The position numbers and the translations under genes were made by a program. This document shows, in pieces, positions 1 to 64,000 of a stretch of 64,000 bases of DNA. The DNA is from a virus. Position 1 is the stretch's first letter. Each line of letters opens with the position of its first letter. Under the pieces are notes generated by a model. That model had not been told where the DNA came from and ran no database searches. It saw only the letters and a list, made by a program, of their open reading frames with translations. The stretch covers positions 17,404-81,403 of the IMG/VR virus record IMGVR_UViG_3300032293_001310; one strand, written 5' to 3'.

Positions 1-2
1 GC

Positions 3-716
3 GGTCAAGTAGTCACTGCATCTATTTCTGTTATACCCAGTCAATCTTATTCTATTGTAATCGGTGCCGGTGGGTCGGGTGCAACAAATCCAGCAACTAC
101 TGGGTATGCCACTAGTGGCGGAGACACATATTTTGCAAAAAGCATATTTTCTGCCGGTGGGGGTGGTGGGGGAGGAAATACCGGAAATCTTTTACCGGAT
201 ACTCACAATTATGGAAGACAAGGAGGAAATGGCGGAGGAAATGGATCTGGTACGGGACGCGCAGTGATAGATACCGGAATAAAAATGTCTTCTTCATTTA
301 TAGCCAATGCCGGCTTTCCAGGATCTAATACCGGAGGTGGTGGGGCGGGCGGGGCACCTGTCAGTAGTACAGCCGGTGCAGGATTGACTGTCCAATTAGT
401 TACTCCTACTGGTAGATTTTCTGGTTCTTTGGCATCTTCCACTTTTGGTGGTGGCGGTGGAGGTGGCACAGGATATCGTCCCGGTCCTCCTCCCGGACGA
501 AGTTTTGGTGGATCTGGAGGAGGCGGTAATGGTGGATATTGGTCATACATATCATCCATATGGGCTCACAATACTCCCACCGCTGGTACAATAAATACCG
601 GCGGAGGTGGAGGCGGAGCAGCGTCCAGTGGAGTAGCAAATTCATTCAATTCTGATTCTGGTGCCAACGGTGGATCTGGTGTCGTTTATTTAATATATGA
701 AAGAACTACGCTATAA
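3..716 (+). CDS. glycine-rich tail fibre/adhesin, C-terminal part (5' end outside window)
   Basis: The frame is open from base 3 with no stop until 716, so the gene begins upstream of the window. The visible 237 residues are dominated by Gly-rich runs (repeated GGGGG, GGSGGGG, GGGGGAA) set in Ser/Thr/Asn-rich sequence, after a stretch reading SIVIGAGGSG. Poly-glycine loops of this kind are known in phage receptor-binding tips such as the T-even gp38 adhesins and in other glycine-rich fibre proteins, so a role in host recognition is likely. The C-terminus VVYLIYERTTL looks like a closing beta strand. The stop overlaps by six bases the end of the convergent sulfotransferase gene. The family is uncertain; the Gly-rich composition is directly visible. 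Confidence 0.6.
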   Translation, partial: GQVVTASISVIPSQSYSIVIGAGGSGATNPATTGYATSGGDTYFAKSIFSAGGGGGGGNTGNLLPDTHNYGRQGGNGGGNGSGTGRAVIDTGIKMSSSFIANAGFPGSNTGGGGAGGAPVSSTAGAGLTVQLVTPTGRFSGSLASSTFGGGGGGGTGYRPGPPPGRSFGGSGGGGNGGYWSYISSIWAHNTPTAGTINTGGGGGGAASSGVANSFNSDSGANGGSGVVYLIYERTTL

Positions 717-1376
717 AGATATTCTTTCGTACTTAAATTTTTCAAAATCTTCTGTATAGGTTGTGTAAATAAATTCTTCGATCTCGCGAGTATAATGCAT
801 TAAATAATGCGACATTTCTTTTGATTTATTTTTATGCGGCAATATTTTTCCATTACTTAATTTAAATAAATCGTGAACAACATTATTTAAATTTTCATAT
901 CTATACAGAATATCAACGTCGTTTAAATTTTCGTCTTCGTTTTTTAAAAAACTATATTGAGTTTCCAAGTGACCATCAAATTCATATATTCTTTCCAATT
1001 TAGTTAAACTTTTGACGTATTGAACATAATTAGAAAAAGACAATTTATGCCAATTACAAGTGTATTTGTATTCAGAAAAAAATCGGTCGTATGGGTTCCT
1101 AACCATTGAAATTTTTTTGTAGCCATAAAATATTTCAGGCTCCAGTATTTTTTCAAGTTCCACTAAAGTAAAATGTTGTGGAGATTTCATGTAACATTCT
1201 CTGTACTCGATATCTGTAAATTTTTCTTGCGGTATTAATTTTATTGTATTATTAGTTTGCCCCTCGTGGTAAAAATTTTTTAAACAAGACATATCGTCAA
1301 ATAAACTGGCGAATGATGTACCCGCACACTTGGGTATATGTACAAAAATAATCTTATGTATATGACTTATTGGCAT
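711..1376 (-). CDS. sulfotransferase family 2-like protein
   Basis: This 221-residue protein opens with IIFVHIPKCAGTSF, the 5'-phosphosulfate-binding loop typical of the Sulfotransferase_2 family (HIPKxAGTS). It also has KISMVRNPYDRFFSEY, matching the 3'-phosphate-binding RNPYDR segment. It would move a sulfate group from PAPS to a carbohydrate, probably in the cytoplasm of the infected cell. It lies on the minus strand behind a GT8 glycosyltransferase and overlaps that gene by ten bases, so the two form a co-translated pair likely to build and sulfate a glycan. The pair is antisense to the rest of the late region, as expected of inserted accessory (moron) genes. The substrate is unknown. Confidence 0.8.
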   Translation of the reverse strand: MPISHIHKIIFVHIPKCAGTSFASLFDDMSCLKNFYHEGQTNNTIKLIPQEKFTDIEYRECYMKSPQHFTLVELEKILEPEIFYGYKKISMVRNPYDRFFSEYKYTCNWHKLSFSNYVQYVKSLTKLERIYEFDGHLETQYSFLKNEDENLNDVDILYRYENLNNVVHDLFKLSNGKILPHKNKSKEMSHYLMHYTREIEEFIYTTYTEDFEKFKYERISL

Positions 1377-2371
1377 ATGTTGTATTTTTTTGAATAGGCT
1401 GATATAAACTTATATTTAAAAGAAGGATTTGCGGAACTTCCGGCAAAATGATATAGTTTTTTTTCTTGGGTTGACTCGTATATTGACCAATCTAGTGTTT
1501 TATCAAATATGTTTGGAATACTTTTAGTCAAATTTGTAATCCCATTTAATATTCCATAATTGCATAATTTTTTTATAACAAAATATTGATTTAAAAAAGA
1601 TTGTTCAAAAAAATATACGGATGGCCAAACTTTCATCAACCATCTTACATTTTCAAAATGCGATTTCATTTGTTCTGTATTTGTCAGTAAGAATTGCCCC
1701 GCATTGAATACAACAGGATCCTCTTTCTGTATACAATTCCACTCGTCTGGCAAAAAATGACATACGCTGTGAGTAATTGTTGCTGCCGAAATAATTCTGT
1801 AATCGATTGTATTTTCTTGTTTATATAGTTTGTATTGATTGTCCACCGTTTCAAGTTTATAATATACACCATCAAACAAGTGGGATATATCACCCGCACA
1901 AAGAATATCTGCATCAAGAAACAGAATATTCTTGTATAGATTTATTCGGGGATAATCAAAAATCAACAACTTTGATGCTGACGCTTCTACACAATCTTCT
2001 GGCGTATCTATAATGTAAAAATCGTAAGAAAACTTACTCAATTCGGATATAGAGCGTATTGCCTTGTGATGTAAATTGTCGGTGATTATAAGCAAATCAA
2101 ATTTTTTTGGGTCGTTGTGCTTTATTATACTTTTTATCAAAAGTTCAAAGAGCATAACGAATCCGGCACCAAATACTGAAAAGTATATCAAATTTTTGTC
2201 TCCGATTGGAGTGGTTGGTTTACTGATTGCCGCTGTATATTTTTCATTTAAAATATTTAATATAATATTTTTGTCCTCGGGTATTCCTCTATACTTTGTA
2301 TTTTTGTTAAATTTTATATGATTTTTTGATGCATATAAAGCGCGATTGAACAAATCTGTTTCAACATTCAT
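1367..2371 (-). CDS. GT8-like glycosyltransferase
   Basis: The 334-residue protein carries KNILFLDADILCAGDISHLF near the middle. This is the DxD metal/nucleotide-sugar motif in the form used by glycosyltransferase family 8 (GT-A fold), preceded by a Rossmann-like section (FDLLIITDN). The C-terminal LYHFAGSSANPS resembles the HxxG..KPW-type end motif of GT8 enzymes. It should transfer a sugar from a nucleotide-sugar donor to an unknown acceptor. It is the first gene of a two-gene minus-strand unit, with the sulfotransferase downstream and overlapping. The start at 2371 is preceded on its own strand by a very AT-rich leader containing GATAAATA, close to the T4 late promoter octamer. Confidence 0.75.
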   Translation of the reverse strand: MNVETDLFNRALYASKNHIKFNKNTKYRGIPEDKNIILNILNEKYTAAISKPTTPIGDKNLIYFSVFGAGFVMLFELLIKSIIKHNDPKKFDLLIITDNLHHKAIRSISELSKFSYDFYIIDTPEDCVEASASKLLIFDYPRINLYKNILFLDADILCAGDISHLFDGVYYKLETVDNQYKLYKQENTIDYRIISAATITHSVCHFLPDEWNCIQKEDPVVFNAGQFLLTNTEQMKSHFENVRWLMKVWPSVYFFEQSFLNQYFVIKKLCNYGILNGITNLTKSIPNIFDKTLDWSIYESTQEKKLYHFAGSSANPSFKYKFISAYSKKYNICQ

Positions 2372-2432
2372 TTTATATATTTTTTTTATTTATCTTCTAT
2401 ATATATACATATATAAACCGTTATATAACATT

Positions 2433-2723
2433 ATGGAACTAAATCAACCAAATACACAAGTATCATCAAATAGTCCAAAAACTTTTGATGCGTCAGAACT
2501 ACAAGAACTAACTGCTATTCGTGAAGCATATGAACAAACTACTGTTTCACTTGGTCAATTGGAAATGCAAAAGCGTGAATTGGCTAAAACAGAAAAGCGA
2601 GTTAATGAACGATTAACTGCCATAGAAGCACAAGAAAAAGTATTCTTAGATAAGATCGTAGCCAAGTATGGCGAAGGTACGTTCGACATCAATACAGGAA
2701 TATTTACACCAAAATCCAAATAA
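2433..2723 (+). CDS. small coiled-coil protein, unknown function
   Basis: A 96-residue protein. I chose the ATG at 2433 because the longer reading from 2346 begins with a very hydrophobic AT-driven stretch (repeated I/Y) that looks like untranslated leader. After a disordered N-terminus, residues about 25-75 form a heptad-rich helix (ELQELTAIREAYEQ, LGQLEMQKRELAKTEKRVNERL), followed by a short globular tail KYGEGTFDINTGIFTP. It sits alone between the minus-strand pair and a strong terminator just before the tail sheath gene. I do not recognise the family; a small structural or scaffolding role is possible. Confidence 0.65.
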   Translation: MELNQPNTQVSSNSPKTFDASELQELTAIREAYEQTTVSLGQLEMQKRELAKTEKRVNERLTAIEAQEKVFLDKIVAKYGEGTFDINTGIFTPKSK

Positions 2724-2748
2724 TAGATATATTTATTATAATACCCAA

Positions 2749-2776
2749 AATCCTCCATATTAGTGGAGGATTTTTT
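2749..2776 (+). terminator. intrinsic terminator
   Basis: A perfect 9-bp stem (AATCCTCCA at 2749-2757 with TGGAGGATT at 2764-2772), a 6-base loop and a run of T. It separates the coiled-coil gene from the tail sheath unit. Confidence 0.85.
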
Positions 2777-2798
2777 ATTGTTTGAAAAATTAGTGTCA

Positions 2799-2806
2799 TA
2801 TTTATA
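2799..2806 (+). promoter_or_regulatory. late-promoter-like TATTTATA before tail sheath
   Basis: The octamer TATTTATA lies just after a terminator and 32 bases before the sheath ATG, leaving room for a leader with the ribosome site AGGAG at 2824-2828. The same octamer recurs upstream of other structural genes. It is the reverse complement of the T4 late promoter TATAAATA, so its function is inferred from position only. Confidence 0.4.
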
Positions 2807-2838
2807 TTTACAACTTTTTATATAGGAGTTAAAAAACT

Positions 2839-5800
2839 ATGGCAATCGAACAAAATGGAAATTATAGCCCTTCAGAACGCATCGTTTCGCCTGGTGTATT
2901 CACCAGAGAAATAGATCAGTCGTTTCTTGCACAGGGTGTAGCAGCAATCGGCGGTGTGGTAGTCGCTCCGTTCCCAAAAGGACCGGGCTTTTCACCAACC
3001 GTGATCAATAGTGAAGGTGACTTAACTAGCATATTCGGTGATGCAGATGGTACGCTATACGGACCAATCACTGCACAGCAATATCTTCGTCAACAAGGAC
3101 AAGTAACAGTTGTTCGTGTTGGTGGTCTTTCCGGATACAACCAGAAACAGGGACTATTTGTCACCGCACTACCTGGTCAATATGCCAGATTCGTTGAAAC
3201 TGGTAGTGTATCTGGATCTTTGCTGGATTCTACACTATATCCAAATTCTTCGGTAGATCACGAATTTTATATCACGGGCAGCGTTAGTGTCACTTTTGAC
3301 AGTGGATACTATGAAGGAGAAACGATTGAAATTGGTACCTTGCAAGTAAAAACTTGGAAACGTACTTCCACTATGTTGTATGGAGCATCAACTGCATCCG
3401 GAGACTGCTTGGATACATTTGTTGCAACCGCTTCATTTGAAAATACTCCAATTACTATCATTGGTTCTGCTCCATGGAACGGTGTAAAAGTTCAACAACT
3501 CACGATACGTAGAGTACCAGGAGCATGCGACTTTGAATTGGAAATAGAAGCAATTCTTTCTGGTTCATACGGTCCATTCAATCCAAATGCATTTACTGCT
3601 GGCACAATATCCTCGGAAGATGGTTGCGGAAGCGCTTCAGCAATTCCTGCAAGAGACGAAGTTGTATTGGCGGTACTAGCAAATACAGCATACGACCGTG
3701 GCCAAAATCTATACGGATTTAGCGGATCGCTGTTGTATACATCATCCGCAGCGGCAGTTACTACGGATTTTTCTCTCGCGCTAAATACAATCTACACCGA
3801 TGGAAGTGGCAATACCGCAAGTTCGTCTTACGGTACATATCGTTTCTCGTTGGATGAAGAATCGAACAGTTACATCACCAATGTATTTGGTACCGATCCA
3901 AAGGCTGGATTCGTTCCAGTTGCTGCCGGTCAAAAGATTGAAGCGGCCTACACATACAAGAATTTCAAGAGCCGTACAAAAACGGTGATAAATGAAATGC
4001 TTGCGTCCGGTAGTTGGAAGATTGCAATTGCTACTCGCAACGCACTTGTGTTTGAAGACGGCATCGAACCAGCAGACGGTACTTCTACGTTCGATCTTAC
4101 GAACGCATACACACCGTTCATTCGCTCACAGTTGATCGCTCCTTTCACCGGAAGTGGAGTTTCTTCTAGTGCAGCATATGATCTGTTCAAGGTTCATACA
4201 CTAACAGACGGTACATCTGCAAATACCGCATATAAGGTTGAAATATCAAACGTTAAATCCGCAGGTTCTATACCGGGAAGTTCGTATGGGTCATTCACAT
4301 TGGCTGTTCGCAGTTATAGCGACACCGACCTGAAGCCTGTATATCTAGAACGCTTTGACAATCTAAGTTTGGATGTCAATAGCGCCAACTACATCGCTCG
4401 TCGTATCGGCGATACATACAACTATATTGACTTCAATGGTAAGATTCTGGAATTCGGAGACTTCCCACAAAAGAGTAAATATATCCGCGTCGAAATGGCT
4501 ACTGCTCCATGGCCAGTAGACTCAATCCCATACGGATTTGGTCCATATGCTGCACCAGTTGGTGGAGACTTTGCCCGTCTAGGTAAGGTCACTCCAATGC
4601 AATACTGTTCCGCGTCTGCATATTTGCTACAACCGGGCAGATATGCTTCTGGAATAGTATTCCAGCCAGCCCCTGCACAAGCCGATGATGAACTAAAGGC
4701 GCTGTATCCAAACGGCTCATCCGTTGGTCCAGAATTGGATAACAAGCAATATTTTGCTCCAATACCTCAAGGTTCTTCTGTGGGTAAGAATGTTGCGTTC
4801 GACTTGGAAACATATTGCGGAGTTTCTCCACTGTATGTCGCTTCTCAAGAAAACACAAACGTAAAGAAACGTCGCTTTGTGCTAGGATTCCAAGGCGGAT
4901 TCGATGGTCAATCTCCTTCTGTTCCATTGTTGATTGGTAATGATATATTACCAACAAATCAACAAGGACTAGATTGCGCGACATCGACAAGCCGTGGTAC
5001 ATATGCATACAGACAAGCAATCGCTGCTCTAAGTAATGCAGATGAGTTTGATTTCAACCTCATCACAACGCCTGGTGTAAATTATCAACATCACGCATAT
5101 ATATCATCAGCAATTGTTGATATGTGCGAACGCCGTGGCGATGCATTCTATATCATGGATGTTGCTCCAAACCAAAGTGCTGGTGCATCTTCCATACAGA
5201 ACGCAGTTGATCTCGCTGGTCAGTTTGACACAAACTACGCCGCGACATACTATCCTTGGGTCAAGGTAGTTGAAACAAACAGCAATAAGATTATGCCGGT
5301 TCCTCCTTCGGTCGTAATGATGAGCGTTTATGCAGCAAACGATAAGGTTGCAGCCGAATGGTTTGCTCCAGCAGGTCTAAACCGTGGTGGTATTCCAACC
5401 GCCGTATCTGTTGCTGACAGATTGACACATACTGAACGTGACACTCTATACGAAGGTCACGTAAACCCAATCGCCGCATTTCCTGGTCAAGGTGTTGTGG
5501 CTTGGGGTCAGAAGACGCTACAACGCAATCCAAGCGCATTGGATCGCGTAAATGTTCGCCGTCTATTGATTGCGTTGAAGAAGTTCATCGCTTCTTCTTC
5601 GAGATTCCTAGTATTCGAACAGAATGTAGCAACAACCCGTCAGCGCTTCCTGAATATCGTAAATCCATATTTGGAAAGCGTACAACAACGTTCTGGCGTA
5701 TATGCCTTCAAGGTTGTTATGGATGACAGCAACAATACACCTGATCTAGTTGATCGTGGTATATTGTATGGTCAAATCTATATTCAGCCAACACGTACCG

Positions 5801-5862
5801 CTGAAATGATTGTATTGGACTTCAATGTACTACCAACTGGTGCTGCATTTCCAGGAGCCTAA
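2839..5862 (+). CDS. tail sheath protein (T4 gp18-like), very large
   Basis: The contractile sheath subunit polymerises around the tail tube and shortens on infection. The N-terminus ERIVSPGVFTREIDQSFLAQG is the SPGVFxxExD signature of myovirus sheath proteins. The C-terminal part (FLVFEQNVATTRQRFLNIVNPYLE, then ILYGQIYIQPTRTAEMIVLDF) matches the conserved sheath core that makes the handshake contacts between subunits. At 1007 residues it is far longer than T4 gp18 (about 660). The extra sequence lies in the middle, about residues 120-560, rich in Ser/Gly/Thr and probably surface-exposed. It has a good ribosome site, its own upstream TATTTATA and a terminator on each side, so it is a single-gene transcription unit. 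Confidence 0.95.
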   Translation: MAIEQNGNYSPSERIVSPGVFTREIDQSFLAQGVAAIGGVVVAPFPKGPGFSPTVINSEGDLTSIFGDADGTLYGPITAQQYLRQQGQVTVVRVGGLSGYNQKQGLFVTALPGQYARFVETGSVSGSLLDSTLYPNSSVDHEFYITGSVSVTFDSGYYEGETIEIGTLQVKTWKRTSTMLYGASTASGDCLDTFVATASFENTPITIIGSAPWNGVKVQQLTIRRVPGACDFELEIEAILSGSYGPFNPNAFTAGTISSEDGCGSASAIPARDEVVLAVLANTAYDRGQNLYGFSGSLLYTSSAAAVTTDFSLALNTIYTDGSGNTASSSYGTYRFSLDEESNSYITNVFGTDPKAGFVPVAAGQKIEAAYTYKNFKSRTKTVINEMLASGSWKIAIATRNALVFEDGIEPADGTSTFDLTNAYTPFIRSQLIAPFTGSGVSSSAAYDLFKVHTLTDGTSANTAYKVEISNVKSAGSIPGSSYGSFTLAVRSYSDTDLKPVYLERFDNLSLDVNSANYIARRIGDTYNYIDFNGKILEFGDFPQKSKYIRVEMATAPWPVDSIPYGFGPYAAPVGGDFARLGKVTPMQYCSASAYLLQPGRYASGIVFQPAPAQADDELKALYPNGSSVGPELDNKQYFAPIPQGSSVGKNVAFDLETYCGVSPLYVASQENTNVKKRRFVLGFQGGFDGQSPSVPLLIGNDILPTNQQGLDCATSTSRGTYAYRQAIAALSNADEFDFNLITTPGVNYQHHAYISSAIVDMCERRGDAFYIMDVAPNQSAGASSIQNAVDLAGQFDTNYAATYYPWVKVVETNSNKIMPVPPSVVMMSVYAANDKVAAEWFAPAGLNRGGIPTAVSVADRLTHTERDTLYEGHVNPIAAFPGQGVVAWGQKTLQRNPSALDRVNVRRLLIALKKFIASSSRFLVFEQNVATTRQRFLNIVNPYLESVQQRSGVYAFKVVMDDSNNTPDLVDRGILYGQIYIQPTRTAEMIVLDFNVLPTGAAFPGA

Positions 5863-5881
5863 TATATAAAAAGTTAAAATC

Positions 5882-5909
5882 AAAAGCCCACCGAAAGGTG
5901 GGCTTTTTT
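5882..5909 (+). terminator. intrinsic terminator after tail sheath
   Basis: An 11-bp stem (AAAAGCCCACC at 5882-5892 with GGTGGGCTTTT at 5897-5907) closed by a GAAA tetraloop and followed by T residues. Confidence 0.9.
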
Positions 5910-5934
5910 ATTGCTATTTGATGAACATCTGCTA

Positions 5935-5942
5935 TATTTATA
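5935..5942 (+). promoter_or_regulatory. TATTTATA four bases before an ATG
   Basis: TATTTATA ends at 5942, exactly four bases before the ATG at 5947. There is no Shine-Dalgarno sequence between them. If the octamer acts as a late -10 element, transcription would begin at about the start codon, giving a leaderless message. Confidence 0.4.
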
Positions 5943-5946
5943 AAAT

Positions 5947-6510
5947 ATGCATATACTCCTAAAAACTCTATTAAAAGAAGTAGAAGAAAAGTCTCCCTTA
6001 AAATATCAAATGTATGTGGATATGGACGGAGTTCTTGTAAATCTTGATAAAGGGTTCAAGGCAGTTTCTGGTGGATTATCTCCAAAGGAATACGAAGATA
6101 AAAATGGTAAAAACACTTTTTGGAAAGTAGTAAATAAAAATCCCAACTTCTGGCTTGAGTTAGAACCATTACCAGATGCTAAAGTTTTGTGGGACTATAT
6201 AAAAGATACGTTTGAAGATCCTCCTGCGGTTGTGTTGAGTGCTGGACAAGGAAATAAAATAACAGAACAAAAAACTGCGTGGATACGTAAGCATATAGAT
6301 CCCAGTGTCAAAGTCATCATAGCAAAATCTGGCATTAAAAAATCGGAATATATTATTGACGGCGCGGGTACTAAACTTACTCATATACTACTTGATGATA
6401 CAGACAAGAATATAACTGCTTGGGAAAATTCCGGTGAAAATAGAATTGCTATTTTACATAAAGATGCGGCGAGCAGCATAAATAAGATTAAACAGATTGT
6501 GTCTGTATGA
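5947..6510 (+). CDS. HAD-superfamily phosphatase, 5'(3')-deoxyribonucleotidase-like
   Basis: The 187-residue protein has the HAD motif I as YVDMDGVLVNL (residues 22-32; D24 and D26 would be nucleophile and acid/base). It has a motif II-like VVLSAGQG and a late acidic motif ILLDDTDKNI. Phage proteins of this type resemble NT5C-like deoxyribonucleotidases and probably act in nucleotide turnover. Ahead of motif I is an extra amphipathic N-terminal segment MHILLKTLLKEVEEKS, similar to the N-terminal peptides of the 9-14 kb proteins. The start is supported by the TATTTATA placed four bases upstream. The stop overlaps the next gene by ATGA, so translation is coupled to the following two genes. Confidence 0.75.
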   Translation: MHILLKTLLKEVEEKSPLKYQMYVDMDGVLVNLDKGFKAVSGGLSPKEYEDKNGKNTFWKVVNKNPNFWLELEPLPDAKVLWDYIKDTFEDPPAVVLSAGQGNKITEQKTAWIRKHIDPSVKVIIAKSGIKKSEYIIDGAGTKLTHILLDDTDKNITAWENSGENRIAILHKDAASSINKIKQIVSV

Positions 6511-6755
6511 ATCACGTTTCGCTAAAATCTTTGCTGCTAAAAGAACAATTTCATGTATCCGACATGGTTATGCTTGAAAAGGCGTGCAAGGCTTTTGCAG
6601 ACGTATTAATAAAAAACAATATTGTAGCACATCATCATAAAGATCTTACAGCAGCAGATACTCCTATATCTCAATATTCAGAAGATATAGCAGAAGTTGT
6701 TCGCAATGAAGTAATCAAATGGATGGATGTAGCAAACGGACGAGGTGGCAGATGA
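6507..6755 (+). CDS. small helical protein, unknown
   Basis: An 82-residue protein coupled by ATGA overlaps to the HAD gene before it and the nucleotidyltransferase after it. It is mostly helical, opening with NHVSLKSLLLKEQF, a short amphipathic segment reminiscent of the peptides on the 9-14 kb proteins. It has a histidine cluster (AHHHKD, residues about 40-45). The family is not recognised. The tight three-gene arrangement suggests it works with one of its neighbours. Confidence 0.6.
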   Translation: MNHVSLKSLLLKEQFHVSDMVMLEKACKAFADVLIKNNIVAHHHKDLTAADTPISQYSEDIAEVVRNEVIKWMDVANGRGGR

Positions 6756-7660
6756 ATTATCCTTTATACAACGACAAACTTGCTCCTATATGGAACATCA
6801 ATGAAGATGGCGCGAGACTTGATGATGAAGTAAGAAAATCGCTCATCAAGATTGCGATGGATTTTGTGCAGGATCTAAAAAAGAACCAAGATATAAACAT
6901 CAAGATCGATGACATACTTCTTATTGGTTCTATCACCAATTATAATTGGACGCCATATTCAGATATTGATCTACATATATCAACCGATTTTTCCAAACTT
7001 GATATGAGCAAAGAAGATGCACAGGCTATGTTTGATGCGATTAAAACTGGTTGGAATAGCAAGCACGACATTGTGATGAAAAACTTTGATGTTGAGTTAT
7101 ATGTTGAAGATATAGGGGCAGAACAGGTGTCTGCATCGAAGTATAGCGTTCTAAGAAATGAATGGATAAAAGAACCAAAGAAAGAAAGTCCAAACTTCAA
7201 TAAGTCGCTTATAAAAAAGAAGTATAAAGAATACTCAAAGAAGATAGATGACTTGATGGATGCAGACAGCGAAAAGCCGCTAAAAGATTTACTCGAAAAG
7301 ATATACAAGTTTCGTCAAGCGGGATTAGATAAGGGCGGAGAACTAAGTGAAGAAAATATTGTATTCAAGATACTAAGAGCAAGGGGCAAGTTGGATAAAC
7401 TAAAAGACACTATATCAGCGATTTACGACGATAAGATGAGTGTCGATGAAATCGCCATGAACAATAGTTATTATGAGAAGGATGTTCAAGACGCGGCAGA
7501 TGATATATATGCGATTGCAAAAGCGTTAAAAGTATATCCAGATATTGAACCATATATCAAAAAGATATCATTAAAATACAAGAAGTATTCGGACGATGTG
7601 CATATAGACATCGCAAGGGCATTTTCAAAGCTTAGAAAACAACAAATAAAAACATCTTGA
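6752..7660 (+). CDS. nucleotidyltransferase-fold protein
   Basis: This 302-residue protein contains LLIGSITNYNWTPYSDIDLHI (about residues 55-75), the GSx(8-10)DxD catalytic pattern of the polymerase-beta nucleotidyltransferase superfamily. A further acidic residue that could complete the triad is in FDVELYVED. The start at 6752 is chosen over an in-frame ATG at 6719 because 6752 gives the usual ATGA overlap with the previous gene. The remainder is charged and helical with many Lys residues. Similar proteins occur in many phages without known substrate; transfer of a nucleotide to RNA, protein or a small molecule is possible. Confidence 0.7.
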   Translation: MNYPLYNDKLAPIWNINEDGARLDDEVRKSLIKIAMDFVQDLKKNQDINIKIDDILLIGSITNYNWTPYSDIDLHISTDFSKLDMSKEDAQAMFDAIKTGWNSKHDIVMKNFDVELYVEDIGAEQVSASKYSVLRNEWIKEPKKESPNFNKSLIKKKYKEYSKKIDDLMDADSEKPLKDLLEKIYKFRQAGLDKGGELSEENIVFKILRARGKLDKLKDTISAIYDDKMSVDEIAMNNSYYEKDVQDAADDIYAIAKALKVYPDIEPYIKKISLKYKKYSDDVHIDIARAFSKLRKQQIKTS

Positions 7661-7684
7661 CATAATATATCGGCGTGATAATAT
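7657..7684 (+). promoter_or_regulatory. sigma70-type promoter, leaderless geometry
   Basis: TTGACA (7657-7662), a 16-base spacer and TAATAT (7679-7684), followed by six bases and then the ATG at 7691. The predicted transcription start coincides with the start codon, and no ribosome site is present. Confidence 0.7.
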
Positions 7685-7690
7685 GTCGGT

Positions 7691-8380
7691 ATGCTAAAGA
7701 ATATTAAGTTTGCCCGGTTTGGCGGGCTTAGTTCAGTCAATCAAAAGGGATATGATTCGAACTGTGATGGCTATCATTCTCCTCCCGCCAAGCGTGGCTT
7801 TTATGCGTTTCTTTGGCCGCATTATGAGTTCTTTCTTCTCAGCGGTGGATTATGGACAAACTATCCTTGGTCAATAGGCACCAAGTTCAGTTACTTGAAA
7901 GACGCAAAGGGTAATATCATTGACGAAAATCATCCTGATCATGAATACTTTTCCAGCACAGGAAAGTATTGGAGCATTCCCACCAAAGAATGGTATTTTC
8001 ATCAGAAGAAACATCCTGAATATGAAGACCCCGAATATGATGCTAAGTTGGAGGCACATTGTATTGATTGGGAAACAAATCACGGAGATAAGCCCAAGTG
8101 GGTGTTGGTCCAAAAGCCTTCGCCCAGAATCTTTGAGTACAAAGGAAATATCTGGCATCATTTGACCTGCTATCTTGGACCTTCTGGTGCACTGAAGCAG
8201 AAAGGCGGTTGGACTCTTTCGCCGTTTGACGAATACGCAAAAGCATTACAAAAAAACATGCACGCTGGTCGCAGGACACAGTGCGAATACAGTTCCAAAA
8301 AAGGACTACCGAAGTCCAACAAAAATCCTTATGTGGGAATATCCAAGGATCATTTGGAAGTTTTTATTGAGAAAATTTGA
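7691..8380 (+). CDS. aromatic-rich protein of unknown function
   Basis: A 229-residue protein that I do not recognise. It is strikingly rich in Trp, Tyr, Phe, His and Pro (for example GFYAFLWPHYEFFLLSGGLW near residue 40), with a later conserved-looking segment FEYKGNIWHHLTCYLGPSG. It has no membrane segment or cysteine cluster. The gene follows a sigma70-type promoter whose -10 box ends six bases before the ATG, so it looks like an early-expressed gene sitting inside the late structural block. Its base composition is less AT-rich than its neighbours. Confidence 0.65.
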   Translation: MLKNIKFARFGGLSSVNQKGYDSNCDGYHSPPAKRGFYAFLWPHYEFFLLSGGLWTNYPWSIGTKFSYLKDAKGNIIDENHPDHEYFSSTGKYWSIPTKEWYFHQKKHPEYEDPEYDAKLEAHCIDWETNHGDKPKWVLVQKPSPRIFEYKGNIWHHLTCYLGPSGALKQKGGWTLSPFDEYAKALQKNMHAGRRTQCEYSSKKGLPKSNKNPYVGISKDHLEVFIEKI

Positions 8381-8400
8381 GTAGTTGGTGTATATTTATA

Positions 8401-8517
8401 ATGTATATAAAAAGTGAGCATTTGTTGGAATACCTTGTTAAAAAAAAGTACCAAAAAATGCAGCATTTTATATTTTGTGCTATATTTATAAATAGAAAAA
8501 GAACACTTAACCAATAA
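8401..8517 (+). CDS. possible 38-residue peptide
   Basis: An ATG directly abutting a TATTTATA (8393-8400) opens a short frame (MYIKSEHLLEYLVKKK...) that ends at 8517, just before the tail tube gene. The N-terminal half is amphipathic and plausible. The C-terminal half runs through another TATTTATA and is probably not coding-selected. There is no ribosome site. Low confidence. Confidence 0.25.
   Translation: MYIKSEHLLEYLVKKKYQKMQHFIFCAIFINRKRTLNQ
8483..8490 (+). promoter_or_regulatory. late-promoter-like element before tail tube
   Basis: TATTTATA at 8483-8490 continues as TATTTATAAATA, so it also contains the exact T4 late octamer TATAAATA at 8487-8494. The tail tube ATG is 33 bases downstream. 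This is the best late promoter candidate in the window. Confidence 0.55.
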
Positions 8518-8523
8518 AATACT

Positions 8524-9012
8524 ATGGCAGAACTACTAGACCAGAATCAAATATTTTTTACGGCCTTCGAGCCCAAGGTGCAGAACCGTTTCATCATGAA
8601 CATCGATGGAATTCCTGCATACCTGATCAAAGCCGCAGCACGTCCGAACATTAACGTCGGAACAATCACATTGGATCACATTAACTTGAAGCGTAAACTC
8701 AAGGGTAAGAGTGAATGGCAAGATATTTCAATTACATTGTACGACCCAATCGTTCCATCTGCTGCACAGGCTGCTATGGAATGGGTACGTCTTGCACACG
8801 AGTCTGTTACCGGTCGTAACGGCTATGCTGATATGTACAAGAAGGATATTCAAATTCAAGTTCTTGGTCCTGTTGGCGACGTTGTTGAAAAATGGGATAT
8901 CAAAGGTGCGTTTCCCAACTCAGTGAACTTCCAAACCATGGATTGGGCAAATGCAGAAGCAATGACAGTTGAAATAACACTGTCTATGGATTATTGCATC
9001 CTACAGTTCTAA
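8524..9012 (+). CDS. tail tube protein (T4 gp19-like)
   Basis: The 162-residue length and sequence match the T4 gp19 tail tube family. Examples are KVQNRFIMNIDGIPAYLIKAAARP near the N-terminus, ITLDHINLKRKLKGKSEW in the middle, and the closing section VNFQTMDWANAEAMTVEITLSMDYCIL. Hexameric rings of this protein stack to form the inner tube through which DNA passes, inside the sheath encoded at 2839. It has its own late-type promoter and a terminator directly downstream, consistent with high, independent expression. Confidence 0.93.
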   Translation: MAELLDQNQIFFTAFEPKVQNRFIMNIDGIPAYLIKAAARPNINVGTITLDHINLKRKLKGKSEWQDISITLYDPIVPSAAQAAMEWVRLAHESVTGRNGYADMYKKDIQIQVLGPVGDVVEKWDIKGAFPNSVNFQTMDWANAEAMTVEITLSMDYCILQF

Positions 9013-9037
9013 TATTATTATTATAGTGTTCTGTATT

Positions 9038-9068
9038 AAACCCTCACCATAAAAAGTGGGGGTTTTTT
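9038..9068 (+). terminator. intrinsic terminator after tail tube
   Basis: AAACCCTCAC (9038-9047) pairs with GTGGGGGTTT across an A-rich loop, with one imperfect position, and is followed by a T run. Confidence 0.75.
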
Positions 9069-9076
9069 ATTTTATC

Positions 9077-9105
9077 TTGACAAGTTTTCGTCTACCCCCT
9101 ATAAC
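9077..9105 (+). promoter_or_regulatory. sigma70-type promoter in intergenic gap
   Basis: TTGACA (9077-9082), 17-base spacer, TATAAC (9100-9105). The transcript would start near 9112 and read into a hairpin (CAACTATA / TATAGTTG around 9129-9161), then the tagged gene at 9187. Confidence 0.5.
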
Positions 9106-9162
9106 CCCGGGTATTACCTGAGTGAAACACAACTATATCATACTTTTTTATAGTATAGTTGA

Positions 9163-9170
9163 TATTTATA
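9163..9170 (+). promoter_or_regulatory. late-promoter-like TATTTATA
   Basis: The octamer lies 16 bases before the ATG at 9187, at the head of the 9-14 kb block of tagged proteins. Confidence 0.4.
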
Positions 9171-9186
9171 TATACTTAAAAATATT

Positions 9187-9867
9187 ATGAATAAATCAGA
9201 ACTAAAATCTATCATACGTGAAGTAGTTGAGGCAGTAATGAAAGACGACTTTGCTCCATTGGGCGTAGCACAGGAATGGAGATTGGATGAAGCCGGCCCT
9301 CCGGGATTTCCAAAAAAATTAAGAAAGCAGTTGATTACAAAGTATAAAAAGAAATATCCGAATGATGAAAAGCGTGCGATGAAGGCAGCATTTGGTACAA
9401 TGTGGAAGATCTTTTATGCCAAGAAAAAAGGAAACAAAAAAGTAAACGAAATGTGGGAAGCGTGTGAACGTCAAGAGATTGCGGAAATTTCTTTGACAGA
9501 AAATAATATCAACGAAGCCATACCAGACGAAGATCCAAATGATCCATTGTATGTTGAGTATCTAAGTGATAGACAGGGCGAAGACCCGTTTATGATGAAC
9601 GGAACTAAGTGGCAATATGTTAATGCAAAATATCCAAATGGCAAAAAAGATCTTGGTGTGTATTCCTTCGCCGAAGATATGGTTTATGGATACAACGCTT
9701 TTAGAACCAAATTTAATTTAAAAGAAGAAAAAAATGTTAAGGCAAAAAAGCAAGAGCATCCGCACGATGAAACGGACATGAGTAACCCAGAAGAAAAACG
9801 TGAAGTTGAGTTGGCAAAAAAAGCAAGAGATGCATCTGAAGAAATCTTAAAAATGCACGGAAAATAA
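9187..9867 (+). CDS. tagged late protein, putative capsid-internal protein
   Basis: A 226-residue, charged protein whose first residues (MNKSELKSIIREVVEAV) belong to the peptide shared by several genes in this window. The body has a basic stretch FPKKLRKQLITKYKKKYPNDEKRAMKAAFG (residues about 40-70) that looks like a small helical nucleic-acid-binding module, then an aromatic section TKWQYVNAKYPNGKKDL and a Lys/Glu-rich helical tail. The peptide contains potential prohead-protease sites of the T4 type (hydrophobic-x-Glu, for example IRE and VVE). I infer packaging into the head; no enzymatic motif is seen. The stop overlaps the next start by one base. Confidence 0.7.
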   Translation: MNKSELKSIIREVVEAVMKDDFAPLGVAQEWRLDEAGPPGFPKKLRKQLITKYKKKYPNDEKRAMKAAFGTMWKIFYAKKKGNKKVNEMWEACERQEIAEISLTENNINEAIPDEDPNDPLYVEYLSDRQGEDPFMMNGTKWQYVNAKYPNGKKDLGVYSFAEDMVYGYNAFRTKFNLKEEKNVKAKKQEHPHDETDMSNPEEKREVELAKKARDASEEILKMHGK

Positions 9868-10430
9868 TGAATAAGTCTACACTCAAAGAAGTAATTCAAA
9901 ATGTGGTTGCTCATAAACTGGCGGAAACCAACGGTGATGCGTCAAAGTATGGATATATTATTTCCGGAAAAGACACCAACGATCCGCACCTTCAGTTAAT
10001 AGGTTATGGTAATATGCCAAAAAGTTATTGGCAAAAAAAACTTGACGGATACGCCGACGAGTTGAAGAAGAGAATTAAAGCCGAAGACTGGAATGCGGCG
10101 GTATACTTTATGAAGCAAAGTAGTGTATTCAATCTCGCAGTCAATATGATGAACGAAATATACGAAAAAGATCTTAATGAACTTGATACCACACTCGATT
10201 CATCTGCTGCTGAAACTGGATTGACTGACGCGGATAAAAAAGAACTAGAGAATCTAAAATCTCAGAGTGACAAACTAACTGCTAATATTAAAAAAATAGA
10301 AGGCGATATGGCTAAATTGCAACAAACCATTCAGCCAAAGATACAACGGGCAGAACGTGCAAAAGCAAAATTACAAAAGCAACAGTCCGATGTTATTCGT
10401 AAGCAGCAGTCCATACAAGACAGGGCTTGA
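9867..10430 (+). CDS. tagged coiled-coil late protein
   Basis: 187 residues starting with the shared type of peptide (MNKSTLKEVIQNVVAHKLAE). A central globular section follows (YGYIISGKDTNDPHLQLIGYG, then AVYFMKQSSVFNLAVNMMNEIY). The last 70 residues form a long coiled coil (ELENLKSQSDKLTANIKKIE and onward) ending in a Lys/Gln-rich helix. The start overlaps the previous stop by one base (TAATG), so the two are translationally coupled. The family is not recognised. A virion-internal or scaffold-like role is inferred from the peptide and neighbours. Confidence 0.65.
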   Translation: MNKSTLKEVIQNVVAHKLAETNGDASKYGYIISGKDTNDPHLQLIGYGNMPKSYWQKKLDGYADELKKRIKAEDWNAAVYFMKQSSVFNLAVNMMNEIYEKDLNELDTTLDSSAAETGLTDADKKELENLKSQSDKLTANIKKIEGDMAKLQQTIQPKIQRAERAKAKLQKQQSDVIRKQQSIQDRA

Positions 10431-10436
10431 TATGTT

Positions 10437-12221
10437 ATGGACAATATCGAGAAACAACTTCTGGAACTCGAAGAAAACCTACATAAATGGTTCAAGGAGA
10501 AATGGGTAAGATTCGGACCAGATGGTAAGATACGTGGTCAATGTGCCAGAGAAAAATCAAGCGAAGGTAAGCCAAAATGTCGTCCACTAAAGTCTGCACA
10601 AGCGATGGGAAAGAAAGGTAGAGCAACTGCTGCACGCAGAAAGAGACGTGAAGACCCAAATCCAGATCGTAGCGGCAAAGCAAAAAATGTAAAAACCGAG
10701 GCTGATAAGATGGATGAACTAAAGTGCTGGAAGGGATACTCACGAGTACGTGGTGTGCCTGCTGGTGCACCAGGTAGTTGTAAAAAGAAAACAGAGGAAT
10801 CTATAACAGAATCTTCCAATTTCTCTATTGAACAACTGGCAACCATTAGCGATGAAGCACTGGATCAAGCATATGGATATGGTCGCAGCACGACGGGTAA
10901 TACTTTTGGTTGGCAGGCTAATGTAATGTCTGCAACATATGCTAAAGAAGTAATTGATATGGGCGTCACTGACATCGAAAAAATTGCGAATGCTATTCAC
11001 AAAGGATGGAATGTCACGGCAAAAAAGTTTGTTGAAAATCCGGATCAATTTGATGATACTGAAAAACTACGCCAGTCTGGTAAACTGGATAATAAGATAC
11101 AACAAAGAAAAAAATTGATGAATATTGATTACAACCAACTAAGCGATGCCGAAAAAGAAAAGGATCGTGTTGTAGCTCGTGCTTTGTTGCAATCGTTGAA
11201 AAAAGAATTGAGCGAATCTATAACACCAGAAACCATACATAAACTTGCAGACGACTTAGGTATTGAGTGGGACAACGAGCCAAGCTTTCTTGAACTTACA
11301 AAAGAGTTGACGGGTAAAGAACACTTGGACGATTTAAATCAAGCAGAGTTGATGAAAGTTAAAAACCATTTAGAAAAACAAAATATAGCAGAAACAGAGG
11401 AATTTACTATGGATAATGTAAATGAAAATCATATGTGCCCTATTTGTGGTGGAGAACTTGTGTCAGAACTATTGATGAACGAAAAGAAAGATGCTTGTTA
11501 TTATAAAGTTAAATCGCGCTATAAAGTGTGGCCAAGTGCATATGCTTCTGGTGCATTGGTAAAATGCCGTAAAAAAGGAGCAAAGAACTGGGGAACCAAG
11601 TCAGAAGGCGTTGAAGAACTTGATGAAAAATGGAGTGAAAAATATAAGCGTAGCATTGATTGTAGCCAGCCAAAAGGATTCAGTCAAAAAGCACATTGCC
11701 AAGGAAGAAAAAAGAACGAGGAAACACTTATGAAAGAAGAACAACTAAAGAATATAATCAGAGAAATGGTAGATGAACTGTATAAAGAACAGACCCAGAT
11801 GCAGGATGAATGTTGGGAATGTTATGAAGCCGCAATGCAGGAAGGTACCGATGAAGTTTGGGAAGAATGTTATCGCAAGACAAATTGGAACATGGTACCA
11901 GAAGGTGAAGAACACACCTGCGAAGGTGACACATTTTATGAAGTATACGGGGACCAGAGGTATGAAGCCGATGTAATTGAAGAAGCAGAATATCGTGGTC
12001 GTAAAGTAAAACTCGGAAAGCCAATGAGAGGCGATGTCAAGAAGTTTAAAGTGTATGTTAGAAAACCAAACGGTAAAGTTGTAAAAGTCAATTTCGGTGA
12101 CAAGAAGATGCGCATTAAGAAGAGTAATCCGAAACGCCGCAAGAGTTTTAGAGCAAGGCATAATTGTAAAAATCCTGGCCCAAGATGGAAAGCACGTTAT
12201 TGGAGTTGCAGAAAGTGGTAA
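10437..12221 (+). CDS. 594-residue mosaic protein of Cys/Lys-rich modules
   Basis: This is a string of small modules joined by acidic linkers. Residues 18-85 are a basic segment with WVRFGPDGKIRGQCAR. Residues 94-117 are a short Cys module (KCWKGYSRV...PGSC). About 185-258 is a RyR-domain-like section (DYNQLSDAEKEKDR). About 265-312 is a small helical module. 332-388 combines CPICGG with YYKVKSRYKVWPSAYASG. 399-426 is a Cys module (KYKRSIDCSQPKGFSQKAHC). 432-452 is an internal copy of the shared peptide (MKEEQLKNIIREMVDEL). 530-594 is a very basic C-terminus (RRKSFRARHNC...YWSCRKW). Similar modules occur separately in other phage proteins. It may be a packaged polyprotein or nucleoid-like protein; this is inference. 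Confidence 0.75.
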   Translation: MDNIEKQLLELEENLHKWFKEKWVRFGPDGKIRGQCAREKSSEGKPKCRPLKSAQAMGKKGRATAARRKRREDPNPDRSGKAKNVKTEADKMDELKCWKGYSRVRGVPAGAPGSCKKKTEESITESSNFSIEQLATISDEALDQAYGYGRSTTGNTFGWQANVMSATYAKEVIDMGVTDIEKIANAIHKGWNVTAKKFVENPDQFDDTEKLRQSGKLDNKIQQRKKLMNIDYNQLSDAEKEKDRVVARALLQSLKKELSESITPETIHKLADDLGIEWDNEPSFLELTKELTGKEHLDDLNQAELMKVKNHLEKQNIAETEEFTMDNVNENHMCPICGGELVSELLMNEKKDACYYKVKSRYKVWPSAYASGALVKCRKKGAKNWGTKSEGVEELDEKWSEKYKRSIDCSQPKGFSQKAHCQGRKKNEETLMKEEQLKNIIREMVDELYKEQTQMQDECWECYEAAMQEGTDEVWEECYRKTNWNMVPEGEEHTCEGDTFYEVYGDQRYEADVIEEAEYRGRKVKLGKPMRGDVKKFKVYVRKPNGKVVKVNFGDKKMRIKKSNPKRRKSFRARHNCKNPGPRWKARYWSCRKW

Positions 12222-12239
12222 AAATTAGATACTGTTAAT

Positions 12240-13424
12240 ATGAAAAAAACCGAACTAAAACAATTAATAAAAGAAGCGGTCGTCAAAGTATTGTACGAAC
12301 AAACGCTACCGCCCGGTATAAGTCCCGATGCCGTGATGACTTTGGATCAGTTTATTAAAGGGTCGATTGAAGAAGCAGAAGGAGATTTTCTTGGTGCAAG
12401 AACCAGACCCATTTCTCCAGAAGAAATGCAGGCGTATCTAGATCGCGTTAAGAGAAAAGAAAAAACCGCAGGCGACAAATATAATCTTCCATATATCCAC
12501 GGAAGTAACATAAAAATAAAAAACGAAGAAGGAAAAACTTACGACCAAGAGAGGTTGAAGGATGCCATAAAAACTCGTCCATCACAAATATTAAAACAGA
12601 ATGCCAAGATGGCAAAGAGTTCAGGTCCAAACACTGTGTTTTTTGATATCGGGTTGCCAGCATTAAAGGGGTTGGCAGTAAATGAAAAAACCAACGAGTT
12701 TATAGTCGTTGACACATGTCCGGGCGCAGGACAGTGTAAAATATATTGTTATGCAATGAAAGGTGGATATGTTCAGTGGAAAAGCGTATCGTTATCACAA
12801 ACTCGACTATTGAACTTTCTAATTAACGATCCTCAAGGATTTAAATCTCAATTTCAATCCGAATTGGAGTCTAAAGCAAATTCTGCATTAAAACGCGGTA
12901 AAAAAGTGTTAGTGAGATGGCACGATGCTGGAGACTTCTTTAGTCCACAGTATTTGAACATGGCATTTGATATTGCCCGCAGTTTTCCCGAAATTGAATT
13001 TTATGCTTACACAAAAATGGCAGATGTTGCTCAGAGCGATAAACCTGCAAATTTTAAGATGAATTTTTCTATGGGGGCAAAACCCGAACAAGAAAAGCAG
13101 ATAGATTTTGATAAGACCAAACATTCTACGGTGATACCAAAACCGATGTTTGACAAATATATTTCAAAAAATGAAAAAGGAAAAGCGGTCAGAGACAAAA
13201 AAGGAAGAATGCAATTTAAAGACGACGACGAACTAAATTCTTTTAAGCAAGATTTGGCCGCAAAGTATAGAGTACCAGTTGATAGTATTCTTACATATGA
13301 CGAGATGCTAGATACACCAGAATCCGATGAGCAGAACAAGTACAACGTAATCGTTCGTCCCGGCGATGGAGATGTAAGTGCAAGTCGCGGAGATGTTAAG
13401 GGAACATATTTATTAATCCACTAA
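12240..13424 (+). CDS. GP88-like protein with N-terminal tag
   Basis: 394 residues. The N-terminus MKKTELKQLIKEAVVKVLYE is the shared peptide. Residues about 135-300 carry the features of the phage Gp88 domain: a cysteine cluster TCPGAGQCKIYCYAMKGG (Cys at about 160, 166 and 170), then RWHDAGDFFSPQYLNMAFDIA and EFYAYTKM. The three closely spaced cysteines could hold a metal or an iron-sulfur cluster. The biochemical role of the family is not established as far as I know. The position inside the tagged block suggests co-expression late and perhaps delivery with the virion. Confidence 0.7.
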   Translation: MKKTELKQLIKEAVVKVLYEQTLPPGISPDAVMTLDQFIKGSIEEAEGDFLGARTRPISPEEMQAYLDRVKRKEKTAGDKYNLPYIHGSNIKIKNEEGKTYDQERLKDAIKTRPSQILKQNAKMAKSSGPNTVFFDIGLPALKGLAVNEKTNEFIVVDTCPGAGQCKIYCYAMKGGYVQWKSVSLSQTRLLNFLINDPQGFKSQFQSELESKANSALKRGKKVLVRWHDAGDFFSPQYLNMAFDIARSFPEIEFYAYTKMADVAQSDKPANFKMNFSMGAKPEQEKQIDFDKTKHSTVIPKPMFDKYISKNEKGKAVRDKKGRMQFKDDDELNSFKQDLAAKYRVPVDSILTYDEMLDTPESDEQNKYNVIVRPGDGDVSASRGDVKGTYLLIH

Positions 13425-13430
13425 ATTATT

Positions 13431-14075
13431 ATGAAAAAATCAGAACTAAAAACATTAATAAAAACCATAGTCGTAGAGGCTATTTCAGTAAAAGATGAAC
13501 TTAGACGCAAGTCCGCAGATGAAAGTTTAAACAAGACGCCATCGAAGATGAACGTAAAAGAAGAAATCTTGAAAATGATTCGTGAAGAAATTCACGAGAT
13601 GTCACGTACTGCCGGTTCTATCGGTAATAAATTTAAAGTACAAGATCCAAATTCTCCAACTGGATGGGTAGCCAGTGGCCACCCAAAAACACCAGATGGA
13701 ACGCCAGTACCACCGCCGGGTAAAGCCGCTGGCATCAGCGGTTCCAAACCGACGGGCACCCCCGATTCAGACGAAGACGAAGGAGATGACGAGGATTCTG
13801 GACCAGTCGCCCCAGTCCAAGCAAACTCAAAGGTGTCTATTGTCGTTGATGGAGATGAACTTCCCGCCAAGTTGGATATGAATAAAGTAAAAGGCCCGAT
13901 AATGGGCTATCTGAAGTCTGTTCTTAGCGGGTCAAACATAATTATGTACAAAGCCCACCCGTCCGTACAAGAAAAACTAGATCAATTGAGCGATCTATAT
14001 ACTGACGATAAGTTACCTCTTGATGCAAAATTGCAACTTTCTATACAGAAAGACGGCACTATATCTGCAATTTGA
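13431..14075 (+). CDS. tagged protein with two copies of the shared peptide
   Basis: 214 residues. It begins MKKSELKTLIKTIVVEAIS and has a second similar segment at about residues 40-58 (MNVKEEILKMIREEIHEM), as if two tagged starts had fused. A disordered Pro/Gly/Asp-rich middle follows (TPDGTPVPPPGKAAG, then an acidic DSDEDEGDDEDSG). The compact C-terminal domain begins VSIVVDGDELPAKLDMNKV and ends LQLSIQKDGTISAI. It is the last gene before a strong terminator. The function is unknown. The double peptide is the clearest sign that the tag is a mobile, separable module. Confidence 0.7.
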   Translation: MKKSELKTLIKTIVVEAISVKDELRRKSADESLNKTPSKMNVKEEILKMIREEIHEMSRTAGSIGNKFKVQDPNSPTGWVASGHPKTPDGTPVPPPGKAAGISGSKPTGTPDSDEDEGDDEDSGPVAPVQANSKVSIVVDGDELPAKLDMNKVKGPIMGYLKSVLSGSNIIMYKAHPSVQEKLDQLSDLYTDDKLPLDAKLQLSIQKDGTISAI

Positions 14076-14098
14076 TATAAGGGTAAACTCGCTTGCTC

Positions 14099-14129
14099 GT
14101 TCTGCCGCTTTTTAGCGGCAGAACTTTTT
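14099..14129 (+). terminator. strong intrinsic terminator closing the tagged-protein block
   Basis: A perfect 11-bp stem (GTTCTGCCGCT at 14099-14109 with AGCGGCAGAAC at 14114-14124), a TTTT loop and a TTTTT tail. Confidence 0.92.
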
Positions 14130-14188
14130 ATATATACAAAAAACTATTTTTAGTTCATATATATGAATAAACAAAAGTTATACTAAAT

Positions 14189-15034
14189 ATGGATAATACA
14201 ATACCAGTTACAAAGCAGAATACATTGACGACATCGTTGGTACAGCCCGCCGAATCTACTAAGCAATCGGCACCAACTATAACAGTAAAACTACCAACAA
14301 AAGGTTATTTTTATCCCACAAATCATCCATTGTCGAGCGGTACAATTGAACTATATCATGTCACTGCTAAACACGAAGACATTCTTAGTAACAGCAATCT
14401 TCTAAAGAAAGGAACAGTATTGGATGAATTTTTGAAAGCGTTGATTGCTACACCAGGCGTTGCATTAAACGATATTTTTATTGGAGACAAAAACGCATTG
14501 TTCATAGAGTCGAGAAAAAATGCATACGGTGAAACATATACCACAAAAATAAAGTGTCCGGAGTGCGGCGAAGAATCTAACGTTGATATAGATATTTCCG
14601 CTGTGGGATCAAGGGCGTTTCCATTTGAAAACTATGTTCGCGGAGAAAATAAGTTTACATTCTTGCTTCCATCGTCGAAAAAGACAGTAACGTGGGGATT
14701 GTTAACGCACAAGGATGAAAGTGATATAGATCAGGAATTAAAAGCACTTGCTAAATTGGGAACCAGCACATCCGCACCAGAAGTTACCACCCGACTGAAA
14801 TATACAATAAAGGCGATAGACGGCGAAACGGACCGCGCAAAGATCAAGAATTTTATTGATACACAAATGGTTGCAAAAGATAGTTTGGCATTCAGGCGTC
14901 ACGTTAGAGAAACCACTCCGGATTTAGATATGATGTTTGACTTTAATTGTCCAAAATGTGGGCACACTCAAAAGATGCCGATTCCTTTGGGAGCAAACTT
15001 TTTCTGGCCAAACTTGACTGACAGAGATATGTGA
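14189..15034 (+). CDS. T4 gp26-like baseplate protein, paralog 1
   Basis: The 281-residue protein has VKLPTKGYFYPTNHPLSSGTIEL, followed by a KHEDILSNSNLL segment. Together these are the N-terminal signature of the T4 baseplate (gp26, T4_baseplate) family that helps build the central hub beside the tape measure. Two CxxC pairs (IKCPECGEES and FNCPKCGHTQ) form a likely zinc ribbon. It overlaps the next gene by four bases (GTGA) and that gene is a clear paralog. The location directly ahead of the tape measure fits a hub-assembly role. Confidence 0.75.
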   Translation: MDNTIPVTKQNTLTTSLVQPAESTKQSAPTITVKLPTKGYFYPTNHPLSSGTIELYHVTAKHEDILSNSNLLKKGTVLDEFLKALIATPGVALNDIFIGDKNALFIESRKNAYGETYTTKIKCPECGEESNVDIDISAVGSRAFPFENYVRGENKFTFLLPSSKKTVTWGLLTHKDESDIDQELKALAKLGTSTSAPEVTTRLKYTIKAIDGETDRAKIKNFIDTQMVAKDSLAFRRHVRETTPDLDMMFDFNCPKCGHTQKMPIPLGANFFWPNLTDRDM

Positions 15035-15945
15035 AATTAAATTCGGAAATAATAGATTTAGCATCCGAAGGATATTTTTACCCAGAAGACAATCCACTGT
15101 CGTCTGGTAAATTGGGAATATTTCCAATAACCGCTGAATACGAAGAACTGTTAAGTAATTCGAACCTAATTAAACGAAATTTACTTGATCGGCATTTTTT
15201 GACCCACATCGTTGACGGTACATTAGACTACGACAGTTTATTAAATTGTGATCGTGAATCGATATTATTGAATCTTAGAATTGCCAACTATGGTGCTGCA
15301 ACAAAGATAAAAGTAAGATGTGAAGAGTGTGAGGCGGATCCTGAGTTTGATATATCCTTTGCTTTCAAGTCGAAACCGTTTGATTTTTCTAAACACACGC
15401 GAGGAAAAAATAAACTAGAATATAAGTTTAAAAAAACTAATAAAACTTTGTATTTTAAACTTCCTACCGTCAACGAACAGCGGGTATACGTTGAACAAGG
15501 ATGGTTGAATTTTCTTAAGCGTATAACTTTGGAAATTGATGGCGTTGACGATATATCAAGTTTTTATGAGTATCATCTACCTGCAAGTGATAGTAGAGCA
15601 TTTAGAGTATACTACGAAAACAACACACCGGGATACCAAAACACCGTATCAACTCAATGCCCGTCGTGCAAGAATGTAAAGAATTCAAAATTGGAAATAA
15701 ACGAGGACATTTTCGGTATATCGCCCGAAAGCAAGATGCTTATACACGGCGAAATATTTGACTTGTGTTATTATAGTAACGGTGCATTTACACAAGAAGG
15801 TGTATATAAAATGCCCACAAGTTTACGAAGTTTTTATATAAAAAAGTTGGTTGAGGCAAAAAAGGCGGAAAAAGAAGCAAATGAAGCCGCCGCAAAGGGG
15901 TCTGGAACGGGTAAAATAGCACGCCCACCTACAGTAAAAAGATAA
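15031..15945 (+). CDS. T4 gp26-like baseplate protein, paralog 2
   Basis: 304 residues beginning at a GTG that overlaps the upstream stop. LASEGYFYPEDNPLSSGKLGI and YEELLSNSNLIKRN align with the same positions of the preceding protein, as do two CxxC pairs (VRCEECEAD and TQCPSCKNV). Homology between the two is visible by eye although they are diverged. It has an extra C-terminal Lys/Ala-rich helix (KKLVEAKKAEKEANEAAAKG). The GTG start and tight overlap imply translation coupled to paralog 1, perhaps giving a defined ratio of the two baseplate proteins. Confidence 0.72.
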   Translation: MKLNSEIIDLASEGYFYPEDNPLSSGKLGIFPITAEYEELLSNSNLIKRNLLDRHFLTHIVDGTLDYDSLLNCDRESILLNLRIANYGAATKIKVRCEECEADPEFDISFAFKSKPFDFSKHTRGKNKLEYKFKKTNKTLYFKLPTVNEQRVYVEQGWLNFLKRITLEIDGVDDISSFYEYHLPASDSRAFRVYYENNTPGYQNTVSTQCPSCKNVKNSKLEINEDIFGISPESKMLIHGEIFDLCYYSNGAFTQEGVYKMPTSLRSFYIKKLVEAKKAEKEANEAAAKGSGTGKIARPPTVKR

Positions 15946-15955
15946 GTTCGGGATA

Positions 15956-15963
15956 TATTTATA
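15956..15963 (+). promoter_or_regulatory. late-promoter-like TATTTATA before tape measure
   Basis: The octamer is 23 bases upstream of the ATG at 15987 and sits in the only gap between the gp26-like pair and the tape measure gene. Confidence 0.4.
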
Positions 15964-15986
15964 ATATAACCTGATATATAATAGAC

Positions 15987-18900
15987 ATGACTGAACAAGA
16001 GAGAAAAAAAATGTTTGAGGACTTTGAAGATTTTAACGAATCTAGGAAAAAGTCCGAAGAGGATTATTATTCTCGATTGGAAGATACATTAAATATTTCA
16101 AAACAAATAAACGATCAATATAGAAACCAGCAACGTAATATTGGCCAAATCAATAGTGATATTTCAAAAACGCTAACAAAAATACAGGCACAGAAAGTGG
16201 CCATAGAAAAAAATCGAGAAGCATATAAAAAAGTCAATACTGAGATAGTGCAAGTTGATCAAACTCTACAAGGATTAGACTCTTTGCGTATACAAAGTTT
16301 GCGAATAATTCAAGAAACTACACAAAAGATCAATCAAAGTGTTGTTGTTCAAAAAGATGCCACCGAAAGAATTATAAAACTTAAACAAGAAGAACAGCGA
16401 ACTACGGAAGAAATTGCCAATTTGGAGAAATCGTCTTTAAAAAATAAAGCCGCGCAAGAAATAAACACCAAAGCATTACTTGCTCACAGGAAAGAGCAAA
16501 GACGAGTAGAAGAACAATTACAAGGCGTTGAAGCGGCAATTGTAGAAAAACAAAAAATGGGAATAACGAGCGGAGATGAATATAATAAATTACTGCTCAG
16601 GCGAGACGCTATTGTAACACGCGCAGTAAATATGCGAGTCGAAGAAGCAAAGTTGATGGATGACGGACAAAAATATGCAAAAAGAGAAAGTAATATACAA
16701 CAAGAGATACTAAATAAAAGGCAAAGAGTTAAAGACATTGGGGATGCGATAACAGAAAGTGAAGAAAGATTTGCTGCGGCTGGGTTAGTCATAGACGCAG
16801 CAATGAAAGCGCGTGAAAAGGCGCAAAAAAATGAGGCAGAAATATCGGAGGCTATAAATAAGAAACAAGCACAGCGCAATGCTTTGATCGAAAGGCAGAA
16901 GGTACTCCAAGACCAACATACAACATTGACGAATGCTTTAAAAAAATCAGAAGAATATTTAAATAAACTATACGATCTCAGAACAAAGTATATAGCACGA
17001 TTGAATTTCTGGAAACTTATTAAGATGGCATATGACCGATTTGTTGAACTAGACAAGGCGGCAGAAGAATTCAGAAAATCTACCGGATTTACGAATACTC
17101 AAATGGTAGAGTTGAGAAAAAACGTTGAACAAGTTAATCGTGAATTTGCGGACATGGGCGTAACAATACAAGAAGCATATAAATCCGCAGAACAACTTGT
17201 AAATGTATTTGAGAGAACGTCGATGGTTTCAAAAGAGGCAGTGCAAAACGTATCACTACTTGCACAAAATTTTGGAGTAGCACAGGAAGTTTCTGCACAA
17301 GTGCTGGAAACTTTTATGGGAATTGGTAAGTCTTCGGAACAGGCGGCGTTTGATACCATGAAACTCGGTGCTGCACTATCCGAAAAAACGGGAGTCTCTT
17401 TTGCAAAGGTAATGAAAGACATTTCAAGTGCCAGCGAAACTACAATCAACATGATTGGGGCTTCGCCAGCAAAATTAATGAAAGCGGCAATTGCTGCCAG
17501 AGCACTGGGGTTGGATATAAACAAGATCGCTTCGTCTCAAAGAAAACTTTTAGATTTTAGTTCTAGCATAAATGACGAACTTCAATTGAGTGCATTGTTA
17601 GGAAAAAGTATATCTTTCCAAAAAGCGCGTCAACTGGCGTATGAAGGTAAGACGGACGAAGCGTTAAAATCTACACTGGAAACTGTTAAGGCGGCAGGAG
17701 ATTTTGAAAAAATGAACGTATACCAGCGCGAACAACTCGCAAAAGCGGCTGGTATGGAACTCAAAGACTTGTCAAAAGCACTGGCAGTAGAAAAGCGCCG
17801 CGAAGAAATATTATATGGTTCAGATGAAGTCGCTAGAAGTAAGTTGCTTGCACAAGAAGAAGAGTTGAAAAAAATGAAAGAAATGACGGAGGCAGACGAA
17901 AAAGATCTCATCCGTCAAAATGAAAAACTTTTAGCACAGCAAAAAATGCAAGGAGTCATGACAAAGTTGACGAACATCATGAATTCTATGAGCATTGCGT
18001 TTGCGGATATATTTGAACCAGTAATATCTGCACTTGCTGACACAATAGTTCCGTTGTTTAAAGCAATTGTTGCGATACTTAAAGTAACTATAATACCGTT
18101 GTTTAAATTAATGGCGTATCCGTTACAGGTTGTAGGAGGTATAATTTCCGATCTTACTAAAAAATTTCAAGAATTTATGGAGGGACCAGAGTCTACCAAT
18201 AAATCTATAGTTTCTATAAAAGAAAGTTTTAAAAGTCTTTTTGAAAAGGTCAGTGAATTCTTTGATACAACCTTTGGAAAGGTAACGAAATTTATCGCTG
18301 GTGGCAGTCTGTTATATATGTATTTGATGGGGAAATTTTCTATGGGAGGGATATTGGGGTTGATAAAAAAACCATTCGATATGCTTGGGTCACTTGCTTC
18401 AAAAGGTATGTCAAAAATTCCAGTGATTGGAAAAATGTTTCAACCCCCATCTTCAGTCGGTGCAACGGGGGCCGCTGCCCAACAAACCGCGCAGGCATCA
18501 AAAGCGACCCAAGGAGTAAAAAGTGGAACTGGCGTAAAAGACTTTTTAAAGAATTTAGCATCTGGATTAAAAAGTATGGGAAATGCCAGAGTTTTACTCG
18601 GAGCAATTAATTTAATACCCGCATCAATTGGACTTGTGGCAATGATACCGGGTATATTAGGTGCTAAATTGTTAGAACTTATAAATGGAGAAAAATTAAA
18701 AGATGGCTTAAGTGGATTGGCCGCAGGGTTAAAGAAAATGGGAAATGCCAGTGTATTGTTGGGTGCAATAAATTTGTCATTGGCGGCTGTTGGTTTAGTA
18801 GCAATAATACCCGGCGCAATCGCAGCAGCAACAATGTCTTTGATTGGTAAACCGATAGAAATTGGACTAAAATTTCTAGCACAAGGAATTGGTCACATGG

Positions 18901-19754
18901 GAAAACCTCAAGTCCTATTAGGCGCAGTCGGTCTTGCTCTGGTAGGCGCATCGTTGATTCCATTTGCATTTGCTATGCAAATGTTCAGTGATGTTGACTG
19001 GGGCTCGGTTGGAATAGGCACGTTGGCGCTCATTGGGTTCACGGCGGCAGCATTTGGTCTTGGTGCAATACTTATGTCGGGAGTTGGTGCAGCAATATTT
19101 GGAGCAGGAGTTATAGGAATAGCCGCACTCGGTGCGTCGTTGATACCGTTTTCTTTAGCGGCACTGGCTGCTGGGGCGGGGGTTAAAATGTTGGGAGAAG
19201 GTATATCTACATCGGTAGATCCTATATTAAGACTGTCTACAATCGATTTGACCAGCACCGCACTTGGAATAGGAGCGGTTGGAGTTGCATTGGCAGCATT
19301 TGGCGCGGGGTCGGCTGGTGCTGGTCTTGGTTCATTCGTAGGAAAATTGTTAGGTGGAGATCCTATAGAAAAAATGGAAAGATTGGCTAATATAGGAACT
19401 AAGTTATTAGTCACCGCCTCCGCTATAGATACTCTGTCTAGCACATTCTCTAAATTTACTGAAGTAGAAGTTTTTGCAAAATCTATAGATGCGCTTACAC
19501 TGTCGTTGGGACGAATGAATGAGCAACTTGAAAAAACAAGTACAATTAAATTGGCAGCACTTGCTGTTATGTCCGTGAATACGGCAAAATCTTCAGATAC
19601 CGCCAAGGATTCCGCTGCAAAACAAACAGGTGTTGGTGGCGGAGAAGGCGTGATTGCAAAACTTGATGAACTTATTGTATTATTGAAGGAAGGTTCAATT
19701 GGAGTAAATATGGATGGCGTTAAAGTATCTAAAGCATTAGCCAAGGTGTCTTGA
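15987..19754 (+). CDS. tail tape measure protein
   Basis: The largest gene here (1255 residues). The first 340 residues are nearly continuous coiled coil rich in Lys, Glu and Gln. Residues about 350-620 are a helical region (for example KSAEQLVNVFERTSMVSKEA). The C-terminal half has long hydrophobic Gly/Ala-rich helices (LLGAINLIPASIGLVAMIPGILG and several near-repeats at about 860-1110). This architecture is typical of the protein that sets tail length and is ejected into the host envelope ahead of DNA. LLGAINL... and MGNA(R/S)VLLGAINL recur, pointing to internal duplication. It is followed by gp48/54-like genes as in T4. Confidence 0.88.
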   Translation: MTEQERKKMFEDFEDFNESRKKSEEDYYSRLEDTLNISKQINDQYRNQQRNIGQINSDISKTLTKIQAQKVAIEKNREAYKKVNTEIVQVDQTLQGLDSLRIQSLRIIQETTQKINQSVVVQKDATERIIKLKQEEQRTTEEIANLEKSSLKNKAAQEINTKALLAHRKEQRRVEEQLQGVEAAIVEKQKMGITSGDEYNKLLLRRDAIVTRAVNMRVEEAKLMDDGQKYAKRESNIQQEILNKRQRVKDIGDAITESEERFAAAGLVIDAAMKAREKAQKNEAEISEAINKKQAQRNALIERQKVLQDQHTTLTNALKKSEEYLNKLYDLRTKYIARLNFWKLIKMAYDRFVELDKAAEEFRKSTGFTNTQMVELRKNVEQVNREFADMGVTIQEAYKSAEQLVNVFERTSMVSKEAVQNVSLLAQNFGVAQEVSAQVLETFMGIGKSSEQAAFDTMKLGAALSEKTGVSFAKVMKDISSASETTINMIGASPAKLMKAAIAARALGLDINKIASSQRKLLDFSSSINDELQLSALLGKSISFQKARQLAYEGKTDEALKSTLETVKAAGDFEKMNVYQREQLAKAAGMELKDLSKALAVEKRREEILYGSDEVARSKLLAQEEELKKMKEMTEADEKDLIRQNEKLLAQQKMQGVMTKLTNIMNSMSIAFADIFEPVISALADTIVPLFKAIVAILKVTIIPLFKLMAYPLQVVGGIISDLTKKFQEFMEGPESTNKSIVSIKESFKSLFEKVSEFFDTTFGKVTKFIAGGSLLYMYLMGKFSMGGILGLIKKPFDMLGSLASKGMSKIPVIGKMFQPPSSVGATGAAAQQTAQASKATQGVKSGTGVKDFLKNLASGLKSMGNARVLLGAINLIPASIGLVAMIPGILGAKLLELINGEKLKDGLSGLAAGLKKMGNASVLLGAINLSLAAVGLVAIIPGAIAAATMSLIGKPIEIGLKFLAQGIGHMGKPQVLLGAVGLALVGASLIPFAFAMQMFSDVDWGSVGIGTLALIGFTAAAFGLGAILMSGVGAAIFGAGVIGIAALGASLIPFSLAALAAGAGVKMLGEGISTSVDPILRLSTIDLTSTALGIGAVGVALAAFGAGSAGAGLGSFVGKLLGGDPIEKMERLANIGTKLLVTASAIDTLSSTFSKFTEVEVFAKSIDALTLSLGRMNEQLEKTSTIKLAALAVMSVNTAKSSDTAKDSAAKQTGVGGGEGVIAKLDELIVLLKEGSIGVNMDGVKVSKALAKVS

Positions 19755-19762
19755 TATTTATA
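19755..19762 (+). promoter_or_regulatory. TATTTATA four bases before an ATG
   Basis: The octamer lies immediately after the tape measure stop (19752-19754) and ends four bases before the ATG at 19767, with no ribosome site between. The geometry is identical to 5935-5947. Confidence 0.4.
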
Positions 19763-19766
19763 GCAT

Positions 19767-21932
19767 ATGGCCGACAACACATTTTTAGCCCCATTATCGC
19801 CGATACAAAGAAGTACACCTTCTGATCGGTTGCTCACGTTTCAAAAAAACGAAAGGAGCATATATAATAAGTTTAGTCCATACGATCAAGCGGGTGGAGA
19901 CATAGGGCCAAATCAGCCATATATATACACCAAACTTACTGATTCAAATTTTCAAAAGAGTTTAACGCGGTATGATACACCAGCATTTCCTGTAGGATCT
20001 ACTGTTAGAGATGTCATAAGAATGACAAAATTTTCGGTTAGCGGTACTGGATTATTATATGCAGGAAAACAACTTCTACTTCAACAGCAAAATGCATTTA
20101 ATGAAACTAGAGTATATAATCCATTAAGTTTGTTGAAAGCAACCGCTCGACCGGGTTCACTTGGACTAATTGATTATCCACAAAGACATTTGGAGACAAG
20201 TGGCGGCTTATTGAATTTTTTTAAAGACGCATTATATAGCACACTTGGAATTCAGTCAAAAGATACCACAAATGCACCGATAGAAGGAACAGCGACTGGT
20301 GCACAGGGAGGACTTGCTTATTCTCAATATGCCGGAAAACATGGCGGTGCTCGTGCTGGTTTGTTACGATACAAAACTGCGACATCTGCGATGGCTACAT
20401 TTGATACATTTTGGGTAAGTAGTAATACTTCCGGTGGTTCTAGTGGAGGATTTTTGGAAAATCTAGCAAAAGGATTTTTAAACAAACTAAAAAGTCTAAT
20501 ACCCAGCACTAATCCGATGGGAGCATTTGGTGGGAATACGGGAACAAAATGGGAATTCAGACCAGAATATGGTACGAATTTAAAAGGTATATACTATAAA
20601 TTTCTTGCAGATGGCAATAAGAACTTATCCGTGAATATCTGGCCCGCTCCCGAATTCCGCAACGGAAAAGTGTATGATGCGCAGATAACACGAAAAAACG
20701 TAACAGCGTTTCATAAATACTCGCCAGAAGAATCCACAAAAATAAGTCCGGCAAACCCATTAGTGATTGATAATGGATATGCAAGCAATCGAGACATAGC
20801 GCAGAATCGCGTTGGTGAACTTGGAAACAACATACTTGATAAGTATAAAAAAATGATGGATGCGGTGGAAAAGTTTGATATTAATAATCCAATTCAACTT
20901 AGAGTATCGACTGAGAGATATTGGAATGAAACACAAGATTCAAATGGTGTATTATATTCTTCATATCAAAGTATACCAAACCAAGGCGATGTAAACAACA
21001 CATTTTCAGGCAAAATGGTTGACACCACTAGTGTAGAAAAACGAAAATTTGCAGTAGCATCCAAATACAGTGATATTAAATCCGGAAAAACATCGACGAA
21101 TTCTGGAGACACGTATAATGCCAGTAACGTAATATCTATAAAAGGCAGCAGCAATTCTTCAAAGAAGGGTCAGGACATAGATCCTATAAAAGGAATAGGA
21201 AACGATTCGACGGATATAATATTCTTTTATTTTTACGATTTAATCAACGAAGTATTTATTCCATTCAGAGCAACTCTTGGATCTATTACAGATCAAAATA
21301 GTCCAGAATGGGAAGATGTAAAATACATGGGTCGAGCAGATAGACTCTTTATATACAGAGGATTTAGTAGAGATGTGAGTTTTAATTTTAAAGTTTATGC
21401 AAACAGTATAAAAGAATTAATACCTATGTGGGAAAGAGTAAATTATTTGGTAGGATTGACCAGACCTAGCAAATATACAGACAGAGCGGTTGTTACCGAC
21501 GAAGAAACTATAAATAGACGAGAAAGTATACAACAAAATCTAGAACTAGCACAACTTACGGGAGATCAAGGAAATATAGATAATTTATCTACGGACTTGA
21601 GCACTTTGAATACAACCGGACGAGAAAGTGGATTTATATATCCTCCGATGATAGAATTCAGAATTGGAGATCTGTATGTAGACCAACCCGCAGTATTAAG
21701 TAGTGTTAGTGTTACTATACCCGACGATGCGCAGTGGGAAATGCTTCGCGCCGACGAGTATCAATATAACTTTGGTGGCCCAGATAAAATAATAAAAACT
21801 GCCGCAATGTCTAGGCAACTGCCAAACATAATCGACGTTTCCGTACAATTGCGAATGCTTGAAAAATCTAGATCATTGACTTCAAATTATCATTTTGGAC
21901 CAAGTGTAACAACCGGATGGAAGTCCTTATAA
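19767..21932 (+). CDS. baseplate/tail-tube initiator protein, gp48/gp54-like
   Basis: 721 residues. The order tape measure - this gene matches T4 (29-48-54). The C-terminal third (IIFFYFYDLINEVFIPFRATL, then RADRLFIYRGFSRDVSFNFKV, and PPMIEFRIGDLYVDQPAVLSS with VSVTIPDDAQWEM) resembles the tube-like domain of proteins that cap the baseplate and nucleate the tail tube. The N-terminal 450 residues are long and Ser/Gly/Asn-rich and are not recognised. The protein is larger than T4 gp48 (about 360) or gp54 (about 320), so it could combine the two roles. The family call is moderate. Confidence 0.6.
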   Translation: MADNTFLAPLSPIQRSTPSDRLLTFQKNERSIYNKFSPYDQAGGDIGPNQPYIYTKLTDSNFQKSLTRYDTPAFPVGSTVRDVIRMTKFSVSGTGLLYAGKQLLLQQQNAFNETRVYNPLSLLKATARPGSLGLIDYPQRHLETSGGLLNFFKDALYSTLGIQSKDTTNAPIEGTATGAQGGLAYSQYAGKHGGARAGLLRYKTATSAMATFDTFWVSSNTSGGSSGGFLENLAKGFLNKLKSLIPSTNPMGAFGGNTGTKWEFRPEYGTNLKGIYYKFLADGNKNLSVNIWPAPEFRNGKVYDAQITRKNVTAFHKYSPEESTKISPANPLVIDNGYASNRDIAQNRVGELGNNILDKYKKMMDAVEKFDINNPIQLRVSTERYWNETQDSNGVLYSSYQSIPNQGDVNNTFSGKMVDTTSVEKRKFAVASKYSDIKSGKTSTNSGDTYNASNVISIKGSSNSSKKGQDIDPIKGIGNDSTDIIFFYFYDLINEVFIPFRATLGSITDQNSPEWEDVKYMGRADRLFIYRGFSRDVSFNFKVYANSIKELIPMWERVNYLVGLTRPSKYTDRAVVTDEETINRRESIQQNLELAQLTGDQGNIDNLSTDLSTLNTTGRESGFIYPPMIEFRIGDLYVDQPAVLSSVSVTIPDDAQWEMLRADEYQYNFGGPDKIIKTAAMSRQLPNIIDVSVQLRMLEKSRSLTSNYHFGPSVTTGWKSL

Positions 21933-21934
21933 CT

Positions 21935-22237
21935 ATGAACAGATATCTTCAATCAGATGCCAGTGTGTTTAAACGCTATGATGGTAAAAGGGTATTCAGA
22001 ACAACCAGATATCCAAAAATACCTATCGCGATCAATGATATATATATAGTCGCTAATGATACGGATTATCTTGACAGCCTTGCGTATAAGTTTTATAATG
22101 ATGATAGTTTGTGGTGGATTATCGCTCAAGCCAACGGAATAAAGGCTACGTTAAAAGCACCAACTGGAAAACAAATAAGAATTCCACAAAATATAGAAAA
22201 TATTGTACAAAGATTCAGAAGAGAAAATAATACATAA
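21935..22237 (+). CDS. baseplate LysM-like protein (gp53-type)
   Basis: A 100-residue protein. PIAINDIYIVANDTDYLDSLAYKFYNDDSLWWIIAQANG is a LysM-like segment (residues about 28-66) found in small myovirus baseplate proteins, often annotated as gp53-like wedge or LysM proteins. ATG 21935 is used; an in-frame ATG at 21917 would overlap the previous gene by 16 bases and add six residues. LysM folds usually bind glycan, but in this context the domain mainly stabilises the baseplate. Confidence 0.7.
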   Translation: MNRYLQSDASVFKRYDGKRVFRTTRYPKIPIAINDIYIVANDTDYLDSLAYKFYNDDSLWWIIAQANGIKATLKAPTGKQIRIPQNIENIVQRFRRENNT

Positions 22238-22242
22238 TCGTT

Positions 22243-24588
22243 ATGAGTGATATCGTCACAGTAGTACCGTGGGGCTTACATCCGTTGTCTTCTTGGGTAT
22301 TAGAAGAACTAAACAGAAGATCAAATGAGTATGGTCAAAATCCAAACATATCGGAGGACAACCCATATAGTGGACCAAAAACTGCGTGGGTACGAGTCTT
22401 TTCAAATGGAATATCAAAACATCCAGAAGCAAACAACATGGACGGATTTGTTCTCGGAGGAACTTATGGATTCAACGAAAGTTACGGATTTAATCTAGAC
22501 GAAAAAATAACAATCGGAGTCGATGCCAAAGGAAATCCGCATAAAATATCAAAAGACACATCAAATACTCTTGACATATACAAAAAGCCAGTTTCTAGAA
22601 AAGATTTCCCGCATCGCCCTCCACCCAGTTTAGAATCCATATCGGTAGAATCTGGTGCAACCAGTCAGACATTTCCCGGATTGTGCAGAAAAATAACAAT
22701 AAATTGGAAATGTCATTCTCTTGCACAACTTAATTACATGACTCCGTATTTTTTGACTCCACGGATAACTTGTCTAGTAGAATGGGGATGGAATCATTAC
22801 GACACAAATGCCTTGGTGGATTTGACCGACTTGGACTGGATAAACAGCATGTTTGTTGATCCAAGTTATACTCTAAAATACATAAAAGAGTCGAACGGAA
22901 ATTATGACGCGGGGCTAGGCTTTATCGTGGATTATGGATATAAAATGAATGATTACGGCGGATATGATTGTCATACCACCATAATAAACGCCAACAGTTT
23001 GTTGGCGGGTGAACAAATAAACAACAAAGAAGTTACTGTAAAACAAGGCAATGTACAATTACCAGTAAAGAGTTTTAGAGAGTTTGTAAAAAAAGATATT
23101 GAAAATATTGATTTGGACGCAAAAGAATATGTTGAAATGCGAAGACGATACAACTTAACCGGAAACATAAAAGAAAAAGTTTTTAGAGTTTCTAAAGTAT
23201 CATCTGGATCGAGTAAGAACGCAGAAGCAATGTGGCTAAGAATGGATCTGGTACAAGACATAATAAATGCGTTTTTTCAAATAACGATGGAAGATCCAAA
23301 AACCGCTACCATAAGAAATTTTGATATAATGCAAACACGAATGGCGGCAAATCCATTCTTGAAATCTGCAAACGAAAATGTATTGGTACCGAATCAATAT
23401 GCACCAAGATTCACATACGAAGAAACATCGAATGTGGCACCAAGTGCAATACCAGAAAATAGTGAATATAATTTGTTATTTAAAGACAAGATTGAAATTA
23501 TATCAAAAAATTACGAAGGAATATCAAATAAGTTTGATAACTTGAAAGAAGTAATAAACAAGGGGGGAGATTCGTTTCCTGTATACTCTCCCATAAATTT
23601 ATATGATTCGGAAGGAAAACTTGCGCAGAAGTTGAGTTCTGGATATTGGGGTAATTTACGGGATCTTTTTATAAACGTAAAATATATTAAAAAGATTGTA
23701 GAAAACAACGATTCCGTTGTAAAAATGATCGAGCAATTGTTACAAGGAATCAATGAAGCCTTGTGTCAAATATGCCAATTGAAGATGATACCCGCAGAGT
23801 ATGGAAATTCTAAATATTCGGTGTATGATCAAAATCTACCGGGAATAACTAGAAGTAATGACGCGGAAAGACTTCCCAGAATAACTCTCGGCGCGGTAGA
23901 GTCTTCGTATATAATGTCTGCAACTTTTGATGTAAAATTGAGTCAGGAAATGATGAATCAATTGGTGATGCAAAGCACAAATCCAGAAAAAGACCTCGAT
24001 GGATCTACACAAACAACGAACGTCAAGGAAAAGCCGATAATAAGCAGATATTCGGCTGGAGATAGGCTTTATAGAAAAGGAGAATTAAAAACCATCACAG
24101 ACTCGTCCGCCGCGCCGGGATCGCAATCTCCGGAAGAAAAAAAGAAGCAAGCCGAAATGCAAAGAAAAAAGGAAGAAGAACGCCGAAAAGAAGAAGAAAT
24201 ACAGAGAAAGAAAAAACGACAAATTAGAGGAGAAAACAATAAAGATACATTCTTGGTCTATTATGAAGTCAATAAACAAAATCCAGACATTGTAAACAAA
24301 TACTTTTTATGCGAAAAGAATAAAGACTTTTTAAATTACGTGTTGACCTTACCGAATAAATCTGCACCTTATTTGAATAATGGAATAATGCCCGGAACGA
24401 CTTTGACTATAGAACTACTGGGAATTGCGGGAATTGACTATCTGTCGCAATTTACAATAGATCACGCTCCAGAAGCATACAATTTTACATCCGCTGTGTG
24501 GCAAGTGTCCGATATAAAACAAAACGTAAGCGATAAAAAGTGGATAACAACAATAACAGCCGAAGTAAGACCTCTCACAATATTATGA
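22243..24588 (+). CDS. large baseplate/tail structural protein
   Basis: 781 residues. The N-terminal half has a beta-rich core with PSLESISVESGATSQTFPG, KITINWKCHSLAQLNYMTPY and ITCLVEWGWNHY. This resembles tail/baseplate proteins of uncultured myoviruses, in which a structural motif precedes a VEWGW segment. Residues about 635-665 are a charged low-complexity helix (repeated KKE/RKEEE). A C-terminal beta domain follows (LNNGIMPGTTLTIELLG). The position between a LysM baseplate protein and another small structural gene supports a virion role. I cannot name a T4 counterpart; gp27-like hub function is possible. Confidence 0.6.
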   Translation: MSDIVTVVPWGLHPLSSWVLEELNRRSNEYGQNPNISEDNPYSGPKTAWVRVFSNGISKHPEANNMDGFVLGGTYGFNESYGFNLDEKITIGVDAKGNPHKISKDTSNTLDIYKKPVSRKDFPHRPPPSLESISVESGATSQTFPGLCRKITINWKCHSLAQLNYMTPYFLTPRITCLVEWGWNHYDTNALVDLTDLDWINSMFVDPSYTLKYIKESNGNYDAGLGFIVDYGYKMNDYGGYDCHTTIINANSLLAGEQINNKEVTVKQGNVQLPVKSFREFVKKDIENIDLDAKEYVEMRRRYNLTGNIKEKVFRVSKVSSGSSKNAEAMWLRMDLVQDIINAFFQITMEDPKTATIRNFDIMQTRMAANPFLKSANENVLVPNQYAPRFTYEETSNVAPSAIPENSEYNLLFKDKIEIISKNYEGISNKFDNLKEVINKGGDSFPVYSPINLYDSEGKLAQKLSSGYWGNLRDLFINVKYIKKIVENNDSVVKMIEQLLQGINEALCQICQLKMIPAEYGNSKYSVYDQNLPGITRSNDAERLPRITLGAVESSYIMSATFDVKLSQEMMNQLVMQSTNPEKDLDGSTQTTNVKEKPIISRYSAGDRLYRKGELKTITDSSAAPGSQSPEEKKKQAEMQRKKEEERRKEEEIQRKKKRQIRGENNKDTFLVYYEVNKQNPDIVNKYFLCEKNKDFLNYVLTLPNKSAPYLNNGIMPGTTLTIELLGIAGIDYLSQFTIDHAPEAYNFTSAVWQVSDIKQNVSDKKWITTITAEVRPLTIL

Positions 24589-24974
24589 TATACAATGAGA
24601 CATTACCGATTCAATACGGAACATTTACCGAAATTGGTGCAACCACTAACATATTTATAAAAAAAACAACTCCATCAGCCGCCGACTATGCGCGGGGATA
24701 TGTAATTCGCACATTTGTTAAAAAAATAAACGAAAGTGTCATATACGAAATTGCGTATGTTGATAAGTCTACTATTAATGCAAATTTATATAAAACCGTA
24801 CAAGTCAATTGGAAAATTACTGGACCAAAAAATAACATACACAAAGGCAACATTCTTGACAAAGCGGGCGTCATTGATCAAAATACTTTTGAAATAGATA
24901 GAATAAAAAAAGAAGAAGGTGTGGATTTATCTTCTGTGCTGGCAAACAAACTCGAATACTGGCGAGGCAACTAA
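24585..24974 (+). CDS. small tail-associated protein, unknown
   Basis: 129 residues. The ATG at 24585 overlaps the previous stop by ATGA, so it is preferred over an in-frame upstream start at 24540. The N-terminal 80 residues are beta-rich (IQYGTFTEIGATTNIFIKKT, YVIRTFVKKINESVIYEIAY) and the C-terminus is helical. It is the last gene of the tail block before an early-type promoter. The family is not recognised. Co-translation with the baseplate protein suggests a structural role. Confidence 0.6.
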   Translation: MIYNETLPIQYGTFTEIGATTNIFIKKTTPSAADYARGYVIRTFVKKINESVIYEIAYVDKSTINANLYKTVQVNWKITGPKNNIHKGNILDKAGVIDQNTFEIDRIKKEEGVDLSSVLANKLEYWRGN

Positions 24975-24980
24975 AATAAG

Positions 24981-25008
24981 TTGACATTGTTCGCAAATAT
25001 GCCATATT
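24981..25008 (+). promoter_or_regulatory. sigma70-type promoter, leaderless geometry
   Basis: TTGACA (24981-24986), a 16-base spacer and CATATT (25003-25008), then six bases to the GTG at 25015. It marks the switch from the late tail block to the replication block. Confidence 0.6.
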
Positions 25009-25014
25009 GCTCAT

Positions 25015-26382
25015 GTGCATATTGTAGAAACAACCGAAGACTATAACAACCTGTGTTCAATCATAAACTCTGAACACGTTTATATCAGTGCTGTTTGTTT
25101 GGATAATCAAAAGCATGTGTCCAACAACAACATATCACTGATATTCTTCTACTTTTATGTCAGCGACGACTATTGGTGTTTGCCTATAGACCACAACGAG
25201 TGTATCTGCTTGGATAATAGTCTTGAGAACATCAAGGTCGTATTGCGTAATGCCAAGTTCCATAACAAGATAGTTTCAGACAAGAAGAATATTGTTCAGT
25301 TGTTTAGCGAGGATTATAACTTCATAGACATAGATGTGTTTAGATTTCTTGAGAATGGCCAACTGCCGTCTGAAGTTGAGACGACTAACTCGCACAGTTT
25401 CATTGATTTTCATTTCAAGAATATGTTTGATTTGAACAAGTGTGTGCCGGTATATAAGCACGCCAAAGTATTCACAGATAATGTTCAGAAGATAAAGAAC
25501 ATATACTTGTCTAATATTCGCGAGAAGGGATTTGTATTCACCAACAATGTTATGACTGACTTGTTTGCCAAGTTAGAGTCAAATGGGTTGTGCGTGAATG
25601 AAGATTTTACTGATATTTTCGGCGAGGAACAAAATCGCCATATCAAGAACAATCTTGTATTCTCTCAATACAACCTGCTTACATCAACTGGTAGACCTTC
25701 TAATAGATTTGGCGGCGTCAATTATGCTGCTCTAAACAAAAATGATGGCAGCAGAAACTGCTTTGTAAGCAGATATGGCGACGATGGTATGCTTGTGATG
25801 ATGGACTATAATGCTTTTCATCCTCGTCTTATTGCTCACTTATCCAACTTCCAAATGGACGCCGCTGAAAATCCATACGCATATCTATCCAAGTATTATT
25901 TCAACAAGTCCAATATAACCGACGAAGATATTGCCGTCGCTAAAGGATTTACATTTACACAGATATATGGTGGTATTGATAAGAAGTGGATACATATTCC
26001 ATATCTAAAGAAGGTCCAAGAATATATTGACCATCGCTGGAAGTTCTTTGAGGAGAATGGATATATAGAAACGCCAAAGTATGGCAGAAAAATCAAACAT
26101 TGTCATATTCAAGACCCCACTCCCAACAAACTATTCAACTATATACTACAGGCATTTGAGACAGAAATGGCAGTAGATGTGCTTGGCGAACTAATGAACT
26201 ATCTAAGCGATAAACGAACCAAGCCGGTGCTATATACATACGATAGCATATTGTTTGATGCTCATAAAAGCGATAAGATGCCTGTTATAAAAAGAATAAA
26301 GAGCATAATGGAACGCGACAAGTTTCCGGTAAAAGTGTATGCAGGCAAGAATTATGGTGATATGAAACAGATTGCTCTATAA
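25015..26382 (+). CDS. divergent family A DNA polymerase-like protein
   Basis: 455 residues from a GTG start. The palm motifs of PolA enzymes are visible. Motif A is MMDYNAFHPRLIAHLS with D264 in the catalytic position. Motif B is AKGFTFTQIYGG, with K310, F314 and Y318-G319 at the exact spacing of the E. coli PolI O-helix. Motif C is YTYDSILFDA with D410. Changes from the canonical enzyme are Ile at the O-helix Arg, Tyr for the motif C His and Ser for its Glu. The N-terminal 220 residues are not clearly an exonuclease. A separate family B replicase is encoded at 50193, so this is a second, specialised or regulatory polymerase. The promoter overlaps its start. Confidence 0.72.
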   Translation: MHIVETTEDYNNLCSIINSEHVYISAVCLDNQKHVSNNNISLIFFYFYVSDDYWCLPIDHNECICLDNSLENIKVVLRNAKFHNKIVSDKKNIVQLFSEDYNFIDIDVFRFLENGQLPSEVETTNSHSFIDFHFKNMFDLNKCVPVYKHAKVFTDNVQKIKNIYLSNIREKGFVFTNNVMTDLFAKLESNGLCVNEDFTDIFGEEQNRHIKNNLVFSQYNLLTSTGRPSNRFGGVNYAALNKNDGSRNCFVSRYGDDGMLVMMDYNAFHPRLIAHLSNFQMDAAENPYAYLSKYYFNKSNITDEDIAVAKGFTFTQIYGGIDKKWIHIPYLKKVQEYIDHRWKFFEENGYIETPKYGRKIKHCHIQDPTPNKLFNYILQAFETEMAVDVLGELMNYLSDKRTKPVLYTYDSILFDAHKSDKMPVIKRIKSIMERDKFPVKVYAGKNYGDMKQIAL

Positions 26383-26416
26383 TATTTATAATAAGCGTAT
26401 AACTCATATATACGAA

Positions 26417-26424
26417 TATTTATA
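26417..26424 (+). promoter_or_regulatory. TATTTATA four bases before an ATG
   Basis: It ends four bases before the ATG at 26429, which opens a ten-codon frame. A second copy is at 26383-26390, directly after the polymerase-like gene. Confidence 0.35.
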
Positions 26425-26428
26425 TATT

Positions 26429-26461
26429 ATGGAAAATTTGATGATTATAGTCACCGTATGA
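26429..26461 (+). CDS. ten-codon leader peptide
   Basis: The frame encodes MENLMIIVTV and its TGA overlaps the ATG of the next gene (ATGA at 26458). With a TATTTATA placed four bases upstream, it could couple ribosome loading to the downstream gene. Whether it is translated cannot be told from sequence. Confidence 0.3.
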   Translation: MENLMIIVTV

Positions 26462-27324
26462 AAAATATTTCTGATTTGATTGATTATGTAATTTCGGAGG
26501 CATCGTTGGATGCTAGAATATCCGACGGTATGCTGAACCTCAGTAATACTGAGCATATAGAAGTTGTAGCAGAAACAATGCATAAAATATGCGACGATGA
26601 CCAGTTGGTAACAGAATTCATAAAAACCATTTTGAACGAAGGGAAATATCCAGACCGTCAGGCATATAATAAAGAGGGTTGGTTGGTTACGTTTCCATCC
26701 AAAGAGTATCGTGACGCGGCAATAAAAAAGGGAACACATGCCATATCAGACCCAACTCATGGTAGAGGTGGAATGAACTTGTACTATAAACGTAGGGGGA
26801 AACAGAAACGCCAAACTCAGCAAGCAACCACGGCGGTACAACCTCAAACTCAGCCGCAGAAAGCGCCAACTGGATCGTCCACATCGACAGGAGATGTAAC
26901 AGCGACAACAGGACCAGACGCGCCAGTTGATCAACCTACCACACCTTCTAGTGCAGGTAAATCGGAAGTACCAGCAACCCCCGTCGGTCAACCGCCAAAA
27001 ACACCAGAGAAAGTGCCCGCTATTACCCAGCCATCACCAACAGTCTCTTCCGAAAAACCAGATGATACTTCTACACCGGAAGCACCAAAACCGGTCGATG
27101 TGCCCGCCGTAGATGTTCCTGTAGTAACAACTCCACCGGAACAATATTCTTCTATATCGAAGAAATTCGCGGACAAAAAAGGATGGAAAGCGGAACCATA
27201 TGGCGAATATAGAGACGCCGAAGGTAATACTGTAGCCGTAGTTGGATTGAGCGGAGAAGTTGTTCCCGTTAAGAGTGTTGACAGAGATGAATATAAACTC
27301 TTTGCAGAAAAGAACATGATGTAA
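26458..27324 (+). CDS. Pro/Thr-rich linker protein with a tag-like N-terminus
   Basis: 288 residues. It opens MKNISDLIDYVISEASLDAR, which resembles both the shared peptide of the 9-14 kb proteins and the T4 internal-protein targeting peptide (MKTYQEFIAEAS) in having a hydrophobic-x-Glu-Ala-Ser end. A small globular domain (residues about 60-105, QAYNKEGWLVTFPSKEYRDAAI) precedes a 110-residue Pro/Thr/Ser/Gln-rich disordered linker and a C-terminal domain beginning YSSISKKFADKKGWKAEPYG. The function is unknown. Its place next to replication genes but with a late-type element upstream suggests late expression. Confidence 0.6.
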   Translation: MKNISDLIDYVISEASLDARISDGMLNLSNTEHIEVVAETMHKICDDDQLVTEFIKTILNEGKYPDRQAYNKEGWLVTFPSKEYRDAAIKKGTHAISDPTHGRGGMNLYYKRRGKQKRQTQQATTAVQPQTQPQKAPTGSSTSTGDVTATTGPDAPVDQPTTPSSAGKSEVPATPVGQPPKTPEKVPAITQPSPTVSSEKPDDTSTPEAPKPVDVPAVDVPVVTTPPEQYSSISKKFADKKGWKAEPYGEYRDAEGNTVAVVGLSGEVVPVKSVDRDEYKLFAEKNMM

Positions 27325-27325
27325 T

Positions 27326-27724
27326 ATGGCAGGCAGCAACGCACAACTTCTTTGTACTTTCGCAAAGTATAATACATATCAAACCGAAATAGATGCGTTG
27401 TCCGAGTATTACAACATACTTGAAAAGAAAGTGTATGTATTACAAAACGTCGCCAACAAGGACGAAATATTTCTGACATATAATGCCGAAAAGAACGGCA
27501 GTCAGTTTTATACCAATACAATTTCAGTTCATCGTAAAAAAGAACATAATATTATATACAGCATCAATGCTCTGAATGAACTCATAAAAGAGCAGAATAA
27601 TGGTATAGTATCAAATACATTTCAGATAAACTGGGAACAATATAAGAATTCGTTTATTACTGCCAGAGAAGGCAAAGTAAAAGTCACGCCAACACGGCTG
27701 ATGAAGATTTATCAGATAAGTTAA
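27326..27724 (+). CDS. conserved-looking phage protein, unknown
   Basis: 132 residues, starting one base after the previous stop. The sequence has a helical start (YQTEIDALSEYYNILEKKVYVLQN) and a beta-rich middle (EIFLTYNAEKNGSQFYTNTISVHRK). It ends with a short basic segment KVKVTPTRLMKIYQIS. I do not recognise a family. No Cys, membrane or nucleotide-binding motif is visible. The 185-base gap after it contains the promoter for the SSB gene and no other gene. Confidence 0.55.
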   Translation: MAGSNAQLLCTFAKYNTYQTEIDALSEYYNILEKKVYVLQNVANKDEIFLTYNAEKNGSQFYTNTISVHRKKEHNIIYSINALNELIKEQNNGIVSNTFQINWEQYKNSFITAREGKVKVTPTRLMKIYQIS

Positions 27725-27810
27725 GCATAAACTTTCTTTAGTTTATAGTTATAGATACTTAACGAATGACTGATTAACCATTGAAAAAATAGCCAACGGC
27801 TTATTATAGA

Positions 27811-27841
27811 TTGACGATTATCATTTATTGAGTCATAGTAT
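27811..27841 (+). promoter_or_regulatory. candidate promoter for SSB gene
   Basis: TTGACG (27811-27816) with CATAGT at 27834-27839 (17-base spacer) lies in the 185-base gap before the SSB gene. The leader of about 60 bases ends in the A/T-rich run ATTAACAATTAAC, which also precedes the gene at 43105. Autogenous control of the kind known for T4 gene 32 is conceivable; no clear pseudoknot was found by eye. Confidence 0.4.
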
Positions 27842-27909
27842 TCAACATTGACCGAGTTGAGTACTTTCAAATTGGTCAAAACACATTAACAATTAACGAA
27901 TAAATAATT

Positions 27910-28734
27910 ATGTCATTAGACCTTAACAAAATTAAGTCGCGTCTTGATTCGCTCAAGAGCACACAAAACAAGACCACCGCTGTGTGGAAGCCAACACCGG
28001 GCAAAAACGTAATCCGAATCGTTCCTTATGCTCACAATCCTGAAAATCCGTTCATTGAACTGCTTTTCCATTACAACATGAACGGTAAGACATATCTGTC
28101 TCCTGCTTCATTCGGTCGTCCCGATCCTATCGTCGAGTTTGCCAATAAACTCAAGAAGAGCGGAGACAAGGAAGAGTGGAAGACTGGTCGCTCGCTCGAG
28201 CCCAAGCTTCGTACATATGTACCTGTTCTCGTTCGTGGAGCAGAACACGAAGGTGTGAAGTTCTGGGGTATGGGCAAGCAGGTTTATCAGGAAATTTTGA
28301 GTATCATTGCTGATGCCGACTATGGCGATATTACTGATCTGCGTGCAGGTCGTGACATCGTTGTAGAATTCAAGACTGCGGAAGAGACCGGAAAGTCGTT
28401 CCCAGAAACCACTATTCGCGTAAAGCCAAATCAGACTCCCGCGTTTGATCCTTCTGATGCTACCATCAAAGAGAAGGTCAAGAATCAGAAGAACGTCACA
28501 GAACTGTTCCCAGAACTGTCTTACGAAGAACTGGCCACTGTTATGGATACTTGGCTGAACTCCTCACAGGAGGCGGCTGAAGATGGTGAGACTGTTTCTG
28601 CCACTGCTGCTACCACTGAAGCAGAGCCAGCCGATGCTCCTGCACCAAAAAGTGCTACAACCAAGGCTGCTGTCAAGGCTCCATCTAACACAAAAGATAT
28701 TGCCGACGAATTCAACAATTTGTTCAACTCCTAA
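27910..28734 (+). CDS. single-stranded DNA-binding protein (T4 gp32-like)
   Basis: The 274-residue protein starts with LDLNKIKSRLDSLKS, the basic cooperativity segment of gp32-type SSBs, then VWKPTPGKNVIRIVPY and a core with YGDITDLRAGRDIVVEF. It ends in a disordered Ala/Glu-rich linker and the acidic tip DIADEFNNLFNS that contacts other replication proteins. T4 gp32 binds zinc through a His and three Cys; this protein contains no cysteine at all, so the zinc site is absent. It lies directly ahead of the recombinase, nuclease and helicase genes. Confidence 0.88.
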   Translation: MSLDLNKIKSRLDSLKSTQNKTTAVWKPTPGKNVIRIVPYAHNPENPFIELLFHYNMNGKTYLSPASFGRPDPIVEFANKLKKSGDKEEWKTGRSLEPKLRTYVPVLVRGAEHEGVKFWGMGKQVYQEILSIIADADYGDITDLRAGRDIVVEFKTAEETGKSFPETTIRVKPNQTPAFDPSDATIKEKVKNQKNVTELFPELSYEELATVMDTWLNSSQEAAEDGETVSATAATTEAEPADAPAPKSATTKAAVKAPSNTKDIADEFNNLFNS

Positions 28735-28767
28735 GTTGAACATAGTAGTAGAATAAATGATGAGAAG

Positions 28768-28799
28768 ATGGTGCGCCAGATGGAGTACTGGCGCACCAT
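28768..28799 (+). terminator. perfect 12-bp hairpin between SSB and recombinase genes
   Basis: ATGGTGCGCCAG (28768-28779) pairs perfectly with CTGGCGCACCAT (28788-28799) around an 8-base loop. No T run follows, so it may be a partial terminator, a processing site or a 3' stabiliser that lets SSB be made in excess of the downstream proteins. Confidence 0.6.
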
Positions 28800-28820
28800 T
28801 ACTCAAATATACTATCATAT

Positions 28821-30041
28821 ATGAAAAAGAAAACTATTGAACACGAGATTGAATCATCTCGCGATGAACTGGCAGAAGCATTGGCTGACTCCATCAACAA
28901 GAACAGCGACGGTAAAGTTGCTTTCTTCCTTGATGCAGAAGATGATCCTTCGCAAATTACTGACTGGGTTTCTACTGGAAATAGTCTCGTTGACTTGACT
29001 ATTGCCAATCGACCAAATGGTGGATTGCCTGTAGGAAGAATTACTGAACTAACTGGTCTTGAAGCATCTGGTAAGAGCCTTATGGGCGCGCACCTACTTG
29101 CTGAGACCCAGAAGAAGGGTGGACTGGCAGTATTCATCGACACAGAAACTTCCGTATCTACGGATTTTCTAACAGCCATTGGTGTAGACGTTCCAAAGAT
29201 GCTATATATCAATGTTGATACAGTAGAAGATGTTTTTGATAAGGTTGAAGAAATCATCACTCTTGTTCGCAAGAGCAGCAAGAATCGTCTTGTGACTATT
29301 CTGGTTGACTCTGTTGCCGCTGCTTCTACAAAGAAGGAATTGGCAAGCGATCACGGTGCGGACGGTTTTGCCACCGGCAAAGCCATTGCCATCAGCAAGG
29401 CGATGAGAAAGATTACAGGACTTATTGCCAAACAGCGTGTATGCCTGTGCTTTACCAATCAACTTCGCCAAAAGGTGGGATTTGTTGGACTTGGTGATCC
29501 TTGGACAACCAGCGGTGGTAAAGCAATTGCGTTTCACGCTTCGCTTCGCCTACGTCTAAAGCAGTTGAATCAAATCAAGAACTCTGATAAACAGACGGTT
29601 GGTATTCGTACCAAGTGCACTGTTGTCAAAAATCGTATGGGACCACCCATGCGAAGCGCTGAGTTTGACATCTACTTTGACCGAGGCATTGACAACTTCA
29701 GCAATTGGTTAGAACATCTCATTGAATGGGATATTGTAACTAATGCTAAGAAGCCAAAGATTGCAGGTGAAAAGAAGACAAAGAAACAGTTGGAAGAAGA
29801 AAAGGAAGAAGATAAGAAGGCAAAGAACCTACAATTCATTATGCCTGTCGAAGGCAAAGAACCCGAGACGGTTGTATTTGAAAAGAAGGACTTGCCTAAG
29901 TTGCTCAAAGACAGACCAGAGTGCAGAGACTATCTTTATAACAAACTTTGCGAAAATTTTGTTATGAAGTATAAGGCTCCAAACTCTGAAATGGCTGATG
30001 ACGTTGAATACGACGAAGCATCGGAAGGAGCAGACGACTAA
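28821..30041 (+). CDS. uvsX: UvsX/RecA-like recombinase
   Basis: 406 residues. Walker A is GLEASGKS (residues 79-86), and a Walker B-type strand VTILVDSVAA is near residue 165. The L2-adjacent region CLCFTNQLRQKVGF fits RecA-fold recombinases of the UvsX type, and the C-terminus is acidic. It forms filaments on ssDNA for recombination-dependent replication and repair. A TATACT box at 28808-28813 ends seven bases before the ATG, again leaving almost no leader. A Lys/Glu-rich insertion lies at about residues 315-335. Confidence 0.9.
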   Translation: MKKKTIEHEIESSRDELAEALADSINKNSDGKVAFFLDAEDDPSQITDWVSTGNSLVDLTIANRPNGGLPVGRITELTGLEASGKSLMGAHLLAETQKKGGLAVFIDTETSVSTDFLTAIGVDVPKMLYINVDTVEDVFDKVEEIITLVRKSSKNRLVTILVDSVAAASTKKELASDHGADGFATGKAIAISKAMRKITGLIAKQRVCLCFTNQLRQKVGFVGLGDPWTTSGGKAIAFHASLRLRLKQLNQIKNSDKQTVGIRTKCTVVKNRMGPPMRSAEFDIYFDRGIDNFSNWLEHLIEWDIVTNAKKPKIAGEKKTKKQLEEEKEEDKKAKNLQFIMPVEGKEPETVVFEKKDLPKLLKDRPECRDYLYNKLCENFVMKYKAPNSEMADDVEYDEASEGADD

Positions 30042-30083
30042 AATGATCGTGTGGAGTGAAATACCTTCACACGGTCCATATAA

Positions 30084-31151
30084 ATGCAGGAAGATACTAA
30101 AAAGAAATTTGCTTCTATATTTTCTCAGATAAAGTCTGAGCACGCCAACTTGCCTGTAAATACCAAGAAGGAAAAGAACAGCGACATACTTGTTGTAGAT
30201 GGTACCAATAACTTCATTCGTTGTTGGACTGTTGTTCCTACACTAAGTGATAATGGTGACCACGTTGGTGGAGTAACTGGATTTCTTACCAGTCTTGGAT
30301 ATGCTATAAAACTTCTTCGTCCTACAAGAGTTATTGTAGTATTTGACGGCAAAGGTGGAAGTCAGCGCCGCCGAGACATATATCCAGAATATAAGAACAA
30401 TCGTAAAGTATCTGTTCGTGTAAATAGAGCATATGAAGAAATGAGCGATCCTAAGACAGAACAGGAAGCGATGATTAATCAAATGGTAAAACTTATTGAT
30501 TTTCTTCGCAGCCTGCCTGTAAGTGTCATTTCTATTGATTATATAGAAGCAGACGATGCTATTGCTTATATATCCACACAGATGTATCCAACATCCAAGA
30601 TTACCATAATGAGCGGAGATAAGGACTTTATTCAACTTATCAATGATAGAGTATGTATCTGGAGTCCTATCAAAAAGAAGATATATGGCGTACAGGATGT
30701 AATCAATGAATATGGTGTTCATCCCACTAACTTTATTTACTATCGTATATTAGAAGGCGATACTTCTGATAATATTGATGGCGTCAAAGGAGTTGGACTC
30801 AAAACTGCCATCAAATGCTTTCCTATGCTTACAGAAAACAAGGAAACTTCAGTCGAAGAACTATTGCTTCGTGCCAAGGACTGTATAAACGAAAAGAAGA
30901 TATATTCAAGCATTGTGGAACATTCCAAGATATTGAATAGAAACTATATGCTTATGCAACTAAAGAACCCAAGTTTTGCAGGTTCGTTGCAAATGAAAAT
31001 ATCTGATGCTGTAGAGAATGTATATGACTACAACAAGTTTCATTTTATACAAAAACTTACAGCACACGGTATGCACTCCACTATACCAAACTATCACGTA
31101 TGGTTGCAGGAAGTATTCTATCCTTTGCACGTTATGGCAAAAACTGAATAA
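30084..31151 (+). CDS. 5'-3' exonuclease / T4 RNase H-like flap nuclease
   Basis: 355 residues with the FEN/5'-nuclease acidic framework: ILVVDGTNNFIRCW near residue 35, VIVVFDGKGGSQRRRDIYPEYKNNR (D and the Arg/Lys clamp), SIDYIEADDAIAYI, ITIMSGDKDFIQLI, and the H2TH-type GDTSDNIDGVKGVGLKTAI. This nuclease removes RNA primers and flaps from lagging strands, as T4 rnh does, next to helicase and SSB genes. The leader contains a hairpin formed by two GTGTG/CACAC-type arms around 30048-30073. Confidence 0.9.
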   Translation: MQEDTKKKFASIFSQIKSEHANLPVNTKKEKNSDILVVDGTNNFIRCWTVVPTLSDNGDHVGGVTGFLTSLGYAIKLLRPTRVIVVFDGKGGSQRRRDIYPEYKNNRKVSVRVNRAYEEMSDPKTEQEAMINQMVKLIDFLRSLPVSVISIDYIEADDAIAYISTQMYPTSKITIMSGDKDFIQLINDRVCIWSPIKKKIYGVQDVINEYGVHPTNFIYYRILEGDTSDNIDGVKGVGLKTAIKCFPMLTENKETSVEELLLRAKDCINEKKIYSSIVEHSKILNRNYMLMQLKNPSFAGSLQMKISDAVENVYDYNKFHFIQKLTAHGMHSTIPNYHVWLQEVFYPLHVMAKTE

Positions 31152-31166
31152 TTTTTCTAAATCAAA

Positions 31167-31195
31167 TTGACGAAACTCCAAATGCGTCGTAATAT
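31167..31195 (+). promoter_or_regulatory. sigma70-type promoter before helicase
   Basis: TTGACG (31167-31172), 17-base spacer, TAATAT (31190-31195), 17 bases before the ATG at 31213. Confidence 0.6.
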
Positions 31196-31212
31196 TCTAA
31201 ACATCATCATTT

Positions 31213-32610
31213 ATGGCTCCAGTAATCATCGACAACCTACACAAATATGGTCTTGACTTTCAGGTCAAAATCATCGCAAGCATCCTTACGGACAAGACGT
31301 TTCTTGAACGTGTTGTTGACATCATAGAGATTGATGCCTTTGAAAACGAGGCACATCGCTGGATTGTAAAGGAAATCATTCAATATCACGCGGAATATAA
31401 GGACTTGCCTACTATGCAAGTTTTCAAGGTGCGTGTTGATACTATTGAAAATGCCGACTTCAAGGCAACGGTGACAGATCACCTGAAGAGTGTTTATCTC
31501 AAGATCAGTGAAAAGGATCTACAGTTTGTGCGTGAGCAGTTTCTTGAGTTCTGCAAGAACCAGAAACTCAAGAACGCCATCATTGAGTCCGTCGATCACC
31601 TCAAGACAGGTGAATATGACAAGATCAAGGGTCTTGTTGATAAGGCAATGAAGGCGGGTATGGAACGCAATCTCGGTCATAACTATCACAAGGACGTTGC
31701 TACTCGTATGAGTGAAATGTGCCGCAACACCATTCCTACTGGATGGGATGTTATTGACTCTCTTATGGACGGCGGTCTTGGACCTGGCGAACTGGGCATT
31801 GTTGTTGCCCCTGCTGGCATTGGCAAGAGTTGGCTGCTGTGCAGTCTCGGTGCCAAGGCAATGAAACGTGGCAAGAACATCGCACACTTCACGCTTGAAC
31901 TGAATGAAAACTATGTTGGACTGCGATATGACTGCTGCTTTACACATATTGACTTTCAGGAAATCAAGCATCGCCAAGGCGAAGTTGAAGATATCATCAA
32001 GAAGATTGACGGTAAGTTGTTTGTGAAGTATTTTCCGCTAAAGACGGTCAGTGCTCAATCGCTCAAGTTTCATATTGAACGTATTCAGGCACTTGAGAAT
32101 GTCAAAATCAATGAAATGATTGTTGATTATGCCGATATTCTTCGTCCACAGGAAAAGGAAAAGAACAGCAACAGTTATAGTGAGGCTGGAAATATCTATG
32201 AAGAACTGCGTCAAGTTGCAGGAGAACTACAGATTCCCGTTTGGACTGCTTCGCAAACAAACCGAAGCGGCGGTCAGGAAGACGTTGTTCAGGCACATAA
32301 TATCGCTGACTCGTATCGTAAGATTATGACCGCAGACTTTGTGTTCAGCGTAACACGAAACGTGCAAGACAAAGCCAACAATACCGCTCGTTGTCATGTC
32401 ATCAAGAACCGCTTTGGTCCTGACGGCATTACTTTGTATGCCAAAATGAATACAGGCAATGGAGATATTGAAATTTACGATGCCAAGTCAAAGGAAGCAA
32501 TGGCTATTCAGTCCGGTATGGAAGACGATGAGTCTTCTATGAAGACAATGTTGAAGAATAAATGGAATAGTTCTCGCCAGAATCAAAATGGCGAAAACGT
32601 TAATTTGTGA
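31213..32610 (+). CDS. replicative DNA helicase (T4 gp41/DnaB-like)
   Basis: 465 residues. PTGWDVIDSLMDGGLGPGELGIV leads into Walker A APAGIGKS (residues 199-206). Walker B-type IVDYADILRP and a DnaB-like SQTNRSGG segment follow. The N-terminal 170 residues match the helical N-domain of gp41-type helicases. The hexameric enzyme would unwind the fork for the family B polymerase encoded at 50193. No gp61-like primase is visible in the window. Confidence 0.9.
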   Translation: MAPVIIDNLHKYGLDFQVKIIASILTDKTFLERVVDIIEIDAFENEAHRWIVKEIIQYHAEYKDLPTMQVFKVRVDTIENADFKATVTDHLKSVYLKISEKDLQFVREQFLEFCKNQKLKNAIIESVDHLKTGEYDKIKGLVDKAMKAGMERNLGHNYHKDVATRMSEMCRNTIPTGWDVIDSLMDGGLGPGELGIVVAPAGIGKSWLLCSLGAKAMKRGKNIAHFTLELNENYVGLRYDCCFTHIDFQEIKHRQGEVEDIIKKIDGKLFVKYFPLKTVSAQSLKFHIERIQALENVKINEMIVDYADILRPQEKEKNSNSYSEAGNIYEELRQVAGELQIPVWTASQTNRSGGQEDVVQAHNIADSYRKIMTADFVFSVTRNVQDKANNTARCHVIKNRFGPDGITLYAKMNTGNGDIEIYDAKSKEAMAIQSGMEDDESSMKTMLKNKWNSSRQNQNGENVNL

Positions 32611-32698
32611 GAAAATTTTGTAAAATTTTTTTGCATAATTTATTTTTTATAACACGTATTTATTCTCCACACAATAATACCAAGCGGAGGAAATTTTT

Positions 32699-33673
32699 AT
32701 GACAATCTTTGACGAACAAATCGCTCGTAAGCCAAATCGCTATCCTTGGGCACAAGAATATATTGATGCCATGTGGGCTGGACATTGGACTCCAAACGAG
32801 TTCACATTCACATCCGACTTACAGCAATACAAAACCGAACTAACTCCGCAAGAGCAGGTCATTATCAAGAATGCTTTGAGTGCAATCGGACAGATAGAAA
32901 TATCTGTAAAGAAATTTTGGACGAAACTTGGTGATACACTACCACATCCAGCATTATCTGATCTTGGTATTACTATGGGCAATATTGAAGTTATTCATAA
33001 CAATGCATATGAAAAACTATTGGATGTGCTACAAATGCAGGATGTATTTGAAGAGAACCTCAAGCTTGATATTATTCAAGGCCGTGTAAAGTATCTACGC
33101 AAGTATCTTGACAAGGTATATACAGACAATCGTAAGCAGTATATATACTCGCTGATTCTTTTTACACTTTATGTAGAAAACGTGTCTCTATTTAGCCAGT
33201 TTTATATTATCAATTGGTTCAATCGTTATAAAGGATTATTGAAGGATACGGCTCAACAAGTCGCATATACGGCAAAGGAAGAAACACTACACGGTCTGGC
33301 CGGTGGAAAGATTGTAAATACTATTCGTCAAGAATTGCCAGAATTGTTTGACGCTGAACTTGAAGAAAAAATTATCCACGAAGCACGGGAATCATATAAT
33401 GCTGAATGCAAACTTATTGATTGGATGATCGGTGATTATGCTGATGAAAAGATTAGTGCAGATATTCTGAAAGGTTATGTTCAGCGTCGTCTAAATGATT
33501 CACTTGAGATGATTGGCTTCAGAAAAATATTTGATGTGCCGCAAAGCATTATTGAGTTGACTACTTGGATGGATGAGGATGTAATGGGTAATACTATGAC
33601 TGATTTCTTCCATAAGAGGCCGGTCGAATATGCAAAGAAAACACAGTCTATACAAGCAGACGACCTATTTTAA
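32699..33673 (+). CDS. nrdB: ribonucleotide reductase small subunit, class Ia type
   Basis: 324 residues. Metal ligands are recognisable: GNIEVIHNNAYEKL gives Glu and His plus the Tyr four residues later that would carry the radical, LYVENVSLFSQF gives Glu, and KEETLHG gives the last Glu and His. The protein ends in SIQADDLF, the acidic/hydrophobic tail that docks on NrdA. It has a strong ribosome site (GGAGG) about ten bases upstream. It generates the radical used by the large subunit encoded five bases downstream; NrdB precedes NrdA here. Confidence 0.92.
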   Translation: MTIFDEQIARKPNRYPWAQEYIDAMWAGHWTPNEFTFTSDLQQYKTELTPQEQVIIKNALSAIGQIEISVKKFWTKLGDTLPHPALSDLGITMGNIEVIHNNAYEKLLDVLQMQDVFEENLKLDIIQGRVKYLRKYLDKVYTDNRKQYIYSLILFTLYVENVSLFSQFYIINWFNRYKGLLKDTAQQVAYTAKEETLHGLAGGKIVNTIRQELPELFDAELEEKIIHEARESYNAECKLIDWMIGDYADEKISADILKGYVQRRLNDSLEMIGFRKIFDVPQSIIELTTWMDEDVMGNTMTDFFHKRPVEYAKKTQSIQADDLF

Positions 33674-33678
33674 TATAT

Positions 33679-35328
33679 ATGAGTAAGGACATTTATTGGC
33701 TGAACAAGGACAGCATCACATTCCTTGAAAGAGGATATTTGCCTAAAGGGCAGACCGCAGAAGAAAGAATCCACGAGATTTCCAAGGCTGCGGAAAAAAT
33801 CCTAAAAAAGAAAGGATTCGCTGAAAAGTTCGAGTCCTATATGCACAAAGGATGGTATTCATTGTCATCTCCTGTTTGGGCAAACTTTGGAAATGGACGC
33901 GGACTGTCTATTTCTTGCAACGGTTCATATGTGTCTGACACTATGAATGCCATTCTTGAAAAGACCGCTGAAGTTGGTATGCTTACTAAATATGGTGCTG
34001 GCACATCTGGTTATTTTGGCGACCTTCGTAGCAGAGGTACGCCTATTAGCGTAGGTGGTACAAGTTCTGGTCCTGTTCATTTTATGGAAATGTTTGATGC
34101 GGTTACTCGCGTAGTATCGCAGTCAAATGTACGCCGTGGCAGTTTTGCGGCGTATCTTCCCATTGAACATCCAGATATTATGGAGTTTCTTGGTATTCGT
34201 GAAGAAGGTCATGCGATTCAAGACTTGAGTATTGGCGTTTGCGTCAGTAACAAGTTTATGAAGAAGATGATTGAAGGCGACAAAGATGCTCGTGCTGTTT
34301 GGGCCAAAGTGCTCAAGAAGCGGTTTGAGTCTGGCTATCCATATATTTTCTTCAGCGATAATGTAAATGATAATGCTCCTGATGTATATAAGGACAAGAA
34401 GATGAAGATTCACGCTTCTAATCTATGTTCTGAAATCTGCCTTAGTTCTTCTGCTGAAGAAACATTCGTGTGCAATCTATCTTCTATGAATCTACTTCAT
34501 TATGAAGACTGGAAGAGCACGGACGCTGTAGAAACAATGACATACTTCCTTGATGCGGTTATGGAAGATTATATTCAGGCAACTGAAAATATTCCTTTCC
34601 TAAAGGCTGCTCATACATTTGCCAAGAATCAGCGAGCACTCGGCATCGGTGTTCTTGGATGGCATTCATTCCTACAAAGCAAGATGATTCCATTCGAGAG
34701 TATGGAAGCAAAGATGCTGAATACTCAAATCCATAAGGTCATTCGTGACAAGAGTTATGCTGCCAGTAAGGAAATGGCTAAGGAATATGGTGAGCCACCG
34801 TTGCTGAAGGGATATGGTCGCCGTAATGTTACTACAATGGCGATTGCTCCAACAACAAGCAGTTCATTTATTCTTGGTCAAGTCTCACCAAGTATCGAGC
34901 CGTTGAATAGTAATTATTATACAAAAGATTTGGCCAAAGGTAAGTTTACTTATCGCAATCCATATCTTGAAGCAGTACTTGAAAAGCACGGCAAGAACAA
35001 TGCAGATACTTGGAAAAGCATTCTTCTCAAGGGTGGCTCTGTTCAACATCTTGAGTTCTTGTCAGAACACGAAAAGGATGTATTCAAGACGTTTGGAGAG
35101 ATTAGTCAAAAAGAAGTCATTATTCAGGCTTCTGCTCGTCAAAAGTATATTGACCAAGGTCAATCAGTAAATCTAATGATTCATCCTAAGACTCCCGTCA
35201 AAGATGTAAATCAACTGCTTATATTTGCTTGGGAACAGGGTATAAAGTGCCTTTACTACCAGCGTGGCACAAACCCAGCACAAGAACTGGGCAGAAGCAT
35301 TCTTGAATGTAAGAGTTGCGAAGCCTAA
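33679..35328 (+). CDS. nrdA: ribonucleotide reductase large subunit
   Basis: 549 residues. The active-site set is present: a redox Cys in LSISCNGSYV, the NLCSEIC segment with the thiyl-radical Cys plus Asn and Glu, a partner Cys in FVCNLSSMNLL, the Tyr pair CLYYQRG for radical transfer, and the C-terminal CKSC. At 549 residues it lacks the N-terminal ATP cone and much of the N-terminal helical domain of E. coli NrdA (761), so allosteric activity control is probably absent. It supplies deoxynucleotides for phage replication. Confidence 0.92.
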   Translation: MSKDIYWLNKDSITFLERGYLPKGQTAEERIHEISKAAEKILKKKGFAEKFESYMHKGWYSLSSPVWANFGNGRGLSISCNGSYVSDTMNAILEKTAEVGMLTKYGAGTSGYFGDLRSRGTPISVGGTSSGPVHFMEMFDAVTRVVSQSNVRRGSFAAYLPIEHPDIMEFLGIREEGHAIQDLSIGVCVSNKFMKKMIEGDKDARAVWAKVLKKRFESGYPYIFFSDNVNDNAPDVYKDKKMKIHASNLCSEICLSSSAEETFVCNLSSMNLLHYEDWKSTDAVETMTYFLDAVMEDYIQATENIPFLKAAHTFAKNQRALGIGVLGWHSFLQSKMIPFESMEAKMLNTQIHKVIRDKSYAASKEMAKEYGEPPLLKGYGRRNVTTMAIAPTTSSSFILGQVSPSIEPLNSNYYTKDLAKGKFTYRNPYLEAVLEKHGKNNADTWKSILLKGGSVQHLEFLSEHEKDVFKTFGEISQKEVIIQASARQKYIDQGQSVNLMIHPKTPVKDVNQLLIFAWEQGIKCLYYQRGTNPAQELGRSILECKSCEA

Positions 35329-35346
35329 TATTATAAAAACACACAT

Positions 35347-35372
35347 AACCGCCATTAATACGGCGGTTTTTT
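35347..35372 (+). terminator. intrinsic terminator after nrdA
   Basis: AACCGCC (35347-35353) pairs with GGCGGTT (35362-35368), followed by TTTT. Confidence 0.85.
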
Positions 35373-35384
35373 GTTATATAATAC

Positions 35385-35392
35385 TATTTATA
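35385..35392 (+). promoter_or_regulatory. late-promoter-like TATTTATA
   Basis: It lies just after the nrdA terminator and 25 bases before the ATG of the tagged gene at 35418. Confidence 0.35.
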
Positions 35393-35417
35393 TATTAAAC
35401 CATATATACATCTATTT

Positions 35418-36125
35418 ATGAATCGTGAACTTCTAAAAAAAGCCATCAAAAAGTTAGTATTACAAGAAATCACCAACAATCAGTTTGGTACACCTATTCA
35501 TTCAGATAAGAAGGATTTGACTGGCGAAAAAGCACTGACCAATGCAATGGGCAAGGACGCCAACGTAATGAAAATTCGTGGCACAGGAAAAACCGCAGGA
35601 GTGAAGGGGAATCAAGAAGTTCAACTAAGCAAAAACTGCGATCATTGCTATGATGTAGTATCTGTCACCAACGAGTCAGAAAGAAAGATTGCCCGTGGTA
35701 TTTCGCTTGAAGCGGCAATGGAACTTGTAAAGCAGCACGCCGAAAGTTCAGACAAGACATATGTTCAAAGAGCATATGACAAGAGCCTCAAAGGATTCGG
35801 CAAGAAGCCAGCCAAAAAAGAAGAAGCCAATGAAGCCGACAAAATGGACGATGCCGACGAAGAAACGCAACTTGATATTGCCGATGATACTACTGAAAAG
35901 GCGGACGTTAAAGCGGACAAAGACACTTCTCCTATCAATAAAGACATTGCTCCTGCTCTCGGTGGAAATATTGTTGACAAGATTGAAAGGATTGTAGATA
36001 AGGTATTAAAAGATAAAGCAGACGCCAAGTCGGCATATCTAAAACGAGACAAAAGTACAGAGAGCCCAGACAAACTATCTGTAAAACTAAAAGACACTCC
36101 TGCTCTAAAAGAAAAAAAACCATAA
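35418..36125 (+). CDS. tagged, highly charged late protein
   Basis: 235 residues. MNRELLKKAIKKLVLQEITN is a further example of the shared N-terminal peptide. The middle holds NCDHCYDVVSVTNESERKI (a CxxC pair) and a helix. From about residue 130 the sequence is a Lys/Asp/Glu-rich, probably disordered region with AYDKSLKGFGKKP and IVDKIERIVDKVLKDKADA. No enzymatic motif is seen. It is far from the 9-14 kb block but carries the same tag and a late-type element upstream, which supports a shared destination. Confidence 0.6.
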   Translation: MNRELLKKAIKKLVLQEITNNQFGTPIHSDKKDLTGEKALTNAMGKDANVMKIRGTGKTAGVKGNQEVQLSKNCDHCYDVVSVTNESERKIARGISLEAAMELVKQHAESSDKTYVQRAYDKSLKGFGKKPAKKEEANEADKMDDADEETQLDIADDTTEKADVKADKDTSPINKDIAPALGGNIVDKIERIVDKVLKDKADAKSAYLKRDKSTESPDKLSVKLKDTPALKEKKP

Positions 36126-36126
36126 T

Positions 36127-36558
36127 ATGAAACAAAAAAGCATTATCAATGACACTTTCGAAAAGCATAAAAAACTGGTGCTTGAGCATTTGAATGAAAG
36201 ACGCAGAGTTCCTACAAGAGTAAATACAACATTTGACACGACTGTAAATATAAACCCAAAGAAATTAGGAAAAAATTTACCTGAACAACAGGAAATTAAA
36301 GTTGAAGTATACGCTGAAGGAAAATACGCTGATGCCAGTTTTGACCATGAATTCGGAACATATGATCCGGGAAGTGGTTATGAGATTACCAAGGTAATAG
36401 TAACCGCAAAAGAAAATACATATGTATTTAATGAAGAAGGAAATCAAACAAATGAGATATTATTTAATGCTGGAGACACTATAGATCAAAACTCCATAGT
36501 ATCTGACATAGACGATGAGATTCGTACAAATCTGGATAGTGCAGGAAGCGATTACTGA
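36127..36558 (+). CDS. small protein, unknown
   Basis: 143 residues, starting one base after the preceding stop. The N-terminus KSIINDTFEKHKKLVLEHLNERR is an amphipathic, basic helix. The rest is beta-rich and acidic (EIKVEVYAEGKYADASFDHE, then YDPGSGYEITKVIVTAKENT). I do not recognise it. It is paired with the tagged gene and closed by a terminator. Confidence 0.55.
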   Translation: MKQKSIINDTFEKHKKLVLEHLNERRRVPTRVNTTFDTTVNINPKKLGKNLPEQQEIKVEVYAEGKYADASFDHEFGTYDPGSGYEITKVIVTAKENTYVFNEEGNQTNEILFNAGDTIDQNSIVSDIDDEIRTNLDSAGSDY

Positions 36559-36585
36559 TAATTATTAATAATCAACAACTTAAAG

Positions 36586-36613
36586 ACCCCACACAAAAAA
36601 TGTGGGGTTTTTT
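36586..36613 (+). terminator. intrinsic terminator
   Basis: ACCCCACA (36586-36593) pairs with TGTGGGGT (36601-36608), followed by a T run. Confidence 0.88.
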
Positions 36614-36614
36614 A

Positions 36615-36643
36615 TTGACTTCATATAAAAAGTGTACCATAGT
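36615..36643 (+). promoter_or_regulatory. sigma70-type promoter before MoxR-like gene
   Basis: TTGACT (36615-36620) with CATAGT at 36638-36643 (17-base spacer), eight bases before the ATG at 36652. An alternative -10 is TAGTAC at 36640-36645, six bases before the ATG. Either way there is almost no leader and no ribosome site. Confidence 0.55.
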
Positions 36644-36651
36644 ACATAAAT

Positions 36652-37599
36652 ATGAATAAGATTAAAAAGAATATGCCCACCGACACCAAGACGTTTATTG
36701 ACCAGTCTGCCGACATCAAACCCAGCAAACTGTACATGAAGGATATCAAGTGGAAGTATCTCGTTCGCAGTGCTTTGCGGGGCAAAAACATTCTTATCGT
36801 TGGTCCTTCTGGTCACGGCAAGACGTTTGCCATTCAATGCCTCGTCGATGCCCTTGGTCGCCGCGACAACTATTTCTACATCAATATGGGTGCCACTCAA
36901 GACCCCCGTGCGTCTTTGATCGGTAATACTCACTTCAACAAGGAGTCTGGTACTCTGTTTGACGAGTCTCCCTTTATCAAGGCTATTCGTACTCCCAATA
37001 CCATCATTCATCTCGATGAACTTTCCCGAGCCCACCCCGATGCTTGGAACATTTTGCTCACTCCGCTCGATTACATCCAACGTTATGTTCGTTTGGATGA
37101 AAAACTTGGCAGTGAAAAGGTGCAGGTCGCCGACGGCGTGTGCTTTATTGCTACAGCGAACGTGGGCAACGAATATACTGCTACCCGCGTGATGGACAAG
37201 GCTTTGCTTGATCGTTTCACCGTCAAGATTGAGGTTGACATTCTCTCGCAGAATACAGAGATGGAACTCATCAAGACCCACTGCCCCGATGCCAATATGA
37301 ACACGATGTTGGCAGTCACGGAGATTGCTGCTGCTACCCGTGAGTTTGCTTCGCAAGGCAAGTTGAGCAAGTTCATCTCTACTCGTAGTGTCAAGGAAAT
37401 GGCTGAACTTACTGTTGACGGATTCAACCTTACCGAACTTGCTGATATGGTTATTTATCCAGATTATCCAGACGACGGCGGACTTGATTCTGAACGTACT
37501 CTGGTAAAACAGGTTGTGCAAAAGTATATCAGCACCGAGACCAACAACAATCTTTATACCGCTACTGCCAATACTGTTGACGGCAGCACCCCCTTCTAA
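36652..37599 (+). CDS. MoxR/CobS-like AAA+ ATPase
   Basis: 315 residues. Walker A is GPSGHGKT (51-58), Walker B is IIHLDELSRA (D122, E123), and a sensor-type segment FIATANVGNEY is followed by LLDRF. This layout belongs to the MoxR/CobS branch of AAA+ ATPases. Related phage genes are often labelled CobS after the cobaltochelatase subunit, but there is no cobalamin pathway here. The next gene, two bases downstream, encodes a protein with a VWA domain, the usual partner of MoxR ATPases. The pair probably remodels or inserts metal into a target complex. Confidence 0.8.
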   Translation: MNKIKKNMPTDTKTFIDQSADIKPSKLYMKDIKWKYLVRSALRGKNILIVGPSGHGKTFAIQCLVDALGRRDNYFYINMGATQDPRASLIGNTHFNKESGTLFDESPFIKAIRTPNTIIHLDELSRAHPDAWNILLTPLDYIQRYVRLDEKLGSEKVQVADGVCFIATANVGNEYTATRVMDKALLDRFTVKIEVDILSQNTEMELIKTHCPDANMNTMLAVTEIAAATREFASQGKLSKFISTRSVKEMAELTVDGFNLTELADMVIYPDYPDDGGLDSERTLVKQVVQKYISTETNNNLYTATANTVDGSTPF

Positions 37600-37601
37600 T
37601 A

Positions 37602-39665
37602 ATGAAAAAGAAATACGCAGAGTATTCTAAGTTCTGGCTTGGTGAAGACTTTTCCAAAGAAAAGTTGGATGTAGATACTACATACGGACTTATCAAGTTG
37701 TCTGAATACCGCCGTGCTGTCAGTAACTTTGTGTATATTCTTACCGGCAAGAACATTCCCGTTCGTTTTGCCGAGAAGAGTACGTCAATGACTGACGGTA
37801 AGGTTGTGTATATTGGCGGTGAAATCTCCAAGGGTGAATTTGATCCTACGGTCGGCATTGCTCTGCACGAAGCCGCACATATCGTAAAGTCTGACTTTTC
37901 TCTTATCAAGACACTATGGGGCAAGATTCCCAACAATCTCGTCAAATCGGCCAATGGGTTGATGAACCACAATGATATTGGCGAACTTTGTAAGTATATT
38001 CTCAACGTCGTTGAAGATAGATACATCGATGCTTGGGCATATCAGATTGCTCCTGGCTATCGTGGTTATTATCATGCTCTGTATGATAGATATTTCAATC
38101 TTCCCGAGATTGGTCAGGCCATCCAGTCCGACAACTATCGTACTCCTACTCTTGCCAACTATAAGTTTCATTTTACAAACCTTGTAAATAAGAACTACGA
38201 TCCAGATGCTTTGCCTGGTCTTCGCAAGATTACGGAGATGCTGGATGTTAAGAACATTCTTAGAAATGAACTTTCTACTGCTGTGAGCAGGCGAGATCTT
38301 TCTATGGAGATCGTCGAAGAGATTATCAAGAATGTGATTGATGGTCACAATAACTCCAATTCTTCTCAAAAGAATAGCACCAAGTCAGAAGACGGTGATG
38401 ATTCTTCTTCTGATTTCCTTGGCGGAACTGAGGATTCGGTGGATAGTATTCCAGATTCCGATGATTCGGGGGACGGCGATGACGCTAATGGCGAAGACGA
38501 CTCGGATGATGCCGACAATACTGGCGATGGAGACAAAGAGGATACGGATAATGAAAAGTCCGATAAGCCTGCCAAGGCAGAGAAAAAAGTTTTGACCGAT
38601 AAGAAGATGGCTGCTATTGAAAAAATTATCAAGAAGCAAGAGTCTTTTATCAACAGAACCGCTGCTGTGTCTCCTTTCAAGAGCAAGGTTATCAGTAAGT
38701 TGAATACTCTTGAAAAGAGTGGCGTCAATATCGAAGTCGTTGGCGGAGAAGATGGTATTCCTCCCGTCGAGTGTATCGTTGTTACTAATCTTACAAAGGA
38801 ACTTATGAACTCCAACGAGTTTCCGTATACCAACGGCTATACGTCCTTACAAGAAAATATGATGGGGACTCGCGGAGTGCGTAGTGGAATTGCTATTGGT
38901 ACAATGCTTGGTCGCCGCCTACAAATCCGAAACGAAGTCAAGACTACAAAGTTTACCCGACAGGATAGTGGTAGAATTGACAAGCGACTGATTGCTTCTA
39001 TTGGCTATCAGAACGAAAACCTGTTCTATCAGACCAGCGTAGATAAGTACAAGAATGTTCATCTACATATTTCTGTTGATGCCTCTAGTTCAATGAGCAG
39101 CAAGTGGGAAAACACAATCTCTACCCTCGTCGCTATTGCCAAGGCTGCTAGTATGATCAACAACGTCTCTGTATCTATTTCTTTTAGAAGTGGAGTCAGA
39201 CTAAGCACCAGACAAAGTGAACTTCCTTATGTGGTAATCGCATATGATTCCAGAAAAGACAATTTTACCAAGATCACCAGCCTATTCCCGCTTCTTTTTC
39301 CTTCGGGTTCTACTCCAGAAGGTCTGGCGTTTCAGGCTATTCTGGAGCATATTCCGCAATCTACATATGAATCTGACTCGTACTTTGTGAATATTTCCGA
39401 CGGTGAGCCTGCGTTCAATATTGGCAATATTGTTTATGTTGATACAATTGCATCCAACCATACACGCAAGCAAGTTCGCAAGATGATGGAGAAGGGCACA
39501 GAAGTAATCAGTTATTATGTTGAAGCGGATAAATATAATACGGATAATAATGTAAAGAATTTCAAGAGCATGTACGGCAAAGATTCGCATTTCATTGATG
39601 TAAAGAATGTTGTGCAGATTGCTCATACGCTCAACAAGAAGTTTTTGTCTAAAGCAACTGCCTAA
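37602..39665 (+). CDS. VWA-domain protein with HExxH motif (CobT-like partner)
   Basis: 687 residues in three parts. The N-terminal part has ALHEAAHIV (H89, E90, H93), a zinc-metallopeptidase HExxH helix, with Glu in NVVEDRYIDAW as possible third ligand. The middle (about 250-330) is a very acidic Asp/Ser-rich linker. The C-terminal VWA domain has the MIDAS motif VDASSSMS (D493, S495, S497). Together with the adjacent MoxR-like ATPase it forms a chaperone-like pair, as in CobS/CobT. The combination of peptidase-like and VWA parts in a phage protein is notable. The target is unknown. Confidence 0.78.
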   Translation: MKKKYAEYSKFWLGEDFSKEKLDVDTTYGLIKLSEYRRAVSNFVYILTGKNIPVRFAEKSTSMTDGKVVYIGGEISKGEFDPTVGIALHEAAHIVKSDFSLIKTLWGKIPNNLVKSANGLMNHNDIGELCKYILNVVEDRYIDAWAYQIAPGYRGYYHALYDRYFNLPEIGQAIQSDNYRTPTLANYKFHFTNLVNKNYDPDALPGLRKITEMLDVKNILRNELSTAVSRRDLSMEIVEEIIKNVIDGHNNSNSSQKNSTKSEDGDDSSSDFLGGTEDSVDSIPDSDDSGDGDDANGEDDSDDADNTGDGDKEDTDNEKSDKPAKAEKKVLTDKKMAAIEKIIKKQESFINRTAAVSPFKSKVISKLNTLEKSGVNIEVVGGEDGIPPVECIVVTNLTKELMNSNEFPYTNGYTSLQENMMGTRGVRSGIAIGTMLGRRLQIRNEVKTTKFTRQDSGRIDKRLIASIGYQNENLFYQTSVDKYKNVHLHISVDASSSMSSKWENTISTLVAIAKAASMINNVSVSISFRSGVRLSTRQSELPYVVIAYDSRKDNFTKITSLFPLLFPSGSTPEGLAFQAILEHIPQSTYESDSYFVNISDGEPAFNIGNIVYVDTIASNHTRKQVRKMMEKGTEVISYYVEADKYNTDNNVKNFKSMYGKDSHFIDVKNVVQIAHTLNKKFLSKATA

Positions 39666-39683
39666 TGTTATAATAAAAAGTAT

Positions 39684-39713
39684 TTGACTTTATATATTAT
39701 GTCTCCATAATAG
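39684..39713 (+). promoter_or_regulatory. sigma70-type promoter before rIIA
   Basis: TTGACT (39684-39689) and TAATAG (39708-39713) with an 18-base spacer, 21 bases before the rIIA-like ATG. Confidence 0.55.
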
Positions 39714-39734
39714 GTACATAATTAAGCAATACCT

Positions 39735-41939
39735 ATGATTATCAACGAAGCCGTATCTTCTCCTGTTCTTAGCAATGTTCTTGCTGCGCCCAGCCGCTTC
39801 AAGATCAAGGCTAGTGCCAAGGCGTTCAAGATCCTCTCTGGATTCTATAGCGAGCCTATTCTTGCTATTCCGCGTGAACTTGGTGCTAATGCTTGGGATA
39901 GCCACGTAAAGGCTAGTAATACAAACAAGATGTTTGAGGTTCATGCTCCTAACACGCTGGAGCCTTGGTTTGCTATTCGTGATTATGGCACGGGGCTTAG
40001 TGCGGATGATATTGACTCTATCTATACTACCTACTTTGAGTCCACCAAGACTGGTGATAATGACAGCGATGGTTGCATGGGACTGGGCAGCAAGACTCCC
40101 TTCAACTATACCGACAACTTCAATGTTGTTTCTTGGCATAAGGGCAAGAAGCATGTATATAACTGCTTTATTGATGAAACTGGCTCGCCCAACATCATGC
40201 ACATTTCTACTCAAGACAGCAATGAGCATAGCGGTCTTGAAGTCAAGTTCTCTGTAAAGATTGCCGACATCAATATGTGGCACACCAATATTCAGCGTGC
40301 ATATAGCGTCTTTCGCTATCGCCCTGTTATTGTTGGTGCTAATATCCAGTATACTGAGCACCAGTATATTATTCGCAATAACTATTGGGCACTTAGAAAG
40401 GTTGATCGTGGCTATAGTTACGGAAATCCGTGTAATGCTTATATGGGTAACTATTCTTATCCCATCAGTGCAGATGTTATCACCCGAGCCGCGTCTAATA
40501 GTAATCTGATTTCGTCTGCTGTTGCAAGGCGTATGCTCGACACTGGTGCCATTGATTTGTATTTTGATATTGGTGAACTGGAGGTTGCTCCCAACAAGGA
40601 ACAACTTCAGTATGATGACACTAATAGCAAGACCGCTAATGCTATTCTGCACGCACTTCGTCGTATGTTTGTCGAAATGTCGGAGTATGTAAAAAAGAAT
40701 ATGGAAGTCCCCGTTTCTTTTTGGGATGCTATGTGTACTTATAACAAGTACAATTCGCACACCAGCGAGCATAAAGTTTTGACCAATATTCTTGGCGACA
40801 TTGAAGTTTCTTATAACGGAAATTCTGTAAATTCTAGCAACGATAACGCTCGTAGAATTATCAATAATGCTTTCAAGAACGACGATGCATCTAAAAATTT
40901 CAAGATGTATAGTGTAAATTATACAAAGTCGGCTATTTGGAAGGTTGTTAGCGATGCGAATACAATCGCATTGTCTGGTAGGAAGTTGTATGTATTTCAT
41001 ACCACAAAGAATATATTCAACAAGTCCAAGGTCTTGGATTATCTCAACAAACTTGACGATGATACCAAGAAGAACTGCACGGTGTTTGCTATTGTTGATA
41101 ATACTGCTGGCAAGAAGGTATATTCCACTTTGGTCAGTTATTTTGGATGGGACAAGACGCCATATGCGACGTTGGTCGATATTGATGCTATGCCGCGTGT
41201 TGTTGCTGCTCGCAAGGCCATTACAACTGCCCGCACCGATGAAGTTCATATTGCCAACATTTCTCGCGCCTCTAAGACAAATAGAGTGAATGTTTCTTGG
41301 AGCCGTACCGCGCATGATTTTGATCCCAACAATACTTACTATTATTTCAATTTTCATTACAATACTCCCAGCATTGTAAATAATGGTGGTGAGCCGCAGG
41401 ACATTTCTATACACGTTGATGAACTTGTAGATATTCTAATCCAGAACAATGTGAATCTGGGAACCCATATCTATGGAATCAACGTCAAGAACAAGCATAT
41501 GCTTTCTGTTGGTACGTGGATCAATATCGTTGATGCCGCTAAGAGTGTTGTGGCCAATGATATTGCTACATACGAGCATAAGCGTTATTTGAACGGAGAG
41601 ATGGAAAGTTATCAAGTACTCCAGAATTTACACGCAAAACTGTCCGCACATCCATCAATCATTCAAAATATCAAGAATGAAAAAACTCGTGATATGCTTA
41701 TGACGTTTGTTCGTACATATACCAATCTTCATAAGATGTATAATACATCGCCTTCCCCATCATTTCTTCATTTCCTCGGAGTCAAGAAAAAGCAGCACGC
41801 TGCTATGCCAATGAATCTTGAAGAGTTCAAGACTGTCATCAATGACAAGTATTTCAATATCCTTGATGCTATTCCGGCTTATTCTAACCAAATCGCGACT
41901 TTATATAATATCATCAACTTTATTGATGAAAAGTCATAA
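39735..41939 (+). CDS. rIIA: rIIA-like GHKL-family ATPase
   Basis: 734 residues. The GHKL ATP-binding fold is clear: the N box PRELGANAWD (E48, N52, D55), G1 IRDYGTGLS (D83, G85, G87) and a G2-type CMGLGSKTPF. T4 rIIA has the same N-terminal ATPase, and the next gene is a clear rIIB, so the pair is conserved in order. rIIA/rIIB are membrane-associated proteins needed for growth on hosts with certain exclusion systems; the exact function is unsettled. The downstream two-thirds is not recognised by motif. Confidence 0.85.
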   Translation: MIINEAVSSPVLSNVLAAPSRFKIKASAKAFKILSGFYSEPILAIPRELGANAWDSHVKASNTNKMFEVHAPNTLEPWFAIRDYGTGLSADDIDSIYTTYFESTKTGDNDSDGCMGLGSKTPFNYTDNFNVVSWHKGKKHVYNCFIDETGSPNIMHISTQDSNEHSGLEVKFSVKIADINMWHTNIQRAYSVFRYRPVIVGANIQYTEHQYIIRNNYWALRKVDRGYSYGNPCNAYMGNYSYPISADVITRAASNSNLISSAVARRMLDTGAIDLYFDIGELEVAPNKEQLQYDDTNSKTANAILHALRRMFVEMSEYVKKNMEVPVSFWDAMCTYNKYNSHTSEHKVLTNILGDIEVSYNGNSVNSSNDNARRIINNAFKNDDASKNFKMYSVNYTKSAIWKVVSDANTIALSGRKLYVFHTTKNIFNKSKVLDYLNKLDDDTKKNCTVFAIVDNTAGKKVYSTLVSYFGWDKTPYATLVDIDAMPRVVAARKAITTARTDEVHIANISRASKTNRVNVSWSRTAHDFDPNNTYYYFNFHYNTPSIVNNGGEPQDISIHVDELVDILIQNNVNLGTHIYGINVKNKHMLSVGTWINIVDAAKSVVANDIATYEHKRYLNGEMESYQVLQNLHAKLSAHPSIIQNIKNEKTRDMLMTFVRTYTNLHKMYNTSPSPSFLHFLGVKKKQHAAMPMNLEEFKTVINDKYFNILDAIPAYSNQIATLYNIINFIDEKS

Positions 41940-41945
41940 TATCTA

Positions 41946-41974
41946 TTGACAAAATAATAAAATCCACATAATAT
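41946..41974 (+). promoter_or_regulatory. sigma70-type promoter before rIIB
   Basis: TTGACA (41946-41951), 17-base spacer, TAATAT (41969-41974), 24 bases before the ATG. Confidence 0.7.
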
Positions 41975-41998
41975 AATATCCGTTAAATAAAAACTATC

Positions 41999-43042
41999 AT
42001 GAGTACTACTACCAATACTACTATTCCATATGTCATCAAGACAAATGGCTCCGTGACACTTTATCTAAACAATGAGTGTCTGACCGTTGCTACTGACCAT
42101 CCCAACTATAATAAGATCATTGAGAGCATCAAGGCTGGTGATTTTTCTAATATTGATAATCTTGTCAATATTGCCAAGGCTATAGTTTCTTTTACTTATG
42201 GCCAATCCGTCTCGGTGGTGAATGGCGAGATTTTCTATAATGGCTTTGCTATTCATAATACACTTACCACTCGCATCCTCAAGATGATGACAGATGGGTT
42301 TAAGTTTGACCATATGGTCAAGTTCCTTGACAACCTGATGCAAAATCCCAGCAAGCGTGCGGTGGATGAAACATACTGGTTCCTTGAGAACTATGGTCTG
42401 CCTATCACCGACGATGGTTGCTTCCTTGCCTATAAGGCGGTTCGTAATAACTACACAGATATTTATAGCGGCAAGTTCAACAATGGCATTGGTGCTGTTG
42501 TGTCTATGCCTCGTAATATGGTGGACGACAACTATGGTTTGGATTGTAGCAATGGTCTGCACGTTGGTGCTCTTGACTATGTTGTTCAGTATGGACACTT
42601 CAAGAAGGGCGAGGCTCCTGTTGCTGGTGGTAATCGCCTGCTTATCGTCAAGGTTAATCCCAAGGACGTAGTCAGCGTTCCTAAGTACGAGGGCCATACC
42701 AAGATGCGTGTGTGTGAATACACTGTCGTGTCGGAAATCAACGACGTAATCAAAGAACTGGACAAGGTTGTTTATACCAGCAAGGCTGAAGAAATCCAGC
42801 CCGACAATGATCATGACTATGATGAAGATTACAGCGATTCTAACGATGACCTGTGCGACAATAGTGCGTGCAGTTGCTCTTCTGAGCAGAATGATTGCGA
42901 CATTGTTGAGCAAGAGTATATTGCTGGAACCAACGACGGAAAGAATGATCGTTCTGCTGGTCTTGACTATGGCACAAATATGCGTTCTGAATCCAGCATG
43001 GATTATCACAACGGATATTTTGACGAGTATTATATGAGATAA
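41999..43042 (+). CDS. rIIB: rIIB-like protein
   Basis: 347 residues. The stretch from FLDNLMQNPSKRAVDETYWF through GLPITDDGCFLAYKAVRNNY and GAVVSMPRNMVDDN to CSNGLHVGALDYV closely follows T4 rIIB. After about residue 260 there is an acidic, Cys-containing extension (repeated DD/SD, CSCSS) and a C-terminal segment YIAGTNDGKNDRSAGLDY that T4 rIIB lacks as far as I recall. It lies directly after rIIA with its own promoter. Confidence 0.9.
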   Translation: MSTTTNTTIPYVIKTNGSVTLYLNNECLTVATDHPNYNKIIESIKAGDFSNIDNLVNIAKAIVSFTYGQSVSVVNGEIFYNGFAIHNTLTTRILKMMTDGFKFDHMVKFLDNLMQNPSKRAVDETYWFLENYGLPITDDGCFLAYKAVRNNYTDIYSGKFNNGIGAVVSMPRNMVDDNYGLDCSNGLHVGALDYVVQYGHFKKGEAPVAGGNRLLIVKVNPKDVVSVPKYEGHTKMRVCEYTVVSEINDVIKELDKVVYTSKAEEIQPDNDHDYDEDYSDSNDDLCDNSACSCSSEQNDCDIVEQEYIAGTNDGKNDRSAGLDYGTNMRSESSMDYHNGYFDEYYMR

Positions 43043-43104
43043 AATTTGGTAAGGTAAACTAACTAAAAACAAATAACATAATTAACAATTAACATATTAA
43101 ACTT

Positions 43105-43467
43105 ATGTCTAATAAAAAGAAGAATACAATAAACATCGAGTGGCCCACAAATCGCCACTTTACTATCGACGACATCCAGAACATGTATCCGGATGCTGTG
43201 AACATCACTCTTCGTTTCAGAGTGAACAAGGCGGTTGAAAGCAAGCAGATCGTTGCTATCGGCAAGATTAAACCTGCTATTGGTCGTCCTAAGATGGTGT
43301 TTGCTTCGGCAAATCCTTCTAAGGAAGTCCTTGATGCCGCCAAGACTGCTGGCGTCATCTTCAACGACGAACCCAAGGCTGCTATTACTGTTGCCGAGGT
43401 CAAGTCCGAAAAGAAGGCTAAGGCCACCCCAGCCTCTGTGCCTGCGGTTAATGTTGCCGCTAGTTAA
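43105..43467 (+). CDS. small basic protein downstream of rIIB
   Basis: 120 residues. NIEWPTNRHFTIDDIQNMYPDAVNITLRFRVNKAVE is a compact segment seen in small proteins of many environmental phages. It is followed by GKIKPAIGRPKMVF, which resembles an AT-hook-like GRP turn, and a Lys/Ala/Pro-rich tail. A DNA-binding role is plausible but not shown. The leader contains the A/T-rich ATTAACAATTAAC, also found before the SSB gene. A terminator follows. Confidence 0.6.
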   Translation: MSNKKKNTINIEWPTNRHFTIDDIQNMYPDAVNITLRFRVNKAVESKQIVAIGKIKPAIGRPKMVFASANPSKEVLDAAKTAGVIFNDEPKAAITVAEVKSEKKAKATPASVPAVNVAAS

Positions 43468-43490
43468 TAAATAACAAAGGTTATATGCGA

Positions 43491-43523
43491 GAACCGTTGA
43501 GGCAAAAAACCTCAACGGTTTTC
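43491..43523 (+). terminator. intrinsic terminator
   Basis: An 11-bp stem (AACCGTTGAGG at 43492-43502 with CCTCAACGGTT at 43510-43520) followed by TTTCT. A TATTTATA overlaps its end (43524-43531). Confidence 0.85.
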
Positions 43524-43581
43524 TATTTATATGTACAAAAGACTGGTCAAAGGTAATTTTGATCTTTAATATAGGTTGTAT

Positions 43582-43788
43582 ATGATAGACGCAATAACAG
43601 AAATAATTAAATCTTGGCACGGTGCTTGGCAGTTTGTGTTCTTATTCGGCACAGCATTCTTGTTTATGGTAGTGAATGTATCGCTGATAGATGCTATATC
43701 TACGTTTTTTAATAATACATTACCAATACTGTTGAGAGGATATCCTCCTTCACATATGAAAAAGGACACAGAGAAAGACGATGACTAA
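43582..43788 (+). CDS. single-span membrane protein
   Basis: 68 residues from the ATG at 43582. WQFVFLFGTAFLFMVVNVSLIDAI forms one membrane helix (about residues 14-37), followed by a short loop and a charged tail [10 protein letters not shown]. The stop overlaps the next start by eight bases. I do not recognise it. It opens the unit that leads into the Thr/Pro-rich fibre and glycosylation genes. Confidence 0.6.
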   Translation: MIDAITEIIKSWHGAWQFVFLFGTAFLFMVVNVSLIDAISTFFNNTLPILLRGYPPSHMKKDTEKDDD

Positions 43789-44029
43789 ACTCATCATAAA
43801 TTCCGGGAATGTATGTTTGGCTAAATATATAGATAAGCCTTATATTTCATCGTCGCCACTTATACAAGTGGAGGTAACGTGTGGAAGTTGTAATTTAACA
43901 TTTGCTACAAATAACTATATACCAGACAAAAACAGATATATATCAAATTGTCCTCATTGCGGTAAATGGAATAGGCTAAATTTGTATACTATGGGGGTAA
44001 AAGAACGGCGTTTTTTGACTACCTTCTGA
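43781..44029 (+). CDS. zinc-ribbon-like small protein
   Basis: 82 residues with two CxxC knuckles 34 residues apart ([10 protein letters not shown] and [10 protein letters not shown]), a rubredoxin-like zinc ribbon. It starts inside the end of the preceding gene. Such small ribbons are common in phages as nucleic-acid-binding or assembly factors. No closer identity can be given. Confidence 0.6.
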
Positions 44030-44048
44030 TAGTTATAATAATACAAGA

Positions 44049-44816
44049 ATGAGCCTATTTATAAAAAGAAGCCCACCGGCTGACGGCAATCCTGACGGCA
44101 TTATATATGCTCCGCAAGGCGCGCTCTTTTTTAAGACTGGGTCTTTTTACAAAGTTAATTATTCTGGGTCAAACCACGGTGGCAGTTGGGAAAATGTATT
44201 TTTTCAACCAACCAAGTTATCTTTTATATTACAAACGATTAGAGATATAAGTTTATTAAACAAACCTTTGTCCGGACCATATTTGTATATAAAGACGACC
44301 GGAAATATATCTAATACGGGATGGAAATATTTGGGAAACCGAAATCCATTTATCCCGCTTCCAACTCCAACTCCATCAGTAACTCGGACGGTGACTCCAA
44401 CAATTACTCCAACACCAACGATCACTCCGACAATTACTCCAACACCAACCACAAGTGTAACGGTTACCCCGACTATTACACCCACAAGAACTTTAACCAA
44501 AACTCCAACTCCCACTAAGACGCCAACTAAGACGCCAACCAAGACGCCAACTTCAACTCCTACCAGAACACCCGACGGGTATATTACACCGACTCCTACC
44601 AGAACTCCGGATGGCTACATCACTCCGACACCAACTAACAGTATTACGCCAACAATTACACCGACACTCTCGTCCACTCCAACAAAGACGCCAACGGCGA
44701 CACCGACAAAAACACCGACCATAACGCCTACAAAAACACCAACAGTGACGCCAACAGTGACGCCAACAGTGACGACAACGATGACACCGACAGAAAGTCC
44801 TCCATATAGTATTTAA
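44049..44816 (+). CDS. Thr/Pro-repeat fibre-like protein, probable glycosylation substrate
   Basis: 255 residues. The N-terminal ~100 residues ([19 protein letters not shown], then [19 protein letters not shown]) match the YAPxGSLxxRxxG...LYVKTxGxxxTGW pattern of phage fibre and whisker proteins. Residues 105-250 are an almost uninterrupted array of TPT, TPTIT and TKTPT units with two [12 protein letters not shown] insertions. Thr/Pro arrays of this kind are extended stalks and, where glycosyltransferases are present, O-glycosylation sites (mucin-like). The next seven genes are sugar-modifying enzymes in the same operon. No signal peptide is seen. Confidence 0.7.
44361..44800 (+). repeat. degenerate tandem repeat coding for Thr-Pro units
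   Basis: Codon-level repeats of ACT/ACA/ACG CCA/CCG/CCT. They include a near-identical duplicated block around 44561-44628 (ACNCCNGACGGNTA type) and a run of GTGACGCCAACA units at 44747-44775. Such arrays can expand or contract by slippage. Confidence 0.8.
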
Positions 44817-44817
44817 T

Positions 44818-45579
44818 ATGTTTAAATGGTTACATAATGTTATAAAAAAAAGATACGAGGTATCAATCGTAATTCCTACCTACAAAAATACAAAATTTTT
44901 GGAGGAATGTGTTAGGTCTGTGATCAAGTCTGCTAAAAAATGCAGCAATTTTGAGATATTACTCGGCATAGACAGTTGTAGAGAGACATTAAATTTTGTA
45001 TCCAACAATAGGTTGTTTCTTCATAAAAACATAAAAGTACTATTTTTTTCAAAGAATTTGGGTCCATATATAATAAGAAATACATTAACAACAATGTCGT
45101 CGTATGAAAATATATTATTCTTCGATTCAGACGACGTGATGATGGAAAATACAATAGAAACTTTACTTGAAAAATTTCAAGATAAAGATATTTTAAAATG
45201 TAAGTTTTATAATTTTTATGACGGAAAAGACTATAAAAATATTGAAAACCTTGAAATATCAAGTATGTTTTCTCACGGCGCGTTTTTGATAAATAAAAAT
45301 AAATTTTTGGAAATGAACGGGTTTTTTGGTTGGAAGTTTGGGGCAGACGCGGAGTTCGAAGAGCGATGCATTGGAAACAACCATCCAGTTCTAAGATTAG
45401 AAATTCCATTGTATTATAGAAGATATCATAACCACAATTTAACTAGGAGACCGGACACGGGAATTGGTTCTAAACTGAGAAATAAATATAGTAAAATTAT
45501 TTTGGAACGACGAGAATTTAAAAACTGGACAAACCCGAAAATTATGGATACATTTAATGCTATTCGTATAATACTATGA
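44818..45579 (+). CDS. GT2-family glycosyltransferase
   Basis: 253 residues. VSIVIPTYKNTKFLEECVRS is the classic GT2 (GT-A) opening and ENILFFDSDDVMMENTI supplies the DxD metal-binding motif. SHGAFLINKNKFLEMNGFFG matches the acceptor-side region. It is expected to transfer a sugar from a nucleotide donor. It begins one base after the Thr/Pro-rich gene stops and overlaps the next gene by ATGA, so it is translated with both. Confidence 0.85.
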   Translation: MFKWLHNVIKKRYEVSIVIPTYKNTKFLEECVRSVIKSAKKCSNFEILLGIDSCRETLNFVSNNRLFLHKNIKVLFFSKNLGPYIIRNTLTTMSSYENILFFDSDDVMMENTIETLLEKFQDKDILKCKFYNFYDGKDYKNIENLEISSMFSHGAFLINKNKFLEMNGFFGWKFGADAEFEERCIGNNHPVLRLEIPLYYRRYHNHNLTRRPDTGIGSKLRNKYSKIILERREFKNWTNPKIMDTFNAIRIIL

Positions 45580-46421
45580 ACGAGTGCGATTTAAACGAAG
45601 ATATTCATCAATATCCAATTCGGCCTTCCGAAAATACATTTAATTGCCATGGAAATAGAGAACAACTCTACGAAGCAGAAGTATTGAAAACAGTTGTACC
45701 CGAAATTGTAGTATATACTTGTATATCCGGCGATTATGATGAATTAAGAGAAGTATCACGTCCGGAAAAAGATATAAAATACGTCTGTTTTACAGATCAA
45801 AAAATAGAAAGCAAAACTTGGAAAGTTTGTCCAATACCTAAATTTCTAAATTCACTCGAACCCACAAAGATTGCAAGATGCATAAAAATACTTCCTCACT
45901 TATTTTTATCCGAATATAATATTTCCGTGTGGGTCGATGGAAATATTCAAGTCTTGGGAAATATAAAAGAATTGGTGAATAGCAATTTAAAAAATTATTT
46001 TGCCATACCAAAGCATCCCGACCGGATATGTTTATATCAAGAAGCCGAGACAGTAATTAAATTAAAAAAAGATACGGAATATAATGTAAACAAACAATTA
46101 CAGATATATAGAGATAAAAACTATCCAAAAAACAACGGAATGGTTCAAAGTAATATCATAATCAGAAAACATAATGATTCTCGCTGTATTAAAATTTGCA
46201 ATCTTTGGTGGAATGAAGTGCGACAGTTTTCCAGAAGAGATCAATTGTCATTCAACTATGTAATATGGAAAAAAAATGTCATCATAGATATAATGAATCC
46301 AAATTTGGTAGTGAGCAAACACTTACAGATATGGAAACATATTTCTAAGGGAAATCAAAAGTCTTATTTAAGAAAAGGGTATGGTGATTTAAAAAATTAT
46401 ATAAACGGAACTGAAGTATGA
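45576..46421 (+). CDS. DUF616/TOD1-like glycosyltransferase
   Basis: 281 residues. VVYTCISGDYDELREV, KYVCFTDQKIESKTWKV, then YNISVWVDGNIQVLGNI and RRDQLSFNYVIWKKN follow the layout of the DUF616 (TOD1/MUCI70-like) glycosyltransferases, with VDGN at the place of the DxD site. It is joined to both neighbours by ATGA overlaps. The acceptor is unknown; the operon context points to the Thr/Pro-rich protein or a host/phage glycan. Confidence 0.75.
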   Translation: MNECDLNEDIHQYPIRPSENTFNCHGNREQLYEAEVLKTVVPEIVVYTCISGDYDELREVSRPEKDIKYVCFTDQKIESKTWKVCPIPKFLNSLEPTKIARCIKILPHLFLSEYNISVWVDGNIQVLGNIKELVNSNLKNYFAIPKHPDRICLYQEAETVIKLKKDTEYNVNKQLQIYRDKNYPKNNGMVQSNIIIRKHNDSRCIKICNLWWNEVRQFSRRDQLSFNYVIWKKNVIIDIMNPNLVVSKHLQIWKHISKGNQKSYLRKGYGDLKNYINGTEV

Positions 46422-46981
46422 TATATTATTGCATACCATATAGTATAGAAAAAAATTTGGCAAAAGCGTATAATGAATTTGTTAATTTATTACCATCCGA
46501 CGACGACTATGCCTGTTTTGTTGATGGTGATACTATATTTACAACTTCCGATTATGGGCATACGATAGATAGTGCCGTGAGAGCATATCCGGACATCGGA
46601 TGTTTTACATGTTATACGAACCGAGTTTGCAATAAAGTTCAAGTGGTGGAAGGTATAGACTATGATTCCAATGATATATTTTATCATAGAAACGTGGGAA
46701 ATATCCTCCAAACAATATTTGGTTCTACTTGCGTCGATATAACAATCCCACCGGAAGAAACAAAAACTCCAATGTATATTAGTGGAGTGATGATAATGAT
46801 AAAAAAATCTCTTTGGAAAAAAATTGGTGGATTTAAGGATTTAAATGCAATGTTAGGTGTTGACAACATGCTACATAAAGACATAATTGCGGCAAATGAA
46901 AAAATATACTTGATGAAAGGTGTATACTTATATCACTGGTATAGATGGCCGGATAAAAAAAATATTTCACACTTATTATGA
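46418..46981 (+). CDS. GT-A type glycosyltransferase
   Basis: 187 residues. DDYACFVDGDTIFTTSDYG gives a DGD version of the DxD motif, and MYISGVMIMIKKSLWKKIGGFKD is the acceptor-proximal segment common in GT2-like enzymes (GGF after a basic helix). It is shorter than most GT2 proteins and starts with the nucleotide-binding strand at residue 1. ATGA overlaps on both sides show it is a true member of the operon. Confidence 0.7.
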   Translation: MIYYCIPYSIEKNLAKAYNEFVNLLPSDDDYACFVDGDTIFTTSDYGHTIDSAVRAYPDIGCFTCYTNRVCNKVQVVEGIDYDSNDIFYHRNVGNILQTIFGSTCVDITIPPEETKTPMYISGVMIMIKKSLWKKIGGFKDLNAMLGVDNMLHKDIIAANEKIYLMKGVYLYHWYRWPDKKNISHLL

Positions 46982-47580
46982 AATACTATAAATTTTTAGA
47001 TGTGGGGTGTAAATTGGGCGGATCTTTTTTTTCTATCTCCAAGAAATACAAATATTTACCTAAAGAAGGTATCGGTATTGATACAAATCCGCGACACATT
47101 TCCGAATTTATCAAAAGCGGAAATCACGCTATAGTTGCCAGTGCGGATGATATACCATTCAAAGATAATTCGTTTGAATTGGTTATTTTTAATCATGTAC
47201 TAGAGCATATGCCGGATGAGGAAACTGGGTTAAAGGCGTTGACGGAATGTGTTCGAGTATCTTCAAAGACAGTTTTTATTGGTCTTCCATTCTTTGATGA
47301 AGATGAATATTTGAAGAGTTTAAAATTAAAGACTTTTTATTCCGATTGGTCTGGCCACAAAAATAAAATTCACTTAAAAAAAATTCTAGAGTTTTTAAAA
47401 GATAGCGAAGTGGACGTAGTTATGAGAAAAAAAATTAAAAACAGCTTCGCCGAAGAAATTTTGCCAATAAATGCACCAAAAAATTCAAAAGAATACAATC
47501 ACGATCTGCACGGAATTAAAGACTATATAGAGTTCGATAGAGATATATGGAGAGAATATCAGATTATTATAAAAAAATAA
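46978..47580 (+). CDS. SAM-dependent methyltransferase (class I)
   Basis: 200 residues. KFLDVGCKLGG is SAM motif I, GIGIDTNPRHISEF is motif II, and ADDIPFKDNSFELVIFNHVLEHM is the Methyltransf_11-type segment. Such enzymes in sugar operons often methylate a glycan hydroxyl or carboxyl. It is coupled to the preceding glycosyltransferase by an ATGA overlap. The acceptor cannot be assigned. Confidence 0.8.
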   Translation: MKYYKFLDVGCKLGGSFFSISKKYKYLPKEGIGIDTNPRHISEFIKSGNHAIVASADDIPFKDNSFELVIFNHVLEHMPDEETGLKALTECVRVSSKTVFIGLPFFDEDEYLKSLKLKTFYSDWSGHKNKIHLKKILEFLKDSEVDVVMRKKIKNSFAEEILPINAPKNSKEYNHDLHGIKDYIEFDRDIWREYQIIIKK

Positions 47581-47592
47581 CTCATAAATATA

Positions 47593-48378
47593 ATGGAAAT
47601 AAATACCACGACAAAAGATATCGTTGGCATTGCGATGGCAAAATTAAAAAATGGAGAACCAATGTCGCATCTTCGCTGCGGCGACGGTGAGATTGCCATA
47701 ATGAACCCAAATAAATTTCCGAGCGAGTTTGAAATGTTTTCAAAACGTCATTTAGGATACAAAATAGATCTGGATATTGGTCGTGAAATAAAAAAATTGA
47801 TAGAATTTGGAATAATTAATTCTGATATATTAGGGCTACCCGATTTTAGGCACTCCGAGCACCCCAGCAATAAACTATGGAAGCTTATAGGTGAAGAATA
47901 TACAAGGGTGTTTGATTCGTACAAGATTGTAAAATCGGATAAAAAATATTGTTCTATACACAGTCATTATAATTTGTTAAAGAGTGGAGAGTTGGATGTT
48001 CTTATTAAGAGTGTAGATAAAATAACGCTGATAACGTGTAGAAATATAGAAAATGAATTTAAGCGAAGATTTGAAAATATTAGAACTGTCGAACTAATGC
48101 TAATTCCTCCTCAGCAGAAATATGAAATTGTTTCTAGAAAATCTGATTTTTTTCCAGATGTTCACGACAAAGTGGTTGATAGTATCAGGTCCAGTCCACG
48201 TAATGGGCAATTATGTTTATTCGGTTCTGGATTTTGCGGGAAAGACTTTGGTGCACATTTTAAGATAGCGGGAGGGGTTGCGATAGATGTTGGATCCGTC
48301 TTTGACTTATGGTGCGGGAAATTAACAAGAGGAAAAGGAAAAGGTAAGACGGCGAGAATAGAAGATTATGTTTTATAA
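47593..48378 (+). CDS. GT-D fold glycosyltransferase-like protein (DUF1792 type)
   Basis: 261 residues. MSHLRCGDGEIAIM near the N-terminus, ITLITCRNIENEF in the middle and AGGVAIDVGSVFDLWCGKLTRG at the end match the GT-D fold family (DUF1792-like), in which the DGE replaces the DxD of GT-A enzymes. Known members extend O-linked glycans on serine-rich bacterial adhesins, which fits the nearby Thr/Pro-rich protein. CATAAATA lies just before the ATG. Confidence 0.75.
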   Translation: MEINTTTKDIVGIAMAKLKNGEPMSHLRCGDGEIAIMNPNKFPSEFEMFSKRHLGYKIDLDIGREIKKLIEFGIINSDILGLPDFRHSEHPSNKLWKLIGEEYTRVFDSYKIVKSDKKYCSIHSHYNLLKSGELDVLIKSVDKITLITCRNIENEFKRRFENIRTVELMLIPPQQKYEIVSRKSDFFPDVHDKVVDSIRSSPRNGQLCLFGSGFCGKDFGAHFKIAGGVAIDVGSVFDLWCGKLTRGKGKGKTARIEDYVL

Positions 48379-48393
48379 AATAGTTATGAATAT

Positions 48394-49092
48394 ATGAAAA
48401 ATATTTATTTACCCGATTTGATTATAGGACGTGGTGAGATCGGAACTGCGTTGTTTAATATTTTAAAAAAAATATATAATGTAAAAATTATAGACATTGA
48501 AGCATCAAGTATAGACGAAGTACACATTCTTCATATTTGTTTTCCTTATACAAAAGATTTCATCAAGGAAGTAAAGCGATATAAGAAATTGTACAAACCA
48601 AAGTATGTTGTAATTCATTCCACGGTACCTGTCGGAACATCACAAAAATGCAAAGCACATTACTCCCCAGTTCGTGGAATACACCCACATCTTGAAAAGA
48701 GTCTACAAACATTTATAAAATATCTTGCTCCACATAACACTGAGTTAAAAACATATTTTGAAAAGGTAGGAATCGATATAGAGGAAACCGAAAAAACCCA
48801 AACATTGGAAGCAATGAAGTTATATTGCACGACCGTCTATGCTTTAAATGTTATTGCAGAGAAAGAAATATGGGAATTTTGCAAAAAACACGATCTAGAC
48901 TATAATATCGTATATACAGAATCTAATAAAACATACAACGAAGGATATGCCAAGTTGGGATTTCCTCAATATACTCGCTATATGCTTAAACACGCAGATG
49001 GTAAAATTGGTGGGCATTGTCTTATACCAAACTGCAAATTACTTAAAACGGATATGTCAAAGTTTATTCTTAAACAGAATGATAAACTATAA
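48394..49092 (+). CDS. short nucleotide-sugar dehydrogenase-like protein
   Basis: 232 residues. The N-terminal IIGRGEIGTALFNIL is a Rossmann GxGxxG-type loop. YVVIHSTVPVGTSQK and SPVRGIHPHLEKSLQTF resemble UDP-glucose/GDP-mannose dehydrogenases, and GGHCLIPN carries the Cys of their GGxCxPxD active site. It is about half the length of a full enzyme and lacks the C-terminal UDP-binding domain, so its substrate may differ. In the operon it may supply or modify an activated sugar. Confidence 0.65.
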   Translation: MKNIYLPDLIIGRGEIGTALFNILKKIYNVKIIDIEASSIDEVHILHICFPYTKDFIKEVKRYKKLYKPKYVVIHSTVPVGTSQKCKAHYSPVRGIHPHLEKSLQTFIKYLAPHNTELKTYFEKVGIDIEETEKTQTLEAMKLYCTTVYALNVIAEKEIWEFCKKHDLDYNIVYTESNKTYNEGYAKLGFPQYTRYMLKHADGKIGGHCLIPNCKLLKTDMSKFILKQNDKL

Positions 49093-49107
49093 ATAATATT
49101 TCCTAAA

Positions 49108-50154
49108 ATGAAAGAAAAAAAATTAATAGTTCTTTATCGTACACCCGCAGACTATAGTGTAAGTAGTCCAATTAAATTCTTAATACAAGTTTTTAATAAT
49201 GAATATTATAAAAATTTATTGCTCAATAAATACAATATAAGCGTAATAACTACCGAAGACGTAGAAATTAAAATGAAAATGAGCAATAGGCAATTTGTCG
49301 AATACATTAATAAAAATGATGAATTTGCAAATGCAATTGCGTTTGGAATACATCCGACCGGATACAAAAAAATATTAGAAATATCAAAGTATAAAAATAT
49401 TAAAACTGTCGCGTGGCAGGACGAGTTGCACGTATTTGCTAATTATGCCAAAGAAAAAGATCCAAATACAAAAATCACAGAGTATTCGGAAAAATATACA
49501 TGTTCTATATTGGATACGTTGGATTATATAGTCACCCCCAATCCTATATATTTTAAAAACTTAAATATGACAGAATATATGGATAAGGTGATAGACGTGT
49601 TTTACTTTTTAAATCCAGATTGGTTTACTAGTTTACCGAACAAGCCATACGAATCCAGAAACAATCAAATTATTTTGTCTGGTAGTCTAGCGTCTGGGTA
49701 TAAATCTAGGCGCAGGATGAAACACCTGACAGAAATATCGGAAGAATTTAAACAGTTGATGTTTGTATTAAATCATCCTGGATATAAAACATTAGAACAC
49801 GATATAATTGGAACCAAGTATTATAAAAAATTAAGTGAATTTAAAGCTGCATTTGTTGGAAATCATAAATTTCCATTGAATTTCTGTTTTTCAAAACATA
49901 TAGAGTCTCTGATGTGTGGTTGTTTGGGGTTTTTTGATCCAAACCCGTTGTTGGAGTCTCAGTTGGGACTAAAAGAATATGTTCATTACGTACCCTGTTT
50001 TAAAGATGGCGTCCTTATTGAAGATCCTAATTTTTACATAGAATGGATCAAAAATGGAGAGGAAATTGCCAGAAACGGACAAAAGTTTGTGATGGAGAAC
50101 TTTGGCGAAAAACAGATACAAAAACTCTTTCAGTTTCTTGCCAGTATCAAATAA
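49108..50154 (+). CDS. GT-B type glycosyltransferase-like protein
   Basis: 348 residues. KHIESLMCGCLGFFDPNPLLESQLGL near residue 270 is the C-terminal donor-binding region of GT-B enzymes (E.....G...). The final NGEEIARNGQKFVMENF is the C-terminal helix typical of Glyco_trans_1-type proteins. It is the last gene of the sugar operon; a sigma70-type promoter for the DNA polymerase begins five bases after its stop. Confidence 0.7.
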   Translation: MKEKKLIVLYRTPADYSVSSPIKFLIQVFNNEYYKNLLLNKYNISVITTEDVEIKMKMSNRQFVEYINKNDEFANAIAFGIHPTGYKKILEISKYKNIKTVAWQDELHVFANYAKEKDPNTKITEYSEKYTCSILDTLDYIVTPNPIYFKNLNMTEYMDKVIDVFYFLNPDWFTSLPNKPYESRNNQIILSGSLASGYKSRRRMKHLTEISEEFKQLMFVLNHPGYKTLEHDIIGTKYYKKLSEFKAAFVGNHKFPLNFCFSKHIESLMCGCLGFFDPNPLLESQLGLKEYVHYVPCFKDGVLIEDPNFYIEWIKNGEEIARNGQKFVMENFGEKQIQKLFQFLASIK

Positions 50155-50158
50155 CCTA

Positions 50159-50186
50159 TTGACATATCCATATCCTGTGGTAGTAT
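50159..50186 (+). promoter_or_regulatory. sigma70-type promoter, leaderless geometry, DNA polymerase
   Basis: TTGACA (50159-50164), 16-base spacer, TAGTAT (50181-50186), then six bases to the ATG at 50193. Spacing is identical to that at 7657. The polymerase N-terminus aligns with T4-type polymerases from this ATG, so a leaderless transcript is likely. Confidence 0.75.
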
Positions 50187-50192
50187 ATTGGT

Positions 50193-52709
50193 ATGTATCA
50201 AGCCGTATTCTATGATCGCAAGGCCAACTTTGTGCACGTTTGGGATGACCAAAATGGTTATGCCAGAGTGAAGTATGTGCCATATGCGTATAAAAAGAAG
50301 AAGGGTGGAAAATATAAGTCTATTTATGGTCAAGAACTTGAGCGAGTTGAGAAGTTCAATCCGCGAGATTCTTCACTGCTTGAGTCGGATGTTCCTGTTG
50401 AAACTCGTTTTCTGATAGATGTTTATGGAAGCAGCGACGACGCATCTACCAATCATCGTCTTGCGGTGCTTGACATTGAAGTGGATTCTACTGGCGGATA
50501 TCCTAATGTAGAGAATCCTGTGCAGAAGATTACTGCTATTGCGTTGTGCGATGTAGCAAATAACAAATACTATTGCTTTGTTCTTGATGAAGATGGTGTT
50601 GTAAAAGATGGTGTAATGCACGGTGCAGAAGTAACTGCGTATCTGCATGAACAAGATTTGCTCAAGGCATTCTTGACCAAGTGGAGAGAAGTCAATCCTA
50701 CTATTGCTACTGGATGGAATATTGACGGCTTTGACTTTCCGTATCTTCACGCTCGACTGCTAAAGGTGTTTGATGAAGAAACTGCTGGACAGTTGTCTCC
50801 CATCGGAGTTTGCTATTTCAACAAGTTCAAGAACAAGATGACTATTGCCGGTGTGAATACGCTGGACTATATCTTGCTGTATAAGAAATATAGCCAGAAG
50901 AACTTGCCAAACTATCGTCTGGATACGGTTGCTAAGGAGGAACTTGGTGTTGGTAAGGTTGATTATGATGGTTCTCTTGACAACTTGAAGAAGACAGACA
51001 TCAACAAGTTTATTGAGTATAACTTGCACGATATTGTGCTTGTTCGCAAGATGAATGACAAGTTGCAGTTCATCGACCTTGCCCAGAGCATCTGCCACGT
51101 TTGTCATACGGGTTATGAAGAATTCAGCATTTCCAGCAAGATTCTTGAAGGTGCGTTGCTTACATATCTTCGCCGCAAGAAACTTGTTGCTCCAAACAAG
51201 CCGCAACAGAAAGATGACGAAGACTCAGTTGGAGATGACGACGATGATAGTGAAGAAGGATTTGTTGGTGCGTATGTAAAAGATCCTGTACCTGGTCGTT
51301 ATGATTGGGTATGTTCTGCTGACATCAATTCGCTGTATCCCAGCGTGATTATGAGCATCAACATCTCTCCCGAGACCAAGATGGCAGTAATCAATAACTG
51401 GAGTGCGGAGAAGTTTGCCAAGCAGACAGAAGATGTTGTTGATTTTGCCGACGACAAATATACATACAAGCAACTCAATACGTTCTTTGCGGAAAACAAT
51501 CTGTCTGTAAGTGCCAACGGCGTGGTATATGACCAGAAGAAGATCGGTTGTATTCCAGACATTCTAAAGAAGTGGTTTGCTGAACGTGTAGAATACAAGA
51601 ACAAGATGAAAGAAGCGTCTGATAGTGGAGACAAGGCTGCTACTGCATTCTGGAAGCGTCGTCAGCAAGTGCAGAAGATTCTGCTCAACTCGCTGTATGG
51701 TGTTCTTGGTCTGCCGATTTTCAGGTTCTATGATCTTGATAATGCCTCCGCTGTTACACTTACTGGTCAGGAAATCATCAAGACCAGTGCCAAGTTTGTA
51801 AATGCTCGCTTCAACAAACGCTGCGATACAAAAGACAAGGACTATGTAATCTATATTGATACTGACTCGCTATATCTTGACATCAACTCTCTTGCCAAGC
51901 ACGAGAAGATAATAGATATCAAGCCATATGCCATCAATACCATCAACGAAGTTGCTGACGGCTTGAATGACTTTTACAAGGTAATGATGGTAAAGATGTT
52001 CAATAGCACAGACAATCGCATCAAGATTGCTCCCGACGTTGTTGCTCAAGCCGCATTCTGGATAGTCAAGAAGCGTTATGCAATGCTCAAGGTGTATAAT
52101 ATGGAACTGGGCAAGGACACCAACGACATTGAAATCAAGGGTCTGGACGTTGTGCGTTCAAGTTATCCCAAGAAGTTCAGAGATTTTATGAGTTCGGTTC
52201 TGGAAGACATATTGCGTGGCACAGACAAGAAGCAACTGGATAAGAAGATTCTGGACTTCAAGTCGTCCATGAAGTCGTTCAACCTTGAAGACATTGCCAA
52301 GAATACTTCTGTTCGTTTCATCGCCAATACCGACGCCAAGACAGATTTCAACCCCAAGGACAGAGAACTATTTCACTTCGTTGATGGTTCTACTGCTCAG
52401 TGTAAGGCTGCGCTCGCATATAACGATATGCTAAAGAGATACAATCTTACAGAAACAGAACCCATTATGAGTGGCGGAAAAATCAAATGGGCATATGTAA
52501 AAAGCAATCCATTTGGCTTGGATGGACTTGCGTTCAAGGATGATGGTAAAGACCCCAAGATTGTTATGGACTTTATCAATCAGTATATTGACCGTAACCG
52601 CATCTGGGATGCTGAGTTAGAAAAGAAACTCAAGCACTTCTATGAAGCACTAAACTGGACATTATACAGCGAAGATGAAGAAGCAATCAGCGAGTTCTTT
52701 GCTTTTTGA
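50193..52709 (+). CDS. replicative DNA polymerase, family B (T4 gp43-like)
   Basis: 838 residues. The proofreading exonuclease has LAVLDIEVDS (D94, E96), WNIDGFDFPYL and YNLHDIVLVRKM. The polymerase domain has motif A SADINSLYPSVIMSINIS (near residue 376), motif B KILLNSLYGVLG and motif C YIDTDSLYLDI (DTDS at about 556). All catalytic residues are intact. It is followed by sliding clamp and clamp loader genes, the T4 order of partners reshuffled. A short acidic insertion (EDSVGDDDDDSEEG) separates exonuclease and palm. Confidence 0.95.
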   Translation: MYQAVFYDRKANFVHVWDDQNGYARVKYVPYAYKKKKGGKYKSIYGQELERVEKFNPRDSSLLESDVPVETRFLIDVYGSSDDASTNHRLAVLDIEVDSTGGYPNVENPVQKITAIALCDVANNKYYCFVLDEDGVVKDGVMHGAEVTAYLHEQDLLKAFLTKWREVNPTIATGWNIDGFDFPYLHARLLKVFDEETAGQLSPIGVCYFNKFKNKMTIAGVNTLDYILLYKKYSQKNLPNYRLDTVAKEELGVGKVDYDGSLDNLKKTDINKFIEYNLHDIVLVRKMNDKLQFIDLAQSICHVCHTGYEEFSISSKILEGALLTYLRRKKLVAPNKPQQKDDEDSVGDDDDDSEEGFVGAYVKDPVPGRYDWVCSADINSLYPSVIMSINISPETKMAVINNWSAEKFAKQTEDVVDFADDKYTYKQLNTFFAENNLSVSANGVVYDQKKIGCIPDILKKWFAERVEYKNKMKEASDSGDKAATAFWKRRQQVQKILLNSLYGVLGLPIFRFYDLDNASAVTLTGQEIIKTSAKFVNARFNKRCDTKDKDYVIYIDTDSLYLDINSLAKHEKIIDIKPYAINTINEVADGLNDFYKVMMVKMFNSTDNRIKIAPDVVAQAAFWIVKKRYAMLKVYNMELGKDTNDIEIKGLDVVRSSYPKKFRDFMSSVLEDILRGTDKKQLDKKILDFKSSMKSFNLEDIAKNTSVRFIANTDAKTDFNPKDRELFHFVDGSTAQCKAALAYNDMLKRYNLTETEPIMSGGKIKWAYVKSNPFGLDGLAFKDDGKDPKIVMDFINQYIDRNRIWDAELEKKLKHFYEALNWTLYSEDEEAISEFFAF

Positions 52710-52711
52710 CA

Positions 52712-52740
52712 TTGACAAACCATACATTTTATACATCATA
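52712..52740 (+). promoter_or_regulatory. candidate promoter before sliding clamp
   Basis: TTGACA (52712-52717) with ATCATA (52735-52740) at a 17-base spacing, 14 bases before the ATG. The -10 box is weak. Confidence 0.45.
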
Positions 52741-52754
52741 TAAACACTACTACT

Positions 52755-53483
52755 ATGAATAAATCAGAACTAAACAAGTTCATTGACCTTTACAATCTAA
52801 ACGGAACTATCGAGTCCGTGAAGATTGTATCTGACGGAAGTGTCATCAAGACGAACTTCGTATCCGAGGATCGTACTCTTGCGGGCATTGTTTCCTTTTC
52901 TAATGTCAAGATTGACAACGGCGAGTATGGCATTCACGATACTGCTCAAGTCAAGAAGATGATTGGCGTGCTGGACGAAACTATTGAAATCGCCGTGAAT
53001 AAGATTGATGACCGACCCATCAGTTGGTCTGTGTCTGATGGCTCTACTGACTCCACGGTATTGCTGGCGGACCTGTCCATCATTCCTTCCGCACCCAAGG
53101 TCAAGGAAATCAAGTCATATGACGTTGAGATTCCTATGGATGATATTTTCATTGAGAAGTATATCAAAGCCAAGAATGCTCTACCGGAAGTTGAAACATT
53201 CACTCTTCTTATGAACAAGAAGAACAAGATGGAACTGGTGATCGGATATAGCAATATCAATACCAGCCGAATCAAGTTGGATGTGTCGCCGATTGCTGGT
53301 AAGGATACGTTGGACAAGCCCATCAGTTTCAATGCCAACTATTTCAAGGAGATCATCAGCAAGAGTCGCGGTCTTGGTGGAGTCATCTTCAAGGTCGCCG
53401 CTGCTGGTATTTCCAACATATCATTCAAGAACAAGGACTTTGAAGCGTCCTATTTCCTCATCAAGAAGGAGATTGACAACTAA
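52755..53483 (+). CDS. sliding clamp (T4 gp45-like)
   Basis: 242 residues, the size of T4 gp45 (about 228). The sequence is beta-rich with a repeated two-domain pattern (IVSDGSVIKTNFVSEDRTLAG in the first half and LVIGYSNINTSRIKLDVSP in the second) and lies between the polymerase and the clamp loader ATPase, where a clamp is expected. It would tether polymerase to DNA and, in T4-type phages, activate late transcription. The first residues MNKSELNKF resemble the tag of other proteins but continue as the clamp's own first helix, so I do not count it as tagged. Confidence 0.8.
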   Translation: MNKSELNKFIDLYNLNGTIESVKIVSDGSVIKTNFVSEDRTLAGIVSFSNVKIDNGEYGIHDTAQVKKMIGVLDETIEIAVNKIDDRPISWSVSDGSTDSTVLLADLSIIPSAPKVKEIKSYDVEIPMDDIFIEKYIKAKNALPEVETFTLLMNKKNKMELVIGYSNINTSRIKLDVSPIAGKDTLDKPISFNANYFKEIISKSRGLGGVIFKVAAAGISNISFKNKDFEASYFLIKKEIDN

Positions 53484-53484
53484 A

Positions 53485-54438
53485 ATGAACTTTCTTGAAG
53501 AGACCGAAAATACAAACACCAACATCGAGCATTCACTTTGGTGCGAAAAGTATCGCCCCACAAGTTTATCTGATTATGTTGGCAACGACGTTCTGAAGGA
53601 AAAGGTAAAGCAATATATCAACGAAAATGACATACCACATCTACTCTTATATGGTGGCGCTGGAACTGGCAAAACTACTCTTGCGAAACTTATCACGAAG
53701 AGCATCAAGTGTGATGTACTCTACATCAATGCTTCGGATGATAACGGTATTGATACGATTCGTGTAAAGATCAAGAACTTTGCTTCTACCATTGGCTTCA
53801 ATGGCTTGAAGGTCATTATTCTTGACGAGGCTGACTATTTGACCGCTGCCGGTCAGGCAGGTCTGCGTAATACGATGGAGACATATAGTATGAACACTCG
53901 CTTCATACTTACTTGTAACTATCACGAACGCATCACCGAGCCTATTCAGTCACGTTGTCAATCTTATGCCATTCATCCTCCCACCAAGAAGGATGTTGCC
54001 GCCAATCTTGTAAAGATTCTACAAAAGGAAAATGTCAAGTTTGATAAGGAGAGTGTTGTATTGCTCGTCAATAGTCATTATCCAGACATTCGTGCCATTA
54101 TCAATACCGCACAGCGTGGAGTAATCAATTCTGAACTCAAACTTGCCAAAGAAGATGTATTGCAGGGTGATATCAAGTCCAAACTGATTGATATGCTCAA
54201 GAATACAAACAAGAAACAGGCATTCACAGACATTCGCCAACTTGTAGCAGATAACAGTCTAAAGAATTTCAGCGACCTTTATACAGAGATGTATGAAAAG
54301 GTAGATGTATATGCCAGCAATGTTCAAGGTGAAGTTATTCTTGCTCTTGCAGAAGGTCAATATCAAGAAGCATCTGTGGCAGATAGAGAAATATGCTTTA
54401 TGGCAACTATTTATAAGGTACTAACAATCACCAAATAA
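53485..54438 (+). CDS. clamp loader ATPase (T4 gp44-like)
   Basis: 317 residues from the ATG at 53485, one base after the clamp stop. WCEKYRPTSLSDYVGND is the family opening. Walker A is GGAGTGKTT, Walker B is VIILDEADYLT, and the SRC motif is QSRCQSYAI. It opens and loads the clamp encoded upstream. The small clamp-loader subunit gp62 is not evident; the 57-residue gene that follows is too short to be a normal gp62. Confidence 0.93.
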   Translation: MNFLEETENTNTNIEHSLWCEKYRPTSLSDYVGNDVLKEKVKQYINENDIPHLLLYGGAGTGKTTLAKLITKSIKCDVLYINASDDNGIDTIRVKIKNFASTIGFNGLKVIILDEADYLTAAGQAGLRNTMETYSMNTRFILTCNYHERITEPIQSRCQSYAIHPPTKKDVAANLVKILQKENVKFDKESVVLLVNSHYPDIRAIINTAQRGVINSELKLAKEDVLQGDIKSKLIDMLKNTNKKQAFTDIRQLVADNSLKNFSDLYTEMYEKVDVYASNVQGEVILALAEGQYQEASVADREICFMATIYKVLTITK

Positions 54439-54439
54439 T

Positions 54440-54613
54440 ATGAAGTTAGCCGACAATCCCAAACTCGAAGCAAGGATCCAGTCACGCATCAAAGTGTGGA
54501 AAAATACACCACAGGGCGAAGACTTGCATGAATCTTTGGGGTTGTCGCTCGAAGAATATGCTTTGTTCGTTATAAAGAACGAAGTGCCAGACAACTATAA
54601 ACTACCAGAATAA
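54440..54613 (+). CDS. 57-residue protein in the gp62 position
   Basis: A short gene (MKLADNPKLEARIQSRIKVW... ending VPDNYKLPE) starting one base after the clamp loader stop and followed one base later by the next ATG. It is helical and charged, with a conserved-looking tail LHESLGLSLEEYALFVIKNE. The tight packing strongly supports translation. T4 gp62 is about 187 residues, so homology is doubtful. The function is unknown. Confidence 0.6.
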   Translation: MKLADNPKLEARIQSRIKVWKNTPQGEDLHESLGLSLEEYALFVIKNEVPDNYKLPE

Positions 54614-54614
54614 T

Positions 54615-55016
54615 ATGTATACCGCTGTTGTATTAGACGAAAAATCGCATCTAAAGTTAGTCAAATGGGCAGATGACAATATCAAGCTAAATGGCGTTAG
54701 ATTGCCTATTCTTGTGCGTGATAATGGCTGGGAAATGTTTTGCCATCATATGACCATAAGTATGGGTAATGCTCCTGAGTTTATAAAACAATATCTTGGC
54801 AGCAAGCAAAAACTTGATATTACTCATTATGGTATCAGTGACAAGGCTATTGCGGTAAGAGTAGTTGGTTTTTATAGCAAGAATACTATACCGCATATTA
54901 CGGTTGCAGTAAATAGGCGAGATGGCGGCGAGCCTATAGATAGCAACAAAATAACAAACTGGACGCCAGTTGATGGGTTAGTTACACTAAGTGGCGAAGT
55001 AAAAGAGGTATCATGA
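54615..55016 (+). CDS. 2H phosphoesterase-like protein
   Basis: 133 residues. Two H-x-T motifs, HHMTISMG (H45, T47) and PHITVAVN (H94, T96), at the usual spacing define the 2H phosphoesterase fold (LigT/CPDase type). The segment GGEPIDSNKITNW after the second motif resembles the tRNA-ligase cyclic phosphodiesterase branch. Such enzymes open 2',3'-cyclic phosphates in RNA repair. Another branch, phage Acb1, destroys cyclic nucleotide signals of CBASS immunity. An RNA ligase is encoded 2.3 kb away, favouring RNA repair. It overlaps the next gene by ATGA. Confidence 0.7.
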   Translation: MYTAVVLDEKSHLKLVKWADDNIKLNGVRLPILVRDNGWEMFCHHMTISMGNAPEFIKQYLGSKQKLDITHYGISDKAIAVRVVGFYSKNTIPHITVAVNRRDGGEPIDSNKITNWTPVDGLVTLSGEVKEVS

Positions 55017-55231
55017 AAATAACAGACGCTGTATTTTTTACAGACAATAAGGTTGTTAGATTAGAAGCAGGCGAAAAAAAGTATTATCTCACTGACAATG
55101 GTAAGATATACGATATGCATCCTGTAAATGTGATGGCAGAAGAAATCAAAGGTGATGAACTAAAGAAAGTTAAAGAACTCGCAAAACGAGGTGGGTATAA
55201 CAATGATAGTGAAGTAAAGAAGTGGCTTTAA
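55013..55231 (+). CDS. small protein coupled to the 2H phosphoesterase
   Basis: 72 residues, joined by an ATGA overlap to the phosphoesterase. The first half is beta-rich (AVFFTDNKVVRLEAGEKKYYLTDNGKIYDM) and the second half a charged helix. It is not recognised. A terminator follows immediately. Confidence 0.55.
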   Translation: MKITDAVFFTDNKVVRLEAGEKKYYLTDNGKIYDMHPVNVMAEEIKGDELKKVKELAKRGGYNNDSEVKKWL

Positions 55232-55235
55232 TAAA

Positions 55236-55263
55236 AAAGTCCACCGATTTGGTGGGCTTTTGT
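55236..55263 (+). terminator. intrinsic terminator
   Basis: AAAGTCCACC (55236-55245) pairs with GGTGGGCTTT (55251-55260) including one G-T pair, followed by TTGTTTT. Confidence 0.8.
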
Positions 55264-55317
55264 TTTATACCAATTCTTATATGTTGACCAAATGACTGTA
55301 TATGATACATTTATTGG

Positions 55318-56310
55318 ATGAAAAATACAACAAATATTAAAATATTTAATGGGGATTGTATAGATTCTGCGAAAAGAATACCGGACTGTTCTGTGGATTT
55401 GGGTATATATGATCCACCGTTTGGGCTGGGAGAATCGGAGTTTGATAAACATTATAAACGAGACACGGCGAACGTGATAGACGGTTACACAGAAGCACCG
55501 GAAGATTACGACTCTTGGACCGAAAAATGGATGACAGAGGCTAAACGGGTAATGAAACCAAATGGATCCATGTATGTTATTATGGGACATACCAATTTGC
55601 GCTCGGTTTTAAATGCCGCAAATAAAATAGGTTTACATGAAATTAATCACATGGTGTGGAAATATAATTTTGGAGTTTACACGAAGAAAAAATACGTAAC
55701 TTCTCACTATCATGTTCTATATTATTCAAACATAGGTAGCACAGTGAAGGTTACATTTAATCCAAATTGTAGGTTTGGTTCTCAGGAAAAAGACGATAAC
55801 GGTGGATCTTTATTGTATAAAGATTTGGAAGACGTATTTGTTATCAATAAGGAGTTTGCTCCAAGCGAGAAAAAAAATCAAAATAAGTTGCCAAACGAAT
55901 TGATTAAAAAGTTGATACTATATTCTTCAAACGAGGGTGATATGGTGTGTGATTTTTTTATGGGAAATTTTACCACGGCATACTGCTCTATTATGTTAGG
56001 AAGAAATGTATGTGGATATGAAATAAATAAAAATTCATTCGATTATCATATTGATAAAATTCATGCGCTTGAATTTGGGTCTGGTCTAAAAGATCTTAGA
56101 CCTGTCAACAATATCGTTCCATTGAATCAGGGAAAACCAATTAGCGAAAATGAAGAAAATGAAATATACGAATATTATTGCAACGAATTAAAGAAAAAAA
56201 AGAAAAAGAAAGTTATAAGCGAGGAATTGCAGCAAAAATTTCAGCGCGGAAAATTTTCAATAAAAAATATTTTAGACAAAATGATAGAAAAAAATAAAAT
56301 GAATGAATAA
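55318..56310 (+). CDS. DNA amino-methyltransferase, beta-class order
   Basis: 330 residues. The catalytic motif IV is DPPF (32-35) in DLGIYDPPFGLGE. The SAM-binding motif I comes later as MVCDFFMGNFTTAY (about 209-222) and is preceded by LPNELIKKLI. The motif order is that of beta-class adenine-N6 or cytosine-N4 enzymes. Motif I has Asn where Gly is usual (FMGNFTT). The next gene overlaps its end by eight bases and may be the cognate nuclease, so this could be a complete modification or restriction-modification unit. The gene is more AT-rich than the replication genes around it. Confidence 0.85.
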   Translation: MKNTTNIKIFNGDCIDSAKRIPDCSVDLGIYDPPFGLGESEFDKHYKRDTANVIDGYTEAPEDYDSWTEKWMTEAKRVMKPNGSMYVIMGHTNLRSVLNAANKIGLHEINHMVWKYNFGVYTKKKYVTSHYHVLYYSNIGSTVKVTFNPNCRFGSQEKDDNGGSLLYKDLEDVFVINKEFAPSEKKNQNKLPNELIKKLILYSSNEGDMVCDFFMGNFTTAYCSIMLGRNVCGYEINKNSFDYHIDKIHALEFGSGLKDLRPVNNIVPLNQGKPISENEENEIYEYYCNELKKKKKKKVISEELQQKFQRGKFSIKNILDKMIEKNKMNE

Positions 56311-57097
56311 TTCTAAAAGTTACATAGATTATTTTTATCATCTGGATACTACCGACGCAAGTGTTTCGCCATCTGCTATTATAGCAGATCGAATGCTGAA
56401 TGACGTTGGTATTGATATATCAAAGTGTCCTATATATTTTTTTAAAAAAAATGAAAATGCGTTTCTTGAATGTTACATGGAAACTACACTCAAAGTTCCT
56501 CCTGTTGCAGACTGCTGCGATTACAGATTTAGTATTAGCGCAATTTTTTGCGAAGCACTTGCAAAAAAATTCCCAGAAATAAAAGTTAAATTTTCTAAAG
56601 GCTATGACCTTATTCTTACACTTGACGGAGTTGAATATAAAATATCAGTAAAAATTGCTAAAGACCCGTTTGAAAGAAAAAATTACAATAAAAAAAATAA
56701 AACCACAACACCAAAACCGATAATATTAAAAAATGCGCTTGGAAAAGATGTAAGTATAGAAGATTTTCTTGACTTCGACTATACTATAGTAATAGGTCGA
56801 GGAAACTTTAGACATAAATATACTAATATTGCGTTTGGTATTTTTGACAAGAATGTTTATCTCGATAGAAAAGACCAATTAATAACGAAAGGAGATCAAC
56901 TCAAGTTGTTTCTAAAAAATGATCAGTATAATTTTATTTCTAAGATGGTTGAAATTTTATCTCCGCCAAAAAGTTACTGGAATGAGTGTGATACGAGATT
57001 TCTCAATGCCAATTCCAAGTTTATAAATGAAATAATCGAGTCTTCAGATCAAACTACACAAGAATACTGCGAAAAATTAAAGAAAAATATATATTAA
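56303..57097 (+). CDS. putative nuclease paired with the methyltransferase
   Basis: 264 residues, overlapping the methyltransferase gene. Residues about 99-119 (KGYDLILTLDGVEYKISVK) have the shape of a PD-(D/E)xK nuclease core, with D102 and K117. The residue two before the Lys is Ser rather than Glu/Asp, so the motif is imperfect. Position and overlap are typical of restriction endonuclease partners. No other family is recognised. It could also be a target-recognition or inhibitor subunit. Confidence 0.45.
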   Translation: MNNSKSYIDYFYHLDTTDASVSPSAIIADRMLNDVGIDISKCPIYFFKKNENAFLECYMETTLKVPPVADCCDYRFSISAIFCEALAKKFPEIKVKFSKGYDLILTLDGVEYKISVKIAKDPFERKNYNKKNKTTTPKPIILKNALGKDVSIEDFLDFDYTIVIGRGNFRHKYTNIAFGIFDKNVYLDRKDQLITKGDQLKLFLKNDQYNFISKMVEILSPPKSYWNECDTRFLNANSKFINEIIESSDQTTQEYCEKLKKNIY

Positions 57098-57132
57098 ACA
57101 AGAACAAAAATATAACATACATAGATACTCTA

Positions 57133-57280
57133 AATATTATCTAAGATTAATTTATTTATTTGTTTAAAATCTGGATTCCAACCACCGTCGCTGTGAAAAA
57201 TTACTTTGGTTTTAAATGGATTCCATTCGGATTCGTATCTTCTGTCATATTCTATAAATAAAATTGGTATCAACAAAATG
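57133..57280 (-). pseudogene. possible remnant of a minus-strand gene end
   Basis: The minus-strand frame ending at 57130 reads as credible protein for its last ~45 residues (YDRRYESEWNPFKTKVIF, then HSDGGWNPDFKQINKL). It has no credible start, because upstream it runs into the promoter at 57283. It may be the 3' scar of a deleted gene. Otherwise the 222-base gap holds only that promoter. Confidence 0.25.
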
Positions 57281-57282
57281 GT

Positions 57283-57310
57283 TTGACAAAAGGTTATTAT
57301 AGTGTATGGT
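57283..57310 (+). promoter_or_regulatory. sigma70-type promoter before RNA ligase
   Basis: TTGACA (57283-57288), 16-base spacer, TATGGT (57305-57310), nine bases before the ATG at 57320. The leader would be about three bases. Confidence 0.6.
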
Positions 57311-57319
57311 AATAGCATT

Positions 57320-58342
57320 ATGGACCGAAAACTGGCATCTATTCAACTTATCAAAGAACTGAACCCTATAACTGGAGCAGATGCTATTCTTTGTGCCAAA
57401 GTTCTTGGTTGGGAATGTGTTGTAAAAAAGAATGAATTTCGGCCCAATGACAAATGTGTGTATTTTGAGATTGACTCTGTACTTCCTATCGCAAGTTGGA
57501 ATGATCATTTGCGTAAAGAGCCAAATAAACCATTGAGAATCCGTAGCATAAGATTGAAAAATCAACTATCACAAGGATTGGCACTTCCACTTTCTATTCT
57601 ACCCCAAGGCGAATATGAAGTTGGGCAGGATGTTACATCGCTTGTTGGTGTTGAAAAATATGAACCTGTTGTGCCTGCTCATTTGAGCGGAATTGTCAAA
57701 GGAAACTTTCCATCTTTCTTACATAAGACAGATGAAGTTCGTCTGCAATCTGAACCAAATGTGCTTGTTGAAGCAAGCAATAAAGGATTGGTGCTTATTG
57801 GCACACTAAAGATGGATGGCACAAGTTTTACAGCATATCGTCGTGATGATGAGTTTGGTGTATGCTCTCGCAATCTCAACCTGAAAGAAACAGAAGATAA
57901 TGCTCATTGGAAGATGGCTCGCAAGCTCAAACTTGAAGAGATTCTTCGCAGTGAAGAACGTAATCTGTGTATTCAAGGTGAAATGGTTGGGCCGGGCATA
58001 CAAGCAAATCGTCTTGGGCTCAAAGAGATTGACCTATATCTTTTCAATCTATACGACATTGATAGTGGCAAATATCTCAACAGAGAAGATTTGATTAGTT
58101 TTGGCAAGAAACATAACATCAAGATTGTAGATACTGTACATAGTCTTCAACTTGGTAATGATTTTGTGCCTAATAGTGTTGATTATTTTTTGAGTATTGC
58201 CAATGAACTGAACTACTCCAACGGTACTCCCGCTGAAGGTATTGTTTGGCGTCCAAGCGTTGAAACATACAGCGATGTATTGAAGGGCCGTCTATCTTTT
58301 AAATGCATATCAAACCGCTTCTTGGAAAAATACAAAGAATGA
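57320..58342 (+). CDS. RNA ligase, DRB0094/Rnl5-like family
   Basis: 340 residues from the ATG at 57320. The ligase motifs are in order: motif I GTLKMDGTSF with lysine K164 as the AMP acceptor, CSRNLNL, motif III-type IQGEMVGPGIQANR (E221), motif IV EGIVWRP (306-312), and motif V LSFKCIS (K328). The N-terminal OB-like part precedes the adenylyltransferase domain, as in the Deinococcus DraRnl-like (Rnl5) ligases. It would seal nicks in RNA, for example tRNA cut by host defence nucleases. It is coupled by ATGA to the next gene. Confidence 0.85.
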   Translation: MDRKLASIQLIKELNPITGADAILCAKVLGWECVVKKNEFRPNDKCVYFEIDSVLPIASWNDHLRKEPNKPLRIRSIRLKNQLSQGLALPLSILPQGEYEVGQDVTSLVGVEKYEPVVPAHLSGIVKGNFPSFLHKTDEVRLQSEPNVLVEASNKGLVLIGTLKMDGTSFTAYRRDDEFGVCSRNLNLKETEDNAHWKMARKLKLEEILRSEERNLCIQGEMVGPGIQANRLGLKEIDLYLFNLYDIDSGKYLNREDLISFGKKHNIKIVDTVHSLQLGNDFVPNSVDYFLSIANELNYSNGTPAEGIVWRPSVETYSDVLKGRLSFKCISNRFLEKYKE

Positions 58343-58554
58343 AAAACGCATACGCAGAACATCATTTCGCTGAAAATGAACGACTTGTTCATATTCCTAC
58401 GGGAAAAATGGCGACATATACAGGTACAAGAAAACAAGTAAAAGGCATACAGTTTGACTATATCAAGTTTGATGACGGCCAAACTTTCTTTTATTATCCG
58501 TATGAGATAACTGAAAGGTTTAGGCGGTTATACAATAATGAAAAAAGTACTTGA
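58339..58554 (+). CDS. small protein coupled to RNA ligase
   Basis: 71 residues from the ATG overlapping the ligase stop. HFAENERLVHIPTGKMATYTG and FDYIKFDDGQTFFYYPYEI suggest a small SH3/KOW-like beta barrel. It is not recognised more precisely; it may bind RNA with the ligase. Confidence 0.55.
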   Translation: MKNAYAEHHFAENERLVHIPTGKMATYTGTRKQVKGIQFDYIKFDDGQTFFYYPYEITERFRRLYNNEKST

Positions 58555-58581
58555 CGTTTGATTATTTCTACTTCATAGTTA

Positions 58582-58589
58582 TATTTATA
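58582..58589 (+). promoter_or_regulatory. late-promoter-like TATTTATA
   Basis: It lies seven bases before the ATG of the 38-residue peptide gene and after the ligase operon. Confidence 0.35.
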
Positions 58590-58596
58590 GTAAGAA

Positions 58597-58713
58597 ATGA
58601 ATAGCACATCACATCTACAGTATAGCAATATAAGCTCCAATTGGGGTCGCTGCTTTATCGTACAACCATCCATTGGAGCCGCCGAAGGCGATACAAAGGA
58701 GGGTGTGGCTTAA
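58597..58713 (+). CDS. 38-residue peptide
   Basis: MNSTSHLQYSNISSNWGRCF... ending GDTKEGVA, between a TATTTATA and a strong terminator, so the whole transcript is about 170 bases. The composition is protein-like (Trp, Cys, Pro, balanced charge) and the frame ends just before the terminator. There is no ribosome site, and it could instead be a small RNA. Confidence 0.4.
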   Translation: MNSTSHLQYSNISSNWGRCFIVQPSIGAAEGDTKEGVA

Positions 58714-58742
58714 AGGAGAAAAGTAAATTTTCCAACCTATAA

Positions 58743-58773
58743 AGCCCCACCCCTAAAAAAGGTGGGGTTTTTA
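58743..58773 (+). terminator. intrinsic terminator
   Basis: CCCCACC (58745-58751) pairs with GGTGGGG (58761-58767), with flanking A/T pairs and a T tail. Confidence 0.85.
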
Positions 58774-58797
58774 TTTGGAGAAAAATGAAAATAGTGT

Positions 58798-58825
58798 TTG
58801 ACAAAGTATAAAAAGTGTGTAGAGT
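58798..58825 (+). promoter_or_regulatory. sigma70-type promoter with no gene behind it
   Basis: TTGACA (58798-58803), 16-base spacer, TAGAGT (58820-58825). The geometry is that of the leaderless promoters, but no open frame follows, so the product should be an RNA. Confidence 0.5.
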
Positions 58826-58831
58826 GTTAGT

Positions 58832-59110
58832 CGTTCTTTAGAAAAATCAATTTTGTTAGGGATAGAGGTAAAAGCGCACCTATTTAAGCGTTAAAATAGC
58901 CACCGGACTCATAATAGAGAGGACCGTTTTGTGGGAAGCAAATCAACAAGTTTAGGATAGGATAGTGACAGAGATAACTTGTTGTGAGCACGAAGTGAAT
59001 ATATTGTTCTTATAAATGAAAGAATATATCAATAAGATGGGTAATCAACCCCGTTGAGATATATTCTTTTAGTGTTCCGAGTTTTTACAAACCTCCACGC
59101 GGTTCGGAAT
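58832..59110 (+). ncRNA. candidate structured non-coding RNA
   Basis: About 280 bases without an open frame, following a promoter. Four inverted repeats can be read. CTATTT/AAATAG lies around 58873-58893. AACAAGTT (58944-58951) pairs with AACTTGTT (58975-58982). AAAGAATATATC (59021-59032) pairs perfectly with GATATATTCTTT (59058-59069). TTCCGA (59075-59080) pairs with TCGGAA (59104-59109). The density of perfect stems in an otherwise gene-packed genome argues for a functional RNA. It does not resemble tRNA, RNase P or tmRNA by eye. The rest of the stretch to 59151 holds a direct repeat. Confidence 0.5.
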
Positions 59111-59126
59111 GGGAAATACGTAGTAT

Positions 59127-59149
59127 TACGTATTTGCTAATTGTAAATA
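59127..59149 (+). repeat. 23-bp direct repeat, left copy
   Basis: Begins TACGTATTTG and ends TTGTAAATA. It is identical over 23 bases to 59990-60012. The two copies bracket the minus-strand gene 59152-59928. Confidence 0.9.
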
Positions 59150-59151
59150 TT

Positions 59152-59928
59152 TTAATTTGAGTAATTGTTGGTTATATTTTTTAACCACACTCTAACAGGT
59201 GCATCCAATTTTGTTTCAATGCGTTTATAGCAAGGTTTTTGTATTGTGTGAAGAAAATCGGGCGTGGGATATGCCTTGCCACCACCGTGCATATAACATA
59301 TAGTTCTAATTTTGCCCTCTAAATGCATACACGCTGATGGAAATATGTACTCTTCAAATGTCAGAAATGGAGATTCTACATTCTCATCAAAATGAAATTT
59401 ATTGTCTATATCTGAAACAAATTTTATGGTACTATATTTCATAGTCAGTCCTTCGTGCCAATGTCCGTATATTTTAGAGATGCCATGATCTCTTAATACG
59501 CCTCTTATTTTATTGTTTGCATATATTCCCTTCCACCATACCCACCTAAGATTGCCCTCTTCGACGATATACTCAGGAATTTCTGGCTTACCTCCAAGAA
59601 AGTCGCTAGTCATTTCTCTATGAAAATATGATGTAGACGCCATTATAATAAAATCTCGGGATATTATATTTTGTTCTTGGCAATATTGAAAATTTCGTAT
59701 GTGTCCCATAGCCAAACTAATATTATACGTGTTTTTGGGAAAAGGATTTGATAAGTGGCAATTTTTAAATTCCGAGATTTTGTCTTGCAAATTGTCGTAC
59801 ATATATTGATTTGGACCCAACACTACGGCAATATTGAAATTACGATTGTAATAATATAAGTTTCGCAGTGTATCAAGTATTACGTCGGGGGCTTCATGAA
59901 CTGTGTATGAATAAATTATATCAAACAT
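59152..59928 (-). CDS. glycosyltransferase-like cargo gene between direct repeats
   Basis: 258 residues. The N-terminus IIYSYTVHEAPDVILDTLRNLYYYNRNFNIAVVLGPN and AMGHIRNFQYCQEQNI resemble the opening of branching beta-1,6-N-acetylglucosaminyltransferase-like (GT14-type) proteins. WVWWKGIYANNK and a late HGGGKAYPTPDFLH follow. The identification is tentative. It is one of only three minus-strand genes and lies exactly between two 23-bp direct repeats, which suggests it was gained as a cassette. It may act with the other sugar-modifying enzymes of this phage. Confidence 0.55.
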   Translation of the reverse strand: MFDIIYSYTVHEAPDVILDTLRNLYYYNRNFNIAVVLGPNQYMYDNLQDKISEFKNCHLSNPFPKNTYNISLAMGHIRNFQYCQEQNIISRDFIIMASTSYFHREMTSDFLGGKPEIPEYIVEEGNLRWVWWKGIYANNKIRGVLRDHGISKIYGHWHEGLTMKYSTIKFVSDIDNKFHFDENVESPFLTFEEYIFPSACMHLEGKIRTICYMHGGGKAYPTPDFLHTIQKPCYKRIETKLDAPVRVWLKNITNNYSN

Positions 59929-59989
59929 ATAGTTAAATATAATTTATTGTCTACATAGCATAATTAAATTATATCAAAGTAAGCAAAAA

Positions 59990-60012
59990 TACGTATTTGC
60001 TAATTGTAAATA
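59990..60012 (+). repeat. 23-bp direct repeat, right copy
   Basis: Identical to 59127-59149. The copies are 863 bases apart (start to start). Confidence 0.9.
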
Positions 60013-60027
60013 ATTTTATATAGTTTT

Positions 60028-60056
60028 TTGACATATATATTATATCTATAGATATA
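60028..60056 (+). promoter_or_regulatory. sigma70-type promoter before holin
   Basis: TTGACA (60028-60033) with GATATA (60051-60056) at a 17-base spacing, seven bases before the holin ATG, with no ribosome site. Confidence 0.5.
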
Positions 60057-60063
60057 CAAATAT

Positions 60064-60384
60064 ATGGCAGATGATAAAGACCTAATAAGAGAGTTTTTAA
60101 CTGGCGGATGGCTGGTAGCACTAATAGGTGCGGCGGGCATGGTCGCAAGATTGCTAACAGACGAAAGTAAGATGCCGTGGGTAGAACAACTCAAAAAGAT
60201 ATTTGCTGCTTCTATATGCTCTATAATAGCGTGGTTTATGTTGGAACAAACTGACATAGCCAGCCTTACCAAAGCAATAATATATGGTGTTGTTGGTGTA
60301 ATATCACCTGAGTTATTACAAGGATTGGCAAGATTAGCAAAGCAAGTATCCAAAAACCCAGAAAAGTTTATCAAAAAACGATGA
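60064..60384 (+). CDS. holin
   Basis: 106 residues. There are two or three hydrophobic helices: LTGGWLVALIGAAGMVARLL (about 12-31), KIFAASICSIIAWFML (about 44-59) and IIYGVVGVISPELLQGL (about 73-89). The N-terminus is acidic and the C-terminus very basic (KNPEKFIKKR). This is the layout of phage holins that time lysis by forming membrane holes. No endolysin is visible nearby. The stop overlaps the next start by ATGA. Confidence 0.75.
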   Translation: MADDKDLIREFLTGGWLVALIGAAGMVARLLTDESKMPWVEQLKKIFAASICSIIAWFMLEQTDIASLTKAIIYGVVGVISPELLQGLARLAKQVSKNPEKFIKKR

Positions 60385-61025
60385 AATCAAAACATGCTAT
60401 TATCGCGATGCTTTTTATTGTGGCCATATTTGTGTCAAAAGGTTTGTATACAAGTTCAATGCTGCGTTCAAAGATTGACCATTCGTATAAAGAATTTGAA
60501 GTTGTAACAAACACACTTAGTCCGCTTTTTGATTCATATGGTCTGGCATTGGTGGATAGTCAAGTCAAAGTTTCTCACGACCTTATTACTATAGACCAGT
60601 TTAGAAACATACTAACAAAAACATTACAACAGCAGAACATTTTGCTGGATACATACAAGAGAAGTGTATCCGGTGTTGAAACAATAGATGACAAAGAGTT
60701 GTTTATTCGCACACAACGTGTAACGGAATTTATCAAAAAGATACAAGTATTGACTGTACGTGGAGATATAAAAGAAATACATAATCAATTATACAATGGC
60801 GAAATGTATCGTGTGATAGATCCAGTCACAGAAATCATAAACAAGATACTGGAAAACAAGTTTGATGCTGCTGAAAAATCAAGAAAAATAGCTTTAGACG
60901 AGTTGGTAGCATATGAAAAAGTAGTATATTTCACTGCGGCCTTGACAATTATACTGGGTGTGGCATTATTCAGGTGTAAAGACGATTGTAATGTACGAAA
61001 AAAAGTCCGTAGAAGGAAGAAATAA
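60381..61025 (+). CDS. two-span membrane protein coupled to holin
   Basis: 214 residues. An N-terminal membrane helix (AIIAMLFIVAIFVSKGLY) is followed by about 150 residues of helical periplasmic-type sequence, a second helix (VVYFTAALTIILGVALF) and a strongly basic tail (KKVRRRKK). The layout recalls four-helix-bundle sensor domains and could fit an antiholin or spanin-like lysis regulator. Coupling to the holin by an ATGA overlap supports a lysis role. The identity is not established. Confidence 0.5.
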   Translation: MKSKHAIIAMLFIVAIFVSKGLYTSSMLRSKIDHSYKEFEVVTNTLSPLFDSYGLALVDSQVKVSHDLITIDQFRNILTKTLQQQNILLDTYKRSVSGVETIDDKELFIRTQRVTEFIKKIQVLTVRGDIKEIHNQLYNGEMYRVIDPVTEIINKILENKFDAAEKSRKIALDELVAYEKVVYFTAALTIILGVALFRCKDDCNVRKKVRRRKK

Positions 61026-61040
61026 TAAATTTAAATGTTT

Positions 61041-61116
61041 GCGGTAGTAGCTCAGTTGGTAGAGCGCGATCCTTCCAAGCTCGATGTCGCAGGTTCGAAC
61101 CCTGTCTACCGCACCA
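61041..61116 (+). tRNA. tRNA-Gly (anticodon UCC)
   Basis: A complete cloverleaf: acceptor GCGGTAG / CTACCGC, D arm GCTC...GAGC, anticodon loop CTTCCAA, T arm with TTCGAAC, A discriminator and encoded CCA. 76 bases. The anticodon stem has one mismatch. Confidence 0.95.
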
Positions 61117-61118
61117 AT

Positions 61119-61192
61119 TTGTCATTGTCTTGTATAAGAGTCGCTAGAAGGTGATCACCGACGCGAGGCAGCTTTACTCCGCCCAATGACAA
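61119..61192 (+). ncRNA. structured non-tRNA element
   Basis: TTGTCATTG (61119-61127) pairs perfectly with CAATGACAA (61184-61192). Inside are the small hairpins TCTT/AAGA (61128-61139), GTCG/CGAC and GGC/GCC, so the fold is cloverleaf-like. The T-loop TTCGA and a recognisable anticodon arm are missing. The interior is GC-rich against an AT-rich genome. The start codon of the next gene lies in the 3' arm. Confidence 0.45.
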
Positions 61193-61416
61193 TATATTTA
61201 TGTATGTGTGTGCCCGAAATAGATAGGGCGGTCTCTGCAAAAGACATTTATGCTGGTGCAATTCCAGTCACATACTCCAATATGAAAAATAAAATCAAAT
61301 TGCCAACGCTAGAAGGTAGACTAAAAAACAAGATAAGAACCAGAAAAGAAGCAGTCAAACAACTGCAAGATGCTGGAATGGAATTAACGCCATTAGCCAA
61401 AAAGTATCTTAAATGA
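61186..61416 (+). CDS. small basic protein in the tRNA array
   Basis: 76 residues if the ATG at 61186 is used; 61204 (in frame) would give 70. The C-terminal half is a Lys/Arg-rich helix (GRLKNKIRTRKEAVKQLQDAG) ending ELTPLAKKYLK, suggestive of nucleic-acid binding. It lies between tRNA-Gly and tRNA-Asn. It is not recognised. Confidence 0.45.
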   Translation: MTIYLCMCVPEIDRAVSAKDIYAGAIPVTYSNMKNKIKLPTLEGRLKNKIRTRKEAVKQLQDAGMELTPLAKKYLK

Positions 61417-61449
61417 ATAAGTCTCTAGACCAAACACTCTACAATTTAT

Positions 61450-61525
61450 TGTCCCATAGCTCAGTTGGAAGAGCAAGAAACTGTTAATTTCAAGGTCGCA
61501 CGTTCGAACCGTGCTGGGACAGCCA
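61450..61525 (+). tRNA. tRNA-Asn (anticodon GUU)
   Basis: Acceptor TGTCCCA / TGGGACA, D arm GCTC...GAGC, anticodon loop CTGTTAA, T arm GCACG TTCGAAC CGTGC, G discriminator, encoded CCA. 76 bases. Confidence 0.95.
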
Positions 61526-61531
61526 TTTAAT

Positions 61532-61606
61532 ACGGACGTGGTATATTGGTAGTGCAGCAGTCTCCAAAACTGCCTTATGTGAGTTCGATTCTCACCATCC
61601 GTGCCA
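61532..61606 (+). tRNA. tRNA-Trp (anticodon CCA)
   Basis: Anticodon stem GCAGT / ACTGC with loop CTCCAAA, T arm GTGAG TTCGATT CTCAC, acceptor ACGGACG / CATCCGT with one mismatch, G discriminator, encoded CCA. 75 bases. Confidence 0.93.
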
Positions 61607-61609
61607 TCT

Positions 61610-61850
61610 TTACTTTACCAGTAAGACGCAAAGTCTTAGCGGTCGTAGCATACACATCAGCAATCTTGCGGGTCGTTTCTGCAAGACCAAGTGACAGGTA
61701 CGACGCCCGATAAGCCGGATATCATTCGCTAAACGTGAGCCAAGGCAAAAGAAGCGTTTGATAATCCAAGAACAGAGTGCACGATATGTTCGGGTCATCA
61801 CGGAGAAAAATAGTGTATGGTGGGTGAGAGCCCCACACTGGTAATTCATT
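61610..61850 (+). ncRNA. candidate ~240-base structured RNA between tRNA-Trp and tRNA-Asp
   Basis: No plausible + strand gene. Several helices can be read: AAGAC/GTCTT with a GCAAA loop (61623-61637), GTCGTA/TACGAC (61642-61647 with 61699-61704), CTTGC/GCAAG (61664-61684), AAACG/CGTTT (61731-61759), and a GTGGG/CCCAC hairpin near the 3' end (61818-61837). It is clearly richer in G+C than the surrounding genes. It does not show the P4/P7-type core of RNase P or group I introns that I could recognise. Confidence 0.45.
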
Positions 61851-61853
61851 TAT

Positions 61854-61928
61854 GGGGGTATGGTATATGGGTATTACGCTGGCCTGTCACGCCGGAAAAC
61901 CGGGTTCGATGTCCCGGTACTCCCGCCA
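61854..61928 (+). tRNA. tRNA-Asp (anticodon GUC)
   Basis: Acceptor GGGGGTA / TACTCCC with one G-T pair, anticodon stem CTGGC / GCCGG with loop CTGTCAC, T arm CCGGG TTCGATG TCCCGG, G discriminator, encoded CCA. Confidence 0.95.
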
Positions 61929-61950
61929 ATTTTTTCTAAATATTTATTAA

Positions 61951-61993
61951 ATATGTAATGTTTTCGGACTCCGAGTCCATATTTATTACATAT
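61951..61993 (+). promoter_or_regulatory. hairpin covering the HNH start codon, with embedded late-type element
   Basis: ATATGTAAT (61951-61959) pairs with ATTACATAT (61985-61993), with an inner GGAC/GTCC stem. The 3' arm includes the first two bases of the ATG at 61992. TATTTATT (61980-61987) lies inside the hairpin and ends four bases before that ATG. RNA read in from upstream would hide the start; RNA started at the inner element would not. Confidence 0.55.
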
Positions 61994-62432
61994 GAAACAA
62001 AATCACAAATGTAAAGTAACGGACCAGCAGATAATAGACGCATATAATGCAACCTTGACATTACACGAAGCGGCGGGTGAATTGGACATCACAGTAATTA
62101 CTCTTTGGAGAAGAGCCAAAAAATTAAATTTGGCCTGGAAAAATAAAGGATACAGAGGAAATAAAAAAGGCATAAAGATACCGCTCAACGAAATTCTCGA
62201 AGGTAAGCATCCAGAGTATCAAACATTTAAATTAAAAAAGCGATTAATATGGGAAAAAGTAAAGGAAAATAAATGTGAAGTGTGTGGAATATCCGAATGG
62301 ATGAACCGAGAATTGATAATGCAACTTGACCATATTGACGGAGACCCGCACAATCACAAATTGGATAACTTGAGAATGATTTGCCCAAATTGCCACTGCC
62401 AAACAGATACTTGGTGTGGTAAGAATAAATAA
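61992..62432 (+). CDS. HNH homing-type endonuclease
   Basis: 146 residues. The C-terminal HNH domain is complete: KCEVCGISEWMN, then LDHIDGDPHNHKLDNLRMICPNCH, with four zinc Cys and the catalytic His in LDHIDG. The N-terminal half (TLHEAAGELDITVITLWRRAKKLN) is a helix-turn-helix DNA-binding segment followed by a basic linker. Free-standing endonucleases of this kind spread between phages by cutting related genomes, often near tRNA genes. A hairpin over the start codon suggests expression only late. Confidence 0.88.
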   Translation: MKQNHKCKVTDQQIIDAYNATLTLHEAAGELDITVITLWRRAKKLNLAWKNKGYRGNKKGIKIPLNEILEGKHPEYQTFKLKKRLIWEKVKENKCEVCGISEWMNRELIMQLDHIDGDPHNHKLDNLRMICPNCHCQTDTWCGKNK

Positions 62433-62438
62433 TTTTAC

Positions 62439-62526
62439 GGCAGTTTATACTATTAAAGAGGTAGCACGCACTGTAAATGCGTTGTCCTAACGGACTCGGT
62501 GGGAGCGTTACCCACAACTGCCACCA
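62439..62526 (+). tRNA. tRNA-Tyr (anticodon GUA), long variable arm
   Basis: Acceptor GGCAGTT / AACTGCC, anticodon loop CTGTAAA, long variable arm with GTCC/GGAC, T stem GTGGG / CCCAC with an unusual loop AGCGTTA in place of TTCRANN, encoded CCA. 88 bases. Confidence 0.9.
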
Positions 62527-62540
62527 ACTTCATATGAAGA

Positions 62541-62604
62541 AGCCACCAGCCTGATCCGCTGTCCTACCAACCGTGGCGATCCCCTATGGTAGTGAAGGGA
62601 CCAA
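62541..62604 (+). ncRNA. small structured element between tRNA-Tyr and tRNA-Arg
   Basis: CTACCA (62564-62569) pairs perfectly with TGGTAG (62587-62592), extended by TCC/GGA pairs, and the element ends GGGACCA like a tRNA 3' end. No T arm or anticodon arm is present. It may be a decayed tRNA or a tRNA-like RNA. Confidence 0.35.
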
Positions 62605-62609
62605 TTTAT

Positions 62610-62684
62610 GGGAGTATAGTGTAATGTATAACACGCAACGCTACGGACGTTGTAATCTAGGTTAAATTCCTAATACTCCTACCA
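62610..62684 (+). tRNA. tRNA-Arg (anticodon ACG)
   Basis: Acceptor GGGAGTA / TACTCCT with a terminal G-T pair, D arm GTGT...ACAC, anticodon stem CAACG / CGTTG with loop CTACGGA, T loop TTAAATT, encoded CCA. A34 would need conversion to inosine by host TadA to read all CGN codons. Confidence 0.9.
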
Positions 62685-62688
62685 ATTT

Positions 62689-62764
62689 GGCCCCATAGAA
62701 TAATGGTTGAGTTCGCCTGCCTTTCAAGCAGGAGAGGTGGGATCGTGACCCACTGGGGCTACCA
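62689..62764 (+). tRNA. tRNA-Glu (anticodon UUC)
   Basis: Acceptor GGCCCCA / TGGGGCT with a terminal G-T pair, anticodon stem CCTGC / GCAGG with loop CTTTCAA, T stem GTGGG / CCCAC with loop ATCGTGA, encoded CCA. Confidence 0.93.
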
Positions 62765-62828
62765 GTTTTTACTAACCAAATCATCGGCTACAATGTGCGT
62801 TTGGGCACTGAAATGCCGATGGATATTA

Positions 62829-62836
62829 TATTTATC
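62829..62836 (+). promoter_or_regulatory. TATTTATC four bases before an ATG
   Basis: It ends four bases before the ATG at 62841. Fifth case in this window of TATTTAT(A/T/C)-N4-ATG. Confidence 0.35.
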
Positions 62837-62840
62837 ATTA

Positions 62841-63587
62841 ATGAAATACAAAGAAATATCTTGTCGCGTACTAGTACCTTTTAGAGGGGGAGAGATGTTT
62901 GATGACAATGAAGAATATTGGGCAGAAACTTGCTTTGGTAATTTTATGGAAAGTGTATATATACCAAATATCAAATCGTTCAAGTGGTTTTGGTTTACAC
63001 GATATGAATATTATCTTTCCAAAGATACATTCATTAAAAAGTACGTAGAGAAAGACAAAAATTTTACTAGACCATCAGAGGATGACCCCAAAGAAACAGA
63101 GTATCGTTGCATTTATTTAAGAATGGAAATTAAAGCAGCCGATTATAATAAAATAAAATCCTCAATAGAAGAATATGCAGAAGAACGTGGATATAAAGCT
63201 GTAAGATTTGAGAGTTATAATAAAACTGAAGATTTCGGTAGTGACAGGTTTGCTCCTACATTGAAAAATAAAAATGAAAGTTTTAATAAAAAACTAAAGA
63301 AAATTAGAGCATCAGATTTTACAAACTTCATGTATTATACTTGTCGTATGTTATTCTGGTGTTTGAGAAAGAATGAAAAGGGATGGTACATACCGGAAAA
63401 AAACTTGCATCCATACAATGCAACTACGAAATCCACTTTGGAATCATTCCATCATATGTTTTGCAACGCAACGAATGTACCGTTAGTGGTATTTGAAAAA
63501 GATGGTAAGGTTGGAACTCATATATATCCATTTGAAGGTTGTAAAAAAGACGATCCAAACGTTAATCGGATTGATATTAAGTTTTGA
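62841..63587 (+). CDS. protein of unknown function in the tRNA array
   Basis: 248 residues from the ATG at 62841; in-frame ATGs further upstream would run back into the tRNA-Glu gene. The sequence is rich in aromatic and charged residues (VYIPNIKSFKWFWFTRYEYYLS, then YRCIYLRMEIKAADYNKIKS) and ends in a compact segment VVFEKDGKVGTHIYPFEGC. No known motif is recognised. It is flanked by tRNA-Glu and tRNA-Gln. Confidence 0.6.
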   Translation: MKYKEISCRVLVPFRGGEMFDDNEEYWAETCFGNFMESVYIPNIKSFKWFWFTRYEYYLSKDTFIKKYVEKDKNFTRPSEDDPKETEYRCIYLRMEIKAADYNKIKSSIEEYAEERGYKAVRFESYNKTEDFGSDRFAPTLKNKNESFNKKLKKIRASDFTNFMYYTCRMLFWCLRKNEKGWYIPEKNLHPYNATTKSTLESFHHMFCNATNVPLVVFEKDGKVGTHIYPFEGCKKDDPNVNRIDIKF

Positions 63588-63628
63588 TATAATCCGTGTA
63601 TAGGACAATTTTTCCAATAAATTGTTAT

Positions 63629-63699
63629 TGTTCCTTGGTGTAATGGTAGCACAAGCGACTTTGACTCGCTTTGTCATGGTTCGAATCCATGAGGAACAG
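63629..63699 (+). tRNA. tRNA-Gln (anticodon UUG), no encoded CCA
   Basis: Acceptor TGTTCCT / AGGAACA, anticodon stem AGCGA / TCGCT with loop CTTTGAC, T arm ATGG TTCGAAT CCAT, G discriminator. The next bases are TTA, so unlike the other seven tRNAs the CCA tail must be added by an enzyme. The gap to 63799 shows no gene. Confidence 0.93.
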
Positions 63700-63799
63700 T
63701 TACTATATATTTAGTCACACGGTAGTCAAAAAATGTGAATTAGTATGAGAGAAATCGCAATTTCATATATATTTATTATATAATAACTCAATACACAAT

Positions 63800-64000
63800 A
63801 TGAATAAAACTGAATTTAAGAGTCTTATAGAAGAATGCATTAGAGAAGTAAACGAAGAAAGAGATATAGTATATCTCACAGACAATGAAGTGGCTTTCAT
63901 ATTGAAAGAGAGTTATGTTCCAGCCAAACGCGACAGATTGTTGCAAGAAGGAAAGAAAAAAATGTCATACGCAGAAGCAGAAGCCATGCTTCGTGAAGAA
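63800..64000 (+). CDS. tagged protein, N-terminal part (3' end outside window)
   Basis: The frame is open to the window edge (67 codons). MNKTEFKSLIEECIREVNEE is the shared N-terminal peptide. The visible rest (IVYLTDNEVAFILKESYVP, then KKKMSYAEAEAMLREE) is helical and charged. It shows that the tag also occurs beyond the 9-14 kb block. Confidence 0.6.
   Translation, partial: MNKTEFKSLIEECIREVNEERDIVYLTDNEVAFILKESYVPAKRDRLLQEGKKKMSYAEAEAMLREE

Follow-up and report, generated by a model that had tools for sequence, protein, structure and literature searches.

Sigma70-type promoters abutting start codons and predicted leaderless or near-leaderless mRNAs in an environmental T4-like phage lineage

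The window analyzed here, a 64-kb stretch of an 81.4-kb IMG/VR virus contig (G000), encodes a T4-type family-B DNA polymerase (PolB), UvsX, a clamp loader, and a DnaB-type helicase, together with a ribonucleotide reductase, an RNA ligase, a tail sheath, a tail tube, a tape-measure-like protein, and eight tRNAs. Searches of viral-contig collections recovered many relatives, one of which, a contig of 297 kb (G001), has the appearance of a jumbo-phage genome. The top-scoring cultured match of PolB was from Microcystis phage Mel-JY01 (41%), and the first 20 kb had no megablast match among phage records. G001 also carried a tmRNA and about 37 tRNAs (L137:8295-8685; L136/L137/L141), as well as candidates, by resemblance to the eye, for a FecR/CHASE2-cyclase pair, a haemagglutinin-type secreted protein, a tyrosinase, and a peptide deformylase (L136:646-3605, L136:14079-16052, L137:3907-5399, L167:188-829). 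The CHASE2-cyclase-like gene was considered as a pointer to the host, and its one match, at 25% to a Caulobacteraceae MAG, was judged uninformative.

Three plus-strand sites in the window place TTGACA, a 16-base spacer, and a -10-like box exactly six bases ahead of a start codon, and direct reading agreed in full with the first-pass annotation that had described them. Specifically, TTGACA-16-TAATAT-GTCGGT-ATG (7657..7693) precedes a 229-aa gene with no function assigned, TTGACA-16-CATATT-GCTCAT-GTG (24981..25017, start 25015) precedes the gene for a short, 455-aa DNA polymerase A-like protein, and TTGACA-16-TAGTAT-ATTGGT-ATG (50159..50195, start 50193) precedes the T4-type family-B DNA polymerase gene. 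All three had TG at the extended -10 position (3/3) and none had a Shine-Dalgarno-like run (0/3), as expected from the earlier statement that these starts have no ribosome-binding site. The 7657 layout was repeated in L124, where protein identity was 93%.

Near-identical layouts had been proposed at four further starts. Three of these held on the plus strand, namely those of the CobS-like AAA ATPase gene (TTGACT-17-CATAGT-8-ATG, 36615..36654, start 36652), the RNA ligase gene (TTGACA-16-TATGGT-9-ATG, 57283..57322, start 57320), and a holin-like gene (TTGACA-17-GATATA-7-ATG, 60028..60066, start 60064), with 8, 9, and 7 bases, respectively, between box and start; for the last site a single near-identical relative was available for comparison. 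The fourth, at 28821, was dropped, having no TTGAC or other -35, a terminator-like hairpin upstream, and a TACTAT box that was lost in relatives. The hairpin itself (28735-28820) is strong, lies 20-30 nt upstream of the Shine-Dalgarno-less uvsX start, is kept in relatives with changed sequence, and may terminate transcription of the single-strand-binding-protein gene upstream. One plus-strand site absent from the first-pass annotation, TTGACT-16-AATAAT-6-ATG (44015..44051), precedes a 255-aa gene with no function assigned, and its layout was kept in three of six distinct orthologues.

The position of TTGAC was retained among orthologues of the polA-like, polB, cobS, and RNA ligase genes, in which the surrounding DNA diverged freely. 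For the polA-like gene, 20 of the 21 distinct upstream regions had TTGAC 28-34 nt ahead of the start, mostly at 28-29 nt (17 regions), and the GTG start was kept in 19/21 orthologues. The corresponding distances were 29-31 nt for cobS (7/7 orthologues) and 30-32 nt for the RNA ligase (8/9), the true start of which is 57320, the longer 57302 GTG not being used. Upstream of polB, TTGAC was found at 28-31 nt in 10 upstreams, all at about 69% identity or more, and was not found in G002 (64%) or more distant relatives, in which other -10-like boxes sometimes lay close to the start. The PolB N-terminus had MYQ at the same codon in most relatives (32-100% identity), and differences among near relatives over codons 2-16 numbered 44/23/70 at codon positions 1/2/3. 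The conserved MYQ start and this third-position excess just after it make the polB start at 50193 secure, as had been asserted. Third-codon-position counts for the RNA ligase, polA-like, and cobS genes gave no clear signal in ungapped comparisons.

We aligned 50 cases from four related contigs on TTGACW and found that the -10-to-start distance was mainly 6-11 nt with a floor at six, so that the six-base spacing does not hold as the fixed rule originally suggested. Distances below six were scored in four of the 50, two of which had another candidate box at the usual position, and distances were unchanged where the intergenic gap was long. The box 16 bp from TTGACW was a weak TAnnnT, with A at the second position in 68% and T at the sixth in 62%, and some boxes were poor (CAACGT, CAATGT). 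The elements are those of sigma70-type promoters (TTGACA-like -35, 16-18 bp spacer, TAnnnT-like -10), with individual -10 boxes varying. They also have two features of leaderless genes, a -10 box about 6-11 nt upstream of the start and no Shine-Dalgarno sequence. Shine-Dalgarno-like runs were present at 5-8% of intergenic starts in G000-G002 versus 47% in T4.

The pattern, for which the first-pass annotation had proposed a statistical scan, exceeded chance by a wide margin. With complete promoters defined as TTGACW, a spacer of 15-18, and a -10 box scoring >= 2 bits and ending 5-11 nt before an intergenic start (starts called by a simple longest-ORF rule), this contig had five against a mean of 0.03 (max 1) in 200 dinucleotide shuffles. 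G001 had 22 against a shuffle mean of 0.28 (max 3), G002 five against 0.07, and G003 four against 0.09; the same scan found none at the start-abutting position in G004 or in Mel-JY01. TTGACW was likewise biased to 28-34 nt before starts, with binomial P of 3e-4 in this contig, 4e-20 in G001, and 5e-4 and 1e-3 in the remaining contigs. The tests were designed after the pattern had been seen in this contig, which leaves G001 as the genuine test case; in addition, G003 and G001 share close orthologues, so that independence among the four contigs is incomplete. As a separate observation, many start-abutting promoters of G001 had in common a TATAAAAA run in the spacer right after TTGACW (L137-L142, e.g., L139:11990, L139:16219, and L139:18266).

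A second motif, TATTTATA, absent from the first-pass annotation, was in strong excess on the coding strand of the window (16 seen versus 2.8 expected), with no excess of its reverse complement. Copies of TATTTATA/T lay at 2799, 5935, 8483, 9163, 15956, 19755, 35385, and 61980, among other positions, in an orientation opposite to that of the T4 late box TATAAATA. This late-type motif was enriched 3-6 nt before starts in G001 (P 6e-6), G002 (9e-4), and the distant relative G004 (2e-4), and more weakly in this contig alone (P 0.08); in other genes it lay 11-44 nt upstream. On the plus strand, TATTTATA-4-ATG precedes a deoxyribonucleotidase-like gene (5935..5949), for which the spacing was also 4 in G001 and G003 and was 5 in G002, and a 721-aa gene (19755..19769), while TATTTATT-4-ATG precedes an HNH endonuclease gene (61980..61994). 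In contrast, two other plus-strand genes were leadered: the tail-sheath gene (2799..2841), in which TATTTATA is followed by a 32-nt stretch with AGGAG that was retained in G000-G003, and the ribonucleotide reductase small-subunit gene (32657..32701), in which TATTTATT is followed by a 34-nt stretch with a GGAGG that was missing in G001 and G003.

In T4, a late promoter is a TATA box of 8 bp that lies roughly one helical turn upstream of the transcription start (PMC2988020). The placement of TATTTATA would fit such a promoter, but its letters differ from TATAAATA, which was seen 5 times versus 4.5 expected, and by letters alone the motif does not qualify as a T4-type late promoter. Because it lies upstream of the tail sheath, tail tube, and tape-measure-like genes, we take the TATTTATA-type motif to be a variant T4 late box. 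A gp55-like late sigma factor probably acts at the TATTTAT(A/T) promoters; a gp55-like ORF was weakly matched in G001 (E 6.7e-5) and not matched in G000, a fragment. Small HNH-/GIY-YIG-like genes often had their own start-abutting TATTTATW (window 61980-62432; G004 L156, L158, L159, and L162), as though mobile endonuclease genes carried a late promoter along with them.

Sigma70 initiates 7 nt after the -10 box, and spacings of 6-11 nt therefore predict leaders of 0-5 nt; the floor at six would follow from a need to transcribe the start codon in full. The geometry was observed directly, as were its excess over shuffled sequence, its conservation, and the rarity of Shine-Dalgarno sequences, whereas where exactly transcription starts, which polymerase is used, and how the mRNAs are translated are inferred. 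In our preferred reading, to which we give a probability of roughly 0.85, the sites are sigma70-type promoters whose predicted mRNAs would have 0-5-nt leaders and be translated without Shine-Dalgarno pairing. Transcription would begin on the first base of the start codon, or 1-5 bases before it, and ribosomes would recognize the start codon by its place at the 5' end of the RNA, with no need for Shine-Dalgarno pairing. The arrangement would be a conserved one for a subset of genes in a T4-like lineage, including those for DNA polymerases, the CobS-like ATPase, and RNA ligase, with the TATTTAT(A/T) type of promoter placed likewise before some other genes and the tail-sheath gene keeping its Shine-Dalgarno leader. 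Leaderless transcripts, as initially proposed, are thus supported as the best reading, with the amendment that leaders are not all zero, many being predicted at 1-5 nt. The early temporal class that had been proposed for the TTGACW genes is a prediction from gene function, and the 60064 site precedes a holin-like gene.

The leaderless reading is favored because the geometry is conserved, has a floor at six, and is independent of gap length, and because the signature in Thermus phage phiYS40 is alike. Counted against it are the poor -10 boxes, the absence of the pattern in G004, Mel-JY01, and polB at <=64% identity, and the GTG at 25015. On leaderless mRNAs, 70S ribosomes bind AUG at or near the 5' end, and a GUG start is weak in E. 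coli and better in some other bacteria (PMC9031893). Sigma70 region 2 was not found in G000-G003, nor were ribosomal protein S21 or the IF3 C-terminal domain in G000-G004, and in the absence of the latter two any help in initiation would have to be supplied by the host or by unknown factors.

Several of the gaps are only 30-40 nt (7691, 25015, and 50193), as would be expected if compact packing had squeezed promoters against genes that are mostly expressed from read-through transcripts, the closeness being a by-product that serves no leaderless function. However, the 28-34 nt position was unchanged in gaps of > 60 nt (17/53 sites), there was no similar number of promoters with ordinary-length leaders, and S-PM2 and Mel-JY01 had no peak, so that we consider this improbable. 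It is somewhat more improbable still that the promoters are real and translation truly starts at downstream in-frame codons, giving ordinary leaders. A second in-frame ATG does follow soon after the first in some genes (e.g., cobS codon 8), but the homology of PolB (MYQ...) and RNA ligase (RKLASI...) sets in no more than two codons from the called start, polB differences favor third codon positions directly after it, and the polA-like GTG is retained across nearly all orthologues (19/21).

The variable -10 matches in some orthologues would also suit TTGAC acting as the binding site of a phage regulator rather than as a -35 element. This we regard as the least credible alternative, given that the TTGACW-aligned set has, 16 bp away, the A (68%) and T (62%) at second and sixth positions seen in TAnnnT, and that in phiYS40, too, TTGACW placed alike is accompanied by -10-like boxes at 5-9 nt from starts.

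Neither leaderless phage mRNA nor the -10-adjacent ORF is new in itself; as far as openly licensed literature shows, the novelty lies in the occurrence in a T4-like lineage, in the retention among orthologues, and in the sharing of this placement by two types of promoter, and in that literature we found nothing on leaderless phage early promoters at start codons. The results suggest that leaderless phage expression extends beyond Thermus phages and single repressor genes, and that an environmental T4-like lineage uses it as a stable strategy, DNA polymerases included. The promoters also offer gene callers a start-site signal where Shine-Dalgarno sequences are absent (57320, not 57302), and the conserved, probably leaderless GTG start of the polA-like gene is offered for study. 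More speculatively, and with appreciable doubt, a whole T4-like jumbo-phage lineage may use leaderless expression as a conserved strategy with host-type as well as late-type promoters, each gene being given either a leaderless start or a Shine-Dalgarno leader, such that host initiation machinery altered during infection could shift translation between the sets.

Comparison with known systems, phage genomes being scored with a common script, showed both likenesses and differences. T4 resembles them in its replication genes and AT-rich late-type box, and by the weakly gp55-like ORF of G001. In contrast to the arrangement here, T4 -10-like boxes were mostly 20-39 nt upstream, its early -35 elements (GTTTACW) mostly lay 48-67 nt before starts, Shine-Dalgarno sequences were common (47%), and its late box is TATAAATA rather than TATTTATA. 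Mel-JY01 had Shine-Dalgarno sequences at 43% and no peak, and S-PM2 had them at 6% and again no peak; therefore, a shortage of Shine-Dalgarno sequences is not by itself enough to produce the signature. Bacterial -10-adjacent ORFs and "TA-led" genes (Deinococcus-Thermus, Actinobacteria) have TANNNT a few bases upstream and leaderless mRNA (PMC12340547, PMC3160421), but are chromosomal, whereas the genes here are of phages and have a strong TTGACW -35 with a 16-bp spacer. Lambda cI is a leaderless phage mRNA (PMC9031893) and a single repressor transcript, unlike the set of replication genes found across this lineage. Finally, most middle and late mRNAs of phiYS40 are reported to be leaderless (PMC3594737), and this phage shares with ours TTGACW at 28-34 nt (6/28 starts) and -10-like boxes close to starts (at 5-9 nt in 36%). 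It is, however, an unrelated thermophilic phage by its annotated gene content, and its leaderless class is middle/late, whereas in our contigs the TTGACW promoters stand before replication genes and start codons are also abutted by a separate, late-type motif.

Follow-up and report, generated by a model that had tools for sequence, protein, structure and literature searches.

In phage T4, the protease gp21 cuts after L/I-x-E, and the internal proteins bear N-terminal propeptides of 10–19 residues (PMC9026906). An Asp at the cleavage position of IPIII blocks processing and still allows targeting (PMC9026906). In the Synechococcus phage S-CREM2, virion mass spectrometry detected six non-structural or unknown proteins with a MKxFxxFLxE-like start (PMC10665884, Table 3), a motif that the paper does not discuss (PMC10665884). 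The carriers are gp6 (SAM hydrolase), gp14 (APH-like kinase), gp154 (cytidylyltransferase), gp13 (start MKDLHSFLTE, detected in virions by one peptide only), gp136 (start MQTFSMFFSE) and the Cas9 gp12, in which the motif is offset behind a short extension to about residues 18–25 (within LRFASFMAEA at about residues 17–26; OR473000, 7704–10313). The motif is present in 6 of 24 detected non-structural or unknown proteins and in 0 of 68 undetected ones (p = 2e-4, with the motif defined after inspection). This shows that unrelated virion-borne passengers of the T4-like S-CREM2 share one start resembling a capsid-targeting sequence (CTS); its sequence differs from that of the peptide described below.

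The DNA analyzed here (the window) is a 64,000-base stretch corresponding to positions 17404–81403 of an 81,403-base virus record, which is itself a fragment. The window contains T4-like tail genes, including those for the sheath (at 2839) and a gp19-like tube protein (at 8524), and also a ribonucleotide reductase gene and an RIIA-like one. Its tail sheath is closest, among isolates, to that of Microcystis phage Mel-JY01 (38% identical), and a sister contig, G092, belongs to the window's lineage, with the same gene order and close homologues. The 81-kb record, window included, was searched for a capsid gene and a prohead protease (Peptidase_S77), and neither was found. Genes were called mechanically from open reading frames, and most of the records compared are fragments. 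Upstream of the window (G000 1-17400, L003), about a dozen successive LamG/concanavalin-like genes with alike starts (GLVLYLDAANxKSYPGSGTxWxDLS) come after a collagen-like GSSGTTG repeat protein; they probably form an array of tail-fibre or receptor-binding variants. These paralogues, which lie upstream of the window, swamped a similarity test of gene starts, and an independent profile was used in its place.

The peptide under study has the 20-residue consensus MKKSELKQIIKEEIxKVLNE. A DNA search pattern that fixed residues 1–12 only matched more than 119 viral stretches, and among the matches listed 125 of 131 in-frame matches lay within 30 codons of an upstream stop. Residues 13–20 (E/C-I-x-E-V-L-N-E) were conserved though outside the search pattern, and information content, 1.42 bits at residue 20, was down to 0.43 by residue 21 (86 tags). 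[LI]-x-E ended at residue 20 in 42 of the 86 tags (49%) and at residue 16 in 22%, against a background of 1.2% per position in the bodies. Across all fetched loci, 174 non-redundant tagged bodies were collected, few with a known family. A tagged protein at L211:9177-10040 matched AAA_33/zeta-toxin-like kinases and is a candidate packaged effector. The string MKKSELK had no occurrence in the literature that could be searched, and the long-form tag is not described there; tblastn of the bare 20-residue peptide against phage records found none, the query being too short to be informative.

The tags used to build a position-specific matrix (PSSM), 86 in non-redundant form, came from other viral contigs, with the window left out to avoid circularity. 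A scan of 67 window genes gave 18,785 positions of 20 residues, and seven sites outscored all others once frames overlapping them were disregarded: in descending order, 12240, 9187, 63800, 13431, 10437-internal, 13431-internal and 9867. The first-pass annotation had proposed a common start pattern in six genes; five of these (9187, 9867, 12240, 13431 and 63800) carry it, and the sixth, at 35418 (MNRELLKKAIKKLVLQEITN, 35418..35477, + strand), fell into the background at about rank 21, its N-terminus being conserved together with its body in L225 and L148. The gene at 52755 was also rejected as tagged, since it starts MNKSEL yet lies outside the top PSSM matches. The first-pass annotation had further read the peptide as a capsid-targeting, packaging signal, and independent lines of evidence support that interpretation, the examples 35418 and 26458 excepted: the latter had been offered as a T4 look-alike ending ISEAS, an ending that its L225 relative does not keep. 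The favored reading, to which we give a probability of about 0.8, is that the peptide is a capsid-targeting sequence of the T4 kind, long, new in form and particular to its lineage, which would load prohead-core and cargo proteins.

The tags and cargoes described next, with their coordinates, lie on the + strand. The 9187 protein begins with the tag MNKSELKSIIREVVEAVMKD (9187..9246; PSSM rank 2), which has IRE at residues 10–12 and is kept in the orthologues from L009, L354 and L360. Its cargo (9247..9864), described by blastp, consists of an FPKKL domain and a PLYVEY domain, the second of which stands alone behind a tag in L106; no Pfam or PHROG match was obtained for this cargo. One search with the 9187 protein gave no relatives, and the orthologues came from other comparisons. 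The 9867 protein begins with MNKSTLKEVIQNVVAHKLAE, ending LAE at E20 (9867..9926), and its relatives end the tag KMGE, RLNE and KLSE at the matching place; comparison of relatives divides the cargo (9927..10427) into a SKYGYI domain and a coiled-coil tail. The gene at 10437 encodes a lysine-rich, Cys-containing protein (PHROG 727; whole-protein pI 8.9) without an N-terminal tag (10437..11729), followed by an internal tag at residues 432–451 (MKEEQLKNIIREMVDELYKE, 11730..11789; rank 5) and a fused C-terminal cargo (11790..12218). S-CREM2 gp137, suspected from gene order to be a relative of the 10437 protein, showed no similarity to it by blastp, and its detection in virions was left out for this reason. 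Small basic Cys domains (KKDACYxKVKSRYxVWPSAYASGALVKCRKxGAxNWGxKSE) are common to window 10437-12221, syn9 gp114, P-SSM2_123 and S-SM1_115, the cyanophage copies lying in genes near gp16.

The highest-scoring tag, MKKTELKQLIKEAVVKVLYE (12240..12299; rank 1), ends LYE at E20, also has an IxE step at residue 12, and precedes a GP88 cargo (12300..13421; PF17338) that matched its profile with 114.9 bits over residues 118–329 (curated cut-off 24.4). The 13431 protein carries a tag at its start (MKKSELKTLIKTIVVEAISV, 13431..13490; rank 4) and a second, internal one at residues 40–59 (MNVKEEILKMIREEIHEMSR, 13548..13607; rank 6), followed by an acidic cargo that matches no known family (13608..14072). 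The internal copies that had been reported in this protein and in 10437 are thus both borne out. The tag MNKTEFKSLIEECIREVNEE (63800..63859; rank 3) has IRE at residues 14–16 and opens a gene that runs off the window end; its protein weakly matched a tagged core-region protein in L124. Two further starts with an LLxE step, absent from the first-pass list, are candidate short T4-like targeting peptides: MHILLKTLLKE on a 5'-deoxyribonucleotidase-like protein (5947..5979; PHROG 2643), whose orthologues retain the step as LLQE and LLTE, and MNHVSLKSLLLKE (6507..6545), with LLKE/LLSE kept in L008 and L010. In Mel-JY01 (L005:10276-11105), two adjacent genes start with the near-identical, T4-like MIKLKSLLxEIISDRVWHLTT; the body resembles ADP-ribosyltransferase-type signatures by eye, and Pfam gave no match.

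The bodies behind the peptide had been called unrelated, and this was upheld: the best cross-match of tag-trimmed bodies covered 26 residues (E = 0.02). In L354, the SKYGYI part of the 9867 relative is absent just after residue 20, and the tag joins the coiled-coil tail directly. The internal tag of 10437 aligns with residue 1 of a stand-alone relative (L115:803-1321); the part behind it forms a tagged gene of its own in L115 and L148, and in L206 and L019 it follows other starts; the residue-432 copy therefore marks a gene fusion. Tandem tags also occur in L119 and L190. These comparisons show that a tag can be separated from its cargo, since one and the same cargo is found behind different tags.

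GP88 offers a wider view of this place in the protein, with 459 relatives in viral contigs. The three nearest bear the window-type peptide, and others start at the same alignment place with MKFIDLLTE, MDIRNILNIITE, MKTFKQHLSE, MALREFRYFIKE and others. Among 39 diverse members, 31 had [LI]-x-E within residues 6–25, compared with 22% of random viral gene starts (p = 2e-13) and 5.6% of internal GP88 segments. The S77 protease was present in every GP88 record tested that exceeded 65 kb. An AlphaFold model of the 12240 protein placed residues 3–22 in a lone helix of modest confidence, followed by a poorly predicted stretch and a folded body. A PDB fold identity for GP88 was sought and rejected, as nothing scored below E = 0.07 and the first matches, which included Fe-S and TIM-barrel enzymes, were too weak.

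Tags were associated with head genes. Of 27 records with a tag, 19 had Peptidase_S77, as against 7 of 28 random viral records of roughly matched length (p = 8e-4), and in 11 of the 19 the nearest tag lay no more than 2 kb from the protease, compared with 1.8 expected under a uniform-placement null that ignores gene clustering. The interval from portal to capsid in G029 holds seven genes that scored as tagged and one more whose start is short and T4-like. As the 81-kb record is without both genes, the protease and capsid link for the window rests on G092, where the protease and a gp23-like gene for the capsid are both present. From its portal-side genes to the protease, G092 encodes KSELKQLIREVIEEVMEQQ and KDAKQLIRELVEEVLEE followed by TGTGAVAGYMTPAAF, which is related to one of the tagged core proteins of G029; these N-termini are approximate because many frames are broken. 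Several contigs have, close to the prohead protease or adjoining it, a member of a tagged family (EEGVLSGIITEVAQGL-like, about 130 residues long; L218:10731-11117, similar in L089, L092, L114 and L144) that is a candidate prohead-core protein.

The arrangement of these genes bears on an alternative in which the peptide marks prohead-core or scaffold proteins only, which would be digested or expelled at maturation and not be delivered as cargo. The tagged genes of G029 and G092 are placed between the portal, protease and scaffold genes, where T4 has genes 67, 68, 21 and 22, and a conserved tagged family (TG..AGYxTPxAF) stands just before the protease, as does its Mel-JY01 relative. However, some tagged bodies resemble folded enzymes or passengers (GP88, an AAA/zeta-toxin-like kinase and, weakly, an ART-like protein), bodies turn over among close relatives, and the S-CREM2 passengers with an analogous motif persist in finished virions. 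We consider a role limited to the core unlikely.

If the peptide were instead a docking helix, left uncleaved and used in assembling the tail or baseplate, this would account for the position of the tagged genes at 9187–14075 among tail genes, between the gp19-like tube gene (8524) and a hub-like gene (14189). In most other protease-bearing records, however, the tagged genes are near the protease; GP88 lies near capsid genes in L013, L015 and L031, and the drop in conservation at [LI]xE agrees with a protease site. Such a helix is accordingly very improbable.

The PSSM scored above 0 at none of 1,053 gene starts and at 5 of 232,299 internal positions in random viral contigs, a control set drawn with a single arbitrary 16-base pattern. 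The DNA pattern matched six times in 257 Gb of bacterial and archaeal genomes, mostly on phage-like contigs: two matches came from contigs of a single MAG bin that had additional tags close by, two from contigs of another bin, one fell inside a long ORF and one in a Tenacibaculum contig. Set against the more than 119 viral stretches, these counts mark the peptide as virus-specific. A common helix N-cap, a chance resemblance or a mobile DNA-level cassette is contradicted by these controls and extremely improbable: some tags do have identical DNA, and the starts of 9187 and 52755 have 20 bases in common, but a permuted-order codon control of the same pattern gave 0 matches, the cellular and random viral counts are as above, and synonymous codons vary, the tag serine (residue 4) being encoded by both TCN and AGY, so that it is the protein that is conserved and not the DNA.

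To return to a capsid-targeting sequence, the comparisons establish, at the level of sequence, a shared peptide that is specific to viruses, its [LI]-x-E boundary, its linkage to the genes for protease and capsid, and modularity of tag and cargo. Against it stand the 13431 start tag, in which a strict [LI]xE is absent, the Asp at residue 20 of the 9187 tag, where the corresponding Asp of T4 IPIII stopped processing though not targeting, and the position of the tagged window genes amid tail genes. For the window phage we infer prohead entry, cleavage and ejection into the host. The 20-residue amphipathic helix would take freshly synthesized proteins into the prohead core as it grows, and there a gp21-type protease (Peptidase_S77) would cut after [LI]-x-E, usually at residue 20 and perhaps also at 12 or 16, leaving the body within the head beside the DNA. 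Since core proteins and passengers would both use the peptide, any gene that gains it would become cargo. Internal copies would arise by the fusing of once separate tagged genes, as the stand-alone relatives show for 10437, and the protease may split tagged fusions into individual products. The case for prohead loading is stronger than that for cleavage or ejection; cleavage of the peptide in this phage is probable, and ejection of the cargo into the host is somewhat favored. More broadly, many uncultured phages of the T4 superfamily may well share a 20-residue code for capsid loading that is portable and differs in form from lineage to lineage, borne by core proteins and more than 100 kinds of cargo and sometimes repeated in fused cargo that the protease may cut.

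The proteins that phages carry into their hosts are mostly unknown outside a few models. A recognizable loading peptide turns the discovery of packaged proteins into a sequence search, and the tagged bodies form a list of candidate anti-defence and take-over proteins. If the reading is true, a phage's packaged, and probably injected, protein set could be read from sequence alone. The peptide is also a possible protein-delivery tag and offers a test of the joint evolution of core, protease and cargo signal.

Among known systems, the T4 CTS of IPI-III and Alt, processed by gp21, is alike in being a short N-terminal peptide on unrelated proteins with an [LI]-x-E end, in the occurrence of a T4-type capsid and an S77 protease alongside the tag in other viral records, among them the sister contig G092, and in the acquisition of diverse cargo (PMC9026906, PMC3012670). 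It differs in length (10–19 residues vs 20 in the window tag), and the window tag also occurs in internal and tandem copies and is shared by core and cargo. The likeness to T4 lies in the pattern and the [LI]xE end, and sequence homology is not claimed. Packaged head proteins of SPN3US and phiKZ-like phages are likewise cut by a phage prohead protease (PMC5694885, PMC10052503), in a giant-phage system with its own protease, gp245. In phage P1, a different system, DarB has an N-terminal packaging signal, and its first 30 residues are enough to direct a reporter to the capsid interior (PMC9024508). The MKxFxxFLxE motif of S-CREM2, like the window tag, is one motif on unrelated passengers of one genome with an [LI]xE end; it is shorter and closer to the T4 peptide, and its proteins have been found in virions (PMC10665884).
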